Part shown: one piece after another, positions 1-64,000 of the stretch | Numbering within the stretch: position 1 is the first letter of the stretch | Layout: each line of letters starts with the position of its first letter | Program-made: the position numbers and the translations under genes | Origin: Marivita sp. | GTDB taxonomy: Bacteria; Pseudomonadota; Alphaproteobacteria; Rhodobacterales; Rhodobacteraceae | Length of the DNA stretch: 64,000 nt | Assembly (NCBI RefSeq): GCF_020055635.1 | Contig: NZ_JAIPUT010000008.1 | Span: 1-64,000, forward strand | Reading direction: 5' to 3' | Notes under the pieces: model-generated | Database searches by the model: none | Told to the model about the DNA's origin: nothing | Seen by the model: only the letters and a program-made list of their open reading frames with translations

Positions 1-304
1 GCCGTCCGGGAGAAAGGGGGGACAGGATACATGCCGCGCCGAACCATCTGACGACGCCCAAGCTTTCCCTGGTCGAGTTTCCTGGACGGGCGGCGCGCCC
101 GGCATGCGCCTGTGTCGCGGGCCGCAGTGACATTGATCGTCCGCGCCGATGGGAACCAACCATCGCGTGGCCCGACGCGGATTGACCGGCAAACAGCTTC
201 TCGAAAATCGGCTTCGACCATATCCGCGACATATGCGGCCGCGCGGGCCTCGAGCTGCACGGTGCATCGTGACCCGCGGACACCCAGAAAAAAGGACCGA
301 CAGG
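1..304. other. Region without a convincing gene
   Basis: No reading frame here has both a ribosome binding site and protein-like composition. The open frames are Arg- and Pro-rich, as expected from GC-rich noncoding DNA. The last 20 bases hold an AAAGGA Shine-Dalgarno sequence that serves the small gene starting at 305. The promoter for the two small genes that follow is presumably here, but I cannot place -35/-10 boxes with confidence. Confidence 0.5.
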
Positions 305-448
305 ATGCGTGACCAATCGCAGGAACCCATGTTCACCGCCAAAGCGCGGCAAAAGCGGCTAAGCGCGGCACAGGTCGCTGCGCCCGAAACCCAGCGCGAT
401 GTGATGCGCCGCGCACAGACCGACAAGGACCGCAGACCATGGGCCTGA
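305..448 (+). CDS. Small hypothetical protein, 47 aa
   Basis: Function unknown. The frame encodes a polar, strongly basic and Gln-rich peptide (MRDQSQEPMFTAKARQ at the start) with no signal peptide or membrane segment. The start is supported by an AAAGGA Shine-Dalgarno about eight bases upstream. Its stop overlaps the start of the next gene: the ATG at 439 lies inside the last codons, which suggests translational coupling. I prefer this start to an in-frame one farther upstream because the extension adds a low-quality, Arg/Pro-rich stretch. It may be a real short conserved gene of the group, or only a leader frame for the next one. Confidence 0.45.
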   Translation: MRDQSQEPMFTAKARQKRLSAAQVAAPETQRDVMRRAQTDKDRRPWA

Positions 449-657
449 AAGAAATGTTCAATGTCCGGTCGCCGTTCTTTGCCCCGAAGGGGCGCAGAGT
501 GGCCGTCTGCGCAATCGCGTCGGGCTGGGCGCTGTTCGAACTGGCGAATGGCAATGTCTTCTGGGCCGCCGTGACCGCAGCGGCGGCGGCCTGGTGCATC
601 TACGAGTTTTTCGTCGTCTTCGATCCGGAGAACTACAAGGATCCCGACGATGGCTGA
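439..657 (+). CDS. Small predicted membrane protein, 72 aa
   Basis: Function unknown. The protein has a basic N-terminus (residues 1-20) and two hydrophobic stretches, roughly residues 21-37 and 40-59, separated by a short polar turn (ANGN). It ends in an acidic tail with an FDPENYKDPDD motif, so it is probably a two-helix inner-membrane protein. A Shine-Dalgarno AAGGA lies about eight bases before the ATG, inside the end of the previous small gene, so the two are probably a coupled pair. The composition looks like genuine membrane coding sequence. No family is recognised. Confidence 0.6.
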   Translation: MGLKEMFNVRSPFFAPKGRRVAVCAIASGWALFELANGNVFWAAVTAAAAAWCIYEFFVVFDPENYKDPDDG

Positions 658-765
658 TATGCTCGGGAACCCTTTGGCTCACGCGGCAAGGGGCATCAGA
701 TCACCCAAAGCGACGGCTGGCGCTCTGTCGGGTTCTCGCTCCATCGCCTGAATCGCGGGCGCGGG

Positions 766-1125
766 TCAGGGCTCGGATTTGGGCTGGCGCATCACCAGAG
801 ATTGCGCCGTGTAAACCAGGATCGCGATGCCGACCGCGCCCGCGGCCGCGATGCCGAGAAACACGATCACATCCACCGGACCACCAAGATCGGTGAGCTT
901 TGAACTGGTCATCACCAGCACGAACCAGACCGCAGCGATCGCGCCGATGGGCATCGACAATTGCGCCAGCAGGAACTTGCGCCACGAGATGCTGTGATCG
1001 CGTATAAGCACGTAGAGATAGGCCATTGTCACAAGCGCCGCGACGACGACCATGGCCCAGAAAAGCCCGATGCCGAAGATTTCCTCGAACACGGCCAGAA
1101 TGGTTCCGAATGTGAGATCTTTCAT
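766..1125 (-). CDS. DUF5368-like membrane protein, 119 aa
   Basis: Predicted integral membrane protein with four hydrophobic segments (about residues 8-40, 50-71, 83-95 and 97-110), matching my memory of the DUF5368 family found beside sulfide-oxidation genes in Rhodobacterales. The biochemical role is unknown. The start MKDLTFGTIL is chosen because GAGGAGACAC lies directly upstream; the in-frame upstream extension is antisense to nothing useful and runs into the neighbouring gene. It lies 11 bases downstream of the sulfide:quinone reductase stop and is almost certainly in the same transcript. A reasonable inference is a role in the membrane step of sulfide or sulfane-sulfur handling. Confidence 0.7.
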   Translation of the reverse strand: MKDLTFGTILAVFEEIFGIGLFWAMVVVAALVTMAYLYVLIRDHSISWRKFLLAQLSMPIGAIAAVWFVLVMTSSKLTDLGGPVDVIVFLGIAAAGAVGIAILVYTAQSLVMRQPKSEP

Positions 1126-1136
1126 GATGTGTCTCC

Positions 1137-2447
1137 TCAGGCCCGACCGCGCAGCATGGCATTGTAGGTGGCCTTGAGCGCCACTTCCTTCATCAGCCAG
1201 CTGATCCAGAGCTCTTCCAGCGGGGCGATGATGCCGGGAAAGGACGGGACAAGATTGTTGTGGTAATCGAACTCGACCAGCATCGCCCGGCCAACGCGGG
1301 TGATCATCGGGCACGAGGTGTAACCGTCATAGGTTTCGGTGGCCTCGCGGCCCTCAATGGCGGCAAGGATGCCATCCTCGACCACGGGCACCTGCCATTT
1401 GACCGATGCCGCGGTCTTGCCCTTGGGCACACCCGCCACGTCGCCCAAGGCCCAGATCGTGTCGTAGCGCAGGTGCCGCAGGCTGGCCATGTCACACTCG
1501 ACCCAACCCTGATCGGTCCATTTGTCAGCCCAGCTCAGGCCGGACTGGCGGATCACCTCGGGGGCGCGCTGCGGCGGGATGACGTGGATGTAATCATAGT
1601 CGCGGGTCACGCTGCCGTCAGGCGTGTCGAACGTGGCGGTCCTTGCACCGGCGTCGATGCCGCGCAGGACATGCGAATAGGCCGGCGTGATGCCCCGGTC
1701 CCCGAACAGCATGCGGACCTTCTCGGAAACGATCGGCACGCCGAACAGGCTGTTGTTGTTGGCCATGTAATGCACGTCGAGCTTGCCGCGCGTGCCCACT
1801 GTGCGGGCGATATCCTCGATCAGGAAGGTGTGCTTGAGCGGCGCGCCGGCGCATTTCATCTCGGTCGCGGGGCGGGTGAAAAGGCCCACGCCGCCGGTTT
1901 CCGTATAGGCCTGCGCCGCTTTCCACGTCGCGGCGGCGTATTGCGGACCGGCATACAGCGCGCCGATGCCGTTCTGTCCCACCATGTCGAGAGAGAAGCC
2001 TTCGATCGCGTCGTGATCCAGCACAAGCCCCGGTGCGACGACCAGGAAATCATAAGCCACGCTTTGACCGCTCGCCGTGGTGACGGTCTTTGCGTCCGGA
2101 TCGATCTCGGCGGCGGCCTCGGCGATCAGGGTCACAGTGTCGGGCAGCCAGTCGGTTGTCTTGGTCACGACGTAATTGGCGGGTTTCAACCCGGCGGCAA
2201 CCAGCGACAGGCCGGGTTGGTACAGATGCTCGACCCGTGGGTCGATCAGCGTGATCTCGGCCCCGTCCAGTCGCGTCACCAGCCGGTTGGCCAGCGCGGT
2301 GCCCCCGGCGCCTGCACCGATGATGACGATCCGCGCCTTCGTGGCAACCTGCGCCCGGACATCGCCTGGCGCAGCCAGCGCCGCCGCAGCGGCACCACCA
2401 GCGGCAAGCCCGAAGAACTGGCGCCTTGTTGCGGTCAGCTTGGTCAT
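1137..2447 (-). CDS. sqr: Sulfide:quinone oxidoreductase, type II, Tat-exported
   Basis: FAD enzyme oxidising sulfide to sulfane sulfur with transfer of electrons to quinone. 436 aa. Residues 1-32 form a twin-arginine signal (TRRQFFGLAAGG, RR at 8-9), so the enzyme should act in the periplasm. The FAD-binding GAGAGG sits at residues 44-49. The two redox cysteines of the mitochondrial/type II class are visible: C199 in KCAGAP and C379 in YDGYTSCP, followed by the class-typical VEFDY. The start is fixed by GAGGAGG before ATG; a longer frame exists upstream but lacks support. Neighbours are the DUF5368 gene downstream and a DsrE-like gene upstream, which together suggest a sulfide-detoxification operon. 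A flavocytochrome c sulfide dehydrogenase flavoprotein is the alternative, but the KCAGAP and YTSCP motifs favour type II SQR. Confidence 0.87.
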   Translation of the reverse strand: MTKLTATRRQFFGLAAGGAAAAALAAPGDVRAQVATKARIVIIGAGAGGTALANRLVTRLDGAEITLIDPRVEHLYQPGLSLVAAGLKPANYVVTKTTDWLPDTVTLIAEAAAEIDPDAKTVTTASGQSVAYDFLVVAPGLVLDHDAIEGFSLDMVGQNGIGALYAGPQYAAATWKAAQAYTETGGVGLFTRPATEMKCAGAPLKHTFLIEDIARTVGTRGKLDVHYMANNNSLFGVPIVSEKVRMLFGDRGITPAYSHVLRGIDAGARTATFDTPDGSVTRDYDYIHVIPPQRAPEVIRQSGLSWADKWTDQGWVECDMASLRHLRYDTIWALGDVAGVPKGKTAASVKWQVPVVEDGILAAIEGREATETYDGYTSCPMITRVGRAMLVEFDYHNNLVPSFPGIIAPLEELWISWLMKEVALKATYNAMLRGRA

Positions 2448-2583
2448 GGGATCCTCCTCGGGATATACATTCCTGCCGTTGCATATGACATTTCTGAGAT
2501 GCAGGATTTGATATGTATCAAACCCATCAAGAACCGGCCCGCCCCGGCCGGTTGGCGGGGCGGGGGCTGTCTGATGACGGATG

Positions 2584-3021
2584 TCAGTAGCTGGCGATCC
2601 GCGCATTCGGCGCGGTCATGGCAGCCGCCATGGCCGGGGGTTGTGCCACGGTGACACCCTCCATCAGAACATCGGCCTGCGCCCCCTTGCCGGGCAGATA
2701 GATCGCGCAGACCTCGATCTTTGCGTTCGGCAATTCGGCGATCTTGGACAGAAGTCCTTTCGGGCTCATGTCGCGCGGCGGTTGCGGGGCTGTGGCAGAG
2801 GCCGGCGCGTCTTTCAGCGCGATGTCTCCGGCGGGGCCACAGAGCAGGATATGCTGCGCAATCCCCTGCTGCGCCGATGACATGGCCAGCACCATTGCCA
2901 TCAACTGGGTCTGCGGCTCGGGTGCGGTCAGGATCGTCACCAGCGTGTCAGGCGCGTCCTGCGCCAGGGCCGGTCCGGTCAGTGTGATGGCCGCACATGC
3001 GGCGAGGATCAGGTTTTTCAT
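2584..3021 (-). CDS. Secreted DsrE-family-like protein, 145 aa
   Basis: The protein begins with a Sec signal peptide (MKNLILAACAAITLTGPALA, cleavage likely before QDAPD). The remainder resembles the DsrE/YchN fold: an ILLCGPAGDIAL strand around residues 58-69, a KGLLSKIAELPNAKIEVCAIYLP segment around 88-110 with C105 where DsrE proteins carry their conserved Cys, and a final LMEGVTVAQPPAMAAAM helix. Such proteins carry sulfane sulfur. It sits directly upstream of the sulfide:quinone reductase gene on the same strand and could accept persulfide sulfur in the periplasm; that link is inference. The start is chosen because the signal peptide begins there; the upstream extension is Arg-rich and not protein-like. 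Confidence 0.65.
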   Translation of the reverse strand: MKNLILAACAAITLTGPALAQDAPDTLVTILTAPEPQTQLMAMVLAMSSAQQGIAQHILLCGPAGDIALKDAPASATAPQPPRDMSPKGLLSKIAELPNAKIEVCAIYLPGKGAQADVLMEGVTVAQPPAMAAAMTAPNARIASY

Positions 3022-3214
3022 CTGTTTTTCGTCCTTTTCAGGTTGCTTGAAAGTTGAGCGTTGGGTGTTGGACCGCTTGCCACGGGCAGGAAGACCGCCC
3101 TGCCGACCGGCATGTTGACCGGCGTCCGGCGCGACGGCGATGCGACCCACGGGCGTGACGCCGTTCCTTCCCTTTGGCCGCGGTAGGCACAGCGAAAGGA
3201 AAGCACAGACCGGC

Positions 3215-3877
3215 CTAGAGCGATTTCGTGGAGAAATACCAATCCTTGGTGTCATAGCCTTCGGACAATCGCGCCTCGGCAGCGGCGGCCGTTTGCGGTG
3301 TCGGGACGATCACATCCTCGCCCGGTTTCCAGTTTTCCGGCGTCGCTACCTTGTGGGTGTCCGAGGTCTGCAAGGCCTGGATGAGCCGGTAGAACTCATC
3401 AACCGAACGCCCATTGGTCATCGGGTAATAGACCATCGCACGCAGGATGCCCTCGGGGTCGATGATGAAGGTCGCACGAACCGCCTGGGTGTCCGATGCG
3501 CCGGGCTGGATCATGCCGTAGGCCTGCGCCACCTTCATGTCGAGATCGGCAATGATCGGGAAGGGGATGTCGATGCCGAAAGTGTCCTTGATCGACCGGA
3601 CCCACGCGATATGGGCGTAATGACTGTCGATCGACAGGCCCAGAAGCTGCGTGTCGAGGGAGGCGAAATCATCGGCCCGGCGGGCGAAGGCGGTGAATTC
3701 GGTGGTGCAGACGGGGGTGAAATCTGCCGGGTGCGAAAACAGGATCAGCCATTTGCCGCGATAATCGGCCAGCGTCTTGCGACCATCGGTGGTCAGCGCG
3801 TCGAACGCCGGAGCGGGTTCGTTGATGCGGGGAAAGGCCATTGCGGTGGCGGCGGTCATGTCGGTGTGAGCGTTCAT
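3215..3877 (-). CDS. 1-Cys peroxiredoxin (Prx6-type)
   Basis: Thiol peroxidase reducing H2O2 and organic peroxides. 220 aa, full length for the Prx6 class. The peroxidatic motif SHPADFTPVCTTE puts the catalytic cysteine at C57. No second cysteine exists anywhere in the protein, so it is a true 1-Cys enzyme that needs an external reductant. The C-terminal extension (NWKPGEDVIVPTP) is typical of the class. AAGGAG lies just upstream of the ATG. It is divergent from an OxyR-like regulator across a 107-base gap, the usual arrangement for peroxide-responsive control, and lies upstream of sulfur genes. It may also reduce persulfides or polysulfides, but that is inference. Confidence 0.87.
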   Translation of the reverse strand: MNAHTDMTAATAMAFPRINEPAPAFDALTTDGRKTLADYRGKWLILFSHPADFTPVCTTEFTAFARRADDFASLDTQLLGLSIDSHYAHIAWVRSIKDTFGIDIPFPIIADLDMKVAQAYGMIQPGASDTQAVRATFIIDPEGILRAMVYYPMTNGRSVDEFYRLIQALQTSDTHKVATPENWKPGEDVIVPTPQTAAAAEARLSEGYDTKDWYFSTKSL

Positions 3878-3984
3878 CTTCGATCTCCTTGTGGTCTGTG
3901 AGTCGACGATAGGCGCACTGGTTATATTCTGGAAATTGAATTAAAAGGAGATGGTGATCTGGAAAATCGATAAGCGTGACCCCC
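3878..3984. promoter_or_regulatory. Divergent promoter region, peroxiredoxin / OxyR-like gene
   Basis: This short AT-richer stretch separates two divergent starts and must hold both promoters. An ATAG at 3909-3912, followed by a TTATATTCTGGAAATTGAAT stretch, is weakly reminiscent of the spaced ATAG/CTAT elements OxyR binds, but the four-part spacing is not clearly met. AAGGAG around 3944-3949 is too far from the regulator start to serve as its ribosome binding site. Confidence 0.4.
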
Positions 3985-4902
3985 ATGACAACCCTGCGGC
4001 AGATGCGATTTCTCGTGGCCCTCGCCGAGACCGAAAATTTCTCGCGCGCAGCCGAGCTTTGCAACGTGACCCAATCCACCCTGTCGACCGGCCTGAAAGA
4101 GATGGAGGCCCGGCTTGGCGTGAAGGTGGCGGAACGCAGCACCCATTCCGTCCTGATGACGCCGGTCGGACAGACCCTTGCCGACCGGGCGCGCGATATC
4201 CTTGCGTGCGTCGCCGATTTCGAGGCCGTCGCACAGGCCGAGCTGTCTGCCGGCATGACCCGGCTCAGGCTTGGCGCCATCCCGACAGTGGGTCCGTTCC
4301 TGCTGCCGCGCGCCGTGCCGAGGCTCAGGGCGGCGCGGCCCGACATGAAGATTTTCATCCGCGAGGAATTGACCGATGCGCTGGTGGCCGGCCTTCTGGA
4401 CGGACGGCTTGACCTGATCCTGATCGCGCTGCCGCATGACTTGCCGCCGCAGCTACAGACCGAGCTGCTGTTCGAAGACGGCTACAGCCTTGCCACACCC
4501 CGCGCGCATCCTCTGGCGAACCTGTCGCGGATCGACGGGTCCGATCTGGCGGGGCGCGAATTGCTGCTGCTCGAGCGCGGCCATTGTCTTCAGAAACACG
4601 CCTTGTCCAGCGTTCCGGGTGTCGCGCTCGAGGAAGACGCGTCGTTTGCGGCGACCAGCCTGCCGACGCTTGTGTCGATGGTCGAAGAGGGGCTCGGCAT
4701 CACCCTGTTGCCGGATCTCGCCACCGATGCGGGCCTCGCGGCGGGGCACGACCTGCACCTGTCAGAGCTTGCCGGCGCCAATCCGCGCCGCGTGGTGCTG
4801 GCCTGGCGGCAAAGCACCGCCCATGCCGATCTCTTCCGCGAGATTGCAGAGACCTTGCGCCGGGCCAGAGCCCGCTATCTGGACAAGCGCGCCGCGTCCT
4901 GA
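3985..4902 (+). CDS. OxyR-like LysR-family regulator with one redox cysteine
   Basis: LysR-type activator. The ATG at 3985 is chosen because it yields MTTLRQMRFLVALAETENF, aligning with the usual OxyR N-terminus; a GTG nine bases upstream is possible. The winged helix occupies residues 1-60, with the OxyR-like EMEARLGVKVAERSTHSVLMTPVG. The effector domain contains LLLLERGHCLQKHAL, the counterpart of the E. coli OxyR C199 region; here the cysteine is C201. The position of the resolving cysteine (nine residues later, C208 in E. coli) is Val210, in LSSVPG. ATSLPTLVSMVEEGLGITLLP follows as in OxyR. It faces the peroxiredoxin gene divergently. It could sense peroxide or persulfide through C201 without forming the classical intramolecular disulfide. 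Confidence 0.82.
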   Translation: MTTLRQMRFLVALAETENFSRAAELCNVTQSTLSTGLKEMEARLGVKVAERSTHSVLMTPVGQTLADRARDILACVADFEAVAQAELSAGMTRLRLGAIPTVGPFLLPRAVPRLRAARPDMKIFIREELTDALVAGLLDGRLDLILIALPHDLPPQLQTELLFEDGYSLATPRAHPLANLSRIDGSDLAGRELLLLERGHCLQKHALSSVPGVALEEDASFAATSLPTLVSMVEEGLGITLLPDLATDAGLAAGHDLHLSELAGANPRRVVLAWRQSTAHADLFREIAETLRRARARYLDKRAAS

Positions 4903-4909
4903 GCCGGGT

Positions 4910-5131
4910 TGAACCTGCCGAAGTCCGGGCGTGGTCCAGGCGGTGGCCGGTCGCCGGATCGAAGAGGTGCGCCTGACCGTCCTGAACGCGAAACCGCATG
5001 TCGCCGCCCACGCTGGCGAACGGGTGGACACCCGGCAGGCTGATGGTGAACTGTTCACGGCTGCCCGCGATCTTGCCATGCAGAAGCGTGTTGGCGCCCA
5101 GCGGTTCGGTCAAGCGCACCGAAACCTTCTG
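4910..5131 (-). pseudogene. C-terminal remnant of a UgpC/MalK-type ABC ATPase
   Basis: Directly after the stop of the HAD gene the minus strand reads a coherent piece: VRLTEPLGANTLLHGKI, then a Gly/Phe-rich strand, then AHLFDPATGHRL. From memory this matches the C-terminal TOBE region of sugar- or glycerol-phosphate-type ABC ATPases (UgpC, MalK), which end in FDPxTGxRL. There is no start, no Walker A or B and no signature sequence. The nucleotide-binding domain has been deleted, with the break a few bases after the HAD stop. The frame then runs on antisense into the regulator gene. It is a gene scar, not a functional product. Confidence 0.6.
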
Positions 5132-5133
5132 TG

Positions 5134-6030
5134 TCAGGGACGTGTCAGAACGAAATCCGGTGAAATTCCAGACCGTTGGATGGCACTGGGTACGTCACTA
5201 TCCGCAAAGAAACCATATCCGGCAATCAGCGCCGACCGCACGCCGGCGGCCTGCGCGCCCAGGATGTCGGTATGCAGGCTGTCGCCGACCATCACGATCC
5301 GGGACCGGTCGATCGGCCCAAGCCGGGCGAAGGCCAGATCATAGATATTCGCATAGGGTTTGCCGAAGAACCGTGGCACCACGCCCGTGCTTCTGGCCAG
5401 GCGATGCGCGAAATATCCCGGCTCGACCGAGAACCCGATGTCGCGCGGCGCCACGATGTCCGGGTTGCCGACAAGAACCGGACGGGGCCTGGCCTTCAGG
5501 GCGCGCTCCAGCCGGGTTTGCCGCTCTTCCGTCCAGGTCGCGCTGCCGATCAGAAGAAAGCCCCCGGCCTGCTCATAGGCGTCCGGATCGTCCAGCAGTT
5601 GCGTCGTCCGCACGGTTCCCAGATCGTCGAGCCCATCGACATCGCCCCCCATGAGGCCCCAAAGCCTGTCGCCTGCGCCATCCAGCGCCCCGGCAAGCGA
5701 TTGGCGACTGGTGACGATATCCTCGGGTCCGAACGGGTATCCGAGACGCCGGTATTTCCCCACCAGACTGGTCAGCGGGACGCTCGCGGCATTCGAGACG
5801 ACAAGCACCCGCTTGCCGGACGCGATCAGGTCGGCGACCCGCTCCTGCACACCCGGTATGGCCTGTTCCCCGATGTTCAGAACCCCGAAGGCATCCAGCA
5901 GAAAGGCGTCGAAACGATCGCTCAGCGCCGAGAGATCCTCGAGGTAGACGGCAGCGGTTGTGGCAGAGACGACCGGCGGCAAGACCTGCCGCACGGCCTC
6001 GTATTCGGCGAACGCCTGGTCTGCGGTCAT
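5134..6030 (-). CDS. HAD-IIA family hydrolase-like protein
   Basis: 298 aa HAD-fold protein, NagD-like class IIA. Motif I is LLDAFGVL: the nucleophile D46 is present, but the usual second Asp of DxDG is Phe48, like the DxWG form of one HAD-IIA subfamily, so phosphatase activity is uncertain. Motif II lies in VLVVSNAAS. Motifs III/IV are FFGKPYANIYDLAF and IVMVGDSLHTDILGAQAAG. The ATG at 6030 is chosen; a TTG nine bases earlier would overlap the permease stop. As the last gene of the phosphonate-type transport operon it may dephosphorylate an imported phosphate ester. Glycerol-phosphate or phosphoramidate-like substrates are guesses. Confidence 0.78.
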   Translation of the reverse strand: MTADQAFAEYEAVRQVLPPVVSATTAAVYLEDLSALSDRFDAFLLDAFGVLNIGEQAIPGVQERVADLIASGKRVLVVSNAASVPLTSLVGKYRRLGYPFGPEDIVTSRQSLAGALDGAGDRLWGLMGGDVDGLDDLGTVRTTQLLDDPDAYEQAGGFLLIGSATWTEERQTRLERALKARPRPVLVGNPDIVAPRDIGFSVEPGYFAHRLARSTGVVPRFFGKPYANIYDLAFARLGPIDRSRIVMVGDSLHTDILGAQAAGVRSALIAGYGFFADSDVPSAIQRSGISPDFVLTRP

Positions 6031-6035
6031 CGAGA

Positions 6036-6854
6036 TCAAATGATCGCCCCCCGGACCTTGGCCGACACCCACTCGCCCAGAACGACGGCGACAAGAATGA
6101 CGATCAGGATGAGGCTCACCTGCGGCCAGGCCAGCACGTTGAGCGAGGCCGACAGCTGCAGCCCGATGCCGCCCGCGCCGACAAGGCCGAGCACGGTGGA
6201 TTCCCGGATGTTGATGTCCCAGCGGAAGACCGCGATACCGGCGAAGGCGGGCATGATCTGCGGCACGATCCCGTAGGCCATGACCTGCCAGCGGGACGCA
6301 CCGGTGGCGGTGATCGCCTCCACCTGCGCCGCGTCGATCTCCTCGATGGCCTCGTAAAGCAGCTTGGCGCAAAAGCCGATGGACCGGATGGCGATGGCGA
6401 CGACCCCGGCAAAGACGCCCGGGCCGATGATCGCAATCAGCAAAAGCGCCCAGATCAGCGAATTGATCGACCGTGTCGCCACGATGATCAGCAGCGCGAC
6501 AGGTCGGACGAACAGCGCCGACGGCGTCGTGTTGCGCGCTGCCAGGAACGCCACCGGAACGGCAAGGAACAGGGCGATGATCGTGCCCAGCGTCGCAATG
6601 TTGAAGGTGTCCCAGATCGGGCGCCCCAGTTGCGTGATGTATTCCCAGCGCGGGGGTGTCGCACGGGTCCAGATGTCTTCGGCGATCCGCGGCGCGTCCC
6701 AGACGAAGAACCATGTCGTCGAGTCCGATATGCGTTGCCAGCACACGACAAAGACAGCGACGCCGATCAGCCACCCGAACCAGCGGATCAGGCTCTGGCC
6801 GGTGGTCCGCCTGCGCCATTCCCGGACGCCGTTCACATCCTCGAGCACCGGCAT
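6036..6854 (-). CDS. phnE: PhnE-type ABC transporter permease (second)
   Basis: 272 aa inner-membrane permease of the phosphonate/phosphite/phosphate-ester ABC family. About six membrane segments are visible, beginning near residue 25 after a basic N-terminus. The permease-ATPase contact loop (EEIDAAQVEAITATGASRWQ, about residues 160-190) has the EAA-like pattern. It overlaps the first permease gene by one base (TGATG type) and ends just before the HAD gene, so it belongs to one operon with tandem phnE genes. Pairing with the first permease as a heterodimer is the usual arrangement. Substrate cannot be read from the permease. Confidence 0.88.
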   Translation of the reverse strand: MPVLEDVNGVREWRRRTTGQSLIRWFGWLIGVAVFVVCWQRISDSTTWFFVWDAPRIAEDIWTRATPPRWEYITQLGRPIWDTFNIATLGTIIALFLAVPVAFLAARNTTPSALFVRPVALLIIVATRSINSLIWALLLIAIIGPGVFAGVVAIAIRSIGFCAKLLYEAIEEIDAAQVEAITATGASRWQVMAYGIVPQIMPAFAGIAVFRWDINIRESTVLGLVGAGGIGLQLSASLNVLAWPQVSLILIVILVAVVLGEWVSAKVRGAII

Positions 6855-7669
6855 TACTGCACCCTCGCGCGAATGATGCCCGACAGGTATTCGAGCGCCA
6901 TCACGATCCCGATGATCAGGAGCAGGATCGCGGCGGCGGTATCGTATTCATACCGATCGAAGGCGGTGTTCAGCGTCGCCCCGATGCCGCCGGCACCGAC
7001 GAGACCGAGAATTGCACTTTCGCGGAAATTGATGTCGATGCGGTACATCGACAGGCCGACAAGACGGGGCATGACCTGCGGCTGAACGCCGTAGTTGATC
7101 CATTGCGTCCAGCGGGCGCCCGATGCGCGGATCGCTTCGGCCTGCACCCTGTCCATCGACTCGATGTCCTCGGCCAGCAGCTTTGACAGGAATCCGATCG
7201 TGGCGAAGGACAAGGTCAGAAAACCTGCAAGCGGGCCGAAACCGAAGATTGCGACCAGCAGGATCGCCACGATGATCTCTTGCAGGGCGCGGCTGATGGC
7301 AACGATGCCCCGGCAGATCAGGTAGATCGGCATGGGCGCGATATTGCGGGCCGCCCCGAGACCGATCGGGATCGAGATCAGGATGCCGACGACAGATGCC
7401 GCCACCGTCATCACGATGCTTTCCAGCAGCCCGCTCCAGATATCGCCGGCCCGCGAGACGAAGTCCGGTTTGGCAAAGGCCATGATGAACTGGCCGCCAC
7501 GGTCCAACCCGTCGTAAACCCGGGACCAGTTGACGTCGATCGTCATGAAGGCGGCGATCAGGTAGGCGATGAACCCCAGGATCAGCACCCAGCGGAGCAG
7601 GGGGTTTGGCACGAAGCTGGGCTTGCGCCATTTGGTTCCCAGCATGTCGTCAAGTTCGCGATGGCTCAT
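6854..7669 (-). CDS. phnE: PhnE-type ABC transporter permease (first)
   Basis: 271 aa permease, paralogue of the next gene in the operon. A basic N-terminus (KWRKPSF) precedes a first membrane helix at residues 27-43; the EAA-like loop reads [20 protein letters not shown] around residues 170-190. C-terminal segments [16 protein letters not shown] and [19 protein letters not shown] resemble other PhnE proteins. It overlaps the ATPase gene by four bases (ATGA), which indicates translational coupling. Together with the second permease it should form the membrane channel of the PhnCDE-type importer. Confidence 0.88.
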
Positions 7670-8460
7670 TCCGCGGCCTCGATCTCGTCTTCTTCGTCCA
7701 CCTTGGCGATTGTCGCCTCCCAGTCCTCCTCGCCGTAGATTTCGGTCAGCTTGTCGGAGGTGAGACCGGTCGGCAGCCCGTCATAGACGATCTCGCCAAA
7801 GCGCAACCCGACGACACGCGGCACGAACATCTGCGCCAGGGCGACGTCGTGAATGTTGATGATCGCGGCAAGGCCGCGCTCCTGACACAGCTCGGTGATC
7901 AGGCGCATGATCTGGCGGCTGGTCTTCGGGTCCAGCGACGCGGTCGGTTCGTCCACCAGCAGGAGCTTGGGATTCTGAATCAGCGCGCGGCAGATCCCGA
8001 CCCGCTGGCGCTGACCTCCCGACAGTTCGTCGGCGCGCTTGTCCGCCATGTGCAGCAGCCCGACGCGATCCAGCAGGCGAAACGCCTCGTCCACATCCGG
8101 TTGCGGATACTTGCGCAGGAAACTGCGCCAGAAGCCGACATAGCCCAGGCGTCCGGACAGGACGTTTTCCATCACCGTCAGACGTTCGACCAGCGCGTAT
8201 TCCTGAAAGATCATCCCCATCTCGCGCCGCGCCTTGCGCAACGCGCCGGAGCCCAGTTTCGACAGGTCCACATCGTCAAGCAGGATGCTGCCGCCGGTGG
8301 GTTCGACCAGCCGGTTGATGCATCGGATCAGGGTCGATTTTCCGGCTCCCGACGGACCGATCAGGGCAAGGACCTGACCTTTCGGCACCTCGAGGTCGAT
8401 GGATTTCAGGGCCTGGTCCCCCGTCTTGTAGGTTTTGACCAGCTTGTTCAGGCGCAGCAT
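7666..8460 (-). CDS. phnC: PhnC-type ABC transporter ATP-binding protein
   Basis: 264 aa ATPase that energises the PhnE permeases. Walker [10 protein letters not shown] is at residues 35-43, followed by the phosphonate-family [11 protein letters not shown]. The signature [15 protein letters not shown], Walker [14 protein letters not shown] and the switch [10 protein letters not shown] are all present. [11 protein letters not shown] is chosen as the start because GAGGGG lies just upstream and because the in-frame extension reads through a stem-loop. It carries a short acidic C-terminal tail ([12 protein letters not shown]). It follows the binding-protein gene and overlaps the first permease gene. 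Confidence 0.9.
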
Positions 8461-8484
8461 AAAAGACCCCTCGCAAGGGTTGGT

Positions 8485-8508
8485 GACAGGCCCGGGGATG
8501 GGCCTGTC
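8485..8508 (-). repeat. Stem-loop between binding-protein and ATPase genes
   Basis: GACAGGCCC and GGGCCTGTC form a perfect nine-base stem around a six-base loop, in the gap between the binding-protein stop and the ATPase start. No T-run follows on the minus strand, so it is unlikely to be a full terminator. Such hairpins after binding-protein genes often protect the upstream mRNA or partly attenuate transcription, giving excess binding protein. Confidence 0.7.
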
Positions 8509-8525
8509 GATCAAGGGCTAGGCGG

Positions 8526-9500
8526 TTATTCGCAGGCGTAGCTGACGCCGTTGGCCGCGTCGATCTGACGGATGACGGCCCAGAACTCCTTGTAGTTCAT
8601 CGGCAGGAACTGGCCTTCGTTCGACTTCGAGAATTCTTCCTCCAGCGACGTGCCTTCCCACTGGAAATTGATGAAGGCATCGCGGATCTGCTCCTGCAAC
8701 TCCGGCGTCAGGTTGTGCGCGGTGCCATAGCCCGTCGTCGGAAAGGTCTGGGATGTGTAGATCGACACGATCTGGTCTTCGGTGACGACCTCGCGTTCGG
8801 TCATGCGGTGCAGCACCGAGTTCGCGATCGACGCGGCGGGATAGTCCTTGTTGGCGACGCCCAGGATCGAATTGTCGTGCTTGCCCGAGAAGACCGGTTC
8901 GAAATCGCGTTCGGCGACCAGATCATACTCGGCTTTCAGGATCGCCGAGGGCGCCTTGAAGCCGGAATTCGACGTTGGCGAGGTGAAGGCCAGTTGGCCG
9001 CCCTTGATGTCCTCGACCTTTTCGATGCCGCTGCCCGGATAGGTGATGATTTCCATCTCGTAGCCGAAACTGCCATCTGTCGCCGCCATGAGCGCGAAGG
9101 GGCGGAATCCGGCGCAATTCACGGCGAGCGGATTGGACCCGGTGTTGAACCCGGCCACGTGCAGACGGCCCGACCGCATCGCTTCGATCTGTGCCGCGTT
9201 GCTTTGAACGGGGAAGAAGACCACTTCCTTGCCGGTCACCTCGGACAGGTGGTCGATGAAATCCGACCATGCCGTCGCATAGACAGCCGGGTCTTCGACC
9301 GGCGTATAGGCAAAGACGAGCGTATCCGGATCGACCAGGTCGCCTTCATCCGTCGGGATATCCGCGATCAGGTCGCCATCCGTGTCGCAATACCGGTCAT
9401 CCAGCGCACCGCGCGGACAGTCCTGCGCCGAGGCCGTGGCCCCGAAAGACAGCAGGGCCATCGCGGATGCGCCCAGAAGCAATGTGATATTCAGTTTCAT
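8526..9500 (-). CDS. phnD: PhnD-family periplasmic binding protein
   Basis: 324 aa solute-binding protein for a phosphonate, phosphite or phosphate-ester ABC importer. A Sec signal peptide (MKLNITLLLGASAMALLSFGATASA) precedes CPRGALDDRYCDTDGDLIA, a Cys-bracketed acidic insert that looks able to bind Ca2+ or form a disulfide. The core has the family pattern LVFAYTPVEDPAVYATAWSDFIDHL, VFFPVQSNAAQIEAMRSGRLH, and LAFTSPTSNSGFKAPSAIL, where Ser/Thr residues normally hold the phosphonate group. It lies 27 bases after the DeoR gene in the same direction and heads the transporter genes. The exact ligand is unknown. Confidence 0.87.
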   Translation of the reverse strand: MKLNITLLLGASAMALLSFGATASAQDCPRGALDDRYCDTDGDLIADIPTDEGDLVDPDTLVFAYTPVEDPAVYATAWSDFIDHLSEVTGKEVVFFPVQSNAAQIEAMRSGRLHVAGFNTGSNPLAVNCAGFRPFALMAATDGSFGYEMEIITYPGSGIEKVEDIKGGQLAFTSPTSNSGFKAPSAILKAEYDLVAERDFEPVFSGKHDNSILGVANKDYPAASIANSVLHRMTEREVVTEDQIVSIYTSQTFPTTGYGTAHNLTPELQEQIRDAFINFQWEGTSLEEEFSKSNEGQFLPMNYKEFWAVIRQIDAANGVSYACE

Positions 9501-9527
9501 GGTTTCCTCCCAGTTTTTGTTTCTTAT

Positions 9528-10355
9528 CTAGCCAGCCGGTCCGGCCACGCAGATTTCCACTTGTGCCGCTTCCAGCGCCGCAAGAAGCGTCCCTTTCGGT
9601 CGCGCATCGGTGAACAGGGTCGACAGGTCCTGCATCGCGCCGGCCCGCGCAAGGCCCGCGATTGCGAACTTTTCGGAATCGATCAGGACAGCGCGCACCC
9701 GCGCCCGGCGCAACATTTCGCGTTTGACCGCCGCAAAGCCGCGTACGGTTTCGGAAATGCCCTCCTCCGACACGCCCGACGCGCCGATCATGCACCGGTC
9801 GACCCGAAAATTCCGAAGAAATTCCAGAGTTTCCGTGCCGATCACGGCGCCTTCCGCCGATTGGTATTCACCCGGGCACAACATGACGTTCGCGACTCCA
9901 TGGCCCAGCGTCATCGCCACGGGCAATGAATTGGTGATCACGGTACATGCGACACCGCGAAACGCCAAAGCCTTTGCAAGCTCGATCGTGGTCGAGCCGG
10001 AATCGATCATCAGCGTCTCGCCCTCCTGAACCGAGGCCGCCGCGATCCGGGCGATCCGCGCACGCTCTTCCACGCGGGCGGATTTGCGTTCGTCCAGGCT
10101 GGGATAATGTCCCTGCGACGGCGCGGACGCCCCGCCATGGGCGCGGTCGATCAGCCGGTCTTTCGCAAGCGCGTCGAGATCCCGTCGCAGGGTCTCGGGC
10201 GAGACATTGAAACGCTCTGAAAGGGCACTGATCCGCACATGCGGCCGGAGCTTGAGTTCAAGCAGGATCTGTCGACGTCGCTCGGATTTCCTGAGCTTTC
10301 CGCCGGCCGTCCTGGGCCCGTTATCCAGCATGATCTGTTCCGACACGCGACTCAC
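9528..10355 (-). CDS. DeoR/GlpR-family transcriptional regulator
   Basis: 275 aa. The N-terminal DeoR winged helix spans about residues 20-80 (RRRQILLELKL, VSPETLRRDLDALAKDRLIDRAHGGA). The C-terminal sugar-phosphate sensor domain has the family signature MIDSGSTTIELAKAL and VITNSLPVAMTL. Proteins of this family usually repress until a phosphorylated intermediate binds. It is the first gene of the phosphonate-type transport operon and so the likely local regulator, which fits an organophosphate such as glycerol phosphate as signal. It is divergent from an IclR gene across about 250 bases. Confidence 0.87.
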   Translation of the reverse strand: MSRVSEQIMLDNGPRTAGGKLRKSERRRQILLELKLRPHVRISALSERFNVSPETLRRDLDALAKDRLIDRAHGGASAPSQGHYPSLDERKSARVEERARIARIAAASVQEGETLMIDSGSTTIELAKALAFRGVACTVITNSLPVAMTLGHGVANVMLCPGEYQSAEGAVIGTETLEFLRNFRVDRCMIGASGVSEEGISETVRGFAAVKREMLRRARVRAVLIDSEKFAIAGLARAGAMQDLSTLFTDARPKGTLLAALEAAQVEICVAGPAG

Positions 10356-10608
10356 TCCCTGATCTGGAAATTGTGGCTATTTCTTCGTTTTTGCAAATAT
10401 TTTGTTGGATTACCCTCGTTTTGGCTTCAGCGCCGATGACGGACCGAGGCCGGCAGCTTGTCGATCGTCACACATCCGCGCCTGATCGCCGGTGTCGGGT
10501 TCGCAAGCAAACAGGCAGGGCGCGGCCCGTGCGTGATTGTTCTTGCTTTTTCAAAGGCGCGTATCATAGTTCGAGAACGCGTCTTACAATTCAAGATTGA
10601 TCGATCCC
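10356..10608. promoter_or_regulatory. Divergent intergenic region, DeoR / IclR genes
   Basis: AT-richer than the flanking genes, especially 10370-10425, where TTTCTTCG and TTTTTGCAAATATTTTG occur; this is the best place for the promoter and operator of the DeoR-led operon. The sequence before the IclR gene (10560-10600) is also AT-rich. No clear dyad matching a known operator was found. Confidence 0.4.
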
Positions 10609-11367
10609 ATGCACGTGGACCGCCTGATATCCCTGCTCGAAGTCGTTGCCGTCGCCGGGCGGCCCGTATCGGCGGTCGAGATCCAGAAGGCGACGGGGCT
10701 GCCCAAGCCGACGTGCTACCGGTTGATCCAGACGCTTCAGGATCACGGGCTCGTCGAGGCACCATCGAAGGACGGGCGTGTGGTCATCGGCGAGCGTCTG
10801 ATCCGGATCGCCTTGCTGGGCAAATCCGACGTGGATGTCCGGCGTGCCGCGGCGCCGTTGCTCAAGGCGGCGGCGGTCCAGTTCAATGAAACGGTGTTCC
10901 TGTCGCGGTTTCGCAACGAACAGGTCGAGATCATCCATGTCGAGACACCCGTCGACCCGGCCCGCGCCTATATCAGCCCCGGCCTCGGCGTGCGCCCCTT
11001 GCATGCCTGTTCCTGTTCCAAGGCGATCGCGGCCTTTGCCGAACCCGAGTTTCAGGCCCGGATCATCAGCGGCAGCCTCAAGGCCTATACCGAACACACC
11101 AAGACCACCGAAACCGAGTTGCGTGCGGAATTCGACCGGATTGTCGCGCAGGGTTTTGCGGATTGCGACCAGGAGATCGATATCGGCATCGCCAGCGTCG
11201 CGGCCCCGGTCTCGATCGGCAATATCGGCGCGACCTTCAGCGTGGGGGCGGTGGGCCCAATCCGGCGCTTCGGCAGGACCTATCGCTCCGAAATCGGTCG
11301 CAACCTTGTCGATTTGGCCAGCCGCGTCAGCGGAGCCATTCAACTGTGCAACGTGGCCGAGGTTTGA
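10609..11367 (+). CDS. IclR-family transcriptional regulator
   Basis: 252 aa from the ATG at 10609; a TTG twelve bases upstream is in frame. The winged helix (residues 1-65) reads MHVDRLISLLEVVAVAGRPV, then IQKATGLPKPTCYRLIQTLQDHGLV. The IclR effector domain follows, including HACSCSKAIAAFA in place of the usual HATAxGKA and a final FNCxx-like strand (GNIGATFSVGAVGP, GRTYRSEIGRNLVDLASRVSGA). It lies 81 bases upstream of the methanethiol oxidase-like gene in the same direction and probably controls it. The ligand is unknown; a small sulfur-containing or C1 metabolite is a guess. Confidence 0.88.
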   Translation: MHVDRLISLLEVVAVAGRPVSAVEIQKATGLPKPTCYRLIQTLQDHGLVEAPSKDGRVVIGERLIRIALLGKSDVDVRRAAAPLLKAAAVQFNETVFLSRFRNEQVEIIHVETPVDPARAYISPGLGVRPLHACSCSKAIAAFAEPEFQARIISGSLKAYTEHTKTTETELRAEFDRIVAQGFADCDQEIDIGIASVAAPVSIGNIGATFSVGAVGPIRRFGRTYRSEIGRNLVDLASRVSGAIQLCNVAEV

Positions 11368-11448
11368 GGAGACCTCGGCCCGAGCCGAAGAAAGGAAACA
11401 CGTCACGACGGCCCGTCAGGGACCACAACATTCAAGGGAGGAATTCAC

Positions 11449-12849
11449 ATGACTTTGCGACCTGATCCGACATTCCATGCCACCGCCCAACTTGCCATGC
11501 AGGCCCCCGTGGAGAACTATGCCTTCACGGTGATGCTCAGCCCCGACGGCGCGCAGCCCGACGGGATCGCGGTGATCGATCTCAACCCCGGTTCCGACAG
11601 CTACGGCACCATCGTGCATACGCTGTTGATGCCGAACAAGGGGGACGAATTTCACCATTTCGGATGGAACGCCTGTTCGTCCTCGCTGTCGCCGCTTTCC
11701 GGTCATGCCTTTCTTGAACGGCGCTACCTGATCGTGCCGGGCATCCGGTCGTCGCGGATCTACGTCATCGACACCAAGGATCCGCTGGACCTGAAGATCC
11801 ACAAGATCATCGAGCCCGAGGAAGTGTTTGCCAAAACCGGCTATTCGCGGCCCCATACCATCCATTGCGGCCCCGAGGGCATCTATGTCTCGACCCTTGG
11901 CGGCGGTGGCAAAGACGGCATCGATGGGCCTCCGGGCATCTTCATCATGGATTGCGAAACCTTCGAGATCATCGGCCAATACGAAATGGACCGGGGCAAG
12001 CAGGACAAGCATTACGATTTCTGGTGGAATCTGCCGCAGGATTACATGGTCAGTTCGGAATGGGGCCTGCCGCCGCAATTCGAAAACGGCATCGTCGCCG
12101 AGGATCTTCTGTCCAACAAGTACGGCCATTCGATCCATTTCTGGGACCTGCGCAAGCGCAAGAACATCCAGACCATGGATTTCGGCGAGAATTACCAGAT
12201 GGCGCTGGAAATCCGGCCTGCCCATGACCCGAAGAAATCCTACGGGTTTTGCGGTGTCGTGGTGGACACCACCAACCTGCAAGGCGCGATCTTCACCTGG
12301 TGGCGCGGCGAAGACGGCACCTGGCAGTCCAAGAAGACCATCACCATCGACCCGCGCCCGGAAGACCCGGCCAATCTTCCGCCGCTGTTGCAAGGGTTCG
12401 GGGCCGTGCCGCCGCTGGTCACCGATATCGACCTCAGCCTTGATGACAAGTATCTGTATGTCGCCTGCTGGGGTCTTGGCGAGATGCACCAATATGACGT
12501 GTCGGACCCGATGAACCCCAAGCTGACCGGCAAGGTCGAACTGGGTGGCATCGCGCGCGGCACCAAGCATCCGGGTGGGGGTGACTTCGCCTTCGGCCCC
12601 CAGATGGTCGAGATCAGCCGCGACGGAAAGCGGGTCTACTGGACCAATTCGCTCTATTCGACCTGGGACAAGCAGTTCTATCCCGATCAGGAGGGCGGCC
12701 AGATGGTCATGGCCCGTGTCGGAGAAAACGGCGGGCTGACGCTGGACACGGATTTCTACATCGATTTCCCCAAAGGCCACCGCGCCCACCAGATCAGGCT
12801 CGAGGGTGGAGACTGTTCGACCGACAGCTTCTGCTATCCCAACGTCTGA
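11449..12849 (+). CDS. mtoX: SBP56-family selenium-binding protein / methanethiol oxidase
   Basis: 466 aa beta-propeller protein of the selenium-binding protein family, whose bacterial members oxidise methanethiol to formaldehyde, H2S and H2O2. Family hallmarks are the GDEFHHFGWNACSS region, RPHTIHCGPEGIYVSTLG, YDFWWNLPQDYMVSSEWGLP, YGHSIHFWDL and the terminal GGDCSTDSFCYP. C76 corresponds to the selenium-binding Cys of SELENBP1; the usual CxxC partner is replaced by Ser79. His residues at 69-70, 151 and 154 could bind copper. Unlike some bacterial MTOs I see no cleavable signal peptide at the annotated start, so the protein looks cytoplasmic. A membrane protein gene starts on the base after its stop. 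Products H2S and H2O2 could be handled by the SQR and peroxiredoxin encoded nearby. Confidence 0.85.
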   Translation: MTLRPDPTFHATAQLAMQAPVENYAFTVMLSPDGAQPDGIAVIDLNPGSDSYGTIVHTLLMPNKGDEFHHFGWNACSSSLSPLSGHAFLERRYLIVPGIRSSRIYVIDTKDPLDLKIHKIIEPEEVFAKTGYSRPHTIHCGPEGIYVSTLGGGGKDGIDGPPGIFIMDCETFEIIGQYEMDRGKQDKHYDFWWNLPQDYMVSSEWGLPPQFENGIVAEDLLSNKYGHSIHFWDLRKRKNIQTMDFGENYQMALEIRPAHDPKKSYGFCGVVVDTTNLQGAIFTWWRGEDGTWQSKKTITIDPRPEDPANLPPLLQGFGAVPPLVTDIDLSLDDKYLYVACWGLGEMHQYDVSDPMNPKLTGKVELGGIARGTKHPGGGDFAFGPQMVEISRDGKRVYWTNSLYSTWDKQFYPDQEGGQMVMARVGENGGLTLDTDFYIDFPKGHRAHQIRLEGGDCSTDSFCYPNV

Positions 12850-13521
12850 ATGGAAACCGATGCAAGCACGTTGACGGCCCTCTGGGGGGCCGTCATCTTT
12901 TCCGGTTTCTATCACGGGATCAATCCCGGCATGGGCTGGCCGCTTGCCGTGTCGGCCGGGCTGATGGAGGGGCGTCACAAGGCGATGGTCAAGGCCATCC
13001 TGGCGCTGGCGCTCGGGCATCTGCTGGCGATGCTGGCGATCCTGCTGCCGTTCTCGATGATGACGGCCCTGATCGACTGGGAAACCGAAATCCGCATCGG
13101 GGCCGGAGCCTTGGTGGTTGCTGTCGGGATCTACCTGCTGATCAATCGCAGGCACCCGAGGTTCCTGGCGCGGGTGCATCCGTCCAGGCTGGTGCTCTGG
13201 TCGTTTCTCGCGGCCATGGCGCATGGGGCCGGGTTGATGCTGGTGCCGATTTACCTGGGCATCTGCGGGGTCGATCCGGGTGAGGGCGGGCACGAAGCCG
13301 CGCGGCAACTGATGGGGCAGAACGTGGCCTCGGCCTTCTTCGTGGCGCTGGCGCATACATTGGCGATGACCCTGGCGGGCGGCGTCATTGCCGCCGCCAT
13401 CTATTTCTACTTCGGGCTGAAATTCCTGTCGCGGACGTGGTTCAACCTCGACATCCTCTGGGCGCTGAGCCTGATCCTCGTGGGGTCCTTCGGGATCTAT
13501 TTTGCCCTGCACGGCCACTAA
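12850..13521 (+). CDS. Polytopic membrane protein linked to methanethiol oxidase
   Basis: 223 aa with about six hydrophobic segments. Histidine/glycine motifs recur in or near membrane segments: YHGINPGMGWPLAVSAGL near the N-terminus, LALGHLLAMLAIL around residues 54-66, and MAHGAGLMLVPIYLG around 120-135. This pattern recalls TauE/UreH-like or nickel/cobalt-type transporters, so a metal or small sulfur-anion transport role is possible, but I cannot assign a family firmly. Its ATG follows the TGA of the SBP56 gene with no gap, so expression is coupled. A likely job is supplying copper to, or moving a product of, the upstream enzyme; this is inference. Confidence 0.65.
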   Translation: METDASTLTALWGAVIFSGFYHGINPGMGWPLAVSAGLMEGRHKAMVKAILALALGHLLAMLAILLPFSMMTALIDWETEIRIGAGALVVAVGIYLLINRRHPRFLARVHPSRLVLWSFLAAMAHGAGLMLVPIYLGICGVDPGEGGHEAARQLMGQNVASAFFVALAHTLAMTLAGGVIAAAIYFYFGLKFLSRTWFNLDILWALSLILVGSFGIYFALHGH

Positions 13522-13593
13522 GCGCGCGCGCACATCCCCGTTCGGCCGATGCCGCCAGACGAGGCTGATCCTGTCGGCTGCACATGCCATCGG

Positions 13594-14901
13594 CTAGAGG
13601 CGCGGCGTCACTCCGAGGTGGTCGCAAGCCCACGCATGAAGCACGTCGCAGGCCTTGCCGAAATCCGCGAGATCCATCGCCTCGGCCGGGTTGTGGCTTC
13701 CGTTTTCGTTGCGGATGAACAGCATGGCCGACGGGATGCCCTGATCGGCGAATGTCGCGCAATCATGCCCGCCGCCCGAGGGCAGGTCGAGGGTCTCGAT
13801 GCCGCGGCTCTGCGCCGCCGCGACCAGCCCGCGCCGGAGTCTGCCATCCATCGGGGCTGCTGCTGCCTGGGTGAAGGGGCCAAGGTCGATCCGTACGTCC
13901 CGGCGCTCCGCGATGATCCTTGCCTGCGCCTGCACCCAGGCCTCGAAGCGGTTCAGAACGGCGTCGTCCTGGCTGCGCACATCAATCGTGAAGGTCACGA
14001 GGCCAGGCACCTTGGTGATGCCGTGCAGCGCGGTGTCCGTGCTGAATTCGCCCAGCGTGAGAACCATGTCGTCGCCCCTGGCCTCGACCGCCAGCCAATG
14101 GGTTTCCATCGCATGGGCCAACTCGGCCCCTGCCAGCACGGCGTCCCGGCGGCTCTGGCGGGGCACGCCGCCGGCATGTGTGGTCTCGCCCTCGATCCTG
14201 CAAAACCTGTGCCGGATATTGCCCCGGATCGCGGTGACGATCCCGACAGGGCGCTTCGCTTCGACCAGAACCGGGCCTTGTTCGATATGGACCTCGACAA
14301 AGGCCGCGATGCTGTTCCGGTCAAGCAGCGGGCGCCCGTCGCGGATCGCCTGCGGATCGAACTCCGCTTGCGTCATGTGGTCGGCCAGGCTGCGCTTGGT
14401 GTCGCTGCGGCGCACGCGGTCGGGGGCGTCTTGCGGCAACAGTCCAAAGGCGGCCCGGCTGCCAAGGTAGTGTTCGGGAAACCAGATCATCTCTTCCGCG
14501 CGAATGGCCATCAGGGTGACATCGCAGGGCGGTTGCGGCCCGCACGCCAGCCGCTCCAGCAGCACCAGCCCGGCAAGAACCCCCGCTGCACCGTCGAAAT
14601 TCCCGCCATGAGGCACGCTGTCGAGATGCGAGCCGGTCATCAGCACAGGCGCGTCGCGATCCGTTCCGGGGAGCGTGACGTAAAGATTGCCGATGGCGTC
14701 GGTTCGCGTTTCCAGACCCAGCGCGTCGGCCTCGCGGCGGATCATCGCATGGGCCGCGTCCTCGATCGGGCCAAAGCTCGCACGTGTCACACCAGGCGCG
14801 TCGGCGCTCATCTGAAGCAGTTCGTCGAACAGCCGTTTCGCACGGGCGAGGGGCGTTCTGCCGGTCACGTCGTCGCCCGTCCGACAGTGATCCGGGTGCA
14901 A
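13594..14901 (-). CDS. M20-family amidohydrolase (N-carbamoyl-amino-acid hydrolase type)
   Basis: 435 aa Zn enzyme of the M20 carbamoylase/allantoate amidohydrolase group, cleaving an N-carbamoyl or related ureido bond. Metal and catalytic motifs are TGSHLDSVPHGGNFDGAAGVLAGL, RAEEMIWFPEHYLGSRAAFG, VEVHIEQGP, the lid motif THAGGVPRQSRRDA and SGGGHDCATFADQGIP followed by SHNPAE. An ATG at 14901 has AAGGG upstream; a GTG at 14868 would also give a full enzyme. It is the last gene of the TRAP/racemase operon, which suggests import and hydrolysis of a ureido acid such as an N-carbamoyl amino acid or allantoate. No hydantoinase gene is present in the window. Confidence 0.83.
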   Translation of the reverse strand: MHPDHCRTGDDVTGRTPLARAKRLFDELLQMSADAPGVTRASFGPIEDAAHAMIRREADALGLETRTDAIGNLYVTLPGTDRDAPVLMTGSHLDSVPHGGNFDGAAGVLAGLVLLERLACGPQPPCDVTLMAIRAEEMIWFPEHYLGSRAAFGLLPQDAPDRVRRSDTKRSLADHMTQAEFDPQAIRDGRPLLDRNSIAAFVEVHIEQGPVLVEAKRPVGIVTAIRGNIRHRFCRIEGETTHAGGVPRQSRRDAVLAGAELAHAMETHWLAVEARGDDMVLTLGEFSTDTALHGITKVPGLVTFTIDVRSQDDAVLNRFEAWVQAQARIIAERRDVRIDLGPFTQAAAAPMDGRLRRGLVAAAQSRGIETLDLPSGGGHDCATFADQGIPSAMLFIRNENGSHNPAEAMDLADFGKACDVLHAWACDHLGVTPRL

Positions 14902-14944
14902 ACCCTTGTGCCGGCGGTCCTGCGTGCGGTGATGATCCGAGGCG

Positions 14945-15631
14945 TCATGCCTCGGGCGCCTTCACGCGGCTGGCGGGATGTCCTGTCCGGATGCGCGACC
15001 GGATCTGGCGGATCGCCTCTTGCGTGCCGTCGATGATCGGGACCGGGCAACGCGGTGCGATCCGTGAGGCAAGCCCCGCAAGCGGCCCACCTCCCATGAC
15101 GATGCTTCTTGCGCCTTCGGTCACGCAGTCGTTGCACAGGTCCAGCAACCGCAGGAACCGATCATCCGCGACCGACGCGGGATCTCCGGGCAACGGCTCC
15201 GGCAGCGCGGCCACCCGCAACAGGACATGCCCGACACCGTGCTCGATGGCCTTGTCACGCAGGGGCGGAGCGACCTCGGGCGCGAAGGTGACGATGGCAA
15301 AGGAGCCGCCGATATGGCGCGCGGTCTCGAAGGCCGCTTCGGCGATGCCGATGACCGGAATGTCGGGCCACAGGGCGCGCACCTCTTCGGCCCCGGTATC
15401 TCCGAACGATGCCAGAACGATCCCGTCCGGGCGTTCGGGATGCCGGCGAATGGTGGCGACCACGCCGCGCGCGGCCTCGACCCCGTCCTGAGCCGTGACG
15501 ATCAGGTCCGGCCCGAAGGCGGCAGGCAGGGTGATGACATGCTCGCCGGGCTGCGCCGCGGCCTGGGCAGCCAACGCGATCCGGTCGGTGATGCCCTGCG
15601 ACGTGTTGGGATTGACCACAAGCAGCCGCAT
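14945..15631 (-). CDS. Asp/Glu/hydantoin racemase-superfamily protein lacking both catalytic Cys
   Basis: 228 aa. The N-terminus MRLLVVNPNTSQGIT and the segments PVIGIAEAAFETA and PVPIIDGTQEAI identify the hydantoin/allantoin racemase branch. In classical members the two acid/base cysteines lie in ACFGDPG and GCAGM. Here the aligned stretches read ASFGDTG (Ser75) and MGGGPLAG (Gly181). Both cysteines are therefore missing, so the two-base racemase mechanism is not expected. It overlaps the TRAP permease gene by one base and precedes the carbamoylase gene. It may act as an isomerase or lyase on the same substrate, or have lost activity. Confidence 0.75.
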   Translation of the reverse strand: MRLLVVNPNTSQGITDRIALAAQAAAQPGEHVITLPAAFGPDLIVTAQDGVEAARGVVATIRRHPERPDGIVLASFGDTGAEEVRALWPDIPVIGIAEAAFETARHIGGSFAIVTFAPEVAPPLRDKAIEHGVGHVLLRVAALPEPLPGDPASVADDRFLRLLDLCNDCVTEGARSIVMGGGPLAGLASRIAPRCPVPIIDGTQEAIRQIRSRIRTGHPASRVKAPEA

Positions 15632-16917
15632 CAGACGATCACCGACGGCAACCAGAGCGAAATCGCCGGAAACAGGTTCACGAGGACAAGCGCTATCAGC
15701 ATGGCGCCGATGAACCACAGCATCGACGGGATGATCTTGGCAATCGAGATCTTGGCGATTGCGCAGGTGATCAGCACCACAGATGCCACCGGCGGGGTCT
15801 GTTGCCCGATGCCCAGGTTGATCGTCAGGATCAGGCCGAAATGCACCCGGTCGATGCCCAGCTGATCCGCCAGCGGCAGAAAGATCGGCACCAGCATCAG
15901 GATCGCCGGAGTGCCGTGAATGATCGTGCCGGCCAGCAGGAAGAACACGTTGATCGCCAGCAGGACGACCCAGTAGCTCTCGGAAATCCCCAGGATGGCC
16001 TGCGCGATTTCTTGCGGGATGCGCTGGTTGGTCAGGTACCAGCCCAGCAGGGTCGAGGTCGCCACGATGAACATCAGCATCGCCGACCGCTTGCCCGCCA
16101 CCCGCAGCGTGTCGATCAGCGTGCCCATCCGAACAGTGCGGTAAACCAGCGCCGCCAGTACGATCGACCAGAAGGCGGCGATGGCGCCCGCTTCGGTCGC
16201 GGTGAAGATGCCGCCAAGGATGCCGACAAGAATGAGGATCGGCAGGGTCAGCGGGATCGCCGCGTCCTTGCCGGTTTCCGCCACCCGCTTGAGGGAAAAT
16301 TCGCCCTCGGTCGGATACCCGCGCTTGACCGAAATGACATAGGCGGTGCCCATCAGCAGGGCGCAGACCATGATGCCCGGCAGGATGCCCGCCGCGAACA
16401 GCTCCGCGATCGAGGCATTGGCGACATAGGCATAGAGGATCAGGTTCAGCGAAGGCGGCACGATGATCGCCATCGTGGCCGAGGTCGACGTGACCGCCGC
16501 TGCAAAGGCCGCCGGATAGCCGCGCTTGCGCATCTGCGGGATCATCACCGATCCGATGGCGGCGGCATCCGATGTGGCGGTGCCCGAGATCTCGGAAAAA
16601 AACAGCGATGTCAGGATGTTGACATGCGCCAGTCCGCCCCGGATATGGCCGACCAGCGAGGCCGCGAAGGCGATCAGCTTTTCGGCGATCTTGCCCTGGT
16701 TCATGATTTCGCCCGCGATCATGAACAGCAACGCCGCGACCAGCAGGTAATTGTTGGCGCCACCAAAGGGGATCAGCCCGATGATCTGCGGCACCACCGC
16801 CGGATCAAGCAGGATCATCGTGGCGGCTGTCACACCCAGCACGAAGGCGATCGGCAACCCTGCAATCAGCAGCACGAGAAGCAGGATCAGGATCATCCAG
16901 CCGGGATCAAGGAACAT
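15631..16917 (-). CDS. dctM: TRAP transporter large permease (DctM)
   Basis: 428 aa, about twelve membrane segments, the ion-coupled channel subunit of a TRAP importer. Family signatures include LLVAALLFMIAGEIMNQG, SLFFSEISGTATSDAAAIGSVMIPQM and LVINLGIGQQTPP-like LTINLGIGQQTPPVASVV. It starts one base into the end of the small permease gene and its stop overlaps the racemase-like gene, so the whole set is translated as a unit. Together with DctP and DctQ it forms a complete transporter. Confidence 0.93.
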   Translation of the reverse strand: MFLDPGWMILILLLVLLIAGLPIAFVLGVTAATMILLDPAVVPQIIGLIPFGGANNYLLVAALLFMIAGEIMNQGKIAEKLIAFAASLVGHIRGGLAHVNILTSLFFSEISGTATSDAAAIGSVMIPQMRKRGYPAAFAAAVTSTSATMAIIVPPSLNLILYAYVANASIAELFAAGILPGIMVCALLMGTAYVISVKRGYPTEGEFSLKRVAETGKDAAIPLTLPILILVGILGGIFTATEAGAIAAFWSIVLAALVYRTVRMGTLIDTLRVAGKRSAMLMFIVATSTLLGWYLTNQRIPQEIAQAILGISESYWVVLLAINVFFLLAGTIIHGTPAILMLVPIFLPLADQLGIDRVHFGLILTINLGIGQQTPPVASVVLITCAIAKISIAKIIPSMLWFIGAMLIALVLVNLFPAISLWLPSVIV

Positions 16918-17438
16918 CAGGCGTCACTTTCCGGAAGAAGGTCATCAGGCGCGATACGCCCGGTTGCGATGCCGACAAGGCGCACCGCGCAGAAAATCGT
17001 GATGAGCAGACCGCCCACGGCCATCGTGCCGCGAAACAGCATCATCGACAGATCGACCGAGATCAGGGTCCGTCCCGCGAAACTCAACGCGGCGATCCCG
17101 CCGTACCACGCCATCAAACCGCCGAAGCCCCCCATCAGGATCAGGTTGATTCCCGTGACCACGCGCTTGAGCAGGGGCGACATGACCCGCAGGACCGCGT
17201 CGAAGCCGAGGTGTTCGTTGGTTCGGGTCAGATACGCTGCACCGATGAAGGTCAGCGCGGCCAGAATATGCGCCGGAAGCTCTTCGCCCCACGACACGCT
17301 GTCGTTCAGGACGAACCGGGCGAAGACCGCCCAGTTCAGAAGGATCAGCAGAAGTCCCGCCATGGCGATCACCAACGCGTCGAGCACGGCTGTCGTCCAG
17401 CGGTCGAGGATGTCGATCAGATGCGCCAGGCGGTCCAT
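16917..17438 (-). CDS. dctQ: TRAP transporter small permease (DctQ)
   Basis: 173 aa with four membrane segments: about residues 17-38, 50-70, 90-112 and 130-150. The DctQ-type motif NWAVFARFVLNDSVSWGEELPAH is clear. MDRLAHLIDILDRW is chosen as the start because the in-frame extension runs back into the binding-protein gene. It lies 11 bases after the binding-protein stop. It couples the binding protein to the large permease. Confidence 0.88.
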   Translation of the reverse strand: MDRLAHLIDILDRWTTAVLDALVIAMAGLLLILLNWAVFARFVLNDSVSWGEELPAHILAALTFIGAAYLTRTNEHLGFDAVLRVMSPLLKRVVTGINLILMGGFGGLMAWYGGIAALSFAGRTLISVDLSMMLFRGTMAVGGLLITIFCAVRLVGIATGRIAPDDLLPESDA

Positions 17439-17449
17439 CACCGGTTTCC

Positions 17450-18421
17450 CTACTCGATTCCAAGCGCAGCCTTGGTCGCGGCGATCATGTCTTCCCCAAT
17501 CACGTCGACGAAGGTCGGGCTGGCATAAAGCGGGGCAGCGGCGGCCTGAAACGCGGCAAAGTCGATCTCGTTCACCGCCAGTTTGTCCGACAGCGCCGCG
17601 ATGGTCTCGGTATCGGTGGTCTCGCCCCATTCAAAGGTCCACGGTGCCACCTCCCGGGCCACGCTCAGAACCGTGTCTTTCAGGGCCGGATCGAGACCGG
17701 CAAGGAACGGCTCCCCGAAGACGAGGAAGGTCGGAAGATAGACGTGGTTGGACAGAGACATGTAGCCCTGCACCTCGAAAAGCTTGGCCGTGTCGACGAC
17801 ATTGGCGGGGTTTTCCTGACCGTCGATGGTGCCCTGATCAAGCGCTGAATAGACTTCGCCAAAGGACAGCGGCGTGGCGTTGGCGCCCAACGTGTTGAAC
17901 ATCTCGACGCGCTGCTTGTTCGTCGGGGTGCGGATCTTCAGACCTTCGAGGTCGGCGGGCACGACGATCGGGCGCACCTTGTTGGTGATCTGCCGGAACC
18001 CGTTGTCCCACATCGCGGCAAGCACCATACCTGTTCCGTCAAACCCGTCGGTCAGCATGTCGCCTGCGGGGCTCGCGGCGAAGGTCTGAACGGCGGCGCG
18101 GTCTTCGAACAGGTAGGGCAGGTCAAAGATCGCCGTGCGTGTGTTGATCTGGGACACCGCCGATGCCGACAGCGACGCATGGTGCGTGCCAAGGGTCAGG
18201 CCCTGAAGCACGTCCTCTTCCTTGCCCAATGTGTTGGACATGAAGATCTGGACGTCGATCTCCCCAGGCGCTGCCGCTTCGAGGCGGGTTTCGTATTCCT
18301 GCAGGAACACATGGGCGAAGGATCCGTCCGGCAGGGATGAATTGATCTGCAGCACGGTCTGGGCCGAGGCGAGGACAGGCAGGGTGGCGATGGTGGCTGC
18401 CAAGAGCAGATGATGGGTCAT
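17450..18421 (-). CDS. dctP: TRAP transporter periplasmic binding protein (DctP)
   Basis: 323 aa. A Sec signal peptide (MTHHLLLAATIATLPVLASA) is followed by a DctP fold. The ligand-binding core reads LEGLKIRTPTNKQRVEMFNT, ANATPLSFGEVYSALDQGTIDGQENP, with the conserved Arg in KIRTP that normally salt-bridges a substrate carboxylate. AGGAGA lies seven bases before the ATG. The substrate is therefore a carboxylate, and the downstream carbamoylase suggests a ureido or N-carbamoyl acid. Expression is probably controlled by the RpiR regulator encoded just upstream. Confidence 0.92.
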   Translation of the reverse strand: MTHHLLLAATIATLPVLASAQTVLQINSSLPDGSFAHVFLQEYETRLEAAAPGEIDVQIFMSNTLGKEEDVLQGLTLGTHHASLSASAVSQINTRTAIFDLPYLFEDRAAVQTFAASPAGDMLTDGFDGTGMVLAAMWDNGFRQITNKVRPIVVPADLEGLKIRTPTNKQRVEMFNTLGANATPLSFGEVYSALDQGTIDGQENPANVVDTAKLFEVQGYMSLSNHVYLPTFLVFGEPFLAGLDPALKDTVLSVAREVAPWTFEWGETTDTETIAALSDKLAVNEIDFAAFQAAAAPLYASPTFVDVIGEDMIAATKAALGIE

Positions 18422-18465
18422 GGTGCGATTCTCCTGATCGAATGAAATAAAAACCTGGGTGATGT

Positions 18466-18510
18466 GAAAACAATTTTTCCCCAATTTCATGATAGGAAAA
18501 AACCTTTTCC
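18466..18510. promoter_or_regulatory. Paired A/T inverted repeats, candidate RpiR operator
   Basis: Two inverted repeats stand about 30 bases apart in the short gap upstream of the TRAP binding-protein gene: GAAAACAATTTTTC (18466-18479) and GGAAAAAACCTTTTCC (18495-18510, six-base perfect arms around AACC). The RpiR gene lies immediately upstream on the same strand. The position fits a regulator binding site over the dctP promoter. Confidence 0.5.
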
Positions 18511-18618
18511 CATCCGGCAGGCCGGGATTCCTGACGCCTGCATAAAATCTGGGCGTTTGCTGCGGGGGAAAGATCGGCTTTTGACCGCCGGTGAATCGGG
18601 CGTCACGGCGCGTTGCGG

Positions 18619-19464
18619 CTAAAGTTCCTCAAGACGGTCATGCATGTCCTCGATATGCCCCATCCGCTGACGGCCCTCCGGCCCCGACAGTTCGAGAGTG
18701 CGCGCGGCCAGCAGGTTGCAGACCGCCATCACACCGACATGGTTCAGCAACGGGCCCGCAGAGGTGGTCGCGCAGGGAAGGTGCCACCGCGCGGGCAGGG
18801 CCTCCATCGAGGGCACATCGCCCAAAAGCGCGACATGTGCTCCGGTGGCGATGGCGGCCTCGGCCAATGTCCAGGCCATCTTGGGGTTCCGCCGCAGCAA
18901 CAGAAGGATGACCACGTCCTCCGCGGCCATGGTGGCCACCGATTCCGCAAGCGTCTCTCCGGGTTTGGGAAGCACGCTGACATGCGGCAGGACCTGCTGG
19001 ATCTGCCAGCCAAGATAACTGGCCAGCGGATAGCCCGCACGGAACCCGGCCAGCCAGACACGCCTGGCCGCATGCAGGGCCTTGGCAATGTCATCGACGG
19101 ACTCCGAGGCGAGACCTTCGTAGGTCGTGTCGAGGTTCAGGCGGGATTGTTCGAGATGCTGCGCGACCGTGCCGGTCCTGGCGTCCTGCGCCGTCCCGAA
19201 CCGCAATAGCGCCGAGCCGGTGCGCCCTTCTTCGCGCACCGCCTTTCTGGCCTCGTCATAAGATGCATAACCCAACTTGCGCACGAAGCGCGACACCGTC
19301 GCATTCGACACCTTGGCAAGTTCCGCGATCTCGGATGCAGAATAGCCGGCCATGTCGCCGGGAAAATCAAGCACCGCTTCGGCCAGACGACGTTCCGTCG
19401 GGTGCAGATCGGGCAGGATCGCGCGAACGCGCGCCATGAAGGTTGTGGGCGAAGGACGTTTCAT
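18619..19464 (-). CDS. RpiR/MurR-family transcriptional regulator
   Basis: 281 aa. The N-terminal RpiR helix-turn-helix covers residues 1-80 (LPDLHPTERRLAEAVLDFP, SASEIAELAKVSNATVSRFVRKLGYASYDEARK). A SIS sugar-isomerase-like sensing domain follows (VWLAGFRAGYPLASYLGWQI, AAEDVVILLLLRRNPKM). Such proteins usually sense a phosphorylated sugar, but several control TRAP or amino-acid catabolic genes. It lies upstream of, and in the same direction as, the TRAP-racemase-carbamoylase operon, separated by about 200 bases containing candidate operators. Confidence 0.88.
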   Translation of the reverse strand: MKRPSPTTFMARVRAILPDLHPTERRLAEAVLDFPGDMAGYSASEIAELAKVSNATVSRFVRKLGYASYDEARKAVREEGRTGSALLRFGTAQDARTGTVAQHLEQSRLNLDTTYEGLASESVDDIAKALHAARRVWLAGFRAGYPLASYLGWQIQQVLPHVSVLPKPGETLAESVATMAAEDVVILLLLRRNPKMAWTLAEAAIATGAHVALLGDVPSMEALPARWHLPCATTSAGPLLNHVGVMAVCNLLAARTLELSGPEGRQRMGHIEDMHDRLEEL

Positions 19465-19766
19465 GCATGCAAATTGCTTTTCCTGGCCGCCAAGGTAAAG
19501 CGCGAACTGACCCTGGCCTTGACCGACAAGACAGTCCGACGCGCCACGCTACGCGTTCACGGGGTCGGACAGGCCGGAAAGCGCAAGGTTTCGAATTGGG
19601 GCGCGAAGGCAATAAGGGTGAGAACAAAAGTTGCATTCCAACCCCAAACGCAAGACATTCCAGTCATTTGAGGCGGCTGCCCGTTGAATTTGATCGCTGA
19701 CTCCTGCTGTGATCGTGCCAATTGCAGCGGAAATCGGCGGCGGTTCGGTCGCAAAAGGAATAGAGA
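19465..19766. other. Intergenic region, RpiR gene / lasso exporter
   Basis: Noncoding gap between divergent genes. It should hold the promoter of the RpiR gene on one side and of the ABC exporter on the other. A GCATGC dyad lies just upstream of the RpiR start. The last bases (AAAAGGAATAGAGA before ATG) form the exporter ribosome binding site. No other feature is apparent. Confidence 0.4.
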
Positions 19767-21584
19767 ATGCCATTTGGAACTGCGATCCTGAAACGCAAGA
19801 TATCGCGATCTTTCGAACTCTGGCGCAAGGTGATCGCGTTGCTGCGTTACAGCAGCCGCAGGCTTGGCCTGATCGTTCTGATCGCCACCATATTCGAAAC
19901 GATCTTCACGCTGGCCGGACTCTTTTCCATCAAGTTCGTGGTGGAAAGCGTTGCGACTGCTGAAGATTTTCGCGCCAACGCCACTGAAATCCTGACCGCC
20001 GTCAGCCTGGTTCTGGTGCTGATGCTGGCCGGCCGCATCCTTCAGTCGGTGACGAACTATTACAGGGCGGCGCAGGGATATGTCGTCAGCGATTACGTCA
20101 ACCAGGTCATCCAGGAACGGGCGGTTGCGGCCGATCTGAGTTTTTACGACAGCGATCTTTATTTCGACAGCCTCGAAAGGGCCCGTCAGGCCGGGCCGCA
20201 ACGACCCGCCGCCGTCATCGCCAACGCACTCAATGTCTTTCGCGGCGGCGTGATGCTTCTTGGGATCACCGCGATCCTGTTTGCCGTGGAATGGCGGTTG
20301 CTGCCGGTCAGCCTCGTGGCAGTGGCCCTCATCCTGTATGTTCAGGTGCGCTTCACGCGGGAGCGGTTCAATCTTCAGCGTCAGCTTGTTCCGAAAGAGC
20401 GCCGCGCCTTTTATGCGGATTGGCTCATGACGGCAGGATCCTTCGCCAAGGAAATCCGGCTGTGGGATCTCGGGGATTACCTGCGCAAGGTTTTCCTGGC
20501 GCTTCGTGTCGAGATACGGCAGGACTACATGCAAATCGAAAAGCGCAAGGCCATGTCTGAGGCTCTGGTCGCCGTAGTCGGCACGTTGCTTTTCGTCTTG
20601 GCCGGGGCCTTCATCCTTTACCGCTTTTCCGTCGGAGCGGCGGATCTTGCCGATCTGGTCATGGTGCTTGTCCTGTTGATCCGGGCCGAAGCCGCAGGAC
20701 GGGATCTCGTGTCCAGCCTGTCACGGCTTTATGACGATCAGCTGTTCCTCAATCAGCTGTTTGCGTTTCTCGAATTGAAGCCGGTCATGAAACGGGAAGG
20801 AGCCACAAAATCCGTTCCTGCCGTCACCGAAAAGGGAGTTCGCCTGGAGAATGTGAGCTTCTCTTATCCGGCCACGACGACGCCGGCTCTGGAAGATGTG
20901 ACTTTGGAAATCCGGCCTGGCCAATTCGTGGCCCTCGTTGGCGGCAACGGATCGGGAAAGACGACTTTGATCAAGCTGTTATGCCGACTTTATGATCCAC
21001 AGGAAGGGCGCGTTCTCTTCGACGGGCACGATGCGCGCGAATACGACCCCACCGAGTATCGCCGCCAGTTCAGCGTGATCTTTCAGGACTTCGTGCAATT
21101 CGCCTATTCCGGCCGCGACAATATCCGCCTGGGTGATATCGAAGGCGAAAGCGACGAAGGGCGGTTGCGCGCCGTATCGACGCTGACGGGCGCCCATGAG
21201 GTGTTGACGGCGCTGCCGAACGGATATGACACGATCCTGTCGCGGATGTTCGAGGGCGGGGCCGAACTCAGCGGTGGACAATGGCAAAAGATCGCCTTGT
21301 CCCGTGCGATGTTTCCGCATTCGAAATATATCATCCTCGATGAGCCGACCAGCGCGATCGACCCGAATGCCGAGGCTGAACTTTTCGATGGGTTCCGCGG
21401 CAAGATGGAGGGGCGGGGAGCGCTTGTGATCAGCCATCGTCTTTCGACAATTCGTCAGGCCGATTACACCTATGTGCTCGAAGGCGGTCGGATCGTCGAA
21501 CACGGCACACACGAAATGCTCATTGCGCAGGATGGCCATTATGCCGGCATGTTCGAACGTCAGGGGCGCGGGTATCGGGCATGA
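19767..21584 (+). CDS. ABC exporter of the lasso-peptide locus (McjD-like)
   Basis: 605 aa, half-transporter with a six-helix exporter domain (about residues 25-320) fused to an ATPase domain (350-600). Walker A VGGNGSGKTT is near residue 390, the signature LSGGQWQK near 500 with Trp in place of the usual basic residue as in other lasso exporters, and Walker B YIILDEPTSAID near 520. AAGGA lies eight bases before ATG. It stands 336 bases upstream of the two precursor genes on the same strand. The likely role is export of the mature lasso peptides and self-immunity; other exporter substrates cannot be excluded from sequence. Confidence 0.85.
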   Translation: MPFGTAILKRKISRSFELWRKVIALLRYSSRRLGLIVLIATIFETIFTLAGLFSIKFVVESVATAEDFRANATEILTAVSLVLVLMLAGRILQSVTNYYRAAQGYVVSDYVNQVIQERAVAADLSFYDSDLYFDSLERARQAGPQRPAAVIANALNVFRGGVMLLGITAILFAVEWRLLPVSLVAVALILYVQVRFTRERFNLQRQLVPKERRAFYADWLMTAGSFAKEIRLWDLGDYLRKVFLALRVEIRQDYMQIEKRKAMSEALVAVVGTLLFVLAGAFILYRFSVGAADLADLVMVLVLLIRAEAAGRDLVSSLSRLYDDQLFLNQLFAFLELKPVMKREGATKSVPAVTEKGVRLENVSFSYPATTTPALEDVTLEIRPGQFVALVGGNGSGKTTLIKLLCRLYDPQEGRVLFDGHDAREYDPTEYRRQFSVIFQDFVQFAYSGRDNIRLGDIEGESDEGRLRAVSTLTGAHEVLTALPNGYDTILSRMFEGGAELSGGQWQKIALSRAMFPHSKYIILDEPTSAIDPNAEAELFDGFRGKMEGRGALVISHRLSTIRQADYTYVLEGGRIVEHGTHEMLIAQDGHYAGMFERQGRGYRA

Positions 21585-21920
21585 CAATTGCATCGGCGGG
21601 ACTTGCACGGACCGGACACGCATCAACACCGGACGTTGTGGTGGATCAGTCGGAATTGCCGCAGTCTTCAACTGATTCTCGGACGTTTCGATGGCTTTCG
21701 GTAAAACTACCTCAGATTGCGCGGATTTGGCGTGTTTGCGTTAACAGTAGAAAACCTGCGCCGGGAGTCCGAGGCAATTCGGGTCGATCTGCATGGAAAA
21801 ATGTCAAAAATTGGGCAAAAACGGCTTCGGATGTGGCGTGTGCGCTGGAAAATGTTGTATAGAGAAGTGCGATATTCTAATTTCTGTATGCAATATTGTT
21901 AACATTACTGGGAGACGAAA
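21585..21920. promoter_or_regulatory. Upstream region of the precursor genes
   Basis: Noncoding, turning strongly AT-rich over the last 80 bases (21850-21915), where GATATTCTAATTTCTGTAT and CAATATTG / GTTAAC dyads occur. This is the likely promoter and regulatory region for the precursor genes. The leading part up to about 21700 is GC-richer and carries no recognisable frame. GGGAGA, six bases before the A1 start, is the ribosome binding site. Confidence 0.45.
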
Positions 21921-22061
21921 ATGAACAAAGCACTTTATGAAGCCCCTGTCATCCGTGCGCATGGCAAGGTCGAGAATATCACCAAGGGTCAGGCGACTGG
22001 TTTGAATACCGACGCGGCCTTCTCAACTACAACGCCGCTTGCGGATGTGACATTCTCTTAA
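21921..22061 (+). CDS. Lasso-peptide precursor A1, 46 aa
   Basis: A short gene preceded by GGGAGA. The leader (residues 1-22) fits the lasso leader motif YxxPx(L/I)xxxGxxxxxT exactly: Y6, P9, I11, G15 and T21, with T21 at -2 from the predicted cut after K22. The 24-residue core starts GQATGLNTD and ends ADVTFS. Gly1 and Asp9 give a nine-residue macrolactam ring, which makes a class II lasso peptide. F12 and F23 are the only aromatic residues of the tail. The C-terminal residue is Ser24, the type of residue phosphorylated by lasso kinases such as PadeK. Dedicated B1, B2 and C genes follow. The product sequence is not one I recognise. Confidence 0.9.
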   Translation: MNKALYEAPVIRAHGKVENITKGQATGLNTDAAFSTTTPLADVTFS

Positions 22062-22090
22062 CTTGGGTCATGCGGTTTTTTCGCCGCTCC

Positions 22091-22138
22091 TGAACCCATG
22101 TTAAGCATGTGGGCATGCTCCTGACCGGAAAGGGTTCA
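22091..22138 (+). repeat. Folded spacer between the two precursor genes
   Basis: TGAACCC (22091-22097) pairs with GGGTTCA (22132-22138), enclosing a second hairpin AGCATG-TGGG-CATGCT (22104-22119). No T-run follows, so it is more likely an mRNA-stabilising or processing element than a terminator. It follows the A1 stop by 30 bases. Confidence 0.45.
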
Positions 22139-22225
22139 CATGTCGTCCGGGCTGGAATTGGTCTGGGCATCACTACCTGCGCTTGTTGACGCAAGCATAT
22201 CCAAAACTGTTTAACGGAGTATAGA

Positions 22226-22366
22226 ATGAACAAGTTACCATACGAAGCGCCGATTGTTCGGTCGCACGGCAAAGTGGAAGACATCACCAAGGGCGGCTCG
22301 ACTGGTCTGCGCCTTGACGCGTCTTTCCCGGCCGGCACGCCTTTCGGCGATCTGACACTGTCATGA
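22226..22366 (+). CDS. Lasso-peptide precursor A2, 46 aa
   Basis: Paralogue of A1 with the same length and layout; CGGAG precedes the ATG. The leader carries Y6, P9, V11, G15 and T21; V11 is a conservative change from the usual Leu/Ile. The core after K22 starts GGSTGLRLD and ends GDLTLS, again 24 residues with Gly1, Asp9 and a terminal Ser24. Shared core positions with A1 are T4, G5, L6, D9, A10, F12, P17, D20, T22 and S24. The ring differs at positions 2, 3, 7 and 8 (G, S, R, L against Q, A, N, T), giving this peptide a positive charge in the ring. The pair looks like a duplication followed by divergence of ring and loop residues. Confidence 0.9.
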   Translation: MNKLPYEAPIVRSHGKVEDITKGGSTGLRLDASFPAGTPFGDLTLS

Positions 22367-22370
22367 TCGG

Positions 22371-22464
22371 TATCTGGCCATGTTACGTGGCCAGATATTG
22401 ACCGGGCTATAAGCTCCCGGTCACTAACAGGTATGGTCAATGCCCCTATTTGGCATTGGCCATA
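22371..22464 (+). terminator. Three tandem stem-loops after the precursor genes
   Basis: Three hairpins follow the A2 stop. Hairpin 1 (22371-22397) has a perfect ten-base stem TATCTGGCCA / TGGCCAGATA. Hairpin 2 (22399-22423) has a perfect eight-base stem TGACCGGG / CCCGGTCA. Hairpin 3 (22432-22464) has a 13-base stem with one G-U pair and is followed by TTGTTTTC, a good intrinsic terminator. The array should stop or attenuate most transcripts before the processing genes and keep precursor mRNA in excess. Confidence 0.85.
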
Positions 22465-22529
22465 TTGTTTTCTCGGATGGCAGCCTGGTGTGTCCCTGCT
22501 GATGCAAAGTCTGTCCATCCTCAAGGAAC

Positions 22530-22856
22530 ATGAATTTCAAATATCAAGACGGGCACGGTCCCATGACTTTTTCCGAGACTCGCTACATTGCGCAAGACAA
22601 TATCATTGATTGTGATCTGGGAGGAGAGCGTGCTCTTCTCAATTTGAAATCAAACGATTATTTCACCATGAACGGGACAGCCTCGACGATCTGGCTTTCA
22701 TTGAAAGAGCCGAGATCAATGGATGATCTGATCGACGCCGTGACCGAGAAGTTCGATGTGGCCGCCGACCTGTGCCGTCCGGACGTTCAACGGCTGCTGG
22801 CCGAGATGCTGAAAGCCGGCATCATCGACACTGTCACGGTTGATGCGCAGGTGTGA
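22530..22856 (+). CDS. Lasso RRE protein B1 (PqqD-like)
   Basis: 108 aa. Proteins of this type hold the precursor leader and deliver it to the B2 protease and C synthetase. The segment DCDLGGERALLNLKSNDYFTMNGTASTIWLSL followed by the helical MDDLIDAVTEKFDV and VQRLLAEMLKAGII is the PqqD/RRE winged-helix pattern. The first ATG has AAGGA very close; a second ATG at 22563 (MTFSETRYIAQ) would give a 97-residue protein, closer to the usual length. Its stop overlaps the start of B2. Confidence 0.86.
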   Translation: MNFKYQDGHGPMTFSETRYIAQDNIIDCDLGGERALLNLKSNDYFTMNGTASTIWLSLKEPRSMDDLIDAVTEKFDVAADLCRPDVQRLLAEMLKAGIIDTVTVDAQV

Positions 22857-23287
22857 TGAAGTACCTCCGCTGGTCTGCAATATACACGGTTTGCATTTTC
22901 GTGGTCGTGATCGTTCGCATTGGCCTCTGGGTGACGACCTATCAACGTATTCATGGATGGCTCGTGCGGCCTTGCCCCCATGACCCTCAGCCCGAGCGCG
23001 AACATACCGTGGCGCGGATCGTGCATGCTGTCGAACGCATGGCCCGGCTGATCCCGGACGCGACTTGCTTGACCCAGACAATTTCGGCGCAGGCTGTCTT
23101 GTCATGGAAAGGCATTCCCTCGACCATTTCCATGGGCCTCAGGAAAGGGTCCGAAGATGATTTGCGGGCGCATGCCTGGCTGGTCTGGAACGGACGGATC
23201 GTGCTTGAAGGCGACGAGGGAACCTTGAGCGCATTCACGAAGATGCTCGACCTGCCGACCCCCTTGTCCCCGACCATTCCCAAATGA
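22856..23287 (+). CDS. Lasso leader peptidase B2 (transglutaminase-like)
   Basis: 143 aa cysteine protease that removes the leader. C71 in DATCLTQTISAQAVLSWKG and H106 in LRAHAWLVWNG match the Cys-His pair of McjB-type proteases; E118 or D120 may complete the triad. The N-terminus carries a hydrophobic stretch (residues 6-26), so it could be membrane-associated, close to the exporter. The ATG at 22856 overlaps the B1 stop; a GTG one codon earlier is also possible. Its end overlaps the C gene by four bases. Confidence 0.87.
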   Translation: MKYLRWSAIYTVCIFVVVIVRIGLWVTTYQRIHGWLVRPCPHDPQPEREHTVARIVHAVERMARLIPDATCLTQTISAQAVLSWKGIPSTISMGLRKGSEDDLRAHAWLVWNGRIVLEGDEGTLSAFTKMLDLPTPLSPTIPK

Positions 23288-25194
23288 CGCATGCCTTTGC
23301 CTTTCGTGCGCCGCTCCTGACGGGCAGTTCCGGATCGGTCGGGATCAAAGATCGCCTGATGCGACTTGGGGCGGCTGGGTGGCATGTGTCCGAACCCGCG
23401 CCGCAGACGCATGTGGCGCAACAGGGCATGGCCGGATTCGTGGAAAACGATCGGCTGATCCTTGCCGGAATGGTGTTCCTGGATGACCGCGCGGCGATGG
23501 CAGGTAAGCTCGGACGCGAAATTGACCCCGATGAGACCGATCTGGACTTGGCGTTGGCGCTGCGGATTGCCCGCGGCCCCGCATTTGCAACGGATCTGCC
23601 GGGCACCTTCTCGATCGTGGTGCTTGACCGGGTGACCGGAACCCTCGAGGGCTTCCGCGACCATTTCGGGGTCTTCCCTTTCTATTATGCCACTGCAGAA
23701 GACAGCTTCACCTGTGGTTCTGATATCCGATCCGTCCTGCACCTGTCCGACATGCCGTTGAGCGCCAATCCCCTGCGCCTCGCGGATTTCATCGAAGGTA
23801 GCGAGCTGGACACGAGGATCACCGCTTATGACGGGCTGCAACGCTTGCCCACGGCGCATATGCTGACGCTGGAGGGCGGAACGGTCGACACAAAGCGGTA
23901 TTGGACCCTCAAGGCCGACGATGACCCGACCATCAAGGATGACGTGGCCGCGTCACGGCTTCGCAGCACGCTGGCATCCGCCGTGGATGCCCGACTGGAC
24001 GCGCCGGGTCAGGTCGGTGCCATGCTGAGCGGCGGGCTTGATTCCTCGTCGCTTGCCGGATTGGCCGCAAAGGCCGCAACCGACCGGAACCTTGCGCCGG
24101 TCAAGACCGTGTCGCTGGTCTACGGGGCGGACAAGGCATATGACGAGACCCGTTTCATCACCTCGGCCAACGACACTTTTGGAACCGACCCGAAACTCAT
24201 CCAGATTACGGCGCCACCGCGACTGCGCGACATCGGACCGCTGATCGAAGAACAGATGGAGCTGTTTCTGGGATTTGGACTGCCGAAGAGCAGGTGCATC
24301 TATCCCGAGGCGAGCGCGTTTGGATTGGGAGCCTTGCTCGACGGGCATGGCGGCGACGAGGTCATTTCCCATGGATATGGGCGGTTGGTCGAACTGGCGA
24401 TCGAAAGACGCTGGGTCAAACTGTTTCGTGAATTGCGGGGGGCGGCAGAGGTTCACGGAACCGACTTCTGGTCCTCCTACCTTTCGTATATCCTGCGGTA
24501 TGGCGGAATGCGAACGCGTCATCCGGTGCAGCGGGTCCTGCGCAAGGTCGCGCGAAAACTGCACAAGGGCTCTCGGGCATCGGGGACTGCCATTCGACCC
24601 GGGCAGCTTCTCTCGGTTTCATTGGCCAAGACCGTTGAAGCGACTTATCGCTACAACACCAAACCGGAATCCCTTGATCTGAGGCGTCTTCGCAAGGCTG
24701 AAAAACTCGCGCACCACGAGTCCCTGACAAACCCGTTGATGCAGCATGGCTTTGAAGTGCTGCACCGAAGCGCGGTTTCTGCCGGTATTCTTCCGCTTTA
24801 CCCATTTTTTGATCGCCGCGTTGTCGAGGCGTGCCTTGCGATGCCGTCGGATATGAAACTGCGCGGAGGCCGGACCCGTTGGATCCTGCGTGAAGCGATG
24901 CGGGGACTTTTGCCCGAAGACATCCGCACCCGACCGGACAAGGCAGAATTCGGCGACGAGTTTGCCGAATCCGTGCGGGAGTATTTCCGTTCCGAGGGTC
25001 TTGAGAGCTTGAACACCCTTGGCCCGTTTGTCGATCTGGACGAGGCAAGGGCGCTTTGGGAACAGGTCTCGACGAAACAGAAACCAGAAAACATAGATGC
25101 GTTGCGCGCGCTTTGGCGCCTGGTCATTCTTGCGAAATGGCTTGACGCTCTGGACGTATGGCAAGACCAGCAAAGGCGCGGCACCCTGATATGA
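23284..25194 (+). CDS. Lasso macrolactam synthetase C (asparagine synthetase-like)
   Basis: 636 aa. It activates the Asp9 side chain with ATP and closes the ring on Gly1. The N-terminal part is a degenerate glutaminase domain: the protein begins MTHAFAF, with no Cys2 nucleophile, as in other lasso C proteins. The C-terminal ATP-PPi domain shows MLSGGLDSSSLAG near residue 250, LLDGHGGDEVISHG near 355, and YPFFDRRVVEACLAMP. It overlaps B2 by ATGA and the kinase gene likewise, so B1-B2-C-kinase form one tight operon. Confidence 0.92.
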   Translation: MTHAFAFRAPLLTGSSGSVGIKDRLMRLGAAGWHVSEPAPQTHVAQQGMAGFVENDRLILAGMVFLDDRAAMAGKLGREIDPDETDLDLALALRIARGPAFATDLPGTFSIVVLDRVTGTLEGFRDHFGVFPFYYATAEDSFTCGSDIRSVLHLSDMPLSANPLRLADFIEGSELDTRITAYDGLQRLPTAHMLTLEGGTVDTKRYWTLKADDDPTIKDDVAASRLRSTLASAVDARLDAPGQVGAMLSGGLDSSSLAGLAAKAATDRNLAPVKTVSLVYGADKAYDETRFITSANDTFGTDPKLIQITAPPRLRDIGPLIEEQMELFLGFGLPKSRCIYPEASAFGLGALLDGHGGDEVISHGYGRLVELAIERRWVKLFRELRGAAEVHGTDFWSSYLSYILRYGGMRTRHPVQRVLRKVARKLHKGSRASGTAIRPGQLLSVSLAKTVEATYRYNTKPESLDLRRLRKAEKLAHHESLTNPLMQHGFEVLHRSAVSAGILPLYPFFDRRVVEACLAMPSDMKLRGGRTRWILREAMRGLLPEDIRTRPDKAEFGDEFAESVREYFRSEGLESLNTLGPFVDLDEARALWEQVSTKQKPENIDALRALWRLVILAKWLDALDVWQDQQRRGTLI

Positions 25195-26138
25195 CAGTCC
25201 CGTATCACTATTCCGTCTTCGGTCTGACCCTGGCGTCCGATTTCGATTTCGAGGTTCTTGAAAAAGCCGATCCCCCCGTGGCCGGGCCGGATGTCACCGT
25301 CAAGCGGGTCATCGGCATGACCCGTCCGACCCATCCGGCGGATCCCTTTTTCGACATCACGCCCGATCGGCAATATCTGCATTGGCAAGCGGTCGCCGCG
25401 TTCTCGATCGAAAGCCCCGGCCTGGTTCTCGTCGAACCGCATGACGGCATTTCGGATCACCTCGTGTCGCAGGCGTTCCTGGGCTTGGTGATTTCGCTGG
25501 TGCTGGAACGACGCGGCGTGCTTTGTCTTCACGCCAGTGCCGTAAGCGTCAATGGACGTGCCGCCTTGTTTCTCGGTGACAAGGGCGCTGGTAAATCCAC
25601 GACATCCTGCGCGGTTCAGTCGCGTGGGCATTCGCCGCTGACCGATGATCTGGTTGCCGTTGCGGACGCGGCAGGGGCGGTTTCAGCCCCTTTCGTACAG
25701 CCCGGGTTCTCGAGCATGAAGCTTTGGCCAGACTCGATCGCCGCGCTCGCACTGCCCGAGGACGCGGATGACCGCCGCGTGCATCCTTCGGTCTCAAAGA
25801 TTCAAAAGCGCATGCCGATGGAGATCGCCAATGACCCCGCGCCGATGGGTGCCATTTTCCTGCTGCGACGGAGTTCGGAAACCCAGGCTCCAAAAGTTTT
25901 TCGACTCCCGCCGCACCTCGCCTTGCAGGCTGTGCTGCGGTTTACCTTCATGGCACGCTACGGAGAGTCCAGGCTGGGTCCCGACCACCTGGTCTTGCAT
26001 ATGAAGCGCTGTGGCGGGGTCGTGGCGAACGTGCCTGTCTTCGATTTACACATACCAGCGAACCTCGACCTGATCTCGGACGTGGCCAAGACCATCGAGG
26101 AGTGCATGGACCAGACCCGGTCACACGCGCGCATGTAA
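25191..26138 (+). CDS. HPr-kinase-like protein of the lasso locus
   Basis: 315 aa. The start at 25191 overlaps the synthetase stop (ATGA); an earlier in-frame ATG lies inside that gene. The HprK-type core is LCLHASAVSVNGRAALFLGDKGAGKSTT: HASAV at 114-118 and the P-loop at 129-137, followed by LTDDLVAV. Related kinases in lasso loci (PadeK and similar) phosphorylate the C-terminal Ser of the precursor. Both precursors here end in Ser, so phosphorylation is the leading hypothesis. There is no HPr gene beside it, which argues against a sugar-phosphotransferase role. Confidence 0.83.
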   Translation: MTVPYHYSVFGLTLASDFDFEVLEKADPPVAGPDVTVKRVIGMTRPTHPADPFFDITPDRQYLHWQAVAAFSIESPGLVLVEPHDGISDHLVSQAFLGLVISLVLERRGVLCLHASAVSVNGRAALFLGDKGAGKSTTSCAVQSRGHSPLTDDLVAVADAAGAVSAPFVQPGFSSMKLWPDSIAALALPEDADDRRVHPSVSKIQKRMPMEIANDPAPMGAIFLLRRSSETQAPKVFRLPPHLALQAVLRFTFMARYGESRLGPDHLVLHMKRCGGVVANVPVFDLHIPANLDLISDVAKTIEECMDQTRSHARM

Positions 26139-26176
26139 CTGATACCGTACAAATAGATCTTTTCCGAAAAAAATAC

Positions 26177-26201
26177 GCAGGTGACGCAAGGCGCCACCTG
26201 C
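26177..26201. terminator. Terminator hairpin between convergent genes
   Basis: GCAGGTG and CACCTGC form a seven-base stem in the 73-base gap between the convergent kinase and sugar-transferase genes. An A-run (AAAAAAA, 26167-26173) precedes it, which gives a U-run on the minus-strand transcript. It is best read as the terminator of the sugar-transferase gene, perhaps acting on both. Confidence 0.65.
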
Positions 26202-26211
26202 GATGCCTTGA

Positions 26212-26922
26212 TCACTTTCCGGTGCGGTTCAGAACAGCTCCGACTGTGGCCAAAATGACTTTCAGGTCCAGCTTCATGGAAATGTTTTGGATGTACTCCA
26301 CGTCAAGCAAGACCCTCTGTCGGTAGGTAATATCGTTTCGTCCTGAAATCTGCCAAAGACCCGTCACACCCGGACGGACCGAAAAGTAATCGCGTTTGTT
26401 GCAGCCGTATTTCCGAACTTCGGCCCGCACGATCGGGCGCGGCCCGACAAGGCTCATGTCACCTTTGAGAACATTCCAAAGCTGCGGTAGTTCATCCAGA
26501 CTGGTCGCTCGGAGAAATGCACCGAAGCGGGTGATCCGGGGGTCGTTTTCGAGTTTGTGGTCACGTTCCCATTCTGCGGCCGCTTCCGGATTGGCATCCA
26601 GATGAGCGCGCAGCTTTTTCTCGGCATCGGTAACCATGGATCGGATTTTCCAGCACCTGAATGTCTTGCCGTTCTTTCCGATCCGCTTGTGTCCGAAGAA
26701 TATCGGCCCGCGATCACCAGAGACCACCATGACAACCGCGATCAGCAGAACAATGACCAATGTTGGTGGAACGGCGAGAGCGGCAAGGGTGAAGTCAAGA
26801 ATTCTCTTTCCCGTTTCGCGGTAGGAAATGCGCCCGGCTTGAATGTGCTGGGCCCCGAGAGAAGAGATCGCTTCGGAATCTGGTTCCTCAATCAAAGCAT
26901 AATGTTTCAATCTACTCTCCAA
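26212..26922 (-). CDS. Initiating sugar transferase (polyprenyl-P glycosylphosphotransferase)
   Basis: 236 aa. It transfers a sugar-1-phosphate to undecaprenyl phosphate to begin an exopolysaccharide repeat. One membrane helix is at about residues 42-66. The catalytic domain has the family signatures [62 protein letters not shown] and [13 protein letters not shown]. It is the short ExoY-type form without the N-terminal CoA-binding-like domain. It is divergent from the Wzc/ExoP gene across a 1.1-kb gap. Gal-1-P or Glc-1-P transfer cannot be told apart. Confidence 0.92.
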
Positions 26923-28006
26923 TCAATAACACTTTGGATGATAACGAAGCGTGGAAAAGCGGAAGAAAATGCCCGCCCGGTTTCCACACGTTAATCATCC
27001 GACTAACTATCTACATGCTCGATTAAGAATTTTTTTATTATGATTAATGGTTAGCACTCTGTTCTGAAGGTGAGAAGAACAAATTCGGGCGGGCTCGCTG
27101 CAAACGAAGGCGTTTGTCAAATTTTGCCTAAAAAGCAGACGGATAATCGGGAAAAATGGCGAGAATCTGGCGGCAATGTGTCCAACGGTCAGGCCGCAAT
27201 TTCCCGCTAAAGCCTCCCTCGGACGCCGAATCACAACCATTTCAACGGCCTGACAGCCGTGTGGTCATAGAATCACCATGCTTCGGTCATGTTTGTGCGC
27301 AGCAGTCTCCGAGGGCTTCAGCCGATTTGCCGGCGAACGGTTTTCACGCGTCTCAATTCGCTGATCGCGTTCGGAGTTTCGGCGGCGTTCTGATAAAGAG
27401 TGGTGTGACCTATTCCGGTTTCTTCTTGGGGTTGAAGGGCCGGAATTGCCTGCAACATCACAAGAATGTGACAACGGCTTTAAGCCGGTTCACCATCCAT
27501 CGCCCGAATACGCGATCTCGCCCGCCGCAGATCGGGGATACAGCACCTTGCGGATCGGTGTCTTGAGATGAATTGTTATTTGGGCCGATTTTCAACCATT
27601 CCGTGTTTCTGCTGCATTTGTGTTTGCCAAGTCAACCAGGCCCGGACTTGCACGATCCGAGCCAGACCGCTTTGGCCAGACCGCTTTGGCCGGAACGCTT
27701 TGGCCGGAACGCTTTGGATTGTACGCGAATTTGAGCAAAGACTGGAGGAGCGTGCTTAAATCGTAGTCAATCCCCAGCTTTTCTGGGCGATTGTTGAGCG
27801 ATTATCCTCTTCCGCAATCCCTTTCTCCCTTCTAGTATGAGGACACGCGTATCGTTCCTCGGAGCGCACATTATGACAACGCATGTTTTCTGAAGACGAA
27901 GTACGAAGAAGTTTTTGAGATGAATGATTTGCAAGACGTTTGGTCCGGCGGAGCTCCGTTTCTCGACCTGGCGTCTTGGACAAGAGTTTAGGGTTCCGGC
28001 GCAGAT
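26923..28006. promoter_or_regulatory. 1.1-kb noncoding region between divergent EPS genes
   Basis: Unusually long gap for this compact genome, visibly AT-richer near 26990-27060 and 27110-27150. A frame of 136 codons at 27156-27566 looks unlike a protein and has no clear ribosome binding site. The region probably holds promoters for both divergent EPS units and a long 5' leader. A tandem 14-base repeat lies at 27662-27717, and the sequence is again AT-rich between 27750 and 27930. Confidence 0.5.
27662..27717 (+). repeat. Four tandem 14-bp repeats
   Basis: Two copies of CCAGACCGCTTTGG are followed directly by two copies of CCGGAACGCTTTGG. The A-A-B-B order shows duplication of a diverged pair or pairwise amplification. 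The array sits about 290 bases upstream of the Wzc/ExoP start. It may be a regulator binding array or a slippage-prone element. Confidence 0.85.
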
Positions 28007-30175
28007 ATGAACGAAATGAATGATATGAACGAGTACAAGCCGCGGGAAGTTCAAACGCGCTATCAGACGGATGCCGACGATACGCCCATCGGCTTCGTCG
28101 CATTGTGGCGGCTCTTGTGGCGGAACAAGCTCAGAATTCTGATGCCGGCCATTCTTCTTTCGCTGCTGGCGGCCTATGTCGTCACGCGGAGCAGCGATAC
28201 CTATACCGCAGAAGCACAGATCATCCTGACCCGGGGCAACCTCGAAATCATCGAAGTGGACGGGGTCAACAGCAGCGAACTCACCTCCGGTGCCATTGCA
28301 AATGCCATGACCATCCTGAATTCGCGCAGTCTGGCGGTTCAGGTCGTCGATCGGCTTGACCTTGTCAACGATCCCGAAATCAACCCACTGCTCAGCGAAA
28401 CGTTCGAGACCGGTACCAGCTGGCGCGACTGGCTCTCGTCCTGGACCCAGGCGTCCGACGAAGAGGATGTCCCCGTCGAGGTCATCGAACAGGCCGACGA
28501 GGCAACACTGGCCCGGCAATTCGCTCTGGAGTGGTTGGGCGAGTCGACCGCGATCGTGCAGTTGCCCGGCACCAATGTGGTGATCATTCGCGCCACAACG
28601 TCGGATCCGATCAAATCTGCCGCGGTTGCCAATGCATACGCGGAAAATTATCTGGAATATCAATTGAGTTTCAGCTTGCGCCAGGTCCAGCGCGCCACGG
28701 ATGCGCTTGCCGACCGGGTCGGAGAACTGCGCCTTCGGGTCCAGGAGGACCAGCGCGCGCTTCAGGACTTCGGTTCCAGTTCGCCGACGATCAGTCTCGA
28801 TTCCCTTCCGACCCTGGTCTCCCAGGCGAACAACATTCGCGTTCGCCTTCAGGATGCCCAGGAGAGGCTTTCGGATCTCAATGGCGCGCTGGCCAAGATC
28901 GACGGCCTTGAAAACGATCCCTCGCGGGACGGCCGTGCAGAATTCAATGCGGACCCGCTTCTGACCGAGATGGAGACCACCGTTGCCGGAGGCGCGATTG
29001 CCGCAGCAGAACTGAGGTCGCGTCTGCCCGACATTCGCGCCAGAGCAATCGAGCAACGCGACCAGGCAGTGCGGCTTGAAGCCGCGCTCAGGGAAAGCCT
29101 GCAAAGCCTCGACGAGCGGATCGTCGAAAGCAACGATTTCGAAATCGGGTATCGCGAACTCGAGGTCGAACTCGAGACCACCTCGCAGGTCTACGAGACC
29201 TCGCTTGCCCGCCTGAAGGAACTGATCATCCAGAGCGGAGTCAGGGACGCAGGTGCGCAAATCCTTGCACCGGCCGAAGTCCCGCTGCGCTATGACATCC
29301 AGGGCCGGCGCCGCCTGGTCGTGATCGCCTTCATCCTGGGCCTGTTGCTGGGCTCGGCCTATGTGCTGGCGCGGGAATCGACCAACGACCGTGTTCGCAA
29401 GACGTCTGACCTCGAAGACGCCAGCGGCGCTTACGCTGTCGTCGACATGCCGAAACTGCGGCGGGGGTTCTGGCGTCGCGACCTGCAGCGCAACGTCAGC
29501 CTGACAGAAGGCAGGTCACTGTTCTTCGAAGGGGTCCGCACGCTTAGACAATCCTTGATCAAGAGCGGCCCACCCAGACATGGCGGTCGCGTGATCGGCG
29601 TGTTCTCGGGGCTGCCGCGTGAAGGAAAAAGTCTGGTTTCGGTCGCCCTGGCGCGTTCCTTCGCGATGATGGGCCATTCGGTTTTGTTGATCGATACCGA
29701 TTTGCGCAGCAGCAGCCTGCATCGCACCCTGACCCGCGGCACCAGGGGCTTTGGCCTTCAGGACGGACTCGGACCGGAACCCGTCGAATTGTCCCAGCTT
29801 GTGGTGAGCCAGCCCACGTTGCGGTTTGACGTGATCTTCGCCGGCAAAAGCACCAGGAGCCCGGCCGATCTTCTGGCCTCGGAGAACTTCGCAAAACTGA
29901 TTTCCGAAGCAAGGGAACAGTATGATTTCGTCATACTCGATACTCCACCGATCCTTGTTGTGCCGGATGCAAGCCAGATCGCCCAACACTCGGACCAACA
30001 GGTTCTGGTCGCCGAGTATGATCGCAGCCCCATGATCGCCGTGCGCGACGCGGCATCGATCCTGCGAAATTGGGGCTCTGACGAGGTGATCGCCGTTCTC
30101 TACAGTGCGCCTCAGGTCTTCGGCCAACAATATGGGATCGATCGCAGCGATTTCTCGAGGTACCTGAAAAGTTGA
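28007..30175 (+). CDS. Exopolysaccharide co-polymerase / BY-kinase-like protein (Wzc/ExoP)
   Basis: 722 aa. It controls chain length and export of exopolysaccharide. A Wzz domain occupies the N-terminal half, with membrane helices near residues 42-62 and 435-455 and a long coiled-coil periplasmic region (about 220-410). The cytoplasmic ATPase has a Walker A GLPREGKS near 530, Walker A-prime VLLIDTDLRSS near 560 and Walker B YDFVILDTPPIL near 640. The C-terminal tail has only scattered Tyr rather than a clear Tyr cluster, so autophosphorylation may be limited. Several Met codons (MNEMNDMNE) leave the start uncertain by a few residues. It is followed by the ExoF-like gene. Confidence 0.9.
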   Translation: MNEMNDMNEYKPREVQTRYQTDADDTPIGFVALWRLLWRNKLRILMPAILLSLLAAYVVTRSSDTYTAEAQIILTRGNLEIIEVDGVNSSELTSGAIANAMTILNSRSLAVQVVDRLDLVNDPEINPLLSETFETGTSWRDWLSSWTQASDEEDVPVEVIEQADEATLARQFALEWLGESTAIVQLPGTNVVIIRATTSDPIKSAAVANAYAENYLEYQLSFSLRQVQRATDALADRVGELRLRVQEDQRALQDFGSSSPTISLDSLPTLVSQANNIRVRLQDAQERLSDLNGALAKIDGLENDPSRDGRAEFNADPLLTEMETTVAGGAIAAAELRSRLPDIRARAIEQRDQAVRLEAALRESLQSLDERIVESNDFEIGYRELEVELETTSQVYETSLARLKELIIQSGVRDAGAQILAPAEVPLRYDIQGRRRLVVIAFILGLLLGSAYVLARESTNDRVRKTSDLEDASGAYAVVDMPKLRRGFWRRDLQRNVSLTEGRSLFFEGVRTLRQSLIKSGPPRHGGRVIGVFSGLPREGKSLVSVALARSFAMMGHSVLLIDTDLRSSSLHRTLTRGTRGFGLQDGLGPEPVELSQLVVSQPTLRFDVIFAGKSTRSPADLLASENFAKLISEAREQYDFVILDTPPILVVPDASQIAQHSDQQVLVAEYDRSPMIAVRDAASILRNWGSDEVIAVLYSAPQVFGQQYGIDRSDFSRYLKS

Positions 30176-30303
30176 GCCAATACGCGATATGCCCGGATCG
30201 AGGACGACGCGCGCGGTCGCGTTGGTGTGCATCTCCGGTCGCGCCCGATCTGAGGCTGGGCGAAGATTTCCAAGCACCGACAGATGACGAAGGAATTTGA
30301 GGA

Positions 30304-31536
30304 ATGACAATTAGAGCGGCAACGTCCTGGTTCCGTACCGGCTTGTTGGCATTGGTTTTTTTGACGGCTGGTCTGACAACCGCGTGGGCGCAGGAATACC
30401 GGCTGGCGCCCGGCGATGTGATCCGTACACAGATCACCGGGTTGAACGACAGTTTCTATCTTGCGCAACTGGACATGACGGGCACCATCCGTCTGCCTTA
30501 CCTCGGGACATACAAGGCGCAGGGCAAGACACTCGACGAATTGCTCAACGAGATTTCGATCGTGACCGCAGGTCGCCAGATCGAAGTGAGCACCAACGGC
30601 ATCAATCAGGTTATCGTCCTGAACCAAAGCGCGATTTTCCTGGATATCGAACAGTACAGGCCGATTACGGTCATCGGTGCTGTCGCCTCACCAGGCCAGG
30701 TGGCGTTCGAACCGGGCCTGACCGTGCGGTCGGCAATCGGGATTTCCGGCGGTTTTCTTGTGCCCGGCCTGACGCAGAACCAAAGCAATCTTCCGAACCT
30801 GCGCATCCGTATCGAAGAGGTGCGCCAGAACGAAGCCTGGCTGGCGGCGGATCTCTGGCGTTTGAGCGCCTTGCTGTCAGAAGCCGACAGGGACAATCCG
30901 CCCGAAGAATATGCCTCCTTGATCCGGAACCAACTCACAGAGGCCGATATCGAGTCCCTGCGAGCCCGCATCGCGGGAGAGTTCGACCAGCTTGCGCGTG
31001 ACCACGAAGACCTCAAGGCGCGCATCGAATTGTCGGGCGCGCAGGTCGAGCTGCTCAAGGTGGTCCTCGATCAATACAAAACGGCGTCCGACACCGAGGA
31101 AGAGCGGCTCGCCCGTGTCGCGTCCTTGTCGGATCGCGGATTGACCACGGTCGATGTGCTTGAACGTGCACGATCTTCGGCTCTGAACATGTCGACGCGC
31201 CTGTTGACAACACAGGCGGAACTCGCAGAGGCCGAACGTGAATTGCAGGCGTTGCAACGTCAACAGCTTGAACTGGATGCCGCGTTTCGTCAGGGGGTTC
31301 TCGAAGAAAAGGCACGTGTCGACCAGCAATTTGCCGAAGCCCGCGTGCGCTCGAAGGCCATTCGCGGCGAACTGGCGTTGGGCGCTCTGGTCGAGGATGC
31401 GGATGACACGGTGACGCCCGCATATCGCATTGTGCTACACCGTCGCAGCAACGGCGCGGAAACCAGCGCTCTCAGTGAACTGGGCAAGACTCTGGAGCCC
31501 GGCGACGTGGTGGAAGTCCTGCTTGGCGACACCTGA
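30304..31536 (+). CDS. Polysaccharide export protein (ExoF/Wza-like)
   Basis: 410 aa with a signal peptide (WFRTGLLALVFLTAGLTTAWA) and no lipobox Cys. The polysaccharide-export (Poly_export) domain begins at EYRLAPGDVIRTQI and covers about residues 30-110; a SLBB-like segment follows (PITVIGAVASPGQVAFEPGLTV). Residues 215-350 are coiled-coil. The combination of export domain and coiled coil is typical of ExoF-type periplasmic proteins of alphaproteobacteria rather than an outer-membrane Wza lipoprotein. It lies 128 bases downstream of the Wzc-like gene and converges on the Wzx gene. Confidence 0.88.
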   Translation: MTIRAATSWFRTGLLALVFLTAGLTTAWAQEYRLAPGDVIRTQITGLNDSFYLAQLDMTGTIRLPYLGTYKAQGKTLDELLNEISIVTAGRQIEVSTNGINQVIVLNQSAIFLDIEQYRPITVIGAVASPGQVAFEPGLTVRSAIGISGGFLVPGLTQNQSNLPNLRIRIEEVRQNEAWLAADLWRLSALLSEADRDNPPEEYASLIRNQLTEADIESLRARIAGEFDQLARDHEDLKARIELSGAQVELLKVVLDQYKTASDTEEERLARVASLSDRGLTTVDVLERARSSALNMSTRLLTTQAELAEAERELQALQRQQLELDAAFRQGVLEEKARVDQQFAEARVRSKAIRGELALGALVEDADDTVTPAYRIVLHRRSNGAETSALSELGKTLEPGDVVEVLLGDT

Positions 31537-31648
31537 TCGCCACGTCCAATAGACACGGGCCTGCGATCAGACGCGGGCCCGAACCCCTGTTGGGTACATG
31601 TCGGCGCAATCGAGCATCCCTGCGACAAGCCGTCTGCTTCCTGGCGCG

Positions 31649-32950
31649 CTAGCGCTGAAGGGCCGCCCTGGGAAGCAGGGACAGAATGGACGTATCAACC
31701 CGCAAGTTCGTCCGGCACCAGGTCACCGCCATGATGGTGAACAGGATGCGCGACACCAAAAGCCCCATGGCCGCGCCGACGATCCCGAAAGCCGGGATCA
31801 GGAACGGAAGAAGGCAAAGCCCGATCCCGTCCGAAACCAGGGTCATCTTGACGTAGTCGCGTTCGCCTCCGGCCATCAGCATCAGTTGCGGTGTCGGTCC
31901 GCCCAGGCCGAAGAACAGAAAGCTCATCGCGAGCACCACCAACGCAGGCGCGGCGGATGCGTAGGCCGGGTCGAACAGGGCCAACAGATTGGGCGCGAGG
32001 ATGACCAGGAACAGGGCCCCGCCAAACAGAGGAGGGGCCAGTATGATGGCAAGCTTGCGCCCGACATCCTGAAGGTTCGCATTCTTCCCCTGGCTGTGGA
32101 ACCGCGCAAAGGTCGGGGCGGCCACGACGTTGATCGCCATCACCGGCAAGAGAAGCAGCTGCGATGTCTTGTGGGCGGCGAAATAGGCGCCGATCTGGTC
32201 GTTGCTCAGGAACGGCGACGCCACGACGATGTTGAGGCTTGCCCCCATCAACGCCAGCGACGCGATCCACATCCATATGGATATCTGCTTGGGCGACTCC
32301 GTTTGCGCCGTGCGCGGCCCGGCGAACATCCGGCGGTTCCTCGAAAAGAAATAGCCCATCTGAAGGAAGATGATCAGCATCAGGATGCCGGAAATGGTCA
32401 CCATCGCCGAAAGCGCATCCGGCATGACCCCGGGCCACGAGAGCGCAGCAAGACACAGCAGGATGATGCAGGCGCGCCACACGATATCGCGCGGGACCAG
32501 GGCGGCGGAAATGGCACCGAAGGCGCGCACCTGATTTGCGACCAGGTCGCTGAGCGCAAACGGAAGAATGAACGCCGAGGCCCCGACGATGATCGGCAGG
32601 CTGAAGCCCATGCCAAACCGGTTCGCGGAAAAATAGGTCAGGAAGAAACCGCCGACGCAGAGAACCGTGACCACCGCGATGATGGCATAGGACCGCAGCA
32701 CAAACCGTCGTCGCGTCGCGCCTTGACCTGGCTTCTCCTCGAGCGACGACAAGACCTTGATGCTCATGGTGTGTTGACCACACAGCGCCAGCACGCCGCC
32801 GAACGTCCCCAGGGAAAACATCGTCCCGAACTTGCCGTATTCCTCCGCGCCCAAGGCCCTGGCGAGAAACAGGAACATCAGGAATGTCAGCCCCGCACTC
32901 GCGATCTTGATACCCGCCGACAGGACACTGCCAAGCAACAGCTTTTTCAT
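31649..32950 (-). CDS. Wzx-type polysaccharide flippase
   Basis: 433 aa, about 12-14 membrane segments, oligosaccharide flippase family. The start MKKLLLGSVLSAGIKIASAGLTFLMFLFLARALGAEEYGKFG is the usual Wzx/MATE-like opening. It overlaps the polymerase gene by one base (TGATG). It should move lipid-linked repeat units across the inner membrane. A frame extending farther upstream lies inside the polymerase gene and is not used. Confidence 0.87.
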   Translation of the reverse strand: MKKLLLGSVLSAGIKIASAGLTFLMFLFLARALGAEEYGKFGTMFSLGTFGGVLALCGQHTMSIKVLSSLEEKPGQGATRRRFVLRSYAIIAVVTVLCVGGFFLTYFSANRFGMGFSLPIIVGASAFILPFALSDLVANQVRAFGAISAALVPRDIVWRACIILLCLAALSWPGVMPDALSAMVTISGILMLIIFLQMGYFFSRNRRMFAGPRTAQTESPKQISIWMWIASLALMGASLNIVVASPFLSNDQIGAYFAAHKTSQLLLLPVMAINVVAAPTFARFHSQGKNANLQDVGRKLAIILAPPLFGGALFLVILAPNLLALFDPAYASAAPALVVLAMSFLFFGLGGPTPQLMLMAGGERDYVKMTLVSDGIGLCLLPFLIPAFGIVGAAMGLLVSRILFTIMAVTWCRTNLRVDTSILSLLPRAALQR

Positions 32951-34293
32951 CAATGTTCGCTCCAGTGCCCGATATGGTTTGCTTGGTTCGGTCTGTTGAC
33001 GATGAGGCCCGTGGGGCGTGACCGTGTGGGCAGCACCTGTTTGCGTGGCCACAACCGACCCTCCGGGAGAGCCCTGTCGCTGGCATAGACTCCGAATGCC
33101 AACCCGCACACGACATACATGTGCCGCCAGTGGATCGCCCCGACGACCATCATCAGCACCAGGAGGCCCATGAGAACGGACAGGATCAGGGCGTATTTCG
33201 TCCATCCTGGCCGCTGGTCCATCACCTTGGTCGCGCATCGAAACAGCGATGACCCGTAGATGAGGATCAGACCGATACACGCGAAAATGCCATTGTGCAT
33301 GGCAAAGGCGATGAACGTGTTATGCGGCAGGTACCCATAGACGAAGCGCGCCTGCACCGGTCCGATACCAAGCGGGTGCCGCAGGATCTGTACGGTCGCA
33401 TCCGCGACGAAAGCAAACCTGGTGGTGTCGTAGCTTTGCAGGCTCAGCCGATCCGCGAAAAACGTGTCGGCGAGACCTGCCACGATCCGGTCTAGAAACA
33501 GCAGAACGACAAGACAGATGGCAATCGCAAGATACAGGATGATCGAAAACACCGCGCGGGATGTCGAACGCAAGGCAAGCAGGGCGCCTGCCATGACCAT
33601 CAGGGAGAACAGCGCATGAACCCATGCACCGCGCGAAAAGGTCGACACCAACGAAATGAGCAACATCCCCAGCACGCCAAGGGCAAGAAAACGGTACCGT
33701 TTGGATTCGACCAGGATCCAGGTCACGAACAATATACTGGGCACCAGGAAGGGGCCAAAGACATTGGGATCCTTGAAGGTCGCCTTGACCCGATTGCGAA
33801 CGCCCTCGCCGCGATAGAAAATGTCACTGTTCGGGATCAGGTCCAGAAGGGCGACAACCGTGACGATGCTCGCCAGAACGCCCCCGATGACCAATGCCAG
33901 CAGGATTGCCCGAAAGGCCTCGTCGCCTCTGGTTCGGGCGTAGTAGGCGGTCATCACGAAAAGGCCGATCATGTAGAATTCGATCAGCACGGCGCGATAG
34001 GCACCGATCGGATTGTACTGGACGAAAAACAGGCTGATCACGGAGAAGATCAGGTAAAGAAGCACCCCTGTCGTCGCCGCGCCACTCAGGAAACTGGTTG
34101 TCTTGGGCCGGGAAAAGCCGAACACGACCAGGCCGATCATGAAAATCAGGTCGCACAGCGCGGGTTCGATCACGACAAGAAAGCTGGTCGTGATGGACAA
34201 CAGATAAAGACGCCATGCCAATTGCTGCATCCCGTCAGAGCGGCTTTGCGCGCTGCTGAAGATACCTGCAGAGCTCACGGCCGTCTGCGCCAA
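32950..34293 (-). CDS. O-antigen ligase / Wzy-type polymerase
   Basis: 447 aa membrane protein with about ten to twelve helices and a large periplasmic loop in the second half. The Wzy_C pattern is visible: NVFGPFLVPSILFVTWIL, LLISLVSTFSRGAWVHAL and the loop end RHPLGIGPVQARFVYGYLPHNTFIAFAMHNGI, where Arg and His residues of the family lie. It overlaps the sulfotransferase gene by 19 bases and the flippase gene by one base. It should polymerise the repeat units in the periplasm. Confidence 0.85.
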   Translation of the reverse strand: MAQTAVSSAGIFSSAQSRSDGMQQLAWRLYLLSITTSFLVVIEPALCDLIFMIGLVVFGFSRPKTTSFLSGAATTGVLLYLIFSVISLFFVQYNPIGAYRAVLIEFYMIGLFVMTAYYARTRGDEAFRAILLALVIGGVLASIVTVVALLDLIPNSDIFYRGEGVRNRVKATFKDPNVFGPFLVPSILFVTWILVESKRYRFLALGVLGMLLISLVSTFSRGAWVHALFSLMVMAGALLALRSTSRAVFSIILYLAIAICLVVLLFLDRIVAGLADTFFADRLSLQSYDTTRFAFVADATVQILRHPLGIGPVQARFVYGYLPHNTFIAFAMHNGIFACIGLILIYGSSLFRCATKVMDQRPGWTKYALILSVLMGLLVLMMVVGAIHWRHMYVVCGLAFGVYASDRALPEGRLWPRKQVLPTRSRPTGLIVNRPNQANHIGHWSEH

Positions 34294-35114
34294 TCCGACA
34301 GATCCCGATCAAGCAGCGTCTCGAGCCGCGCGATTTCGCCGGCATGCCGATCCGCGAGGATCGTCCAGTCTTCCGGGGTGTCGTAAAGCTTGGGCACGCG
34401 GCTTGGGCTGAACAGCAACCGGTCCATGAGCGGGTTGTTCTTCAGCTTGCTGAGCGCACCGCTCATTCCGGCGGCACGCATCGTGATCGCGCCCCTTTTC
34501 AACAATCCGTTCAGCCTGGGATTCCGGGCCGCCCTGGCAATGTTCTTGGCGTTGCTGTCGTCCGTGGATATCTGGCGCCGGCTCACGCCAAGGAAATCGT
34601 GCAGCATGTCCGCCGCCTTCTGCGGCTCCGAGCGGATGTCGTCGAACCACAGGATCAGCGTGTTTTCCCGTCCGAAAAGGCGCCATGACCGTTCGATCGC
34701 GTCCGAATAGGCACTGCATTTCGTGAGCAGGTGATGCGCGAACATCAACTCGTCCTTGAGCGCGCCCGTCGATTGGCCCGTCCGCAACAGGTGCTGGTAG
34801 GCCGACCAATCCCGATCGACCGGATTGCGCAGCGAAAAGAACACCTTGGCGTCCGGAATATGCTGGGCGAGCCGGTCAGCCGGTTCAGGCAGGAACAGGT
34901 AATCCGTGGTCAGGTCGACGCGGGCTACATGCTGCGCTTGCGCCTTCGAATACAGACGCTCGTACCACTCGATACCGCGGTCATAATAGTCGGTGAAAAA
35001 CTGGACATATTTGCCCTCGGGCACAAAGACTTCGGGATGCCTGTCGAGCAGGTCATATATCCAGGACGATCCCGCCTTGGGAGGGCCACCGTAAATATAA
35101 TTGGGCAAGGTCAT
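34275..35114 (-). CDS. PAPS-dependent sulfotransferase
   Basis: 279 aa. The 5'-phosphosulfate loop reads YGGPPKAGSSWIYDLLDRHPEVF at residues 8-30 and the 3'-phosphate motif VFFSLRNPVDRDWSAYQHLL near 90-110, which fits the sulfotransferase family using PAPS. The soluble form has no membrane segment. It begins the block with polymerase and flippase on the same strand, so it probably sulfates the polysaccharide repeat, giving an anionic polymer as in many marine EPS. No PAPS synthesis gene is in the window. Confidence 0.87.
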   Translation of the reverse strand: MTLPNYIYGGPPKAGSSWIYDLLDRHPEVFVPEGKYVQFFTDYYDRGIEWYERLYSKAQAQHVARVDLTTDYLFLPEPADRLAQHIPDAKVFFSLRNPVDRDWSAYQHLLRTGQSTGALKDELMFAHHLLTKCSAYSDAIERSWRLFGRENTLILWFDDIRSEPQKAADMLHDFLGVSRRQISTDDSNAKNIARAARNPRLNGLLKRGAITMRAAGMSGALSKLKNNPLMDRLLFSPSRVPKLYDTPEDWTILADRHAGEIARLETLLDRDLSDWRRRP

Positions 35115-35509
35115 GGGTCATCGTTCCCCTGCAAATGGCTAGGCAATAAATTAGTCAACACAATGTCGGTCTCTTCATACTATGGAACTCGCGAACAATC
35201 ACAGCGCATGGTCGATGGGGTGGTCTCGTTCTCCTTTCAACGGGCGTTTGTGTCGCCCCACATTGTCGTCAGCAAAAAAGCGCAAGTGGGATGTGTCTCA
35301 ATTCCGGCAGACTGTTCGTTCAAAATCGGTCCAAATCCGGACCCTGTTGAAATCAGTAACTTATCCACAAGGAAAATTCAAATCCGAACATCGTTTCTCG
35401 AAGTGTTATGACCGGATATCGCATGAAATTCAGGCAGTCATTGTCGGCTCCGTGAAAACGCCGATCCATGTGGCACAACGGCCATGCCGTGACGGGCGCG
35501 CAACATATG
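35115..35509. other. Intergenic region upstream of the sulfotransferase gene
   Basis: No convincing gene. The open frames on both strands are short and unlike protein. It should hold the promoter for the sulfotransferase-polymerase-flippase unit and the end of the methyltransferase transcript. No strong terminator hairpin was seen. Confidence 0.4.
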
Positions 35510-36388
35510 TCATCGTTTCCCGCGCAGCCGCGAAACCGTTCTCAGAAACAGTCTCGGAAGCCAGGCGATTTCGTCGAATTTCCGTTTGAGTTCGGCATGT
35601 TCCGCTTCGAGGTTCTCGAAACACGTCCCGAGATGCTGATGCGCATCGTGCAGTTCTTGCCAGGCTTCGCCAAGGCGTTTGATTTCCGCCGCATCCTTGG
35701 AATGTTTCGCAAGAAGTTCGGGATGTGCGAGATCCAGGATCGGACGTAACTTCTGTTTCAAAGGGTCTGCAAATGTCGGCTTTTGTGCAAGACATGCGCG
35801 ATCCACGAAAAGCAGGATGTTCTGGCGATACCAGGGCTCGACTTGGGGAATATCCCAAATCCGCCCGCGCAAGACGTCAAGGCAGGTGTATCCTTTCGCC
35901 TCGAAATGACGACACCAATAGCTTGGGAGGGCCTCGTTGACGTGCCCCTCGCCACCCTGGCCGGGCAGGGCGGCGGAAAAGAGAATGACCGGGCTCAGCG
36001 CGGTGAGATTTCCGACAAGCGTTTCCGCGGCGCTTTCGGGCAGGTGTTCGGCGGCTTCGAGACAGAGCGCCAGATCGAAGCGGCGGCCAAGGCCCAGCGG
36101 TTGCCCGATATCCGCGGCAACGAAGTTTTCGACCGGGATCCGCAGCGTTTCTTGAGCAACCCACGGCCCATCAATCCCGAGGACATCGTCTGTGCCCCAG
36201 TCACTCGCCGCCTTTGCCCAGGCACCTGACCCGCATCCGACATCGACGAGGCTCTTGGGGTCAAGCGCATCGAGAACCATCGGCAGAACGATTTCCGCGG
36301 AACGTCGGCTGCCTTCTTCGAGCGCGGCGTGATACTCGGTATCGTAGACGCCCGTCTGCGGCACATCGGGAGGATCAGCGGGGCTCAT
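35510..36388 (-). CDS. SAM-dependent methyltransferase with C-terminal coiled coil
   Basis: 292 aa. Class I methyltransferase fold: SLVDVGCGSGAWAKAASDWG is motif I (about residues 46-65), VLGIDGPWV follows, and FDLALCLEAAEHLPE is the motif IV region. The C-terminal 80 residues (DAAEIKRLGEAWQELHDAHQHL onward) form a helical or coiled-coil tail ending in a basic cluster (LRGKR), possibly a membrane or partner contact. It overlaps the GT2 gene by 14 bases. A sugar O-methylation or a chain-terminating methylation of the EPS is plausible. Confidence 0.82.
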   Translation of the reverse strand: MSPADPPDVPQTGVYDTEYHAALEEGSRRSAEIVLPMVLDALDPKSLVDVGCGSGAWAKAASDWGTDDVLGIDGPWVAQETLRIPVENFVAADIGQPLGLGRRFDLALCLEAAEHLPESAAETLVGNLTALSPVILFSAALPGQGGEGHVNEALPSYWCRHFEAKGYTCLDVLRGRIWDIPQVEPWYRQNILLFVDRACLAQKPTFADPLKQKLRPILDLAHPELLAKHSKDAAEIKRLGEAWQELHDAHQHLGTCFENLEAEHAELKRKFDEIAWLPRLFLRTVSRLRGKR

Positions 36389-37706
36389 TTTGCGTCACAC
36401 GTCCCTGTGTCGGTGGGCGTACCAGCGCCCAACCAAGGTATGTCAGACCGGAAAGATACCCCCGGACCACGTCCCCGGACAAAACCGCGTAGTGGAACAT
36501 GTCCTCGCCGGTATATCGCCAGAGGGCGCGGGAGATCAGCCTGCCGATGATCCATTTCGGAAGGTCGAAGAACGCCTGTCGCAGGTTGCGCCAATCCCGA
36601 TCATACGCGAATTGTGCAAAAAGCGCGACGAGATGGCCTTTGAAATAGCCACGCGCCTGTTGCCGAAGGTCTTTCCAATCCGCGCGATGCACATGGCGGA
36701 CAACGGAAAGCGGCTCGTAACGCGCTTCGTGGCCGGAACTAAGCGCGCGGTACCAGAATTCGGAATCGTCGCCACAGCCGCCGGCCGCGCCCGGCCCGAT
36801 GCGTTCGTCAAACCCGCCAAGCTTGAGGGCCGTACTGCGCCGGATCGCCATGTTCGCACCCGCGCCGATGTCCCAGACCGGAATGGCCGTGCGCGCGAAG
36901 TGGCAAAACTCCCGGTCAAAGCGCAACGGGACGACGCCCATTCCGCCGAAGCCGAAACAGAACTCGAATCCGACCTGCGCATCGGTTTCCAGTTTGAGAG
37001 GCAGGACCAGCCCGCAGACGACCGCCACCCGGTCCGTTTCGAAGGCTGCCAGCAGCGGGTCGATCCAGCCCGGTTCCGGGCGCACGTCGTCATCGACAAA
37101 GACCACGATCTCTGCCGTCGCCTCGGCAAGCGCCGTGTTTCGTGCGTTGCTCAGTCCGCGTTTCGGTTCGGGCACGTATCGCGTCCCGCCGAATTCCGCG
37201 ACAATGGCCTGGGTCCGGGGCGAAGGGGCGTTGTCGATCACGAGGATCTCTCGCCCGGCATCGATCTCGGCCTCCAGGGATTTCAGGCAGGCCCGAAGCG
37301 GCCCGGGGCGGTTGGCGGTACAGATCGCAATTGTGGCCGACAGGTTGGACCGCCGCGCAGTCCGCCAGTCCATCATCCGCTCGATGCGCTGTGACACGTC
37401 GTTGGTACTGACCGACCGGATGTCCTCTGGAAAGGTGCGGGCCGCGTGCACCGAGACCGCGGAAAGGTAGGTTTCCCCGGACGAAACAAGCGCGGGCAGG
37501 GCGGGTTGAACCGCCTGCACGGCCAGTTTCAGGAATTCGCGCCTGTGCAACGGAAATTCGCCCGCCGACAGTTCCAACCGGCCAAGATACGCCCCCTTGA
37601 ACCACAAGAGCACCAGCACGGCGCGACACGCATCCGGCCGATCGATCATGTCCGGAGCGGCGTCCAGGGATACGTTCATAATCTTCCAGGGGGCTTTCGG
37701 GATCAT
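36375..37706 (-). CDS. GT2 glycosyltransferase with extra N-terminal domain
   Basis: 443 aa. A GT-A domain runs from about residue 122 (SATIAICTANRPGPLRACLKSL), with the nucleotide-sugar DxD in IVVFVDDDVRPEPGW and acceptor-side motifs GAGANMAIRRS and GGCGDDSEFWYRAL. Residues 20-110 form a separate region (AVLVLLWFKGAYLGRLELSAGE) resembling the N-terminus of the next GT2 protein. A C-terminal membrane-proximal helix region is present around 385-430. It overlaps the second GT2 gene by four bases and the methyltransferase gene by 14 bases. Confidence 0.85.
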   Translation of the reverse strand: MIPKAPWKIMNVSLDAAPDMIDRPDACRAVLVLLWFKGAYLGRLELSAGEFPLHRREFLKLAVQAVQPALPALVSSGETYLSAVSVHAARTFPEDIRSVSTNDVSQRIERMMDWRTARRSNLSATIAICTANRPGPLRACLKSLEAEIDAGREILVIDNAPSPRTQAIVAEFGGTRYVPEPKRGLSNARNTALAEATAEIVVFVDDDVRPEPGWIDPLLAAFETDRVAVVCGLVLPLKLETDAQVGFEFCFGFGGMGVVPLRFDREFCHFARTAIPVWDIGAGANMAIRRSTALKLGGFDERIGPGAAGGCGDDSEFWYRALSSGHEARYEPLSVVRHVHRADWKDLRQQARGYFKGHLVALFAQFAYDRDWRNLRQAFFDLPKWIIGRLISRALWRYTGEDMFHYAVLSGDVVRGYLSGLTYLGWALVRPPTQGRVTQNEPR

Positions 37707-38947
37707 GCGTCTTTCTCCGCCTTGCGCAGAGAAACGCGTTTCTGGCTTCGTTCATATTCACCCAAGCAGCCTGCAAGCGCCCCGGCCAGTTCAGCCCAGT
37801 TCAGACGCGGCGTCAAAGGGCCGCGCCCGGCCAGCGAAAAGACAAGGCGTTTTGCCCGCTGCACGACATAGGTCGCGAGGGTGCGTCGCTGAAGCTTGAA
37901 CATCTGCGGGTCGCGTGCCTTCGTTTTTCCCAATAGGGCCCCGTTGGACAGGCCCCAGGAATGATACTGCTTGCGAAGCCCCGGCATGTCGCGACGGTGT
38001 TCGTGATGCACCATCAGACCCGGCAGATAGATCACCGGATGACCGGCCCTGATGACGCGGTAGAAGCTGTCGCTGTCGCCTCCGCCCGGCAAGGGCGGGC
38101 CGGTATCGAGCGCCTCGTCGAAACCGCCGATCTCGCGCATGACATGCGCCGAAAAGACCATAGACGCGCCGGTTCCGAAATTTCCCTGACCCGTCGGATG
38201 AAACGGATCGCCATACCGTTCCCGGGCGAAGCGCTTGAACTGAAAGCCTTTGCCAAACCCGCCGCTGCGCTCGAACCGCATTTGCGCTTCGGTCTCAAGC
38301 ATCATGGGCATGATCGGACCGGCAAAACCGCCCGCAGTGGGGCTGTCGGCGATGCCCTCGATCAGCGCGTCAAGCCATCCGCGATCCGGTATCGCATCGT
38401 CGTCGATAAACCCCAGCCAGTCGCCCTTTGCCTCGACAAGCGCGCGATTGCGGCCGAAATTCAGACCGGGCACGGGTTCGACGACATATCGGACCGATGG
38501 AAAGTCGGCGACGGCATCGCGGGTGCCGCTGTCGCTCGGTGCGTTATCGACCACCACGAGGTCGACCGCCGCTCGGGTGGCCTGGTCACGGCGTTCGACA
38601 AGCGCCTCGAGACAGCGGCGCAAGAGGGCAGGGCGGTCGCGTGTGCAGATCGCGATTGTAATCGCAGGAGCCGGTTCGGGTGTCCGGGCGGGGGCAAGAT
38701 CATCCAGGAAGGCCGCGCCGAAACCGGCGTCGAAGACGTGATCCACATGGGTTTGCAAAGTGTCGATGGGCACGACGTCCCCATGCAGGGCTCGGGACAG
38801 CCAGAACCGTCCCACCGGGCGATCCCGAAACCGGACAAGCACATGCGCCCCGTTGATCCCTTCGGCAAAGGCCAAAGGCTCCAGCGGGGTGTCCAGCGCG
38901 ATTTCGACCATTGCAAAGGGTGGCGTCGTGAAATGTCTGTCCCACAT
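37703..38947 (-). CDS. GT2 glycosyltransferase, second paralogue
   Basis: 414 aa from MWDRHFTTPPF. The N-terminal region (residues 12-88, including AHVLVRFRDRPVGRFWLSRALHG) is the counterpart of that in the adjacent paralogue. The GT-A part has AITIAICTRDRPALLRRCLEAL, the DxD motif GFIDDDAIPDRGW, FGTGASMVFSAHV and GGGDSDSFYRV. It starts five bases after the ABC transporter stop and overlaps the next GT2 gene by ATGA. It presumably adds a sugar to the lipid-linked repeat unit. Donor and acceptor cannot be read from sequence. Confidence 0.85.
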   Translation of the reverse strand: MWDRHFTTPPFAMVEIALDTPLEPLAFAEGINGAHVLVRFRDRPVGRFWLSRALHGDVVPIDTLQTHVDHVFDAGFGAAFLDDLAPARTPEPAPAITIAICTRDRPALLRRCLEALVERRDQATRAAVDLVVVDNAPSDSGTRDAVADFPSVRYVVEPVPGLNFGRNRALVEAKGDWLGFIDDDAIPDRGWLDALIEGIADSPTAGGFAGPIMPMMLETEAQMRFERSGGFGKGFQFKRFARERYGDPFHPTGQGNFGTGASMVFSAHVMREIGGFDEALDTGPPLPGGGDSDSFYRVIRAGHPVIYLPGLMVHHEHRRDMPGLRKQYHSWGLSNGALLGKTKARDPQMFKLQRRTLATYVVQRAKRLVFSLAGRGPLTPRLNWAELAGALAGCLGEYERSQKRVSLRKAEKDA

Positions 38948-38951
38948 AAAC

Positions 38952-40745
38952 TCATCCGTCCTGCGCGATGCGGCTCTCTTCGTTGAACAGGGCCGCGTAC
39001 ACGCCGTCCCGTGCCGCAAGGTCGGAGGGCGTGCCCTGTTCGATCACGCGGCCTGCGTCCAGGATGACGACATGATCCGCCGTCTCGATGGTTTCCCGGC
39101 GATGTGAAATGACCAGCGTCACACGGTCTGCCCGCGTCTTGCGGATCGCGTTGCGCAACGCCAGGTCGGTCGGACGATCCAGTGCGTTCGTGGCTTCGTC
39201 GAGGATCAGCAAGGCCGGGTTCCGCAACAGCGCGCGGGCAAGTGCGATGCGTTGCCGTTGACCGTGGCTGAGCTGCACACCGGTATCCCCGATGCGGGTC
39301 TCGTAGCCGTGCGGCAGGTCGCGGATGAAATCGTCGGCTTCAGCGGCGCAGGCCGCGGCTTCGATCGCGGACCGGCTTGCCGAAAGGTCTCCGTACCGTA
39401 TGCACTCGTAAACCGATGCGTCGAACAGAAACGCGTTTTGCTCAACGACCGCGATACGGTCATGCCACGCGGTCGGATCGATCTTGTCGAGATCGACTCC
39501 ATCGACACGAACCCGCCCCTCGCTGGGCGGCGTGAACCGCATCAGGACCGAGGCCAGGGTCGATTTCCCCGCGCCTGACCGCCCCAGCACCGCCGTCACC
39601 TCTCCGCGCTTGATCGTGCAAGTCACATCGCTCAGGGACGGCGCAGCCGCGTCCGGATAGCGGACAGTGACATCCTCGAAGACGATCCCGTCCGTGATCT
39701 GCCTTATCGCCATCCCATTCCGGCCTTCCCGCCGGCGCGGTGACGGTTCGAGCGCGCGTACCATTTCCTCGATCGGAGCGGCAAATCCCTGAAGCGCGGT
39801 TCGGGCGCCCAGCACCTCTGCCACGCGGGGTTGCAGGCGATAGGCAATCGCAAGGAAACCGATCAGCAGGCTGATCGAATCGCCCTGCCCAAGCGCGATG
39901 GCCAGAAGGACCCCGACAACCAGTATGTTCATTGTCTGCGAGATCGGCGCGACCAGGCCAGACCGGATCTTGAACCGCAGCAATATGTTCGAAAGACGGC
40001 TTGAGCTATCGGAAAACCGCGTTCCCTCGTAACCTTCACGCCCGAAAGCGCGGATGGTGCGCAATCCCCCGATCACCTCCCAGGTCAATGACAGGAAGCT
40101 TTCGTTGGCGTTTTTCGACTCCAGCCCCAGCGCGTGGACGGCGCGCGTGGCAAGATGCACCAGGCTTGCCGTGACGAGTGTCAACAGCACGAGGGCAAGT
40201 GTGTAGATCGTCGACAGCGACAGAAGAAAGCTGAGGAATACAAGGCAGAAGACCAGGTTCACCAGGGCTCCGATGATAACGAAGACCGCGTCACAGACCT
40301 GCCAGGGAATCTCCCAGATATTGTTGATGAGCTTGCCGCGCGACGCGCCTTCGACGTCCGATAGCGGTCGCGTCAAGACCTGGTCGAAAACGGAAAGGCG
40401 CAGATTGTGGGCCAGTCGGATCGCAAGCACGTTCGAAACGATCATGTTGACGAAGCTGATAAGAATTCCGGCAACAAACGCCCCGAGGATCACCGCGACC
40501 ACCATGACAGGGTCCGGCTCATCCGTTCCGCCGAACCAAGCCAAGAGCGTCCCGACAAATGCAATGTCGGTCCCGTTCGTTTCCCCTGTGACCACTTCGA
40601 CCAATGGGATCAAGAGCGACAGACCCAACCCCTCGAAGAAGGCCGACATCATGGCAAGCATGATGATCAGGCCGATCAACGCCTTCTCGCTCCCGGCAAG
40701 ACCGAGAACCCGCCTGAGATTGCGAATTTCGGCTGACACGGACAT
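38952..40745 (-). CDS. ABC half-transporter, lipid-flippase (PglK/MsbA-like) type
   Basis: 597 aa from MSVSAEIRNLRRVL; the frame stays open upstream, and a GTG at 40799 is an alternative start. Six-helix exporter domain at residues 20-330, then an ATPase domain with Walker A GRSGAGKST, signature LSHGQRQRIAL and Walker B LLILDEATNALD. PglK-like proteins flip lipid-linked oligosaccharides, a job that overlaps with the Wzx protein encoded nearby. It follows the epimerase gene and precedes the GT2 genes on the same strand. Confidence 0.83.
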   Translation of the reverse strand: MSVSAEIRNLRRVLGLAGSEKALIGLIIMLAMMSAFFEGLGLSLLIPLVEVVTGETNGTDIAFVGTLLAWFGGTDEPDPVMVVAVILGAFVAGILISFVNMIVSNVLAIRLAHNLRLSVFDQVLTRPLSDVEGASRGKLINNIWEIPWQVCDAVFVIIGALVNLVFCLVFLSFLLSLSTIYTLALVLLTLVTASLVHLATRAVHALGLESKNANESFLSLTWEVIGGLRTIRAFGREGYEGTRFSDSSSRLSNILLRFKIRSGLVAPISQTMNILVVGVLLAIALGQGDSISLLIGFLAIAYRLQPRVAEVLGARTALQGFAAPIEEMVRALEPSPRRREGRNGMAIRQITDGIVFEDVTVRYPDAAAPSLSDVTCTIKRGEVTAVLGRSGAGKSTLASVLMRFTPPSEGRVRVDGVDLDKIDPTAWHDRIAVVEQNAFLFDASVYECIRYGDLSASRSAIEAAACAAEADDFIRDLPHGYETRIGDTGVQLSHGQRQRIALARALLRNPALLILDEATNALDRPTDLALRNAIRKTRADRVTLVISHRRETIETADHVVILDAGRVIEQGTPSDLAARDGVYAALFNEESRIAQDG

Positions 40746-40896
40746 CCCTGTCAATTTCGCGCCGGGTGGTACAGCGTCGATAGATGCAGGATCGGTCACA
40801 TCACGCTTGGGTTTCCGGCCAAGGCGAACCGAGCGGCGGTCGTTTCTCAGGGCTGAAAACGCATCCAACCAGACCCCCAGTCGGCCCGCCGCCAGA

Positions 40897-41883
40897 TCAC
40901 GCGTTCCGTACCTTGTCGACCTGCGCCATGTTCTCACGGAACCACTCAAGTGTCATGCGGACGCCATCTTCGTACCGAACCTCACACTCCCATCCGGGAA
41001 GTATCTTTCGAGCGAGAGTAAGGTCGGGACAACGATTGGTCGGATCCTGTGGCGGCGAGGGTTCATGAACGATCTTGCACCCCCCCATAATATCGGAAAT
41101 GTATTTTGCGACGTCGAGCACCGGAATTTCCCGGTCATTGCCGATATTCAAGGGACCCGCATAGTCGATCGGATCGCGCCAGAAATACCGTGCGAGGCCT
41201 TCGACGATGTCGTCCACATATCCCCAGCTGCGTGTCTGCAGTCCGTCACCGTACACGGTCAGCGGTTCGCCGTTCAGGGCTTGGGAAATGAAATTGGACA
41301 CCGCGCGGCCGTCATCGACACGGGTTCTGGGGCCGTAGACGTTGAAAAGACGCGTGACGCGAAGATCCAGACCGTTCACCCGACGCTCTTCGAAAAGCAG
41401 CGATTCGGTTACACGCTTCGACTCGTCGTAAGATGACCGTGGACCCGTGCAATCCACGGAACCGCGATAGCTCTCGGGCTGCGGCGAGACTTTTGGATCT
41501 CCGTAGACTTCCGATGTCGAGAAAAAGCAGAACCGGCCTCCTTTGGACAGCAGGTCAAGAAGACGCAAGGCGCCACCCAAATTCGCCGATATCGTACGTC
41601 GGGGTGCTGCCATATACCAGGGAGGGGACGCAGGCGAAGCCAAGTGGTATACTTCGTCAAACCGTTCCGACGTCTGGAATGTCTCGATGTCGGACAGTTC
41701 AAACTTGAATCGCGGGTCAGAGATATGTGCGATATTGTCGGCCAAGCCGGTCCAAAGGTTGTCGACACAGACAAGAAGCGAAACGTCACGCCGTTCAAGC
41801 AGCCGATCGCAAAGTTGGGAGCCTATGAAACCGGCTCCTCCTGCCACAAGAATGCGCTTTCCAATTTTATCGTGTAACACCAT
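40897..41883 (-). CDS. NAD-dependent epimerase/decarboxylase, UDP-xylose synthase-like
   Basis: 328 aa short-chain dehydrogenase of the UDP-glucuronate decarboxylase branch, probably giving UDP-xylose. ILVAGGAGFIGSQLC carries the GxxGxxG at residues 15-21; the catalytic triad is in FFSTSEVYGDP and SSYDESKRVTE (Tyr-x3-Lys). The segments VTRLFNVYGPRTRVDDGRAVSNF and YGDGLQTRSWGYVDDIVEGL match the UXS family. MVLHDKIGKR is chosen as the start; the in-frame extension to 42000 looks unlike protein. It heads the ABC-GT2-GT2-methyltransferase unit. A dTDP-glucose dehydratase-like role is the less likely alternative. Confidence 0.84.
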   Translation of the reverse strand: MVLHDKIGKRILVAGGAGFIGSQLCDRLLERRDVSLLVCVDNLWTGLADNIAHISDPRFKFELSDIETFQTSERFDEVYHLASPASPPWYMAAPRRTISANLGGALRLLDLLSKGGRFCFFSTSEVYGDPKVSPQPESYRGSVDCTGPRSSYDESKRVTESLLFEERRVNGLDLRVTRLFNVYGPRTRVDDGRAVSNFISQALNGEPLTVYGDGLQTRSWGYVDDIVEGLARYFWRDPIDYAGPLNIGNDREIPVLDVAKYISDIMGGCKIVHEPSPPQDPTNRCPDLTLARKILPGWECEVRYEDGVRMTLEWFRENMAQVDKVRNA

Positions 41884-42486
41884 GTTGATCTCACTAAAAT
41901 AAGTTTCGAGATAATCCTGTGTGATTTTGCACACAATCGTTAACGTGTCTACAGTAGAGAAGAGACCTGCGTCATCAAAGATCTTTGAGTCGAAACCCAA
42001 CTCTATCTGCCGAATTGCCCGAAGCGGTACCTGTTCTGCAAAAAAAATAGCCGCTTCCTTGACGAAAAAAGAAAGCAGCGCATGGAATCAGTGTGTTGGA
42101 AACAATAGGGACCCTTCGCAATGCAACCGGTCTGAATTGCTTTCGCGATCACGCGGTCAATTGGTCATTGGGGCCATTGAATGTCGCTGGCAAGAGCACG
42201 TCGTCATGAACCTCAAGACACCAGCTTGTCTGCAAGGGGCACGACAATCCCGCCGGGGGCAAGCCGGCGGGATACTTGACGTGAGTGGCGAATCGTACGG
42301 AAAGATAAGCGCGATTTTTGTAAGTTGAATCAAGTCAGCACTTATCAACCCAAAGGTGCATACAGGCTGACGCCGTTTATTCTTTTCCGTCTATTTTGAT
42401 TTGACGTGAAAATCCTGGTGAGACGTGATCACAAGAATGACACCGAATAAGACTGTCGGTGTCACTCTCGATTTCCAAGGCCACGT
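41884..42486. other. 603-base intergenic region
   Basis: Visibly AT-rich directly upstream of the epimerase gene (41884-42000), which probably holds its promoter. No credible gene. A strong stem-loop is at 42247-42273. The beta-helix gene ends at the other edge of the region, on the same strand. Confidence 0.45.
42247..42273. terminator. Strong GC-rich stem-loop, possible terminator
   Basis: ATCCCGCCGG and CCGGCGGGAT form a perfect ten-base stem around a seven-base loop. It lies about 215 bases beyond the beta-helix gene stop on that gene's strand. No clear U-run follows on either strand, so a Rho-dependent end, a processing site or an mRNA-stability element is as likely as intrinsic termination. 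Confidence 0.5.
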
Positions 42487-44904
42487 TTACGAGAATGCTC
42501 CCGCAGCGACAGGTTCGGATCTTGAATTTCCAGCAGCATCAAACCGGAAGATACCATTTGCAAACTCCGCCGATACGGATCGGGCAGGAGAGTCTGATCT
42601 CACTCTGAAATCCTGGGCGTCTGGATCCAGAAATAACGGGTCGACATCCACCAGGTTATCCGCAATCAGGAACGCGTTTCTTCCCCTGAACTCGTTTACG
42701 TAACCGGCAGCGCCATCACTTTTGAAGATGATGTTTCCGATAAAGTCGAAATTTCGAACAATTCCGTTTGCCTGCCAATCATCATCGGCCCAGGTGTCCA
42801 GGCGAACCGAATTGGCATAGCCCAGCTGGTTGCAATTGTAGACCGTGTTGAACCTTATGCTCACATTCGTGATCTCTCCGTTCGGCCCGTCTCCCGGATG
42901 CCCCTGGCAATAGATCCCGGACTTCTGCATGTCGCGAAGAAGATTGTTGTAAACATTGATGTTTATCAATGATTGCGCAAGCGTCACCGGATCCGGATCA
43001 CTCGTGTCGGATTCTCGCGCCAGCGTGATTCCAATCGCACATTCCCACACGTGATTGTTGTAGATGTCGATATTCTCGATCGTGTTTCGGCCGGTATCCA
43101 GGTAAATACCATAGCGTTCAATGTTCCATACGCGGTTGCCATGGATCGCACCACCCGACACTCCTGCCTTGTAGTCGATGCCATATTGGCGGCTGTCGTG
43201 AACGTCATTGTAGCGCGTAATGATGTCTCCACAGCTGGAAGAAACCGTAATGCACTCGTTTACGCCGCCACCGGGCCGACCGGTCGCGTCATTTGACAGG
43301 TTCTGATTGAAATCAGACAGCATATTGGTGCTTGAAACGTCATTGTATTCGATGACGACATCTCTGGTGCGGGGCATGGGTTCCGACTCCTTGCGCCCCA
43401 TCCAGGGTGGAAAGCCGACGACCATGATTCCGGGATTTCCCGTGCGTCGAATAAGGTTGCCGGAAATGACATGGTGGCCATAGCTGGTGCCTTGCTCACG
43501 GCCCAGTATGTAAATGCCCTCATACGAGCAGTCCTGGATGGTGAGATTGCGGATATGGATATGGTTCTGTGCCTCGATCCGTACGCCGCTCCGCCAGGCC
43601 ATGCCCGATCTCGCCCCGGTCCCGCCATACACCGCATGATTCTGGAGATCGCCCTGGATCACCGCTTGGCGTTCTTCACCCGGCAGGGTCGTGATGGTGA
43701 TGGGTTTTCCGGGCAAGCCGGAGGTCTGGACGATAAACGGGTCGTAGCTCCCCGCGCGCAGGTATACCGTGTCTCCCGGAAGCGCGGCAGCAAGCGCCGC
43801 GGTGGGTGTCCGGAACGGCGACGCAATCCCTCCGGTGCCGCTCGAATCATTGCCGCCGGGCGATACGTGAATCGATCGCGAGCCGCCAAGATCAAGCTGC
43901 CCTTGACGTCGCAAAGCCTGGTCCGAGACTTCCCAGCTGACCGCGACATTTCCGTCTTCGCTCGCAAGACGTAAAGAGACGAACCCGAATGTCAGGTCGC
44001 CATTCACGTTCAAGAATGCATTGGTGTCATTGTCTGCCGCGACCAGATCGACACTGTGCACGCCCGGGGCATAGGACAGCTGTTGGAACGCGAAGGGGCC
44101 GGAATTGTTCGTGAACAACCCCGTCGTTCCGTCGTTTCGCAGGATGCTGTAGGCCAGAACATAGCGCGCCCCCGGCGTAAGCGGGCCCAAGGCCCGCGAT
44201 ACAATCGACCCGCTGCCGGCAACGCGACCGGGCTCTGTCGTCTCCGCCAGTTCCGGCCCCTCGGCGAAAGACGGAAGGTCGATATTCCATTGCGCCTTGC
44301 GGCACGAGACGAATCCGAAGGTCACTGACCCATCAAGATGCATCAGGCTGGACGACGACACGTTTTCGGCGCGAACCAGGATGTTGTGAATGCCCAGATT
44401 TGTGGGAAGCGACTGCGGTGCAAACGGGCTGTCCTCAGCTGCAAACCGCAAATCGTCGCTCCCGCCGGACCCGGTAATCTCGTAAGACACCAGGTAGGCG
44501 ATGCCGATTTCCAATGGCTGCGCCAGATCCGAGACGTTCAGGTTCGATCCCGAGACCAGCCCCGGATTTGGCGTCTCCGCCAGTTCCGGGCTCGTCAGGT
44601 CCAAAGCCGGAACCTGCTCGCGCATCGAAATGCCATCAATTACAAGCTGCGAAACCGTCAGGTCATCGGGCCGATAGGCGCTGGCCTCGGTCAGGCGCAG
44701 TGTCATCCGGGATTGCGTGCGATCGAAATCCGACGCAACCGTGAATGCCGCTATTTGCCGTTGCTCGGCGCCGATTCTCCTGAATCCGAGTCCGATCTTA
44801 TTCATGGCTGACGGAGGCATGTATTTGGGTTTCGCTGTAGCCCCAGACGCGACTGCCAGAGCCGCCAGGCCACAGATCGCTGATCGTCTCGAAAAAGATG
44901 TCAT
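42487..44904 (-). CDS. Secreted right-handed beta-helix protein
   Basis: 805 aa. A twin-arginine-type signal (MTSFSRRSAICGLAALAVASG) begins the protein. Residues 50-330 hold two similar modules, each starting with a P(E)LAETxxPG motif and ending in LTFGFVS- or VTFGFVS-like strands, suggestive of duplicated jelly-roll carbohydrate-binding units. From about 345 (SIHVSPGGNDSSGTGGIASPF) a parallel beta-helix begins with PbH1-type repeats such as HIHIRNLTIQDCSYEGIYI and NIDIYNNHVWECAIGI. It may be a polysaccharide lyase or C5-epimerase acting on the EPS, but no catalytic triad is recognised. Its start lies inside the preceding 90-codon gene. Confidence 0.8.
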   Translation of the reverse strand: MTSFSRRSAICGLAALAVASGATAKPKYMPPSAMNKIGLGFRRIGAEQRQIAAFTVASDFDRTQSRMTLRLTEASAYRPDDLTVSQLVIDGISMREQVPALDLTSPELAETPNPGLVSGSNLNVSDLAQPLEIGIAYLVSYEITGSGGSDDLRFAAEDSPFAPQSLPTNLGIHNILVRAENVSSSSLMHLDGSVTFGFVSCRKAQWNIDLPSFAEGPELAETTEPGRVAGSGSIVSRALGPLTPGARYVLAYSILRNDGTTGLFTNNSGPFAFQQLSYAPGVHSVDLVAADNDTNAFLNVNGDLTFGFVSLRLASEDGNVAVSWEVSDQALRRQGQLDLGGSRSIHVSPGGNDSSGTGGIASPFRTPTAALAAALPGDTVYLRAGSYDPFIVQTSGLPGKPITITTLPGEERQAVIQGDLQNHAVYGGTGARSGMAWRSGVRIEAQNHIHIRNLTIQDCSYEGIYILGREQGTSYGHHVISGNLIRRTGNPGIMVVGFPPWMGRKESEPMPRTRDVVIEYNDVSSTNMLSDFNQNLSNDATGRPGGGVNECITVSSSCGDIITRYNDVHDSRQYGIDYKAGVSGGAIHGNRVWNIERYGIYLDTGRNTIENIDIYNNHVWECAIGITLARESDTSDPDPVTLAQSLININVYNNLLRDMQKSGIYCQGHPGDGPNGEITNVSIRFNTVYNCNQLGYANSVRLDTWADDDWQANGIVRNFDFIGNIIFKSDGAAGYVNEFRGRNAFLIADNLVDVDPLFLDPDAQDFRVRSDSPARSVSAEFANGIFRFDAAGNSRSEPVAAGAFS

Positions 44905-45070
44905 AGGGTTTCAGCCGGATACTGCCGTCTATTGTCATCGGCGCGGCAATCGTACCGCGTTTCACGAAAAGATCATAGCTGCTCAGGTTTTGGACTCTGA
45001 GGCTGGTGACATCGTTCTCCGTCAATTCCACCCAGGAATCTGCATTCCCTTGGATATTTCGCTCACTCAT
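44798..45070 (-). CDS. Hypothetical protein, 90 aa, overlapping the beta-helix gene
   Basis: Function unknown. The ATG has AGGAGC seven bases upstream, the strongest ribosome binding site in this part. The sequence is balanced and folded-looking (SWVELTENDVTSLRVQNLSS, then MTIDGSIRLKPYDIFFETIS), mostly beta-prone, with no signal peptide or membrane segment. It resembles small structural or adaptor proteins such as phage-tail-related ones, but I cannot name a family. The last 107 bases overlap the signal-peptide region of the beta-helix gene in a different frame on the same strand. Confidence 0.6.
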   Translation of the reverse strand: MSERNIQGNADSWVELTENDVTSLRVQNLSSYDLFVKRGTIAAPMTIDGSIRLKPYDIFFETISDLWPGGSGSRVWGYSETQIHASVSHE

Positions 45071-45559
45071 GGCTAAGCTCCTGTTTGAATGGAAGATACG
45101 CGATCACAGGCGCGCCGTGATCGCTCACGCCGTGTCGGTATCTGTCGGGCAGCGTTCTGCAACGCGTTGCGGAAGACCTGCGAATTGGAAAGGCACACGG
45201 GGTCGCGCTTCCGCCTCGGCTCTTCTCCGACGCGGCGAATTCCGGTCGAAGCCGTCGCCCCGATTTTTGAAATAGTCCTTGCATCGCACATCCTGCGCAA
45301 AGGGTCGGCTTTGAAGCAAAGCGTGAGGTAAAAGTCTTTACCGGCGGTTAGACGGGCAGGCGGCTCAGCAACCGCTTGTTAACTATTTCGAAAATGGAAA
45401 CGAAGAGTTGCGATTCGATGCTGGCGAGACAGGCGCGGCTGATGTAGCAATGCAAAATGGCTTCAATGTATGTTGCGACATTCCTGATCCGTCCGGCCGC
45501 GCAGCTTGTGATTTCAGCCGACAGCGACCGATTGCCCGAATTCTGGGGGAGCCGTTAAA
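45071..45559. other. Intergenic region with two small hairpins
   Basis: Divergent gap between the 90-aa gene and the nucleotidyltransferase gene. GCTTTG-AAG-CAAAGC (45309-45323) and GGTAAA-AGTC-TTTACC (45328-45343) form two adjacent small hairpins, which could be operators or a transcript end. Promoters for both genes must lie here. No gene seen; the open frames are Arg-rich and lack ribosome binding sites. Confidence 0.45.
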
Positions 45560-46762
45560 TTGATCGATCCGCATTTGGCTTCCGGTGACGTCCGTTTGCA
45601 GATTCTGCTCGCCAAGGTCAGCCTGAGCGCCGAGGAACGCGTTGCCGCGGCAAGCCTTGCGCGACAGGTCGAAGACTGGGACGCTTTGCTCGAGACCGCG
45701 GCGCGAAACTTCAGCCTGCCGATGATGCGCCTTCATCTCGGTCAGATGCCGGCAGAGGTCGTTCCGGAAGACGTTCTTTCCCGGCTGAACGAAGCGGCCA
45801 ATGCATCGGCAATCCGAAACATACAGCTGATTTCGGCTCAGGCCGAATTCGTCGAAAAATGTCTTCAACCGCTCGGGATTGATGGGATATTCTTCAAGGG
45901 CGTCAATATTGCCCAGCAGTTCTATCCCGATCTGGGTCTCCGCCCCTGCCGTGACATCGACATCTTGCTGCCGCCAGGTTCGATACGCGCTGTGACGATG
46001 AAAGCGATCGACCTCGGCTACGAATTCGTCATACCAAGGCGCTCTGGGAAGCCCCTGAAGACCAAGGACGAATTTGAGGCAGCACTTTACTATCGTGGGG
46101 ACGCCAACCTGATTTCCCCGGGCGGCGCGGCCATTGATCTTCAGGAAAAGCTCGACAAGCATTCCGGTATCTTCAGTGGGCTGGACGTATTCGCCCAAGC
46201 TGTTCCGATGAGCGTCGGCGGAAGAAAATTCCTGACCATGCCTCCGGCCTTGCTGTTCAATTACATCTGTCATCACCATGCGCGACACACCTGGTCGCAT
46301 CTTCATTGGCTCAGCGATATCGACGCGATGGTCAATTCCCCGACATTCGATCGCGCCGATGTCCTGTCCCTGGCCGATCAACTCGGACAGCGGGGAACCG
46401 TGGAGGCCAGCCTTGAAATGCAGCAGTTGATGTCGCCTCTGGCCTCCTGGGACCGGACACCGGAAACGAAGCGAGGGTTGCAGTTCCTCGAACTGTGCTT
46501 GCTCAATCTTCCGGGGCGACTGGATCTGGAAAAACGCATCGCCATCAAGATGACCGGCGGCGAGTTCATGTTCGATTGGCAGGCGAACCCGGAACTGATC
46601 CGTCGGGCCCGTTGGCGTCAGATGCTGCACATCTTCAAACCGACGGTGCAGCAATATGACAGGTTCCCGCTGCCGCGCGGCCTGCGCTGGGTGTATGTCG
46701 TCCCGCGACTGGTCGACGTTCTCTATCAAGCCCGCGTGCGCACACGAAAACGCCCGCGCTAG
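45560..46762 (+). CDS. Nucleotidyltransferase-like protein (PF14907 type)
   Basis: 400 aa. The nucleotidyltransferase-fold core reads GIDGIFFKGVNIAQQFYPDLGL followed by RPCRDIDILLPP, with the two metal-binding Asp of the DxD motif at about residue 135. This is the pattern of the uncharacterised nucleotidyltransferase family (PF14907) often found in exopolysaccharide and lasso-peptide loci. A His-rich patch (ICHHHARHTWSHLHWL) follows near residue 235. It stands alone on the plus strand at the end of the EPS region. Its substrate is unknown; nucleotidyl or phosphate transfer to a peptide or sugar is possible. Confidence 0.75.
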   Translation: MIDPHLASGDVRLQILLAKVSLSAEERVAAASLARQVEDWDALLETAARNFSLPMMRLHLGQMPAEVVPEDVLSRLNEAANASAIRNIQLISAQAEFVEKCLQPLGIDGIFFKGVNIAQQFYPDLGLRPCRDIDILLPPGSIRAVTMKAIDLGYEFVIPRRSGKPLKTKDEFEAALYYRGDANLISPGGAAIDLQEKLDKHSGIFSGLDVFAQAVPMSVGGRKFLTMPPALLFNYICHHHARHTWSHLHWLSDIDAMVNSPTFDRADVLSLADQLGQRGTVEASLEMQQLMSPLASWDRTPETKRGLQFLELCLLNLPGRLDLEKRIAIKMTGGEFMFDWQANPELIRRARWRQMLHIFKPTVQQYDRFPLPRGLRWVYVVPRLVDVLYQARVRTRKRPR

Positions 46763-46927
46763 GGCGGCACGGTCCAGGCGGAAACCTCTTCGCCGTCGGC
46801 ACCCTGCCGCTGTCCTCGGGTGGGCCTGAACCACTGAACCACCGCGGCTGCGTATCCATTTCCCCAACCCTACCCGGCCCAGTGCGAACGGATTGCCCCC
46901 CTGCGCCTTCTGTCCTACCAAGGAGAT

Positions 46928-48043
46928 ATGACCGACGGCGTGATGATCGAAGCAGCGGAATTGCGGATGGTGCATCTGCCCTTGTTGACGCCCTTCGTCA
47001 TCTCGACCGGGACGATGACCCACAAGACATTCCCGCTACTGATCCTGCGCGGCGAGGGGCTCGAAGCGGTGGCGGAAGGGGTGATGGACCCGCTGCCCGA
47101 CTATCTTGAGGAAACCACCGCAGGGGCGCTGGACCTGTTGCGAGGCGCGGTGCTGCCCAAGCTGGTGGGTCAACGGATCGCGTCCCCGTCGGATATCGAC
47201 CCTCTGCTGGCCCCCTGGCGCGGCAACCGGATGGCCAAGGCGGTTGTCGAGATGGCGGTCTGGGATCTCTGGGCGAAATCGCTTGACCAGCCGCTGCATC
47301 GCCTGCTGGGCGGCGTGCGTCCTGCCATCGAAGTGGGCGTCAGCCTTGGCATGGCCTCGCTTGACCAGACGCTCGACCGGATCAGTGCATCGCAGGCCCA
47401 GGGCTATCGGCGGGTCAAGCTCAAGATCGCGCGGGGGCATGACCTGGCGCTCCTGGCCGGCGTCCGGGACCGCTTTCCGGACATCAGGCTGACCGTGGAT
47501 GCAAATACCGATTACGCCCTGTCGGACCTGGCCCTGATCCGAAGGATGGACGCTTTCGATCTTGATTATATCGAGCAACCGCTGGCCTTCGACGACATCT
47601 TCGACCACGCAAAGTTGCAGCAAGCGATCGGCACCGCGATCTGTCTCGACGAGAGCATCCGCTCGGCCAGGGATGCGCGGGTGGCGCTTGAACTTGGGGC
47701 CACGCGGGTCATCAACATCAAGGTGGGCCGCGTCGGCGGCTTTGCCGAGGCGCGCAGGATCCACGATGTCTGCGCCGCGTTCGATGCGCCGGTCTGGTGC
47801 GGCGGCATGCTCGAAAGCGGGGTCGGGCGGGCGCACAACATCCACCTCGCGACGATGCCGAACTTCACCAAACCGGGCGATACTTCCAGCGCCAGCCGCT
47901 ATTTCGACCGGGATATCGTCAACGAACCGCTCGAGGCGACAGATGGCCTGATGCCGGTGCCACCGGGGCCGGGCATCGGGGTGAGCCTGGACTACGAATA
48001 TCTCGACCGGGTCTCCGAGGTGGTTGAGGTCTGGTCAGCATGA
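46928..48043 (+). CDS. Enolase-superfamily N-acylamino-acid racemase / OSBS-like
   Basis: 371 aa. Muconate-lactonising subgroup of the enolase superfamily. All catalytic residues are in register: KxK at K164 and K166, metal ligands D191, E216 and D241, and the opposite base K265 in [10 protein letters not shown]. Spacing is that of N-succinylamino-acid racemases and o-succinylbenzoate synthases. No other menaquinone genes are nearby, which favours the racemase. The gene overlaps a GNAT acyltransferase gene by four bases, as in D-to-L amino-acid conversion loci that pair a succinyltransferase with the racemase. AAGGAG sits unusually close to the ATG. Confidence 0.82.
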
Positions 48044-48723
48044 CCGACCCGGTGTTGCGCGACCTTGCCTCGCTGTCCGAGATGAAAGCCGCGGAATCCT
48101 TCCAGCGGCTGGTCTGGGGCAGGGACGACCCACCCGACAATTCCGACATGCTGCTGGCGATCCAGCACGAGGGCGGATTGGTTGCCGGGGCGTTTGTCGG
48201 CGATGTGATGGTGGCCTTCCTGTTCGGCTTTCCGACCAGCGACCCGCAGGCTCAGCATTCGCACCGCCTGGGGGTGCATCCCGACTGGCAGGGGCAGGGG
48301 CTTGGCCTGCGGATGAAGCTATACCAGAAGGACTGGTGCGCTGCCCGCGGGATCAGACGGGTTCGCTGGACCTATGACCCGATCCGTCGCGCCAATGCGG
48401 CGCTGAACATCGACCGGCTTGGGGCGACCGCCTGCACCTATTACCGCGATTATTATGGCCCGATGGAGGGGATCAATGCCGGTGTGCCCTCGGACCGTTT
48501 GCTGGCCGAATGGGATCTGACCCGCCCGGCCAAGCCCCATGTGACTGCCGAACGCATGGTGCCGATCCCGCCGGATTTCACAGCGCTTGTGCAGGACGAT
48601 CTGGGAAAAGCGCAATCCGAACGCCTGCGCGTCCGCGCCGCGTTGGAATCGGCCTTCTCTGACGGGCTGCACATCGCGGGCTTCGACCGCGCGCAGACCG
48701 CCTATCTTCTGGCGCGGGGGTGA
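48040..48723 (+). CDS. GNAT-family N-acyltransferase
   Basis: 227 aa. The acetyl-CoA-binding motif A reads [31 protein letters not shown] (about residues 70-100), with the Q/RxxGxG/A site as QGQGLG. The downstream [20 protein letters not shown] and YYRDYYGPM features resemble acyltransferases adjacent to NSAR genes. Overlapping starts with the racemase gene indicate coupled translation. The likely reaction is N-acylation (perhaps succinylation) of an amino acid to give the racemase substrate. The acyl donor is not readable. Confidence 0.8.
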
Positions 48724-48725
48724 TT

Positions 48726-49751
48726 CTAGAGACTGTCCCGGAACGTGGTCAGGAACGCCTCGGCATTGGTGCGCAGCGACGGCCCGAGATAGCCGCCTTC
48801 CTGGATGAGCACCGTCGGCAACCCCATCGCGGCGATGCGGCGGGCCATTTCGGCAAAGCCTTCAGGATAGACATCGACAGCCGCCAGCGGATCATCCGCC
48901 GCCATGTCGAACCCCAGCGACACCACCAGCGCCTCGGCGCCGAAATTCTGGATCGCGGCGATGCCCCGGTCCAGAGCCGCCATCACCTCGGCCTCGCCAT
49001 CGCCCATGTTCAGCACCGCGTTGAGCGTCGCGCCCAGCCCGTCGCCTTCGCCGGTCTCGTCGGCATAACCAAGGTAGAAGGTCGGATAGACCGCCGGGTC
49101 GGGATGCAGGGAACAGAAGAACACGTCGCCCCGGTCATAGAAGATATCGAGGCTGCCATTGCCGGTATGCACATCCACGTCCAAAAGCGCCACCTTGCCC
49201 CAGCGCCCGCGCATGTGATGCGCTGCGATGCAGGCGTTGTTGTAGAAACAGAACCCGTTCGAGCAGTCGGTCATCGCATGGTGCCCCGGCGGGCGGCTCA
49301 GCCCGTAAGAGGCGCGCGCGCCGTCCATCACGTCTTTGGCCGCCGAAACCGCCGTCTGCGCCGACCAGTAGATCGCCTCATAGGTGTCCGGCGTCAACGG
49401 CGTCGACGTGTCGGTCATCCACCAGCCCATCGCGCCGTTGATGTCCTTGGGACAGCGCCCGCGCCGCGTGCCGGGATGGCGTGTCGGGATTCCCAGCGCG
49501 CCTTCGGGGGCCTCGGCCAGGAACCGCGCATAGGCATCGGCGAAGAAATCGACATAGTCGGGATCATGCACAGCCTTGACCGGACCCAGCCCGAAATCGC
49601 CCGGAGCCTCGACCGGAAAGCCGTTCGCAAGCAGCATGTCGCGGATCAGGATGGCGCGTTCGGGCTGTTCGGGATGCGGCATCGGCGCGCCGCCGCGATA
49701 GTAGACCTCGGGTTTGTGGCCCAGCTGGCGCTCGTCGAAAAAGGCTTTCAT
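48726..49751 (-). CDS. Acetylpolyamine amidohydrolase-like (HDAC superfamily)
   Basis: 341 aa Zn deacetylase of the histone-deacetylase superfamily. The charge-relay motif SRPPGHHAM has H157 and H158; zinc ligands lie in LLDVDVHTGNGS (D193, H195), with a third Asp in VVSLGFDMAADDPLAAV. The N-terminus MKAFFDERQLGHKPEVYYRGG is that of acetylpolyamine amidohydrolases. MKAFF is chosen as the start because AAGGAAG precedes it. It ends two bases from the convergent GNAT gene and is the last gene of the operon containing the dehydrogenase and ABC importer. The substrate is probably an N-acetylated amine imported by that system. Confidence 0.85.
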   Translation of the reverse strand: MKAFFDERQLGHKPEVYYRGGAPMPHPEQPERAILIRDMLLANGFPVEAPGDFGLGPVKAVHDPDYVDFFADAYARFLAEAPEGALGIPTRHPGTRRGRCPKDINGAMGWWMTDTSTPLTPDTYEAIYWSAQTAVSAAKDVMDGARASYGLSRPPGHHAMTDCSNGFCFYNNACIAAHHMRGRWGKVALLDVDVHTGNGSLDIFYDRGDVFFCSLHPDPAVYPTFYLGYADETGEGDGLGATLNAVLNMGDGEAEVMAALDRGIAAIQNFGAEALVVSLGFDMAADDPLAAVDVYPEGFAEMARRIAAMGLPTVLIQEGGYLGPSLRTNAEAFLTTFRDSL

Positions 49752-49771
49752 CGGGTCTTCCTTGGTTGGTC

Positions 49772-50749
49772 TCAATAGCCGGTGGTCTTGTCCACCGCGG
49801 CGGTCGGGCGCTGGCCGCGTTCGATCTCCTGCACGGACCGCACCAGCGTATCGCTGACCGCCTTGGGCGACGTGACACTGGCTTCGTGCGGCGTGACGAT
49901 GACCTTGGGATGGGTCCAGAACGGGTGATCTCCGGGCAGGGGTTCTGTGTGGAACACGTCCAGCGATGCCCCGCCGATCCGACCACTGTCCAGCGCCGCC
50001 AGCAAATCGTCCTCGACCAGATGCTGCCCGCGCCCCAACTGGATCAGCACCGCGCCCTCGGGCATGCGGGCAAACAGATCCGCATTCAGAATGTCCCGTG
50101 TCGCATCGGTCAGCGGTAGCACGTTGATCAGGATGTCGGACCGCGCCGCCACCTGCTGCACCGCGTCAGGCCCCGCGACGCGCGTGATGCCGTCACCGCT
50201 GTCGCCACCGGTGCGGGTCGCAGCATGCACGGCAAAGCCCATCGACGCGACGGTTGTGGCAATCGCCTGTCCCATCAGCCCGTAGCCCAATACGCCGACC
50301 GTCACCTGCGATGGCGGGCGCAGCGTCTTGATCGTCGTCCGGTCCCATGTCCCGGCCTCTTGCGCGGCCAGGTAATTGCCCATGCGCCGGTGATGCCAGA
50401 CCACGTGCCACGCCGCGAACCCCGCCATGATCGCGGCCTGTTCATCGTCATGCACTCGCGTGACCACCGCCCGTTCCGGCAGGCTCGGGTTGCGCAGAAC
50501 GCCGTCCACACCGGCGGCGATCACCTGCACCAGTGCGATGTTCGGATACGCCTCGAACGCATCGGGCGCGGGCCGCCAGACCAGCGCAAAGCGGATGCGC
50601 GACGGGTCGGGCACGTCCTCGGGACGGTAAAGCTTGAGCCCCGGCGCGGCCTCGACCGCCGCGCCGAACAAATCAGGCAGGTCCAGTGCCGAACACAGGT
50701 AGACGCCTTCGATCACGTCCGCTTCGGCTTTGACGGCCAATTTGCTCAT
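49772..50749 (-). CDS. D-2-hydroxyacid dehydrogenase (glyoxylate/hydroxypyruvate reductase A-like)
   Basis: 325 aa. The Rossmann motif is VGVLGYGLMGQAIATTVASMG (about residues 152-172). Catalytic Arg is in VLIQLGRGQHLVEDDLL, Glu in FHTEPLPGDHP and His in VIVTPHEASVTSP. The arrangement is that of the GhrA group. It overlaps the ABC ATPase gene by four bases and precedes the deacetylase gene by 20 bases. It may reduce a 2-oxo acid formed by the aminotransferase or deacetylase pathway, which is inference. Confidence 0.87.
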   Translation of the reverse strand: MSKLAVKAEADVIEGVYLCSALDLPDLFGAAVEAAPGLKLYRPEDVPDPSRIRFALVWRPAPDAFEAYPNIALVQVIAAGVDGVLRNPSLPERAVVTRVHDDEQAAIMAGFAAWHVVWHHRRMGNYLAAQEAGTWDRTTIKTLRPPSQVTVGVLGYGLMGQAIATTVASMGFAVHAATRTGGDSGDGITRVAGPDAVQQVAARSDILINVLPLTDATRDILNADLFARMPEGAVLIQLGRGQHLVEDDLLAALDSGRIGGASLDVFHTEPLPGDHPFWTHPKVIVTPHEASVTSPKAVSDTLVRSVQEIERGQRPTAAVDKTTGY

Positions 50750-52377
50750 GCCTGCGCCTCTTTCTGCGCGGCCAGGGCCGCTTCGTGCGCCTTGCCCGGA
50801 ATCGCGTCCAGCAGCGATTGCGTATAGGCGGTCTGCGGATTGCCCAGCACCTGCGCCGAGGGCCCGAACTCCACCATCTCGCCGCGTTGCATGACGATGA
50901 TGCGGTCGCAGACCTGTGCCGCCACGCGCAGATCGTGGGTGATGAAGATCATCGACAGGTTCAGCCGGTCCTTGAGGTCGGCCAGCAGATCCAGCACCTG
51001 CGCCTGAATTGACACGTCCAGCGCCGACACCGCCTCATCCGCGATGATCACCTCGGGGTCGAGCGCAAGCGCACGGGCGATCCCGACGCGCTGCCGCTGC
51101 CCACCGGAAAATTCATGCGGAAACCGGTCCATCGCCGACGGATCAAGGCCCACGACGCTCAGCAATTCGCGCGCCTTGTCCCGCGCGCTGGCCTTGTCGG
51201 TGCCATAGGCGATCAGCCCTTCGGTCAAGATCGTGCCGATCCGCGACCGGGGATTGAGCGACGAATAGGGATCCTGGAACACCATCTGGATGCGCCGGCG
51301 GTGTTGGCGCAGCGCGTCGCCGGTGATCTTGGAAATGTCCTGCCCGCCGATCTTGACCACGCCGTTCTGCGGGGTAAGCAGCCGCACAAGGCACCGGCCC
51401 AGCGTCGATTTGCCGGACCCGCTTTCGCCCACGATGCCGATGGTTTCGCCCTGGTACAGGTCGAACGTGGCCTTCTGAACCGCCTTGACCACGCGGGGTT
51501 TCTTGAAGAACCCGCCGGTGCGGCTGGTGAAGGTCATGTCCAGATCACGCACGCTCAGGATCGGCTGCGCGGTCTGTTCGACGCTGTCGCGGAACGTCAG
51601 CTTGGGAATCGCATCCAGCAGCGCGCGGGTATAGGAATGTGTCGGATCGAGCAGGACTTTGTCCGCCTCACCGGCCTCGACCACCTCGCCGTGCTGCATG
51701 ACGATCACCCGGTCGGCAATGTCGGCCACGACGCCGAAATCATGGGTGATGAACAGAACCGCCATCCCGTGCCGCTTGCGCAGATCTTCGATCAGGTCGA
51801 GGATCTGCGCCTGCGTCGTCACGTCGAGCGCCGTTGTCGGCTCGTCCGCGATCAGGAGCTTCGGCTCCAGCGCCAGCGCCATGGCGATCACCACGCGTTG
51901 CCGCTGACCGCCGGACAGCTGGAACGGATAGGCGCGAATGGTCGTGTCGGGGTCCGGCAGGCCAACCTCGTGCAGCAGTTCCAGCGCGCGTTTGCGGCGC
52001 TCGGGCGGGGTCAGCAGGTCATGCGCCTCGAACACCTCGGCGATCTGGTCGCCGATCCGCATCAGCGGGTTCAGCGCGCTCAGCGGTTCCTGGAAGATCA
52101 TCGAGATGTCCTTGCCGCGCAGGGCCAGCATCTCGGGCTCGGACAGTGTCAGCAGGTCGCGCCCTTCGAAGGTGATACTGCCTGCCGAGGGCGTCACCCC
52201 TTCGGGCAAGAGCCCCATCAGCGCATTGGCCGACATGGATTTGCCCGACCCGCTTTCGCCGACGATGCAGAGGATCTCGCCCTTGTCCAGGGTGAAGGAC
52301 ACGTCCTTGACCGCCAGCTCGCGATCCGCACCTTTCGGCAGGGCGATGGACAGGGTGTCGATGGCAAGCAGGCTCAT
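50746..52377 (-). CDS. Dipeptide-type ABC transporter ATPase, fused double domain
   Basis: 543 aa with two complete ATPase domains (about residues 1-260 and 275-530), a DppD-DppF or GsiA-like fusion. Each half has a Walker A (GESGSGKS), signature (LSGGQRQR and FSGGQRQR) and Walker B ([12 protein letters not shown] and [12 protein letters not shown]; the second has Ala in place of Pro). It overlaps the DppC-type gene by four bases and the dehydrogenase gene by four. It energises the peptide-family importer formed with the next three genes. Confidence 0.92.
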
Positions 52378-53213
52378 GACGTGCGCTTTCTGAGCCGGGG
52401 GTTCAGCGCGTCGTTCAGCCCTTCACCGATCAGGTTCAACGCCAGCACCGTCAGCAGGATCGCGACACCGGGAATGAAGCTGAGCCACCACGCGCTGCGC
52501 AGCACGGTCCGCGCGGCCCCGATCATGTAGCCCCAGGACATCACGTTGGGATCGCCAAGCCCGAGGAAGGACAGCGAACTTTCCAGCAGGATCGCCGTCG
52601 CCACCATCAGCGAGGCCAGAACGATGATCGGGGGCAGGGCATTGGGCAGCACCTGCCGCAGGATGATGCGCAGGTTGCTTTGGCCCGACAGCGTGGCCGC
52701 CTCGACAAATTCGCGATTGCGCAGCGACAGCACTTCGCCGCGCACCAGACGCGCGACAGGGGGCCAGGAGACAATCGCGATGGCAAGGATCACGTAACTC
52801 AGCGTCGGCTGGAAGATCGCCAGCAGAACGATGGCCAGCGCAAAGCTCGGAATGGTCTGGAAGAACTCGGTGAAGCGCATCAGCGCGTCATCGACCAGAC
52901 CGCCATAGTAACCCGCAAGCGCGCCGATCGGGATGCCGATGGCCAGCGCCACGACGGTGGACACCAGCCCCACCAGCAGCGACACGCGCGCGCCGTGGAA
53001 CAGGCCCGACAGCACGTCCCGCCCCAGAGCATCGGTGCCCAGCGGCAGGCCGTCCATCTCGAACGGCGGCAGGAACGGGCGCTGCACCATCGACCACGGG
53101 CTGCGCGGAAACAGGAACGGGGCGGCGATGGCGCAGGCGATCACGATGGCGATGATGACAAGGCCAATGACGGCGCCACGGTTTTGGCGGAAACGGGACC
53201 AGAACGCCTTCAT
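52374..53213 (-). CDS. Dipeptide-type ABC transporter permease (DppC)
   Basis: 279 aa. A basic N-terminus (FWSRFRQNR) is followed by a first helix at residues 12-30, then a periplasmic loop with the DppC motif PLGTDALGRDVLSGLFHGARVSL and four or five further helices. The EAA loop reads NREFVEAATLSGQSNLRIILRQVLPNALPP. MKAFWSRF is chosen as the start because it overlaps the DppB stop by four bases; a longer frame lies inside that gene. Confidence 0.9.
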   Translation of the reverse strand: MKAFWSRFRQNRGAVIGLVIIAIVIACAIAAPFLFPRSPWSMVQRPFLPPFEMDGLPLGTDALGRDVLSGLFHGARVSLLVGLVSTVVALAIGIPIGALAGYYGGLVDDALMRFTEFFQTIPSFALAIVLLAIFQPTLSYVILAIAIVSWPPVARLVRGEVLSLRNREFVEAATLSGQSNLRIILRQVLPNALPPIIVLASLMVATAILLESSLSFLGLGDPNVMSWGYMIGAARTVLRSAWWLSFIPGVAILLTVLALNLIGEGLNDALNPRLRKRTS

Positions 53214-54181
53214 TGCGCCAACCGGATGCGGGGATCGACGATACCGTACAGGATATCGGTGATCAGGTTGAACAGAAGCACCATCGCGGCCGAGATGAAG
53301 AACACGCCAAGGATGACGTTGTAATCCCGCTGGCTGATCGCTTCGAACATCAGCCGCCCGATGCCCGGCCATGCAAAGACCGTTTCGGTCAGGACCGCGC
53401 CGCCGACGATCTGGCCCGCTTGCAAACCGGCCAGCGTGATCACCGGCAAGAGCGCGTTGCGCAGCACATGGCGGCGTTGAATGACCGAATTGCGCAGCCC
53501 CTTGGCGCGCGCCGTCTTGACGAAATCCAGCCGCGACACCTCGAGCATCGAGGCGCGGGTCATGCGCATGTAGATGGCGGTAAAGAACAGGCCCAGCGTC
53601 GTTGCGGGCAGGATCAGGTGCTTGCCGATATCCAGCACGCGGGCCAGCCCGGTATAGTCGGCCCCGATGGTCTGGTAGCCGAATCCGGGAAGCCAGCCCA
53701 GCCAGACCGAAAACAGCAGCGACGCCATCAGCGCCACCCAGAAGAGCGGCGTGGCGTAGAACAGAAGCGCGAGGCTCGAAATCAGCGTATCCCACCACGT
53801 GCCCTGCGTCTGTGCCGCCAGAACGCCAGCGGCGACACCGATCACGATGGAAATGACAAAGGCGGTCGCAGTCAGCAAGAGCGTTGCGGGAAGGCGGTCC
53901 CAGATCAGCTCGGCCACCGGCATCTGCTGGCGGTAGGAAAAGCCCAGGTCAAGCTGAACGGCGCCCTTCATGTAATTCCACAATTGCACCGTGAACGGCT
54001 GGTCCAGCCCGAACCGTTCGCGCAGATCCTGCAGGAATTTCTCGTCCGCCGCACCGGCTTCGCCCGCCATCACCGCTGCCGGATCGCCGGGGGCGGCATG
54101 GATCAGAACGAAGTTCAGCACGAGGATCGCCAGCAATATGAAAACGGCCTTCACAAGCCGCGCCGCGATGAAGCCAAGCAC
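53210..54181 (-). CDS. Dipeptide-type ABC transporter permease (DppB)
   Basis: 323 aa with six membrane segments. N-terminal helix MLGFIAARLVKAVFILLAILVLNFVLIHAAPGDP is typical of the DppB/OppB group. The EAA loop reads SRLDFVKTARAKGLRNSVIQRRHVLRNAL. It follows the binding-protein gene by about 80 bases and overlaps the DppC gene. It forms the channel with DppC. Confidence 0.92.
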   Translation of the reverse strand: MLGFIAARLVKAVFILLAILVLNFVLIHAAPGDPAAVMAGEAGAADEKFLQDLRERFGLDQPFTVQLWNYMKGAVQLDLGFSYRQQMPVAELIWDRLPATLLLTATAFVISIVIGVAAGVLAAQTQGTWWDTLISSLALLFYATPLFWVALMASLLFSVWLGWLPGFGYQTIGADYTGLARVLDIGKHLILPATTLGLFFTAIYMRMTRASMLEVSRLDFVKTARAKGLRNSVIQRRHVLRNALLPVITLAGLQAGQIVGGAVLTETVFAWPGIGRLMFEAISQRDYNVILGVFFISAAMVLLFNLITDILYGIVDPRIRLAQ

Positions 54182-54261
54182 AATGGAGTCCCTTGGTTAA
54201 ATCGGTCAATGCCACCGCCGCGCCACATCTCTGGGCGCGGCGGTGCAAGGATCAGCCTTGA

Positions 54262-55821
54262 TTACTCGCGGTCAAGCCACGCATCGCGCATACCGTCATT
54301 GACGCCGATGGCGGTGCTGACCGGGTTCTTCAGATCGCAGCGATAGATCGTCGGGAACTGAAGCTCGAGCATCCAGGCCACCGGCACGTCATCGACGACG
54401 ATGTTCTGCACCTCGGTGTACAACTCCTGACGCGCAGCGTCGTCTGGCTGGATTGCGGCTTCGGCAAACAGGCGGTCGGCCTCTTCGTTGACATAGCCCG
54501 ACACGTTGTTCCACGGGCTGCCTTTGGCAATGTTGGACGAGATATAGCTTCGCGCCACACCCAAAGCCGGGTCGCCGTACTGGTAGAGATAGGTGAAGGC
54601 GAGATCGAAATCCCAATCGCCGGTCTTCTGGTTCCAGCCCGCCACGTCCGTTGCCACCAACTCGGATTCGATACCGACCTCCGACAGGTTCTGCCGGACC
54701 GCTTCGGCCCAACGCTGCCAGGTTTCGCCGTAGGGCAGGGGCAGGATTTGCAGCGTTTCGCCACCGTAATCCGAGGCTGCGAGGTACTCTTTGGCCTTTT
54801 CCGGGTCATAGGAAATGTCCGGCGTGTCCGGCTCGTGGAAGCGCGTGACCGACGAGACCGGGCCCTTGGCGACGGTGCCGTTGCCGTTCCACAGCGCATC
54901 GCGTGCGAACTCGCGATCCATCGCGTGCATCACCGCCTTGCGCAGGTTCTTGTCGGTCATCGGACCTTCATGCATGTTCATCCACATCCAGGAATGCGGA
55001 CCGAAGAATTCCCAGCCGTCATTGGTGAAGCAGACATTGTCCATCGCCGTCAGGCGCGGAATGTCGAAGTTCTCGACCGACCCGCCGGGAAGCAGATCGA
55101 CCTGACCGGTCTCGAACGCAACCGATCGCGATGCGGCGTCCGGGATCACCTGGTAATAGATTTCATCCAGGTAGGGCTTGCCCTCCATGTAGTAATCTTC
55201 GTTCTTCACCAGATGGATATACGAACCGCGCTCCCATTCGTTGAACTTGAAGGGGCCGGTGCCGATGGGCGTGTTGTTCGCCGGGTTGTTGGCGTAATCG
55301 GTGCCTTCGTAGATATGCTTGGGGATCATCGGCATGGTCCCTGCCTCGAAGATGCCAAGGAACGGGCCGAAGGGCTGTTTCAGGGTAAAGACAACCGTCT
55401 TGTCGTCGGGTGCTTCGATGCTCTCGACATGCACGAGGCTTGCGCGCAGGCGGGCATGGGTCTCGCGCAGGAACTCATCGACCGAGAACACCACGTCTTC
55501 CGAGGTAAACGGCTCGCCGTCATGCCAGACCACGTCATCCTGAAGCGTGAACGTATAGGTCAAGCCGTCTTCCGACTTGGTCCATTCCTTCGCCAGCGAC
55601 GGCATCGGATCGAGGTTCTTGTCGTAACGCAGCAGGCTTTCATAGATCTGCCCCGCCACCATCTGCGTCGGGCCGTTCTGGATCAGGCCCAGCATCAGGC
55701 CCGGCGGTTCCGGCTGGATCACCGCGTTCAGCGTGCCGCCCGATTTCGGGGTCTCCTGTGCTGCAAGCGAGGACGCGATGGCAATGGCCGCGGCGGTCGT
55801 CAGGTATTGAAATGTCTTCAT
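54262..55821 (-). CDS. Peptide/amine-family ABC periplasmic binding protein (family 5)
   Basis: 519 aa. A signal peptide (MKTFQYLTTAAAIAIASSLAAQ) precedes the family 5 core: GGTLNAVIQPEPPGLML, IYESLLRYDKNLDPMPSLAKEWTKS, YTFTLQDDVVWHDGEPFTSEDVVFS, and PIGTGPFKFNEWERG. Ligands of this family range from peptides to acetylated sugars and amines. It is upstream of the permeases on the same strand. The deacetylase in the operon hints at N-acetylated amines as ligand; that is inference. Confidence 0.9.
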   Translation of the reverse strand: MKTFQYLTTAAAIAIASSLAAQETPKSGGTLNAVIQPEPPGLMLGLIQNGPTQMVAGQIYESLLRYDKNLDPMPSLAKEWTKSEDGLTYTFTLQDDVVWHDGEPFTSEDVVFSVDEFLRETHARLRASLVHVESIEAPDDKTVVFTLKQPFGPFLGIFEAGTMPMIPKHIYEGTDYANNPANNTPIGTGPFKFNEWERGSYIHLVKNEDYYMEGKPYLDEIYYQVIPDAASRSVAFETGQVDLLPGGSVENFDIPRLTAMDNVCFTNDGWEFFGPHSWMWMNMHEGPMTDKNLRKAVMHAMDREFARDALWNGNGTVAKGPVSSVTRFHEPDTPDISYDPEKAKEYLAASDYGGETLQILPLPYGETWQRWAEAVRQNLSEVGIESELVATDVAGWNQKTGDWDFDLAFTYLYQYGDPALGVARSYISSNIAKGSPWNNVSGYVNEEADRLFAEAAIQPDDAARQELYTEVQNIVVDDVPVAWMLELQFPTIYRCDLKNPVSTAIGVNDGMRDAWLDRE

Positions 55822-55863
55822 GTGTGGTCTCCCTGTTGATGGAGGTGAAACACCCGGCCCGGC

Positions 55864-56628
55864 TTATTGTGACAGGTCCGGATAATGCTTGAGCGCAAGG
55901 CGCAGATACGCCTCCCACTCGGGGTCTTTCCTGTCCGGGTTGCCCCGGTCCTTTGTCATGGATTCGTATTGCTGCGCCGTGAATTCGGCAAGGTCTTCGG
56001 ACACCCGGTTCAGATCGGCCCCGGATGACAACAGCGCCAGCTGCGCCTTGCAGGTCCGTTCGAGGTTGTACATCAGCGCGAACGCCTCGCCCACGGTGCC
56101 GCCGCAGGTCAAAAGCCCGTGGTTGCGCAGGATCATCGCCTTGGCATCACCCAGATCGGCCACCAGCCGTTCGCGTTCCGCCAGATCAAGCGCGATGCCT
56201 TCATAGTCGTGAACCGCCACGCGGTTGTAGAACTGCAAGGACCATTGGTTGAGCGGCAGGATGCCATCCTTCATCGACGAAATCGCGACCCCGGCCACGG
56301 TATGCGTGTGCAGGACACAGCTCATTTCGGGCCGGGCGGCATGGACCGCGCTGTGAATGGTGAACCCGGCGGCATTGATGCCCGCGCCATATTCATCGCG
56401 GATGATGTTGCCATCCAGATCGACCGTCACGAGGTTCGACGCGGTCACTTCGTCAAAGCGCAACCCGAACGGATTGATCAGGAACCCGTGCTCTGCCTCT
56501 TCTTTGGGCGCTCGGGCGGAAATATGGGTGAAGATGCTGTCATCCAGCCCGAAATGCGCCACAAGACGATAGGCGGCAGCCAGGTGAAGCCGCTCCGTGG
56601 GCACGCTGTCGATTGAATCATGCTTCAT
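55864..56628 (-). CDS. Class II aldolase/adducin-family protein
   Basis: 254 aa. Zn-aldolase fold with two His of the metal site in CVLHTHTVAGVAI (about residues 102-114) and a third in LRNHGLLTCGGTVGEA (about 166-181). The catalytic Glu of fuculose-type aldolases corresponds to the acidic stretch around EEAEHGF. The segment EAFALMYNLERTCKAQLALLS is typical of the family. Members outside sugar metabolism cleave 2-oxo-acid aldols or decarboxylate. It is encoded just upstream of the binding-protein gene, probably as first gene of the operon. Confidence 0.87.
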   Translation of the reverse strand: MKHDSIDSVPTERLHLAAAYRLVAHFGLDDSIFTHISARAPKEEAEHGFLINPFGLRFDEVTASNLVTVDLDGNIIRDEYGAGINAAGFTIHSAVHAARPEMSCVLHTHTVAGVAISSMKDGILPLNQWSLQFYNRVAVHDYEGIALDLAERERLVADLGDAKAMILRNHGLLTCGGTVGEAFALMYNLERTCKAQLALLSSGADLNRVSEDLAEFTAQQYESMTKDRGNPDRKDPEWEAYLRLALKHYPDLSQ

Positions 56629-56798
56629 GTGCGGACATCTCCAACAGGTCGGATCGGCGTGGCAGGTCTTGAAAACACGTCATTTTCCAAGCCGCCCGGC
56701 AAGGCCGCGCAGGGCGGTTTGCGCTCGGGTCGGATCAGCGTAACAAGCACTTGCGCGCCTGAAAAATAGCCTGAAGCTATGTCTTGTAGTGTTTTGGG

Positions 56799-57758
56799 TT
56801 ATGTCTCTTGCGGCGTCAGGCTTGCCAGCACCTCGTCCGCGATGTCGAGAAACGTTTGCTCGGAGGGGGTGAAATGCCGGGCCGGATCGGCCACGAAATA
56901 GAGATCGGCGCGCAGATCGGGGCCGGGCAGGTCAAGCTGCCACAGGGTCTCGTCGCGCATTTCGCGGGCCACCGCGTGGATCGGCAGGACCCCGATGCCC
57001 AGCCCCGCGGTGATCATTCGGCAGACCTCGGCGAAATCGCCGCTGGTGCCGCTGATGTTGCGGCCCAGCCCGGTGCTGTCGCGCAGCGCGATCATCGGTT
57101 CCGGCGCGCGGCCCTCGGCATCACAGGAAAACGAGATGAACGGCATGTCGCGCAATTCGGCCAATGTCACGTCGCTGCGGCCAAACAGCGGATGCTCGGC
57201 GCCGCAGAAGACGCCGTAGCGCGCCCGCAGCAGCAGGTGACAGGCCAGCCGCGACAACGGCCGCTGCATCAGGCACACGCCGAAGGGCACACTCCCCGAG
57301 GCGACATTGTGCAGGATCGTGTGGCTTGACGCGATCTGGAGGTCCAGCACCACGGACGGGTGCCGCTGATGCATCAGGCGCAGGATCTCGTCGAAGAGGT
57401 CGCTGCGTGCGCCGGTCACCACCTGCACCTTCACCGTGCCGACAAGGCCCGAATGCAGCGCACTGAGCTTTTCTTCGGCGCGCAACGACGCCTCGAACAT
57501 CTTTTCCACTTCGGAAAACAGAACCTGCCCGGCGGCGGTCAGTTCAAACTCGCGCTGTCCGCGCTGCACCAAGGTCTGTCCCAGCGATTTCTCCAACCGT
57601 TGCAGGGATGCGCTGACCGACGGTTGCGTCACGCCCTGCGCCTTGGCCGCGCGGGTCACACCGCCTTGCGACGCGACGTGGTAAAAACTGCGCAACAGGC
57701 CCCAGTTGTCGCATCTGCCCGTGGCATCAAGGTCAGGTGGCAGCGCTTTGTTCATCAC
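56799..57758 (-). CDS. LysR-family transcriptional regulator
   Basis: 319 aa. The winged helix is at residues 18-78 (NWGLLRSFYHVASQGGVTRAAKAQGVTQPSVSASLQRLEKSLGQ), followed by a linker and a LysR substrate-binding domain from about 105. It has an N-terminal extension of about 18 residues compared with usual LysR proteins. It overlaps the GntR gene by four bases, so the two regulators are translated together. It lies upstream of the aldolase/ABC operon on the same strand and probably controls it. Confidence 0.88.
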   Translation of the reverse strand: MMNKALPPDLDATGRCDNWGLLRSFYHVASQGGVTRAAKAQGVTQPSVSASLQRLEKSLGQTLVQRGQREFELTAAGQVLFSEVEKMFEASLRAEEKLSALHSGLVGTVKVQVVTGARSDLFDEILRLMHQRHPSVVLDLQIASSHTILHNVASGSVPFGVCLMQRPLSRLACHLLLRARYGVFCGAEHPLFGRSDVTLAELRDMPFISFSCDAEGRAPEPMIALRDSTGLGRNISGTSGDFAEVCRMITAGLGIGVLPIHAVAREMRDETLWQLDLPGPDLRADLYFVADPARHFTPSEQTFLDIADEVLASLTPQET

Positions 57759-58492
57759 GCCGCCTCTTCGGTGACCAGCCGTTTGCGCAACTCCGCGATC
57801 TGCGCCAGCATCATCGGCCTGGCCGACACGAGATCCGCCTCGATGGCGCGCCGGGCAGCAGGGCCGTCGCGCCGGGTCATCGCGTCAAGCAGGGCATAAT
57901 GCTGGATGTTCAGCCCGGTGGGCTCGGTGTCATAGTAACAGGCCACCAATGGCCCCATCTGAAGCCACAACCCCTTGAGGATCTTCTGGAGCACCGGCAT
58001 CCCCGCCAAGTCGCTCAGGGCAAGGTGAAATTCCTGGTTGCCCTCGGTCGCATCGGCCCAGCGGCGTTTCTCGATCGCCCGGTCATTGCGGTCCAGCAGC
58101 CTCCGCAGATCGCGGATCTGCGCTTCGGTCGCATGCTCCGCCGCGCGCTCGGCGGCAAGCCCTTCCAGGGACAACCGGATTTCGAGGATCTCGAGATAGG
58201 TCGCCTCGGACATCACGGGCACGCGCACATGTTTCGGCGACCGCTGTTCCAGCACGTTTTCCTGCGTCAGCTGCTTGACCGCGTCGCGCACCGGTGTCGT
58301 GCTGACCCCAAGCTGATCGGCCAGCCCGCGGATCGTCAGCCGGTCGTTCGGGCGCATCTGCCCGGTCAGCAGCGCCTTGGCGATCCGGTCATAAACCTGC
58401 TCGCCCAGGGGGGCCCGTCCGATGATCTGCATGTCGCGCAATGCCTCCGTGCTGGGCGGTTTGATGTATGATGCATCAAATTCTCTTGCCAC
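57755..58492 (-). CDS. GntR-family (FCD-type) transcriptional regulator
   Basis: 245 aa with a GTG start at 58492. An ATG at 58432 (MQIIGRAPLGEQVYDRIAK) would give 225 aa, nearer the usual GntR length. The winged helix covers PLGEQVYDRIAKALLTGQMRPNDRLTIRGLADQLGVSTTPVRDAVKQL. The FCD sensing domain follows (LEILEIRLSLEGLAAERAA, FHLALSDLAG). It is divergent from the aminotransferase gene. A dyad at 58460-58480 would lie in the promoter if the shorter start is used. Confidence 0.87.
   Translation of the reverse strand: MAREFDASYIKPPSTEALRDMQIIGRAPLGEQVYDRIAKALLTGQMRPNDRLTIRGLADQLGVSTTPVRDAVKQLTQENVLEQRSPKHVRVPVMSEATYLEILEIRLSLEGLAAERAAEHATEAQIRDLRRLLDRNDRAIEKRRWADATEGNQEFHLALSDLAGMPVLQKILKGLWLQMGPLVACYYDTEPTGLNIQHYALLDAMTRRDGPAARRAIEADLVSARPMMLAQIAELRKRLVTEEAA
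58460..58480. promoter_or_regulatory. Dyad TTTGATG-N7-CATCAAA, candidate GntR operator
   Basis: A perfect seven-base inverted repeat with a seven-base spacer lies 75-95 bases before the aminotransferase start and at the 5' end of the divergent GntR gene. The inner TGATGCATCA is itself a ten-base palindrome. The position suits control of both divergent genes. Confidence 0.55.
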
Positions 58493-58554
58493 GCCACCCC
58501 CTGACCCGTTAGCAGTGAGCGCAGATTCACCGACATTTGCGAAAGAGCTGCCCC

Positions 58555-59922
58555 ATGGACATGCGCCCGAACTCAGACGAAGCCCGCGACATCGCCTATC
58601 ACTTCCACGGCTACACCAACGCCCGCGTGCACGAACAGAACGGCCCGCTGATCATGGATCGGGGCGAGGGCGTGCATGTCTTCGACAACCAGGGCAACAA
58701 GTATATCGAAGGCATGTCCGGCCTCTGGAGCGTGGCTGTCGGCTTCAACGAACAGCGCCTGATCGACGCCGCGACCCGGCAGATGAGCAAGCTGCCTTAT
58801 TACCACAATTTCGCCCACCGCTCGCACGGCCCGGCGATCGATCTGGCGGAAAAGCTGGTCGGCATGGCGCCGGTCCCGATGAGCAAGGTGTTCTTCACCA
58901 ATTCCGGGTCCGAGGCGAATGACACGATCCTCAAGATGCTCTGGTATCGCTCGAACAGCCTTGGCAAGCCGGAAAAGAAAAAGGTCATCTCGCGCATCCG
59001 CGGTTATCATGGCGTGACCATCGCGTCCGCGTCGATGACCGGGCTGCCCTACAACCACAAATCCTTCGACCTGCCGCTTGACGGCATCCTGCACACCACC
59101 TGCCCGCATTACTGGCGCGAGGGCCAGGAGGGCGAGAGCGAAGAGCAGTTCGCCACCCGCTGTGCCGAGGATCTGGACGCGATGATCCAGGCCGAAGGGC
59201 CCGACACCATCGCCGCCTTCATCGCCGAACCGGTGATGGGCGCGGGCGGTGTCGTCGTGCCGCCCGCAACCTATTGGGAGAAGATCCAGAAGGTGCTGGG
59301 CAAGTACGAGATCCTGCTGATCGCCGACGAGGTCATCTGCGGCTTTGGCCGCACCGGCAACATGTTTGGCTGTGACACCTACCAGATCAAACCCGACATC
59401 ATGACCATGTCGAAACAGATCACCTCGTCCTACTTCCCGTTTTCGGCCTTCATGATGACCGAAGAGGTCTATGCGCCCATCGCCGACGAATCCGGGCGCA
59501 TCGGCGTGCTGGGTCACGGCTATACCGGCGGCGCGCATCCGGTGGGCGCGGCGGTGGCGCTGGAAAATCTCAAGATCATCGAGGAGCGCGATCTGGTGGC
59601 CAATGCCGCCGAACGCGGGGCCGAATTGCAGACGGGATTGCGAAAATTTGTCGATCACCCGATGGTCGGCGAAGCACGCGGCGTCGGCCTGATCGCGGCG
59701 CTGGAAATCGTCGCCCCCGAAGGCCGCGCCGAAGACTTCGCCCCCGGCAAGCTGGGTGCGGGTCTCAACGCGCATTTCCTGAAAAACGGCCTGATCTCGC
59801 GCAACATGATGGACGCGATGGCCTTCTGCCCGCCCATGATCATCAAGGCTTCGCAGGTCGCCGAGATCCTGTCTGCGGTCGAACAGAGCCTCGACGGATT
59901 CTCGGCAGAACTGGCCGCCTGA
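58555..59922 (+). CDS. Class III aminotransferase (omega-amino acid/amine:pyruvate type)
   Basis: 455 aa PLP enzyme. The PLP lysine is K287 in TMSKQITSSYFPFSAF; LLIADEVICGFGRTG carries the Asp (D258) that binds the pyridine nitrogen; TNSGSEANDTILKMLWY is the phosphate-binding region. Features such as GMSGLWSVAVGFN and LPYYHNFAHRSH are shared with putrescine-, taurine- and beta-alanine-pyruvate aminotransferases. The ATG at 58555 is chosen; an in-frame TTG is 18 bases upstream. With the deacetylase and importer nearby, an omega-amine substrate such as putrescine is plausible but unproven. Confidence 0.88.
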   Translation: MDMRPNSDEARDIAYHFHGYTNARVHEQNGPLIMDRGEGVHVFDNQGNKYIEGMSGLWSVAVGFNEQRLIDAATRQMSKLPYYHNFAHRSHGPAIDLAEKLVGMAPVPMSKVFFTNSGSEANDTILKMLWYRSNSLGKPEKKKVISRIRGYHGVTIASASMTGLPYNHKSFDLPLDGILHTTCPHYWREGQEGESEEQFATRCAEDLDAMIQAEGPDTIAAFIAEPVMGAGGVVVPPATYWEKIQKVLGKYEILLIADEVICGFGRTGNMFGCDTYQIKPDIMTMSKQITSSYFPFSAFMMTEEVYAPIADESGRIGVLGHGYTGGAHPVGAAVALENLKIIEERDLVANAAERGAELQTGLRKFVDHPMVGEARGVGLIAALEIVAPEGRAEDFAPGKLGAGLNAHFLKNGLISRNMMDAMAFCPPMIIKASQVAEILSAVEQSLDGFSAELAA

Positions 59923-60080
59923 TCCGCTCGGCACAGGCGCGCCGGGCAACAAACCCGGCGCGTCACCCTGCGTCATTCCAGCGTGCGCCATGCAATTATG
60001 CGTTGACTCGCGCGCGGTCCCGACCGTTCCTGTACGTCAAGGAAGATGCGCGGTGAAAACCGCTCAAGGGGAGGGACAAG

Positions 60081-62036
60081 ATGACATTCACCAGACTCGC
60101 ATTGGCGAGCACGATGCTCACCGGACTGGCCGCGACCGCGACCGCCGAAGAACTGCGCTTTGACGATCTGTACATCATCGGCGACTCGCTCAGCGATGCG
60201 GGCACCTATTCGCAGTCGATCATCGCCGCCGGCATGGGCGCTCTGCCGGTCATCAACTACAAGTTCCTGACCAACGCACCGGACGGATCGTCGCTCACCT
60301 ATGGTGAGGTGCTGGGGCAATCGCTGGGCCTGGACCTGGGCCCGAATGTCTATTCCGCCGTTCCGCTGGCCGGGCAGGACGCGGTGCAACTGGGCGGCAC
60401 GATCTATGCCGAGGGCGGCTCCCGCGTGACCGATCCGACCGGCATCGGCTTCAATCCCGCCCAGGGTGTCACGACCCGGCCGCTCTCCGAACAGGTGGAC
60501 CGGCTGCTCGCGGATCGCCCGTCGTTCGGAGACAACGACCTGGTGATCCTCTGGGGGGGTGCAAACGATGTCTTCGCCCAGGCCGGGGCTGTCGACAATG
60601 GCCTGATCGGGCCACAGGACGCGGCGGCCAACATGGCGCAGGCCGCCACCGAACTGGTGGGGCTGGTCGACCGTGTCAAGGCGGCGGGGGCCGAGTCGGT
60701 GATCGTCGTCACCATCCCCGATATCGGCGAGACGCCGTTCGGCCTGTCGCTGGGGCCGCAGGGTGCCGCGTTTCAGACAAGCCTCGCGGACACGTTCAAC
60801 GCCACGTTGCTGGCCTCCATCGGCGACAAGGCGGTGGTTGTCGACGCGGGCAAACTGCTGACCGCGGTGCAGAACGACCCGGTCCGCTATGGCTTTACCG
60901 CGCCCAATGCCGCCACCGTCCCGGCCTGTCCCGGCAGCGCCATCAGCTGTGTGCAGGGGATCAACGCCAGCCCCGACAGCGAGGACCGCGTGTTTGCCGA
61001 CGGGGTGCACCCGACCACATCCGCACATCAGATCTTCGGTCAGGCGGCTTTTGCCGGGCTTCAGGCCGCCACCCAGACCGGCGCGATCTCGGTAGCGACC
61101 ATGACCGCGCTGCGTCAGCACGGGCTGTCGATCGAGAACCGGATGAACCCGACCGTGCTGCTTACCACCGATGAAAACGGAAATACCCGGCGCCGCGAGG
61201 TCGGCGAGGTCGATGTCTATGCGAGCCTTGACGTGGGCCGGTTCGAAGGCGACGCCCAGCAGGTGACACCGGGGCTCGAGGGCAATACCAAGGTGCTCAA
61301 GGCCGGTGCGGACGTAGCCGTTGCCCCGAATGCAACGATCGGCGCCGGGATCAGCCTCGACTACGGCGAGGTCGAATTCGACAATGACGCGGGAAGCTTT
61401 GACACCGACCTGATGATCGGCGTCGTCTTCGGCCAGATCGCCTTGTCACCCAAATACTATGTGAACGCGGCCTTCGGCGGCGGCCGCATCAATGTCGACG
61501 ACATCACCCGCAGTTTCACACTCGGTCCGGCGACCGAACGCTACACCGCCGACACCGAGGGCGACTACCGCTTTGCCCGGATCGGCGGCGGGGCGCTTTA
61601 TGCGCTGAACGACCAGGTGCGGCTCAACCCGTTTGCGCATTACACGTGGGAAAAGGTGTCGATCGACGGGTTCACCGAATCCGATGGCGCGGCCAGCCTG
61701 TCCTTCGGCGACACCGAGTACGAATCCAGCCGGATCACCGCCGGCCTGTCGGCGATCTTTGCCCCCGCCAACATGGATGGCTGGGCCTTCAACCTGCGCG
61801 GTTCGATCGAGCATGATTTCAACGACGACCCTCTCGAGGTGTCGCTTGGGCCCAATGCGGACACGCTTGGCAACGTCTCGGCACCGCGCCCGGATCAGAC
61901 CTGGGGGTATGTCTCGGGGTCGGTGATCCGGGATTTCGGCTCTGGCGCCTATCTGAGCCTGACCGGATCAAGCTCTGTCGGGCTGGACGGATCACGCGGC
62001 TTCACGGGGGCCGTGACCTACAAGATGACGTTCTGA
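60081..62036 (+). CDS. GDSL-family esterase autotransporter
   Basis: 651 aa outer-membrane esterase. The signal peptide is MTFTRLALASTMLTGLAATATA. The SGNH/GDSL domain (residues 25-345) has block I IIGDSLSDAG with Ser36 nucleophile, ILWGGANDVF (block III Asn) and VFADGVHPTTSAHQI (Asp-His). From about residue 375 the autotransporter beta-barrel begins (EVDVYASLDVGRFEGDA) and ends in an Phe-terminated strand (VTYKMTF), as required for outer-membrane insertion. GGGAGG-type Shine-Dalgarno precedes the ATG. It is comparable to EstA-type proteins of Pseudomonas. It stands alone, ended by a bidirectional terminator. Confidence 0.9.
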   Translation: MTFTRLALASTMLTGLAATATAEELRFDDLYIIGDSLSDAGTYSQSIIAAGMGALPVINYKFLTNAPDGSSLTYGEVLGQSLGLDLGPNVYSAVPLAGQDAVQLGGTIYAEGGSRVTDPTGIGFNPAQGVTTRPLSEQVDRLLADRPSFGDNDLVILWGGANDVFAQAGAVDNGLIGPQDAAANMAQAATELVGLVDRVKAAGAESVIVVTIPDIGETPFGLSLGPQGAAFQTSLADTFNATLLASIGDKAVVVDAGKLLTAVQNDPVRYGFTAPNAATVPACPGSAISCVQGINASPDSEDRVFADGVHPTTSAHQIFGQAAFAGLQAATQTGAISVATMTALRQHGLSIENRMNPTVLLTTDENGNTRRREVGEVDVYASLDVGRFEGDAQQVTPGLEGNTKVLKAGADVAVAPNATIGAGISLDYGEVEFDNDAGSFDTDLMIGVVFGQIALSPKYYVNAAFGGGRINVDDITRSFTLGPATERYTADTEGDYRFARIGGGALYALNDQVRLNPFAHYTWEKVSIDGFTESDGAASLSFGDTEYESSRITAGLSAIFAPANMDGWAFNLRGSIEHDFNDDPLEVSLGPNADTLGNVSAPRPDQTWGYVSGSVIRDFGSGAYLSLTGSSSVGLDGSRGFTGAVTYKMTF

Positions 62037-62082
62037 GCCCGGCGCGGCAAAGCGCGGGCAATTGTTACAGTATTGAAACAAA

Positions 62083-62111
62083 AAAAGGGCTGCGGATCAC
62101 GCAGCCCTTTT
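62083..62111. terminator. Bidirectional intrinsic terminator
   Basis: AAAAGGGCTGC and GCAGCCCTTTT form an 11-base stem around GGATCAC, with A- and T-runs on the two sides. It lies between the convergent autotransporter and DUF882 genes and should end both transcripts. Confidence 0.92.
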
Positions 62112-62135
62112 CAAATCCTGACAGGAAACTGCGCC

Positions 62136-62705
62136 TTACCGGCCCCAGCTGCGCACCGGACCGCAATCCATGTGGACGAAATTCGACCCGGAGTACCGGC
62201 CGACGCCGCCCGCCTTGCACGCACTCGCAGCGCGGGCAATCTGCCCGACCGACCGCGAATTGAGCCGCAGGTCGGCCGCCTGGCCCTTGAGATGCAGGGA
62301 ATTCTTGGCAACACCCGAACTGCGGCTGCGCAGCATGGCATTGGTTTTCGGGCTGCGATAGCCGCTCAGAAGCATGTAGGGTTCGGAAACATCCATCATG
62401 TTATGCGCCGCCGCCATGATGTCGATGGTGCGCAGATCGATGGATTTCACATCATTGGTGCGCCAATCGCGCATGAAGACATGAACCTCCTTCACCGCGT
62501 CCTTGATATACTCGCCCTCGATCCAGTAGATCATGTCGATCCGTTCGCCGGTTCGGCCCGAGTACATCTTGATCCGTCGGATATCGCCGCCGCCGCGCAG
62601 GAACCCTGCCGCATTGGAGTAAGTCGGCGCTGCGGATACTGCTGTGGCTGCAAATGCAGTAAGCAATCCGCGGCGCGTGAAGCCGCCAGATACTGTGTCA
62701 GTCAT
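62136..62705 (-). CDS. Tat-exported DUF882 (M15A-like) peptidoglycan-associated protein
   Basis: 189 aa. A twin-arginine signal (FTRRGLLTAFAATAVSAAPTYSNA) precedes a DUF882/YcbK-type domain. The Zn-peptidase pattern appears as LSGYRSPKTNAMLR, NSLHLKGQAADLRL (HxxxxxxD) and the final FVHMDCGPVRSW (His). Family members are Zn carboxypeptidase-like proteins of the peptidoglycan layer. It is divergent from the L,D-transpeptidase gene, a pairing that supports a cell-wall role. Confidence 0.88.
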   Translation of the reverse strand: MTDTVSGGFTRRGLLTAFAATAVSAAPTYSNAAGFLRGGGDIRRIKMYSGRTGERIDMIYWIEGEYIKDAVKEVHVFMRDWRTNDVKSIDLRTIDIMAAAHNMMDVSEPYMLLSGYRSPKTNAMLRSRSSGVAKNSLHLKGQAADLRLNSRSVGQIARAASACKAGGVGRYSGSNFVHMDCGPVRSWGR

Positions 62706-63052
62706 CTTGAAGTGCCTGTCCCGTGTTCACGTTTGCCTTGGTGTTCGCGCCGTTCCGCGAAGCTGCCGAATGCCTAGAGTGTGCAGAAACTATGACACAT
62801 GAAGAATCCCAACAAAACCTAAAGTTCCGCGAAAATTTTCAGTTCAAGGGGTTTCGGCAGAATCCTGCTTAAATTGTGATCCTGTGTTAGAGTTGCGCGA
62901 CACCCGCGCCAGGCGATGCATCCGGGCCGCAGGGCCGTGGCAAAAGCGATCCTGAACGCTTTTGTGAATGGACACTCTGCGGGCGGGACGAAACCATGTG
63001 AACAACCTGTGCGCTAACGCGTTGTTTTGATATGATTATAGGAGATTACGGA
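62706..63052. promoter_or_regulatory. Divergent intergenic region, DUF882 / L,D-transpeptidase
   Basis: AT-rich part at 62780-62880 with a perfect palindrome GAAAATTTTC (62831-62840), which could bind a dimeric regulator of either gene. No gene is seen. GGAGATTACGGA before 63053 is the transpeptidase ribosome binding site. Confidence 0.45.
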
Positions 63053-64000
63053 ATGAGCGACCGGAAAGTTCTGAACGGCGTGGCAGCGATTGCGCTTGTA
63101 GCGGCAAGCTACCTGGCGCCGCAACAGGCCGCTGCCGTTCAGGTCACTGCATTTCAGCAGGCGGTCGCCGAACGCGTCTCTGCGGACGAGCAGGTCGCCG
63201 CGTTTTACCGCGACCGCGGCTTCGACCCGGTCTGGACGGGCGGAACCGCCGCCGACCTGGAACGCCGGACCGCCTTGCTCGAGGCGCTGAGCATGGCCTC
63301 GTTCCACGGTCTTCCCGCTGCCCGCTACAATGCCGAGGCGCTGCTGTCGCGCATGGCCGCCGTGCGCTCGGGGTTCGATCGCGGCGCGCTCGAAGTGGCG
63401 CTGACCGAACTCTATCTCGACTTTGCCCGCGATCTTCAGACCGGCATCATCGACACGCCGTCGCGGGTGCGCAGCGCGATCGTGCGCGAGATCCCGCGTC
63501 GCGAGACCGCGTATTACCTCGACGGGCTGCTGTCGGATTCGCCGCGCGCCTTTCTGGCGTCGCTGGTGCCGCAGTCGCAGGAATACGCGCGGCTGATGAA
63601 GGTCAAGATGCGGCTGGAACACAACGTCGCGCATGGTGGCTGGGGCGCGCCTGTCCCGTCGGGCAAATACGAACCGGGCGATACCGGGGCCGGGGTCGTC
63701 GCGCTGCGCGACCGGCTGATCGCGATGGACTATCTCGACCGGACCGTGACGGCGCGATATGACGAAGCGATCACCGACGCGGTGCGCGGCTTTCAGGAAA
63801 ATCACGGGCTCACCGTCGACGGGGTTGCCGGTGGCGACACGCTCAGCGAAATCAACGCCACCGCGCAGGACCGGCTGAAATCGGTGATCGTGGCGATGGA
63901 GCGCGAGCGCTGGCTCAACAAGCCGGGCGGTCTGGGCGACCGGCACATCCTCGTGAACATCGCCGATTTTCAGGCCCGCATCTTCGATCAGGGCAAGATG
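63053..64000 (+). CDS. L,D-transpeptidase (YcbB-like), cut by the window edge
   Basis: The first 316 residues are present. A signal peptide (VLNGVAAIALVAASYLAPQQAAA) is followed by the YcbB-type scaffold domain (AFYRDRGFDPVWTGG and LYLDFARDLQTGII) and a peptidoglycan-binding domain at about residues 200-265 (DTGAGVVALRDRLIAMDYL, VRGFQENHGLTVDGVAGGDTL). The catalytic L,D-transpeptidase domain begins at about 280 (MERERWLNKP, ILVNIADFQARIFD), but its Cys lies beyond the end. It should form 3-3 crosslinks in peptidoglycan. Confidence 0.9.
   Translation, partial: MSDRKVLNGVAAIALVAASYLAPQQAAAVQVTAFQQAVAERVSADEQVAAFYRDRGFDPVWTGGTAADLERRTALLEALSMASFHGLPAARYNAEALLSRMAAVRSGFDRGALEVALTELYLDFARDLQTGIIDTPSRVRSAIVREIPRRETAYYLDGLLSDSPRAFLASLVPQSQEYARLMKVKMRLEHNVAHGGWGAPVPSGKYEPGDTGAGVVALRDRLIAMDYLDRTVTARYDEAITDAVRGFQENHGLTVDGVAGGDTLSEINATAQDRLKSVIVAMERERWLNKPGGLGDRHILVNIADFQARIFDQGKM

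What the first reader, a model, noticed from the sequence alone, without database searches (positions are those of the whole stretch)
19767..26138. Two-precursor class II lasso-peptide locus of an apparently new type
Exporter, two precursors, RRE, protease, synthetase and kinase are all present in order. Both leaders fit the motif YxxPx(L/I)xxxGxxxxxT (V11 in A2), both have Thr at -2, Gly at core position 1 and Asp at 9, and both cores are exactly 24 residues. Ring and loop residues differ between the two, so one enzyme set would make two distinct peptides. I do not recognise either core. The usual alphaproteobacterial companions, an isopeptidase and a TonB-dependent receptor, are absent from the whole window, and an exporter is present instead, which suggests secretion for antagonism or signalling rather than re-uptake.
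Basis: partly seen in the sequence, partly recalled or inferred. Interest (0 to 1): 0.92.

Follow-up and report, generated by a model that had tools for sequence, protein, structure and literature searches.

The report
Phospho-lasso peptide locus among polysaccharide genes
A bacterium, apparently a relative of the roseobacters, carries a complete gene set predicted to make two small knotted, phosphate-tagged peptides, a known kind of natural product, but the genes sit beside a locus for making the cell's sugary coat, and so do most of their closest relatives, hinting at a role in surface life.

Summary
In detail: ABC exporter, two 46-aa precursors, PqqD-type RRE (B1), B2 protease, lasso cyclase (C) and an HPr-kinase-like protein (K) lie in order at 19767-26138; both cores are 24 aa with Gly1 and Asp9 after a Thr(-2) leader. 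'Apparently new type' is only partly right: K and a C-terminal Ser on both cores make it a paeninodin-type phospho-lasso locus; one such kinase (SyanK) is known from another alphaproteobacterium. The cores belong to a family found in 9 of 394 sampled genomes of the bacterial family (this one included), and again at a second locus of this genome. By Pfam markers, 8 of 10 clade loci lie within 10 kb of such genes (0.3 expected; the two misses are on contigs under 7 kb), against 5 of 18 other lasso loci in the same 26 genomes. The link was reported in 2026 for Bacilli; my searches showed no report for Gram-negatives. A close relative (L003) lacks the cyclase and has a core without a ring acid. 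Most likely: two C-terminally phosphorylated, exported lasso peptides whose role is tied to polysaccharide or biofilm (inferred).

The parts
19767..21584 (+). ABC exporter (MsbA-like permease-ATPase, 605 aa)
   Evidence: Pfam ABC_tran; MsbA-type NCBIfam hits below cut-off; 67% identical exporter in the same place in L004
21921..22061 (+). Precursor A1, core GQATGLNTDAAFSTTTPLADVTFS
   Evidence: lasso_leader_L3 over cut-off; family alignment; GGGAG before the ATG
22058..22104 (+). RNA hairpin after A1
   Evidence: 81-nt stretch folds with z -2.9, 0 of 200 shuffles as stable
22226..22366 (+). Precursor A2, core GGSTGLRLDASFPAGTPFGDLTLS
   Evidence: lasso_leader_L3 over cut-off; family alignment; GGAG before the ATG
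22370..22422 (+). Two RNA hairpins after A2, before B1
   Evidence: 86-nt stretch folds with z -3.5, 1 of 200 shuffles as stable
22530..22856 (+). B1, PqqD-like RiPP recognition element
   Evidence: Pfam PqqD 5e-17; nearest solved chain TbiB1, 5v1u, E 3e-6
22853..23287 (+). B2, leader peptidase (transglutaminase-like Cys protease)
   Evidence: NF033537 72.2 bits, cut-off 33; Cys of CLTQ in 13 of 13 and His of HAW in 12 of 13 clade B2 proteins
23284..25194 (+). C, asparagine-synthetase-like lasso cyclase
   Evidence: Asn_synthase 1e-45; lasso cyclase model NF033535 324.5 bits, below its cut-off of 525
25158..26138 (+). K, HPr-kinase-like precursor kinase
   Evidence: Hpr_kinase_C, below gathering score; HPr kinase chains 1ko7 and 1jb1, E 1.2e-5 and 1.8e-5; His, Lys and Asp-Asp of lasso kinases in 11 of 11 clade proteins
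26212..26922 (-). WbaP-type sugar transferase, start of the adjoining exopolysaccharide locus
   Evidence: Pfam Bac_transf 2e-64
28007..30175 (+). Wzz/GNVR tyrosine autokinase (Wzc-like)
   Evidence: Pfam Wzz, AAA_31; GNVR below its cut-off
30304..31536 (+). Wza-like polysaccharide export protein
   Evidence: Pfam Poly_export 4.5e-10
34275..42000 (-). Rest of the polysaccharide locus: sulfotransferase, methyltransferase, two family-2 glycosyltransferases, ABC transporter, epimerase
   Evidence: Pfam

Best explanation
The locus makes two class II lasso peptides of the paeninodin (phospho-lasso) kind. B1 binds the YxxPx(I/V)xxxG leader and presents A1 or A2. K phosphorylates the C-terminal Ser24 of the linear precursor. 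B2 cuts one residue after Thr(-2), C joins Gly1 to the side chain of Asp9 with the tail threaded, and the ABC protein exports the product. Shown here: gene content, motifs, homology, and conservation of Gly5, Asp9, Thr16, Thr22 and (nearly) Ser24. Inferred: every chemical step and its order. The locus adjoins an exopolysaccharide locus and I infer that the peptides act with, or under the same control as, that polysaccharide (matrix, attachment); this last step is the least certain and the confidence below does not cover it (about 0.35).
For: Domains and curated models; RRE and kinase relatives among solved structures. Precursor family: 15 distinct 24-aa cores with Gly5, Asp9, Thr16 and Thr22 in 15 of 15, Ser24 in 14 of 15, Gly1 in 12 of 15 (cores); the 26-aa core of L042 and the odd core of L003 also end in Ser. 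Kinase His, Lys and Asp-Asp in 11 of 11, the residues reported as important in tested lasso kinases (PMC10368454 section 23; PMC9266682 passages). The kinases form one group of 13 rows in a 46-row tree, support 87/95, in 88% of bootstrap trees. Polysaccharide link: Pfam markers within 10 kb at 8 of 10 clade loci, 0.30 expected; window-query tblastn: 13 of 15 clade loci against 6 of 57 others, p 3e-8.
Against: No expression or mass data. BsfK, a lasso-precursor kinase, phosphorylates Ser3, not the C-terminus (PMC10368454); Ser or Thr stands at core position 3 in 12 of 15 cores, A2 (Ser3) among them, though A1 has Ala3. One Sulfitobacter core ends in Pro. K is below Pfam's gathering score, and B1 and C are below the cut-offs of the lasso models they hit. 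Clade members share ancestry, so 13 of 15 are not 13 independent events, and linkage may be co-inheritance or hitch-hiking in islands. 5 of 18 other lasso loci in the same genomes also lie near such genes, 0.53 expected, so the link is not exclusive; clade against others is only p 0.011 by that count. With the sugar transferase alone the clade count is 5 of 10 (0.16 expected). The AlphaFold model of K had mean pLDDT 49 and was not used.
Confidence: 0.8

Rival explanations
1. Same biosynthesis, but the peptides are ordinary exported antagonists (bacteriocin-like) against neighbours; the polysaccharide genes are neighbours because both ride in exchangeable surface-polysaccharide islands and plasmids.
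For: An exporter is in the locus; two clade members lie on plasmids, one with transposase genes around it; the cores of A1 and A2 differ at 12 of 24 positions, as could be expected for changing targets.
Against: Conserved core positions run over the whole length, which suits a conserved partner better than fast arms-race change; the linkage is kept in loci whose B2, C and K are only about 30-40% identical to the window's. Neither argument is decisive.
Confidence: 0.4
2. The kinase modifies Ser/Thr at core position 3 (as BsfK and LppK do), not the C-terminal Ser.
For: BsfK and LppK target Ser3 (PMC10368454; PMC13381572 passages); position 3 is Ser/Thr in 12 of 15 cores.
Against: A1 has Ala3 and so would be unmodified there; Ser24 is more conserved (14 of 15).
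Confidence: 0.15
3. The locus is silent or decayed and makes nothing.
For: No expression data.
Against: Frames intact, motifs kept, ribosome sites and overlapping genes present.
Confidence: 0.05

Closest known systems
Paeninodin-type phospho-lasso peptides (PadeK, ThcoK, PsmK; and SyanK of Sphingobium yanoikuyae)
   Same: HPrK-like kinase with a His-Lys-Asp-Asp motif, C-terminal Ser on the core, B1, B2 and C (for paeninodin); class II (PMC9266682 passages). That paeninodin loci also hold an exporter is recalled.
   Different: A Rhodobacterales clade with a 24-aa core family of its own; two precursors in one locus; no nucleotidyltransferase among the window proteins scanned. The SyanA and paeninodin sequences and the SyanK locus were not available to compare.
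Paeninodin-like lasso and LPP loci in capsular polysaccharide loci of Bacilli (Popov et al. 2026, PMC13381572)
   Same: Kinase-type lasso loci beside polysaccharide genes; cyclase-less phosphopeptide relatives (passages)
   Different: Reported for Bacilli; the words Proteobacteria, Pseudomonadota, Rhodobacter, Alphaproteobacteria and Gram-negative do not occur in its main text. The cyclase-less L003 locus keeps a B2 protease; a SipW-type peptidase was not looked for in it.
BsfA/BsfK of Bradymonas (PMC10368454)
   Same: A, B1, B2, C, K and exporter
   Different: Ile(-2), ring to Asp8, phosphate on Ser3, core ends in Asp (abstract and sections 3, 22 and 23)
Isopeptidase/TonB-receptor lasso loci of alphaproteobacteria (sphingocin, astexin type)
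   Same: Lasso precursor, protease, cyclase
   Different: No isopeptidase or receptor found here; kinase and exporter instead (PMC11006600 passages)

Membership tests
Lasso peptide locus | Leader peptidase of the lasso B2 family | tested here: met
   NF033537 72.2 bits, cut-off 33
Lasso peptide locus | Asparagine-synthetase-like cyclase | tested here: met
   Asn_synthase 1e-45; best NCBIfam model is a lasso cyclase, though below its cut-off (324.5 vs 525)
Lasso peptide locus | Precursor with YxxPxL-type leader, Thr(-2), ring acid at core 7-9 | tested here: met
   the L position is Ile in A1 and Val in A2
Lasso peptide locus | Threaded lariat with Gly1-Asp9 isopeptide bond | not testable with these tools
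   needs MS/NMR
Class II | No disulfide (no Cys in core) | tested here: met
   no Cys in either core
Paeninodin-type (phospho-lasso) | HPrK-like kinase gene with His-Lys-Asp-Asp | tested here: met
   (below gathering score)
Paeninodin-type (phospho-lasso) | C-terminal Ser on the core | tested here: met
   both cores; 14 of 15 24-aa cores of the clade
Paeninodin-type (phospho-lasso) | Phosphate on that Ser | not testable with these tools
   needs MS
Isopeptidase-type alphaproteobacterial lasso locus | Isopeptidase and TonB receptor nearby | tested here: not met
   neither among 49 window proteins scanned with Pfam (not every ORF); TonB receptors only on other contigs

The most novel reading that the evidence does not exclude
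A distinct clade of phospho-lasso peptides in Rhodobacterales is a dedicated part of exopolysaccharide systems: the peptides, carrying a C-terminal phosphate, work on, in or with the polysaccharide (regulating its export, anchoring to it, or accepting a sugar on the phosphate). The same link in Bacilli would then be a general, cross-phylum function of phospho-lasso peptides, and cyclase-less relatives such as L003 make linear phosphopeptides for the same end.
Probability: 0.35. Interest if true: 0.75.

Novelty: new member of a known kind. Interest (0 to 1): 0.5.

Why it matters
The biological role of paeninodin-type peptides is stated as unknown (PMC13381572 passages). A Gram-negative clade tied to exopolysaccharide loci, parallel to the 2026 report for Bacilli, turns that into a testable question in roseobacter relatives. 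The locus also gives a natural two-substrate test of one enzyme set, and L003 a natural cyclase-less comparison.

Tried and rejected
Considered and rejected: 'new type' on the strength of the cores alone (the core family recurs); antagonism inferred from missing companions (weak, see rivals); a wider spread of the core family (in 385 genomes of the class, this genome and one weak hit with a stop inside). A structure of K was predicted from 4 sequences but was too poor to use (mean pLDDT 49), so no fold search was run. A lone precursor in another genome (L120), with the same kind of leader but a Gly/Trp-rich core, was looked for in 13 genomes and found full-length only in its own. Profiles for polysaccharide genes were trained partly on clade loci, which favours the clade (13 of 15 against 7 of 57); I therefore rest the count on window-only queries and on Pfam models. 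Rows dropped before the counts: L084 (same contig as L089) and L081 (reached through the kinase, not B2); L006 was never in the set (it appears to be the same contig as L053); L064 and L065, weak B2 hits below cut-off, are in. The 10-versus-18 count leaves out G200 and G382 (those two weak hits), the loci outside the family, and L003-L005 and the two plasmid loci. Its expected numbers ignore contig ends and use rounded genome sizes. The third residue of the B2 catalytic triad was not resolved.

Literature: searches, open PubMed Central set only. No paper held both 'lasso peptide' and 'DLTFS'. Six hold 'lasso peptide' and 'Rhodobacteraceae'; I saw passages of one (PMC9728324: an antiSMASH prediction, no core given in them) and the other five as listing only. 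For 'lasso peptide' with 'exopolysaccharide' 71 papers exist and 25 were listed, and 15 of 55 were listed; apart from PMC13381572 and PMC7533575 (passages), PMC10368454 (sections) and one find in PMC13352647, these were seen as listings, so a report elsewhere is possible. PMC4919450, on paeninodin, was not held; the SyanK paper was not tried.
Full report
WHAT IS THERE. The window holds, all on the + strand, an ABC exporter (19767-21584), two 46-residue precursors (21921-22061; 22226-22366), a PqqD-like RRE, B1 (22530-22856), a B2 protease (22853-23287), an asparagine-synthetase-like cyclase, C (23284-25194), and an HPr-kinase-like protein, K (25158-26138). The last four genes overlap by 4, 4 and 37 bases. 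Both precursors have a purine-rich ribosome site, and stable hairpins follow each (z -2.9 and -3.5), which could keep the short precursor message in excess of the enzyme message (inference). Both pass NCBI's lasso leader model and B2 passes the lasso B2 model; B1 and C hit lasso models below their cut-offs. The cores are GQATGLNTDAAFSTTTPLADVTFS and GGSTGLRLDASFPAGTPFGDLTLS: Gly1, Asp9, no Cys, 24 residues, C-terminal Ser; 12 of 24 positions are identical between them.

RELATIVES. The same genome (G000) has a second lasso locus on another contig, with core GASAGSELDNDFPTGTDFGDLTFS. Of 394 genomes of the family, 27 have a B2 match and 9, this one included, have a precursor of this core family (the profile came from 13 precursors, most of them from these same genomes, so the high scores are partly by construction). 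Of 385 genomes of the class, 2 match: this genome, and one weak hit with a stop inside. Of 17 genomes of the genus, 2 have a B2 match, and the locus of the other one (G002) is not of this family (kinase 145 bits, no precursor of the family). Named relatives: an uncultured Roseobacter (L004) and Rhodobacteraceae bacteria (L003, L005), and plasmid loci of Sulfitobacter indolifex and Paracoccus sp. MC1862. From I took 15 distinct 24-residue cores (the window's two, the second own locus and twelve others): Gly5, Asp9, Thr16 and Thr22 in 15 of 15, Phe/Tyr12 in 15, Ser24 in 14, Gly1 in 12 (Gln, Thr and Ala once each). Two further clade precursors have other cores: L042 (26 residues) and L003 (17), both ending in Ser. 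A1 is no closer to A2 (28 of 46 residues) than to the precursor of L004 (29 of 46), so the pair is not a recent duplication.

ENZYMES. K carries the His, P-loop Lys and Asp-Asp tested in other lasso kinases (PMC10368454 section 23), in 11 of 11 clade kinases, and aligns to HPr kinase chains. B2 keeps its Cys in 13 of 13 and its His in 12 of 13 (the miss, L063, is a short contig of a 73%-complete genome whose B2 frame runs into C). B1 resembles TbiB1. In a tree of 46 kinases the clade's 13 rows sit on one side of one branch (87/95, below the tool's star; 88% of bootstrap trees). No other locus scores above 196 bits with the clade's kinase profile against 300-467 for the clade (the profile was built from clade members).

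MECHANISM. By analogy with paeninodin, whose kinase acts on the C-terminal Ser of the linear precursor (PMC9266682 passages), I propose: B1 binds the leader; K phosphorylates Ser24; B2 cuts; C closes the Gly1-Asp9 ring round the tail; the ABC protein exports. Gene content and conservation are shown; the chemistry is inferred. The alternative that K acts on position 3, as BsfK and LppK do, is open for A2 but not for A1 (Ala3).

THE SURROUNDINGS. Directly after K lies a WbaP-type sugar transferase, then a Wzc-like protein, a Wza-like protein, a sulfotransferase, a methyltransferase, two glycosyltransferases, an ABC transporter and an epimerase: an exopolysaccharide locus. I asked whether this is chance. 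With window genes only as queries, a sugar transferase, Wzc or Wza is found at 13 of 15 clade loci and 6 of 57 other lasso loci (Fisher p 3e-8; the two clade misses, L057 and L063, are on contigs of 6.3 and 6.8 kb; 55 of the 57 others are 9 kb or longer). With Pfam models over 26 whole genomes, 8 of 10 clade loci lie within 10 kb of a marker (0.30 expected, P about 2e-11), and 5 of 18 other lasso loci (0.53 expected, P about 1e-4); clade against others, Fisher p 0.011. With the sugar transferase alone it is 5 of 10 (0.16 expected). Two of the three sugar transferases of this genome lie within 9 kb of its two lasso B2 genes. The polysaccharide genes stand in different places and orientations around the lasso genes: upstream or downstream, same or opposite strand, which speaks against one frozen arrangement, although several loci share a convergent Wzc after the exporter. 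The loci are related, so these P values overstate independence.

PRIOR WORK. A 2026 paper (PMC13381572; passages) reports that paeninodin-like lasso loci and cyclase-less 'linear polyphosphorylated peptide' loci often lie in capsular polysaccharide loci of Bacilli, with role unknown and biofilm suggested. Its main text does not contain the words Proteobacteria, Pseudomonadota, Rhodobacter, Alphaproteobacteria or Gram-negative. A rumen survey notes glycosyltransferases near Firmicutes lasso loci (PMC7533575 passages). I saw no report for Rhodobacterales in the searches (capped listings, with the passages named). So the link is known in one phylum and, as far as these searches go, new in another.

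A CYCLASE-LESS RELATIVE. L003, whose B2 is the closest by identity of the four loci found (67%), has precursor, B1, B2 and K but no match to C or to the exporter in its 12.4 kb; the B2-to-K gap is about 130 bases, and with all clade C and exporter proteins as queries the best E is 0.15 for C and 0.036 for the exporter, over 43 and 17 residues outside the operon. No C homologue was found in its genome (one genome, no positive control in that search). Its core, FYWSWTKIAPWCDPSYS, has no Asp or Glu at 7-9 but ends in Ser. Loss of the cyclase and of the ring acid together suggest a linear phosphopeptide, a Gram-negative counterpart of the Bacilli LPPs but with B2 as peptidase (inference from one genome).

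VERDICT.

Noticed in passing
L003:5427-7526: Lasso-like locus with A, B1, B2 and K but no cyclase; core FYWSWTKIAPWCDPSYS lacks a ring acid and ends in Ser.
   Followed up: partly
L120:8996-9172: Lone precursor about 65 kb from the lasso locus of genome G067: nearly the same leader, but core GRGHGGFGGGWGWGGGRPHRPHDPCDYTFS with no acid at 7-9; may be processed in trans.
   Followed up: partly
L079:5090-7555: Sulfitobacter indolifex plasmid locus has a precursor whose core starts with Thr, and a divergent second precursor upstream whose core starts with Ala and ends in Pro; neither is in the (incomplete) gene table of the record.
   Followed up: no
L005:5370-5510: Precursor core starting with Gln (QSTGGQTLDGAFDAGTPLNQLTTS), where most of the family have Gly.
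   Followed up: no
G000:C7 around 37600-41400 (L037:7600-11434): Second lasso locus of the same genome, also near polysaccharide genes.
   Followed up: yes
L081:4091-7464: Tistrella mobilis plasmid: asparagine synthase, HPr-kinase-like and PqqD genes in a row, then a small ORF, a sigma factor, FecR and a TonB receptor; no B2 annotated there.
   Followed up: no
window 42487-44904: Right-handed beta-helix protein beyond the epimerase of the polysaccharide locus; relatives also lie near the lasso loci L004 and L005.
   Followed up: no
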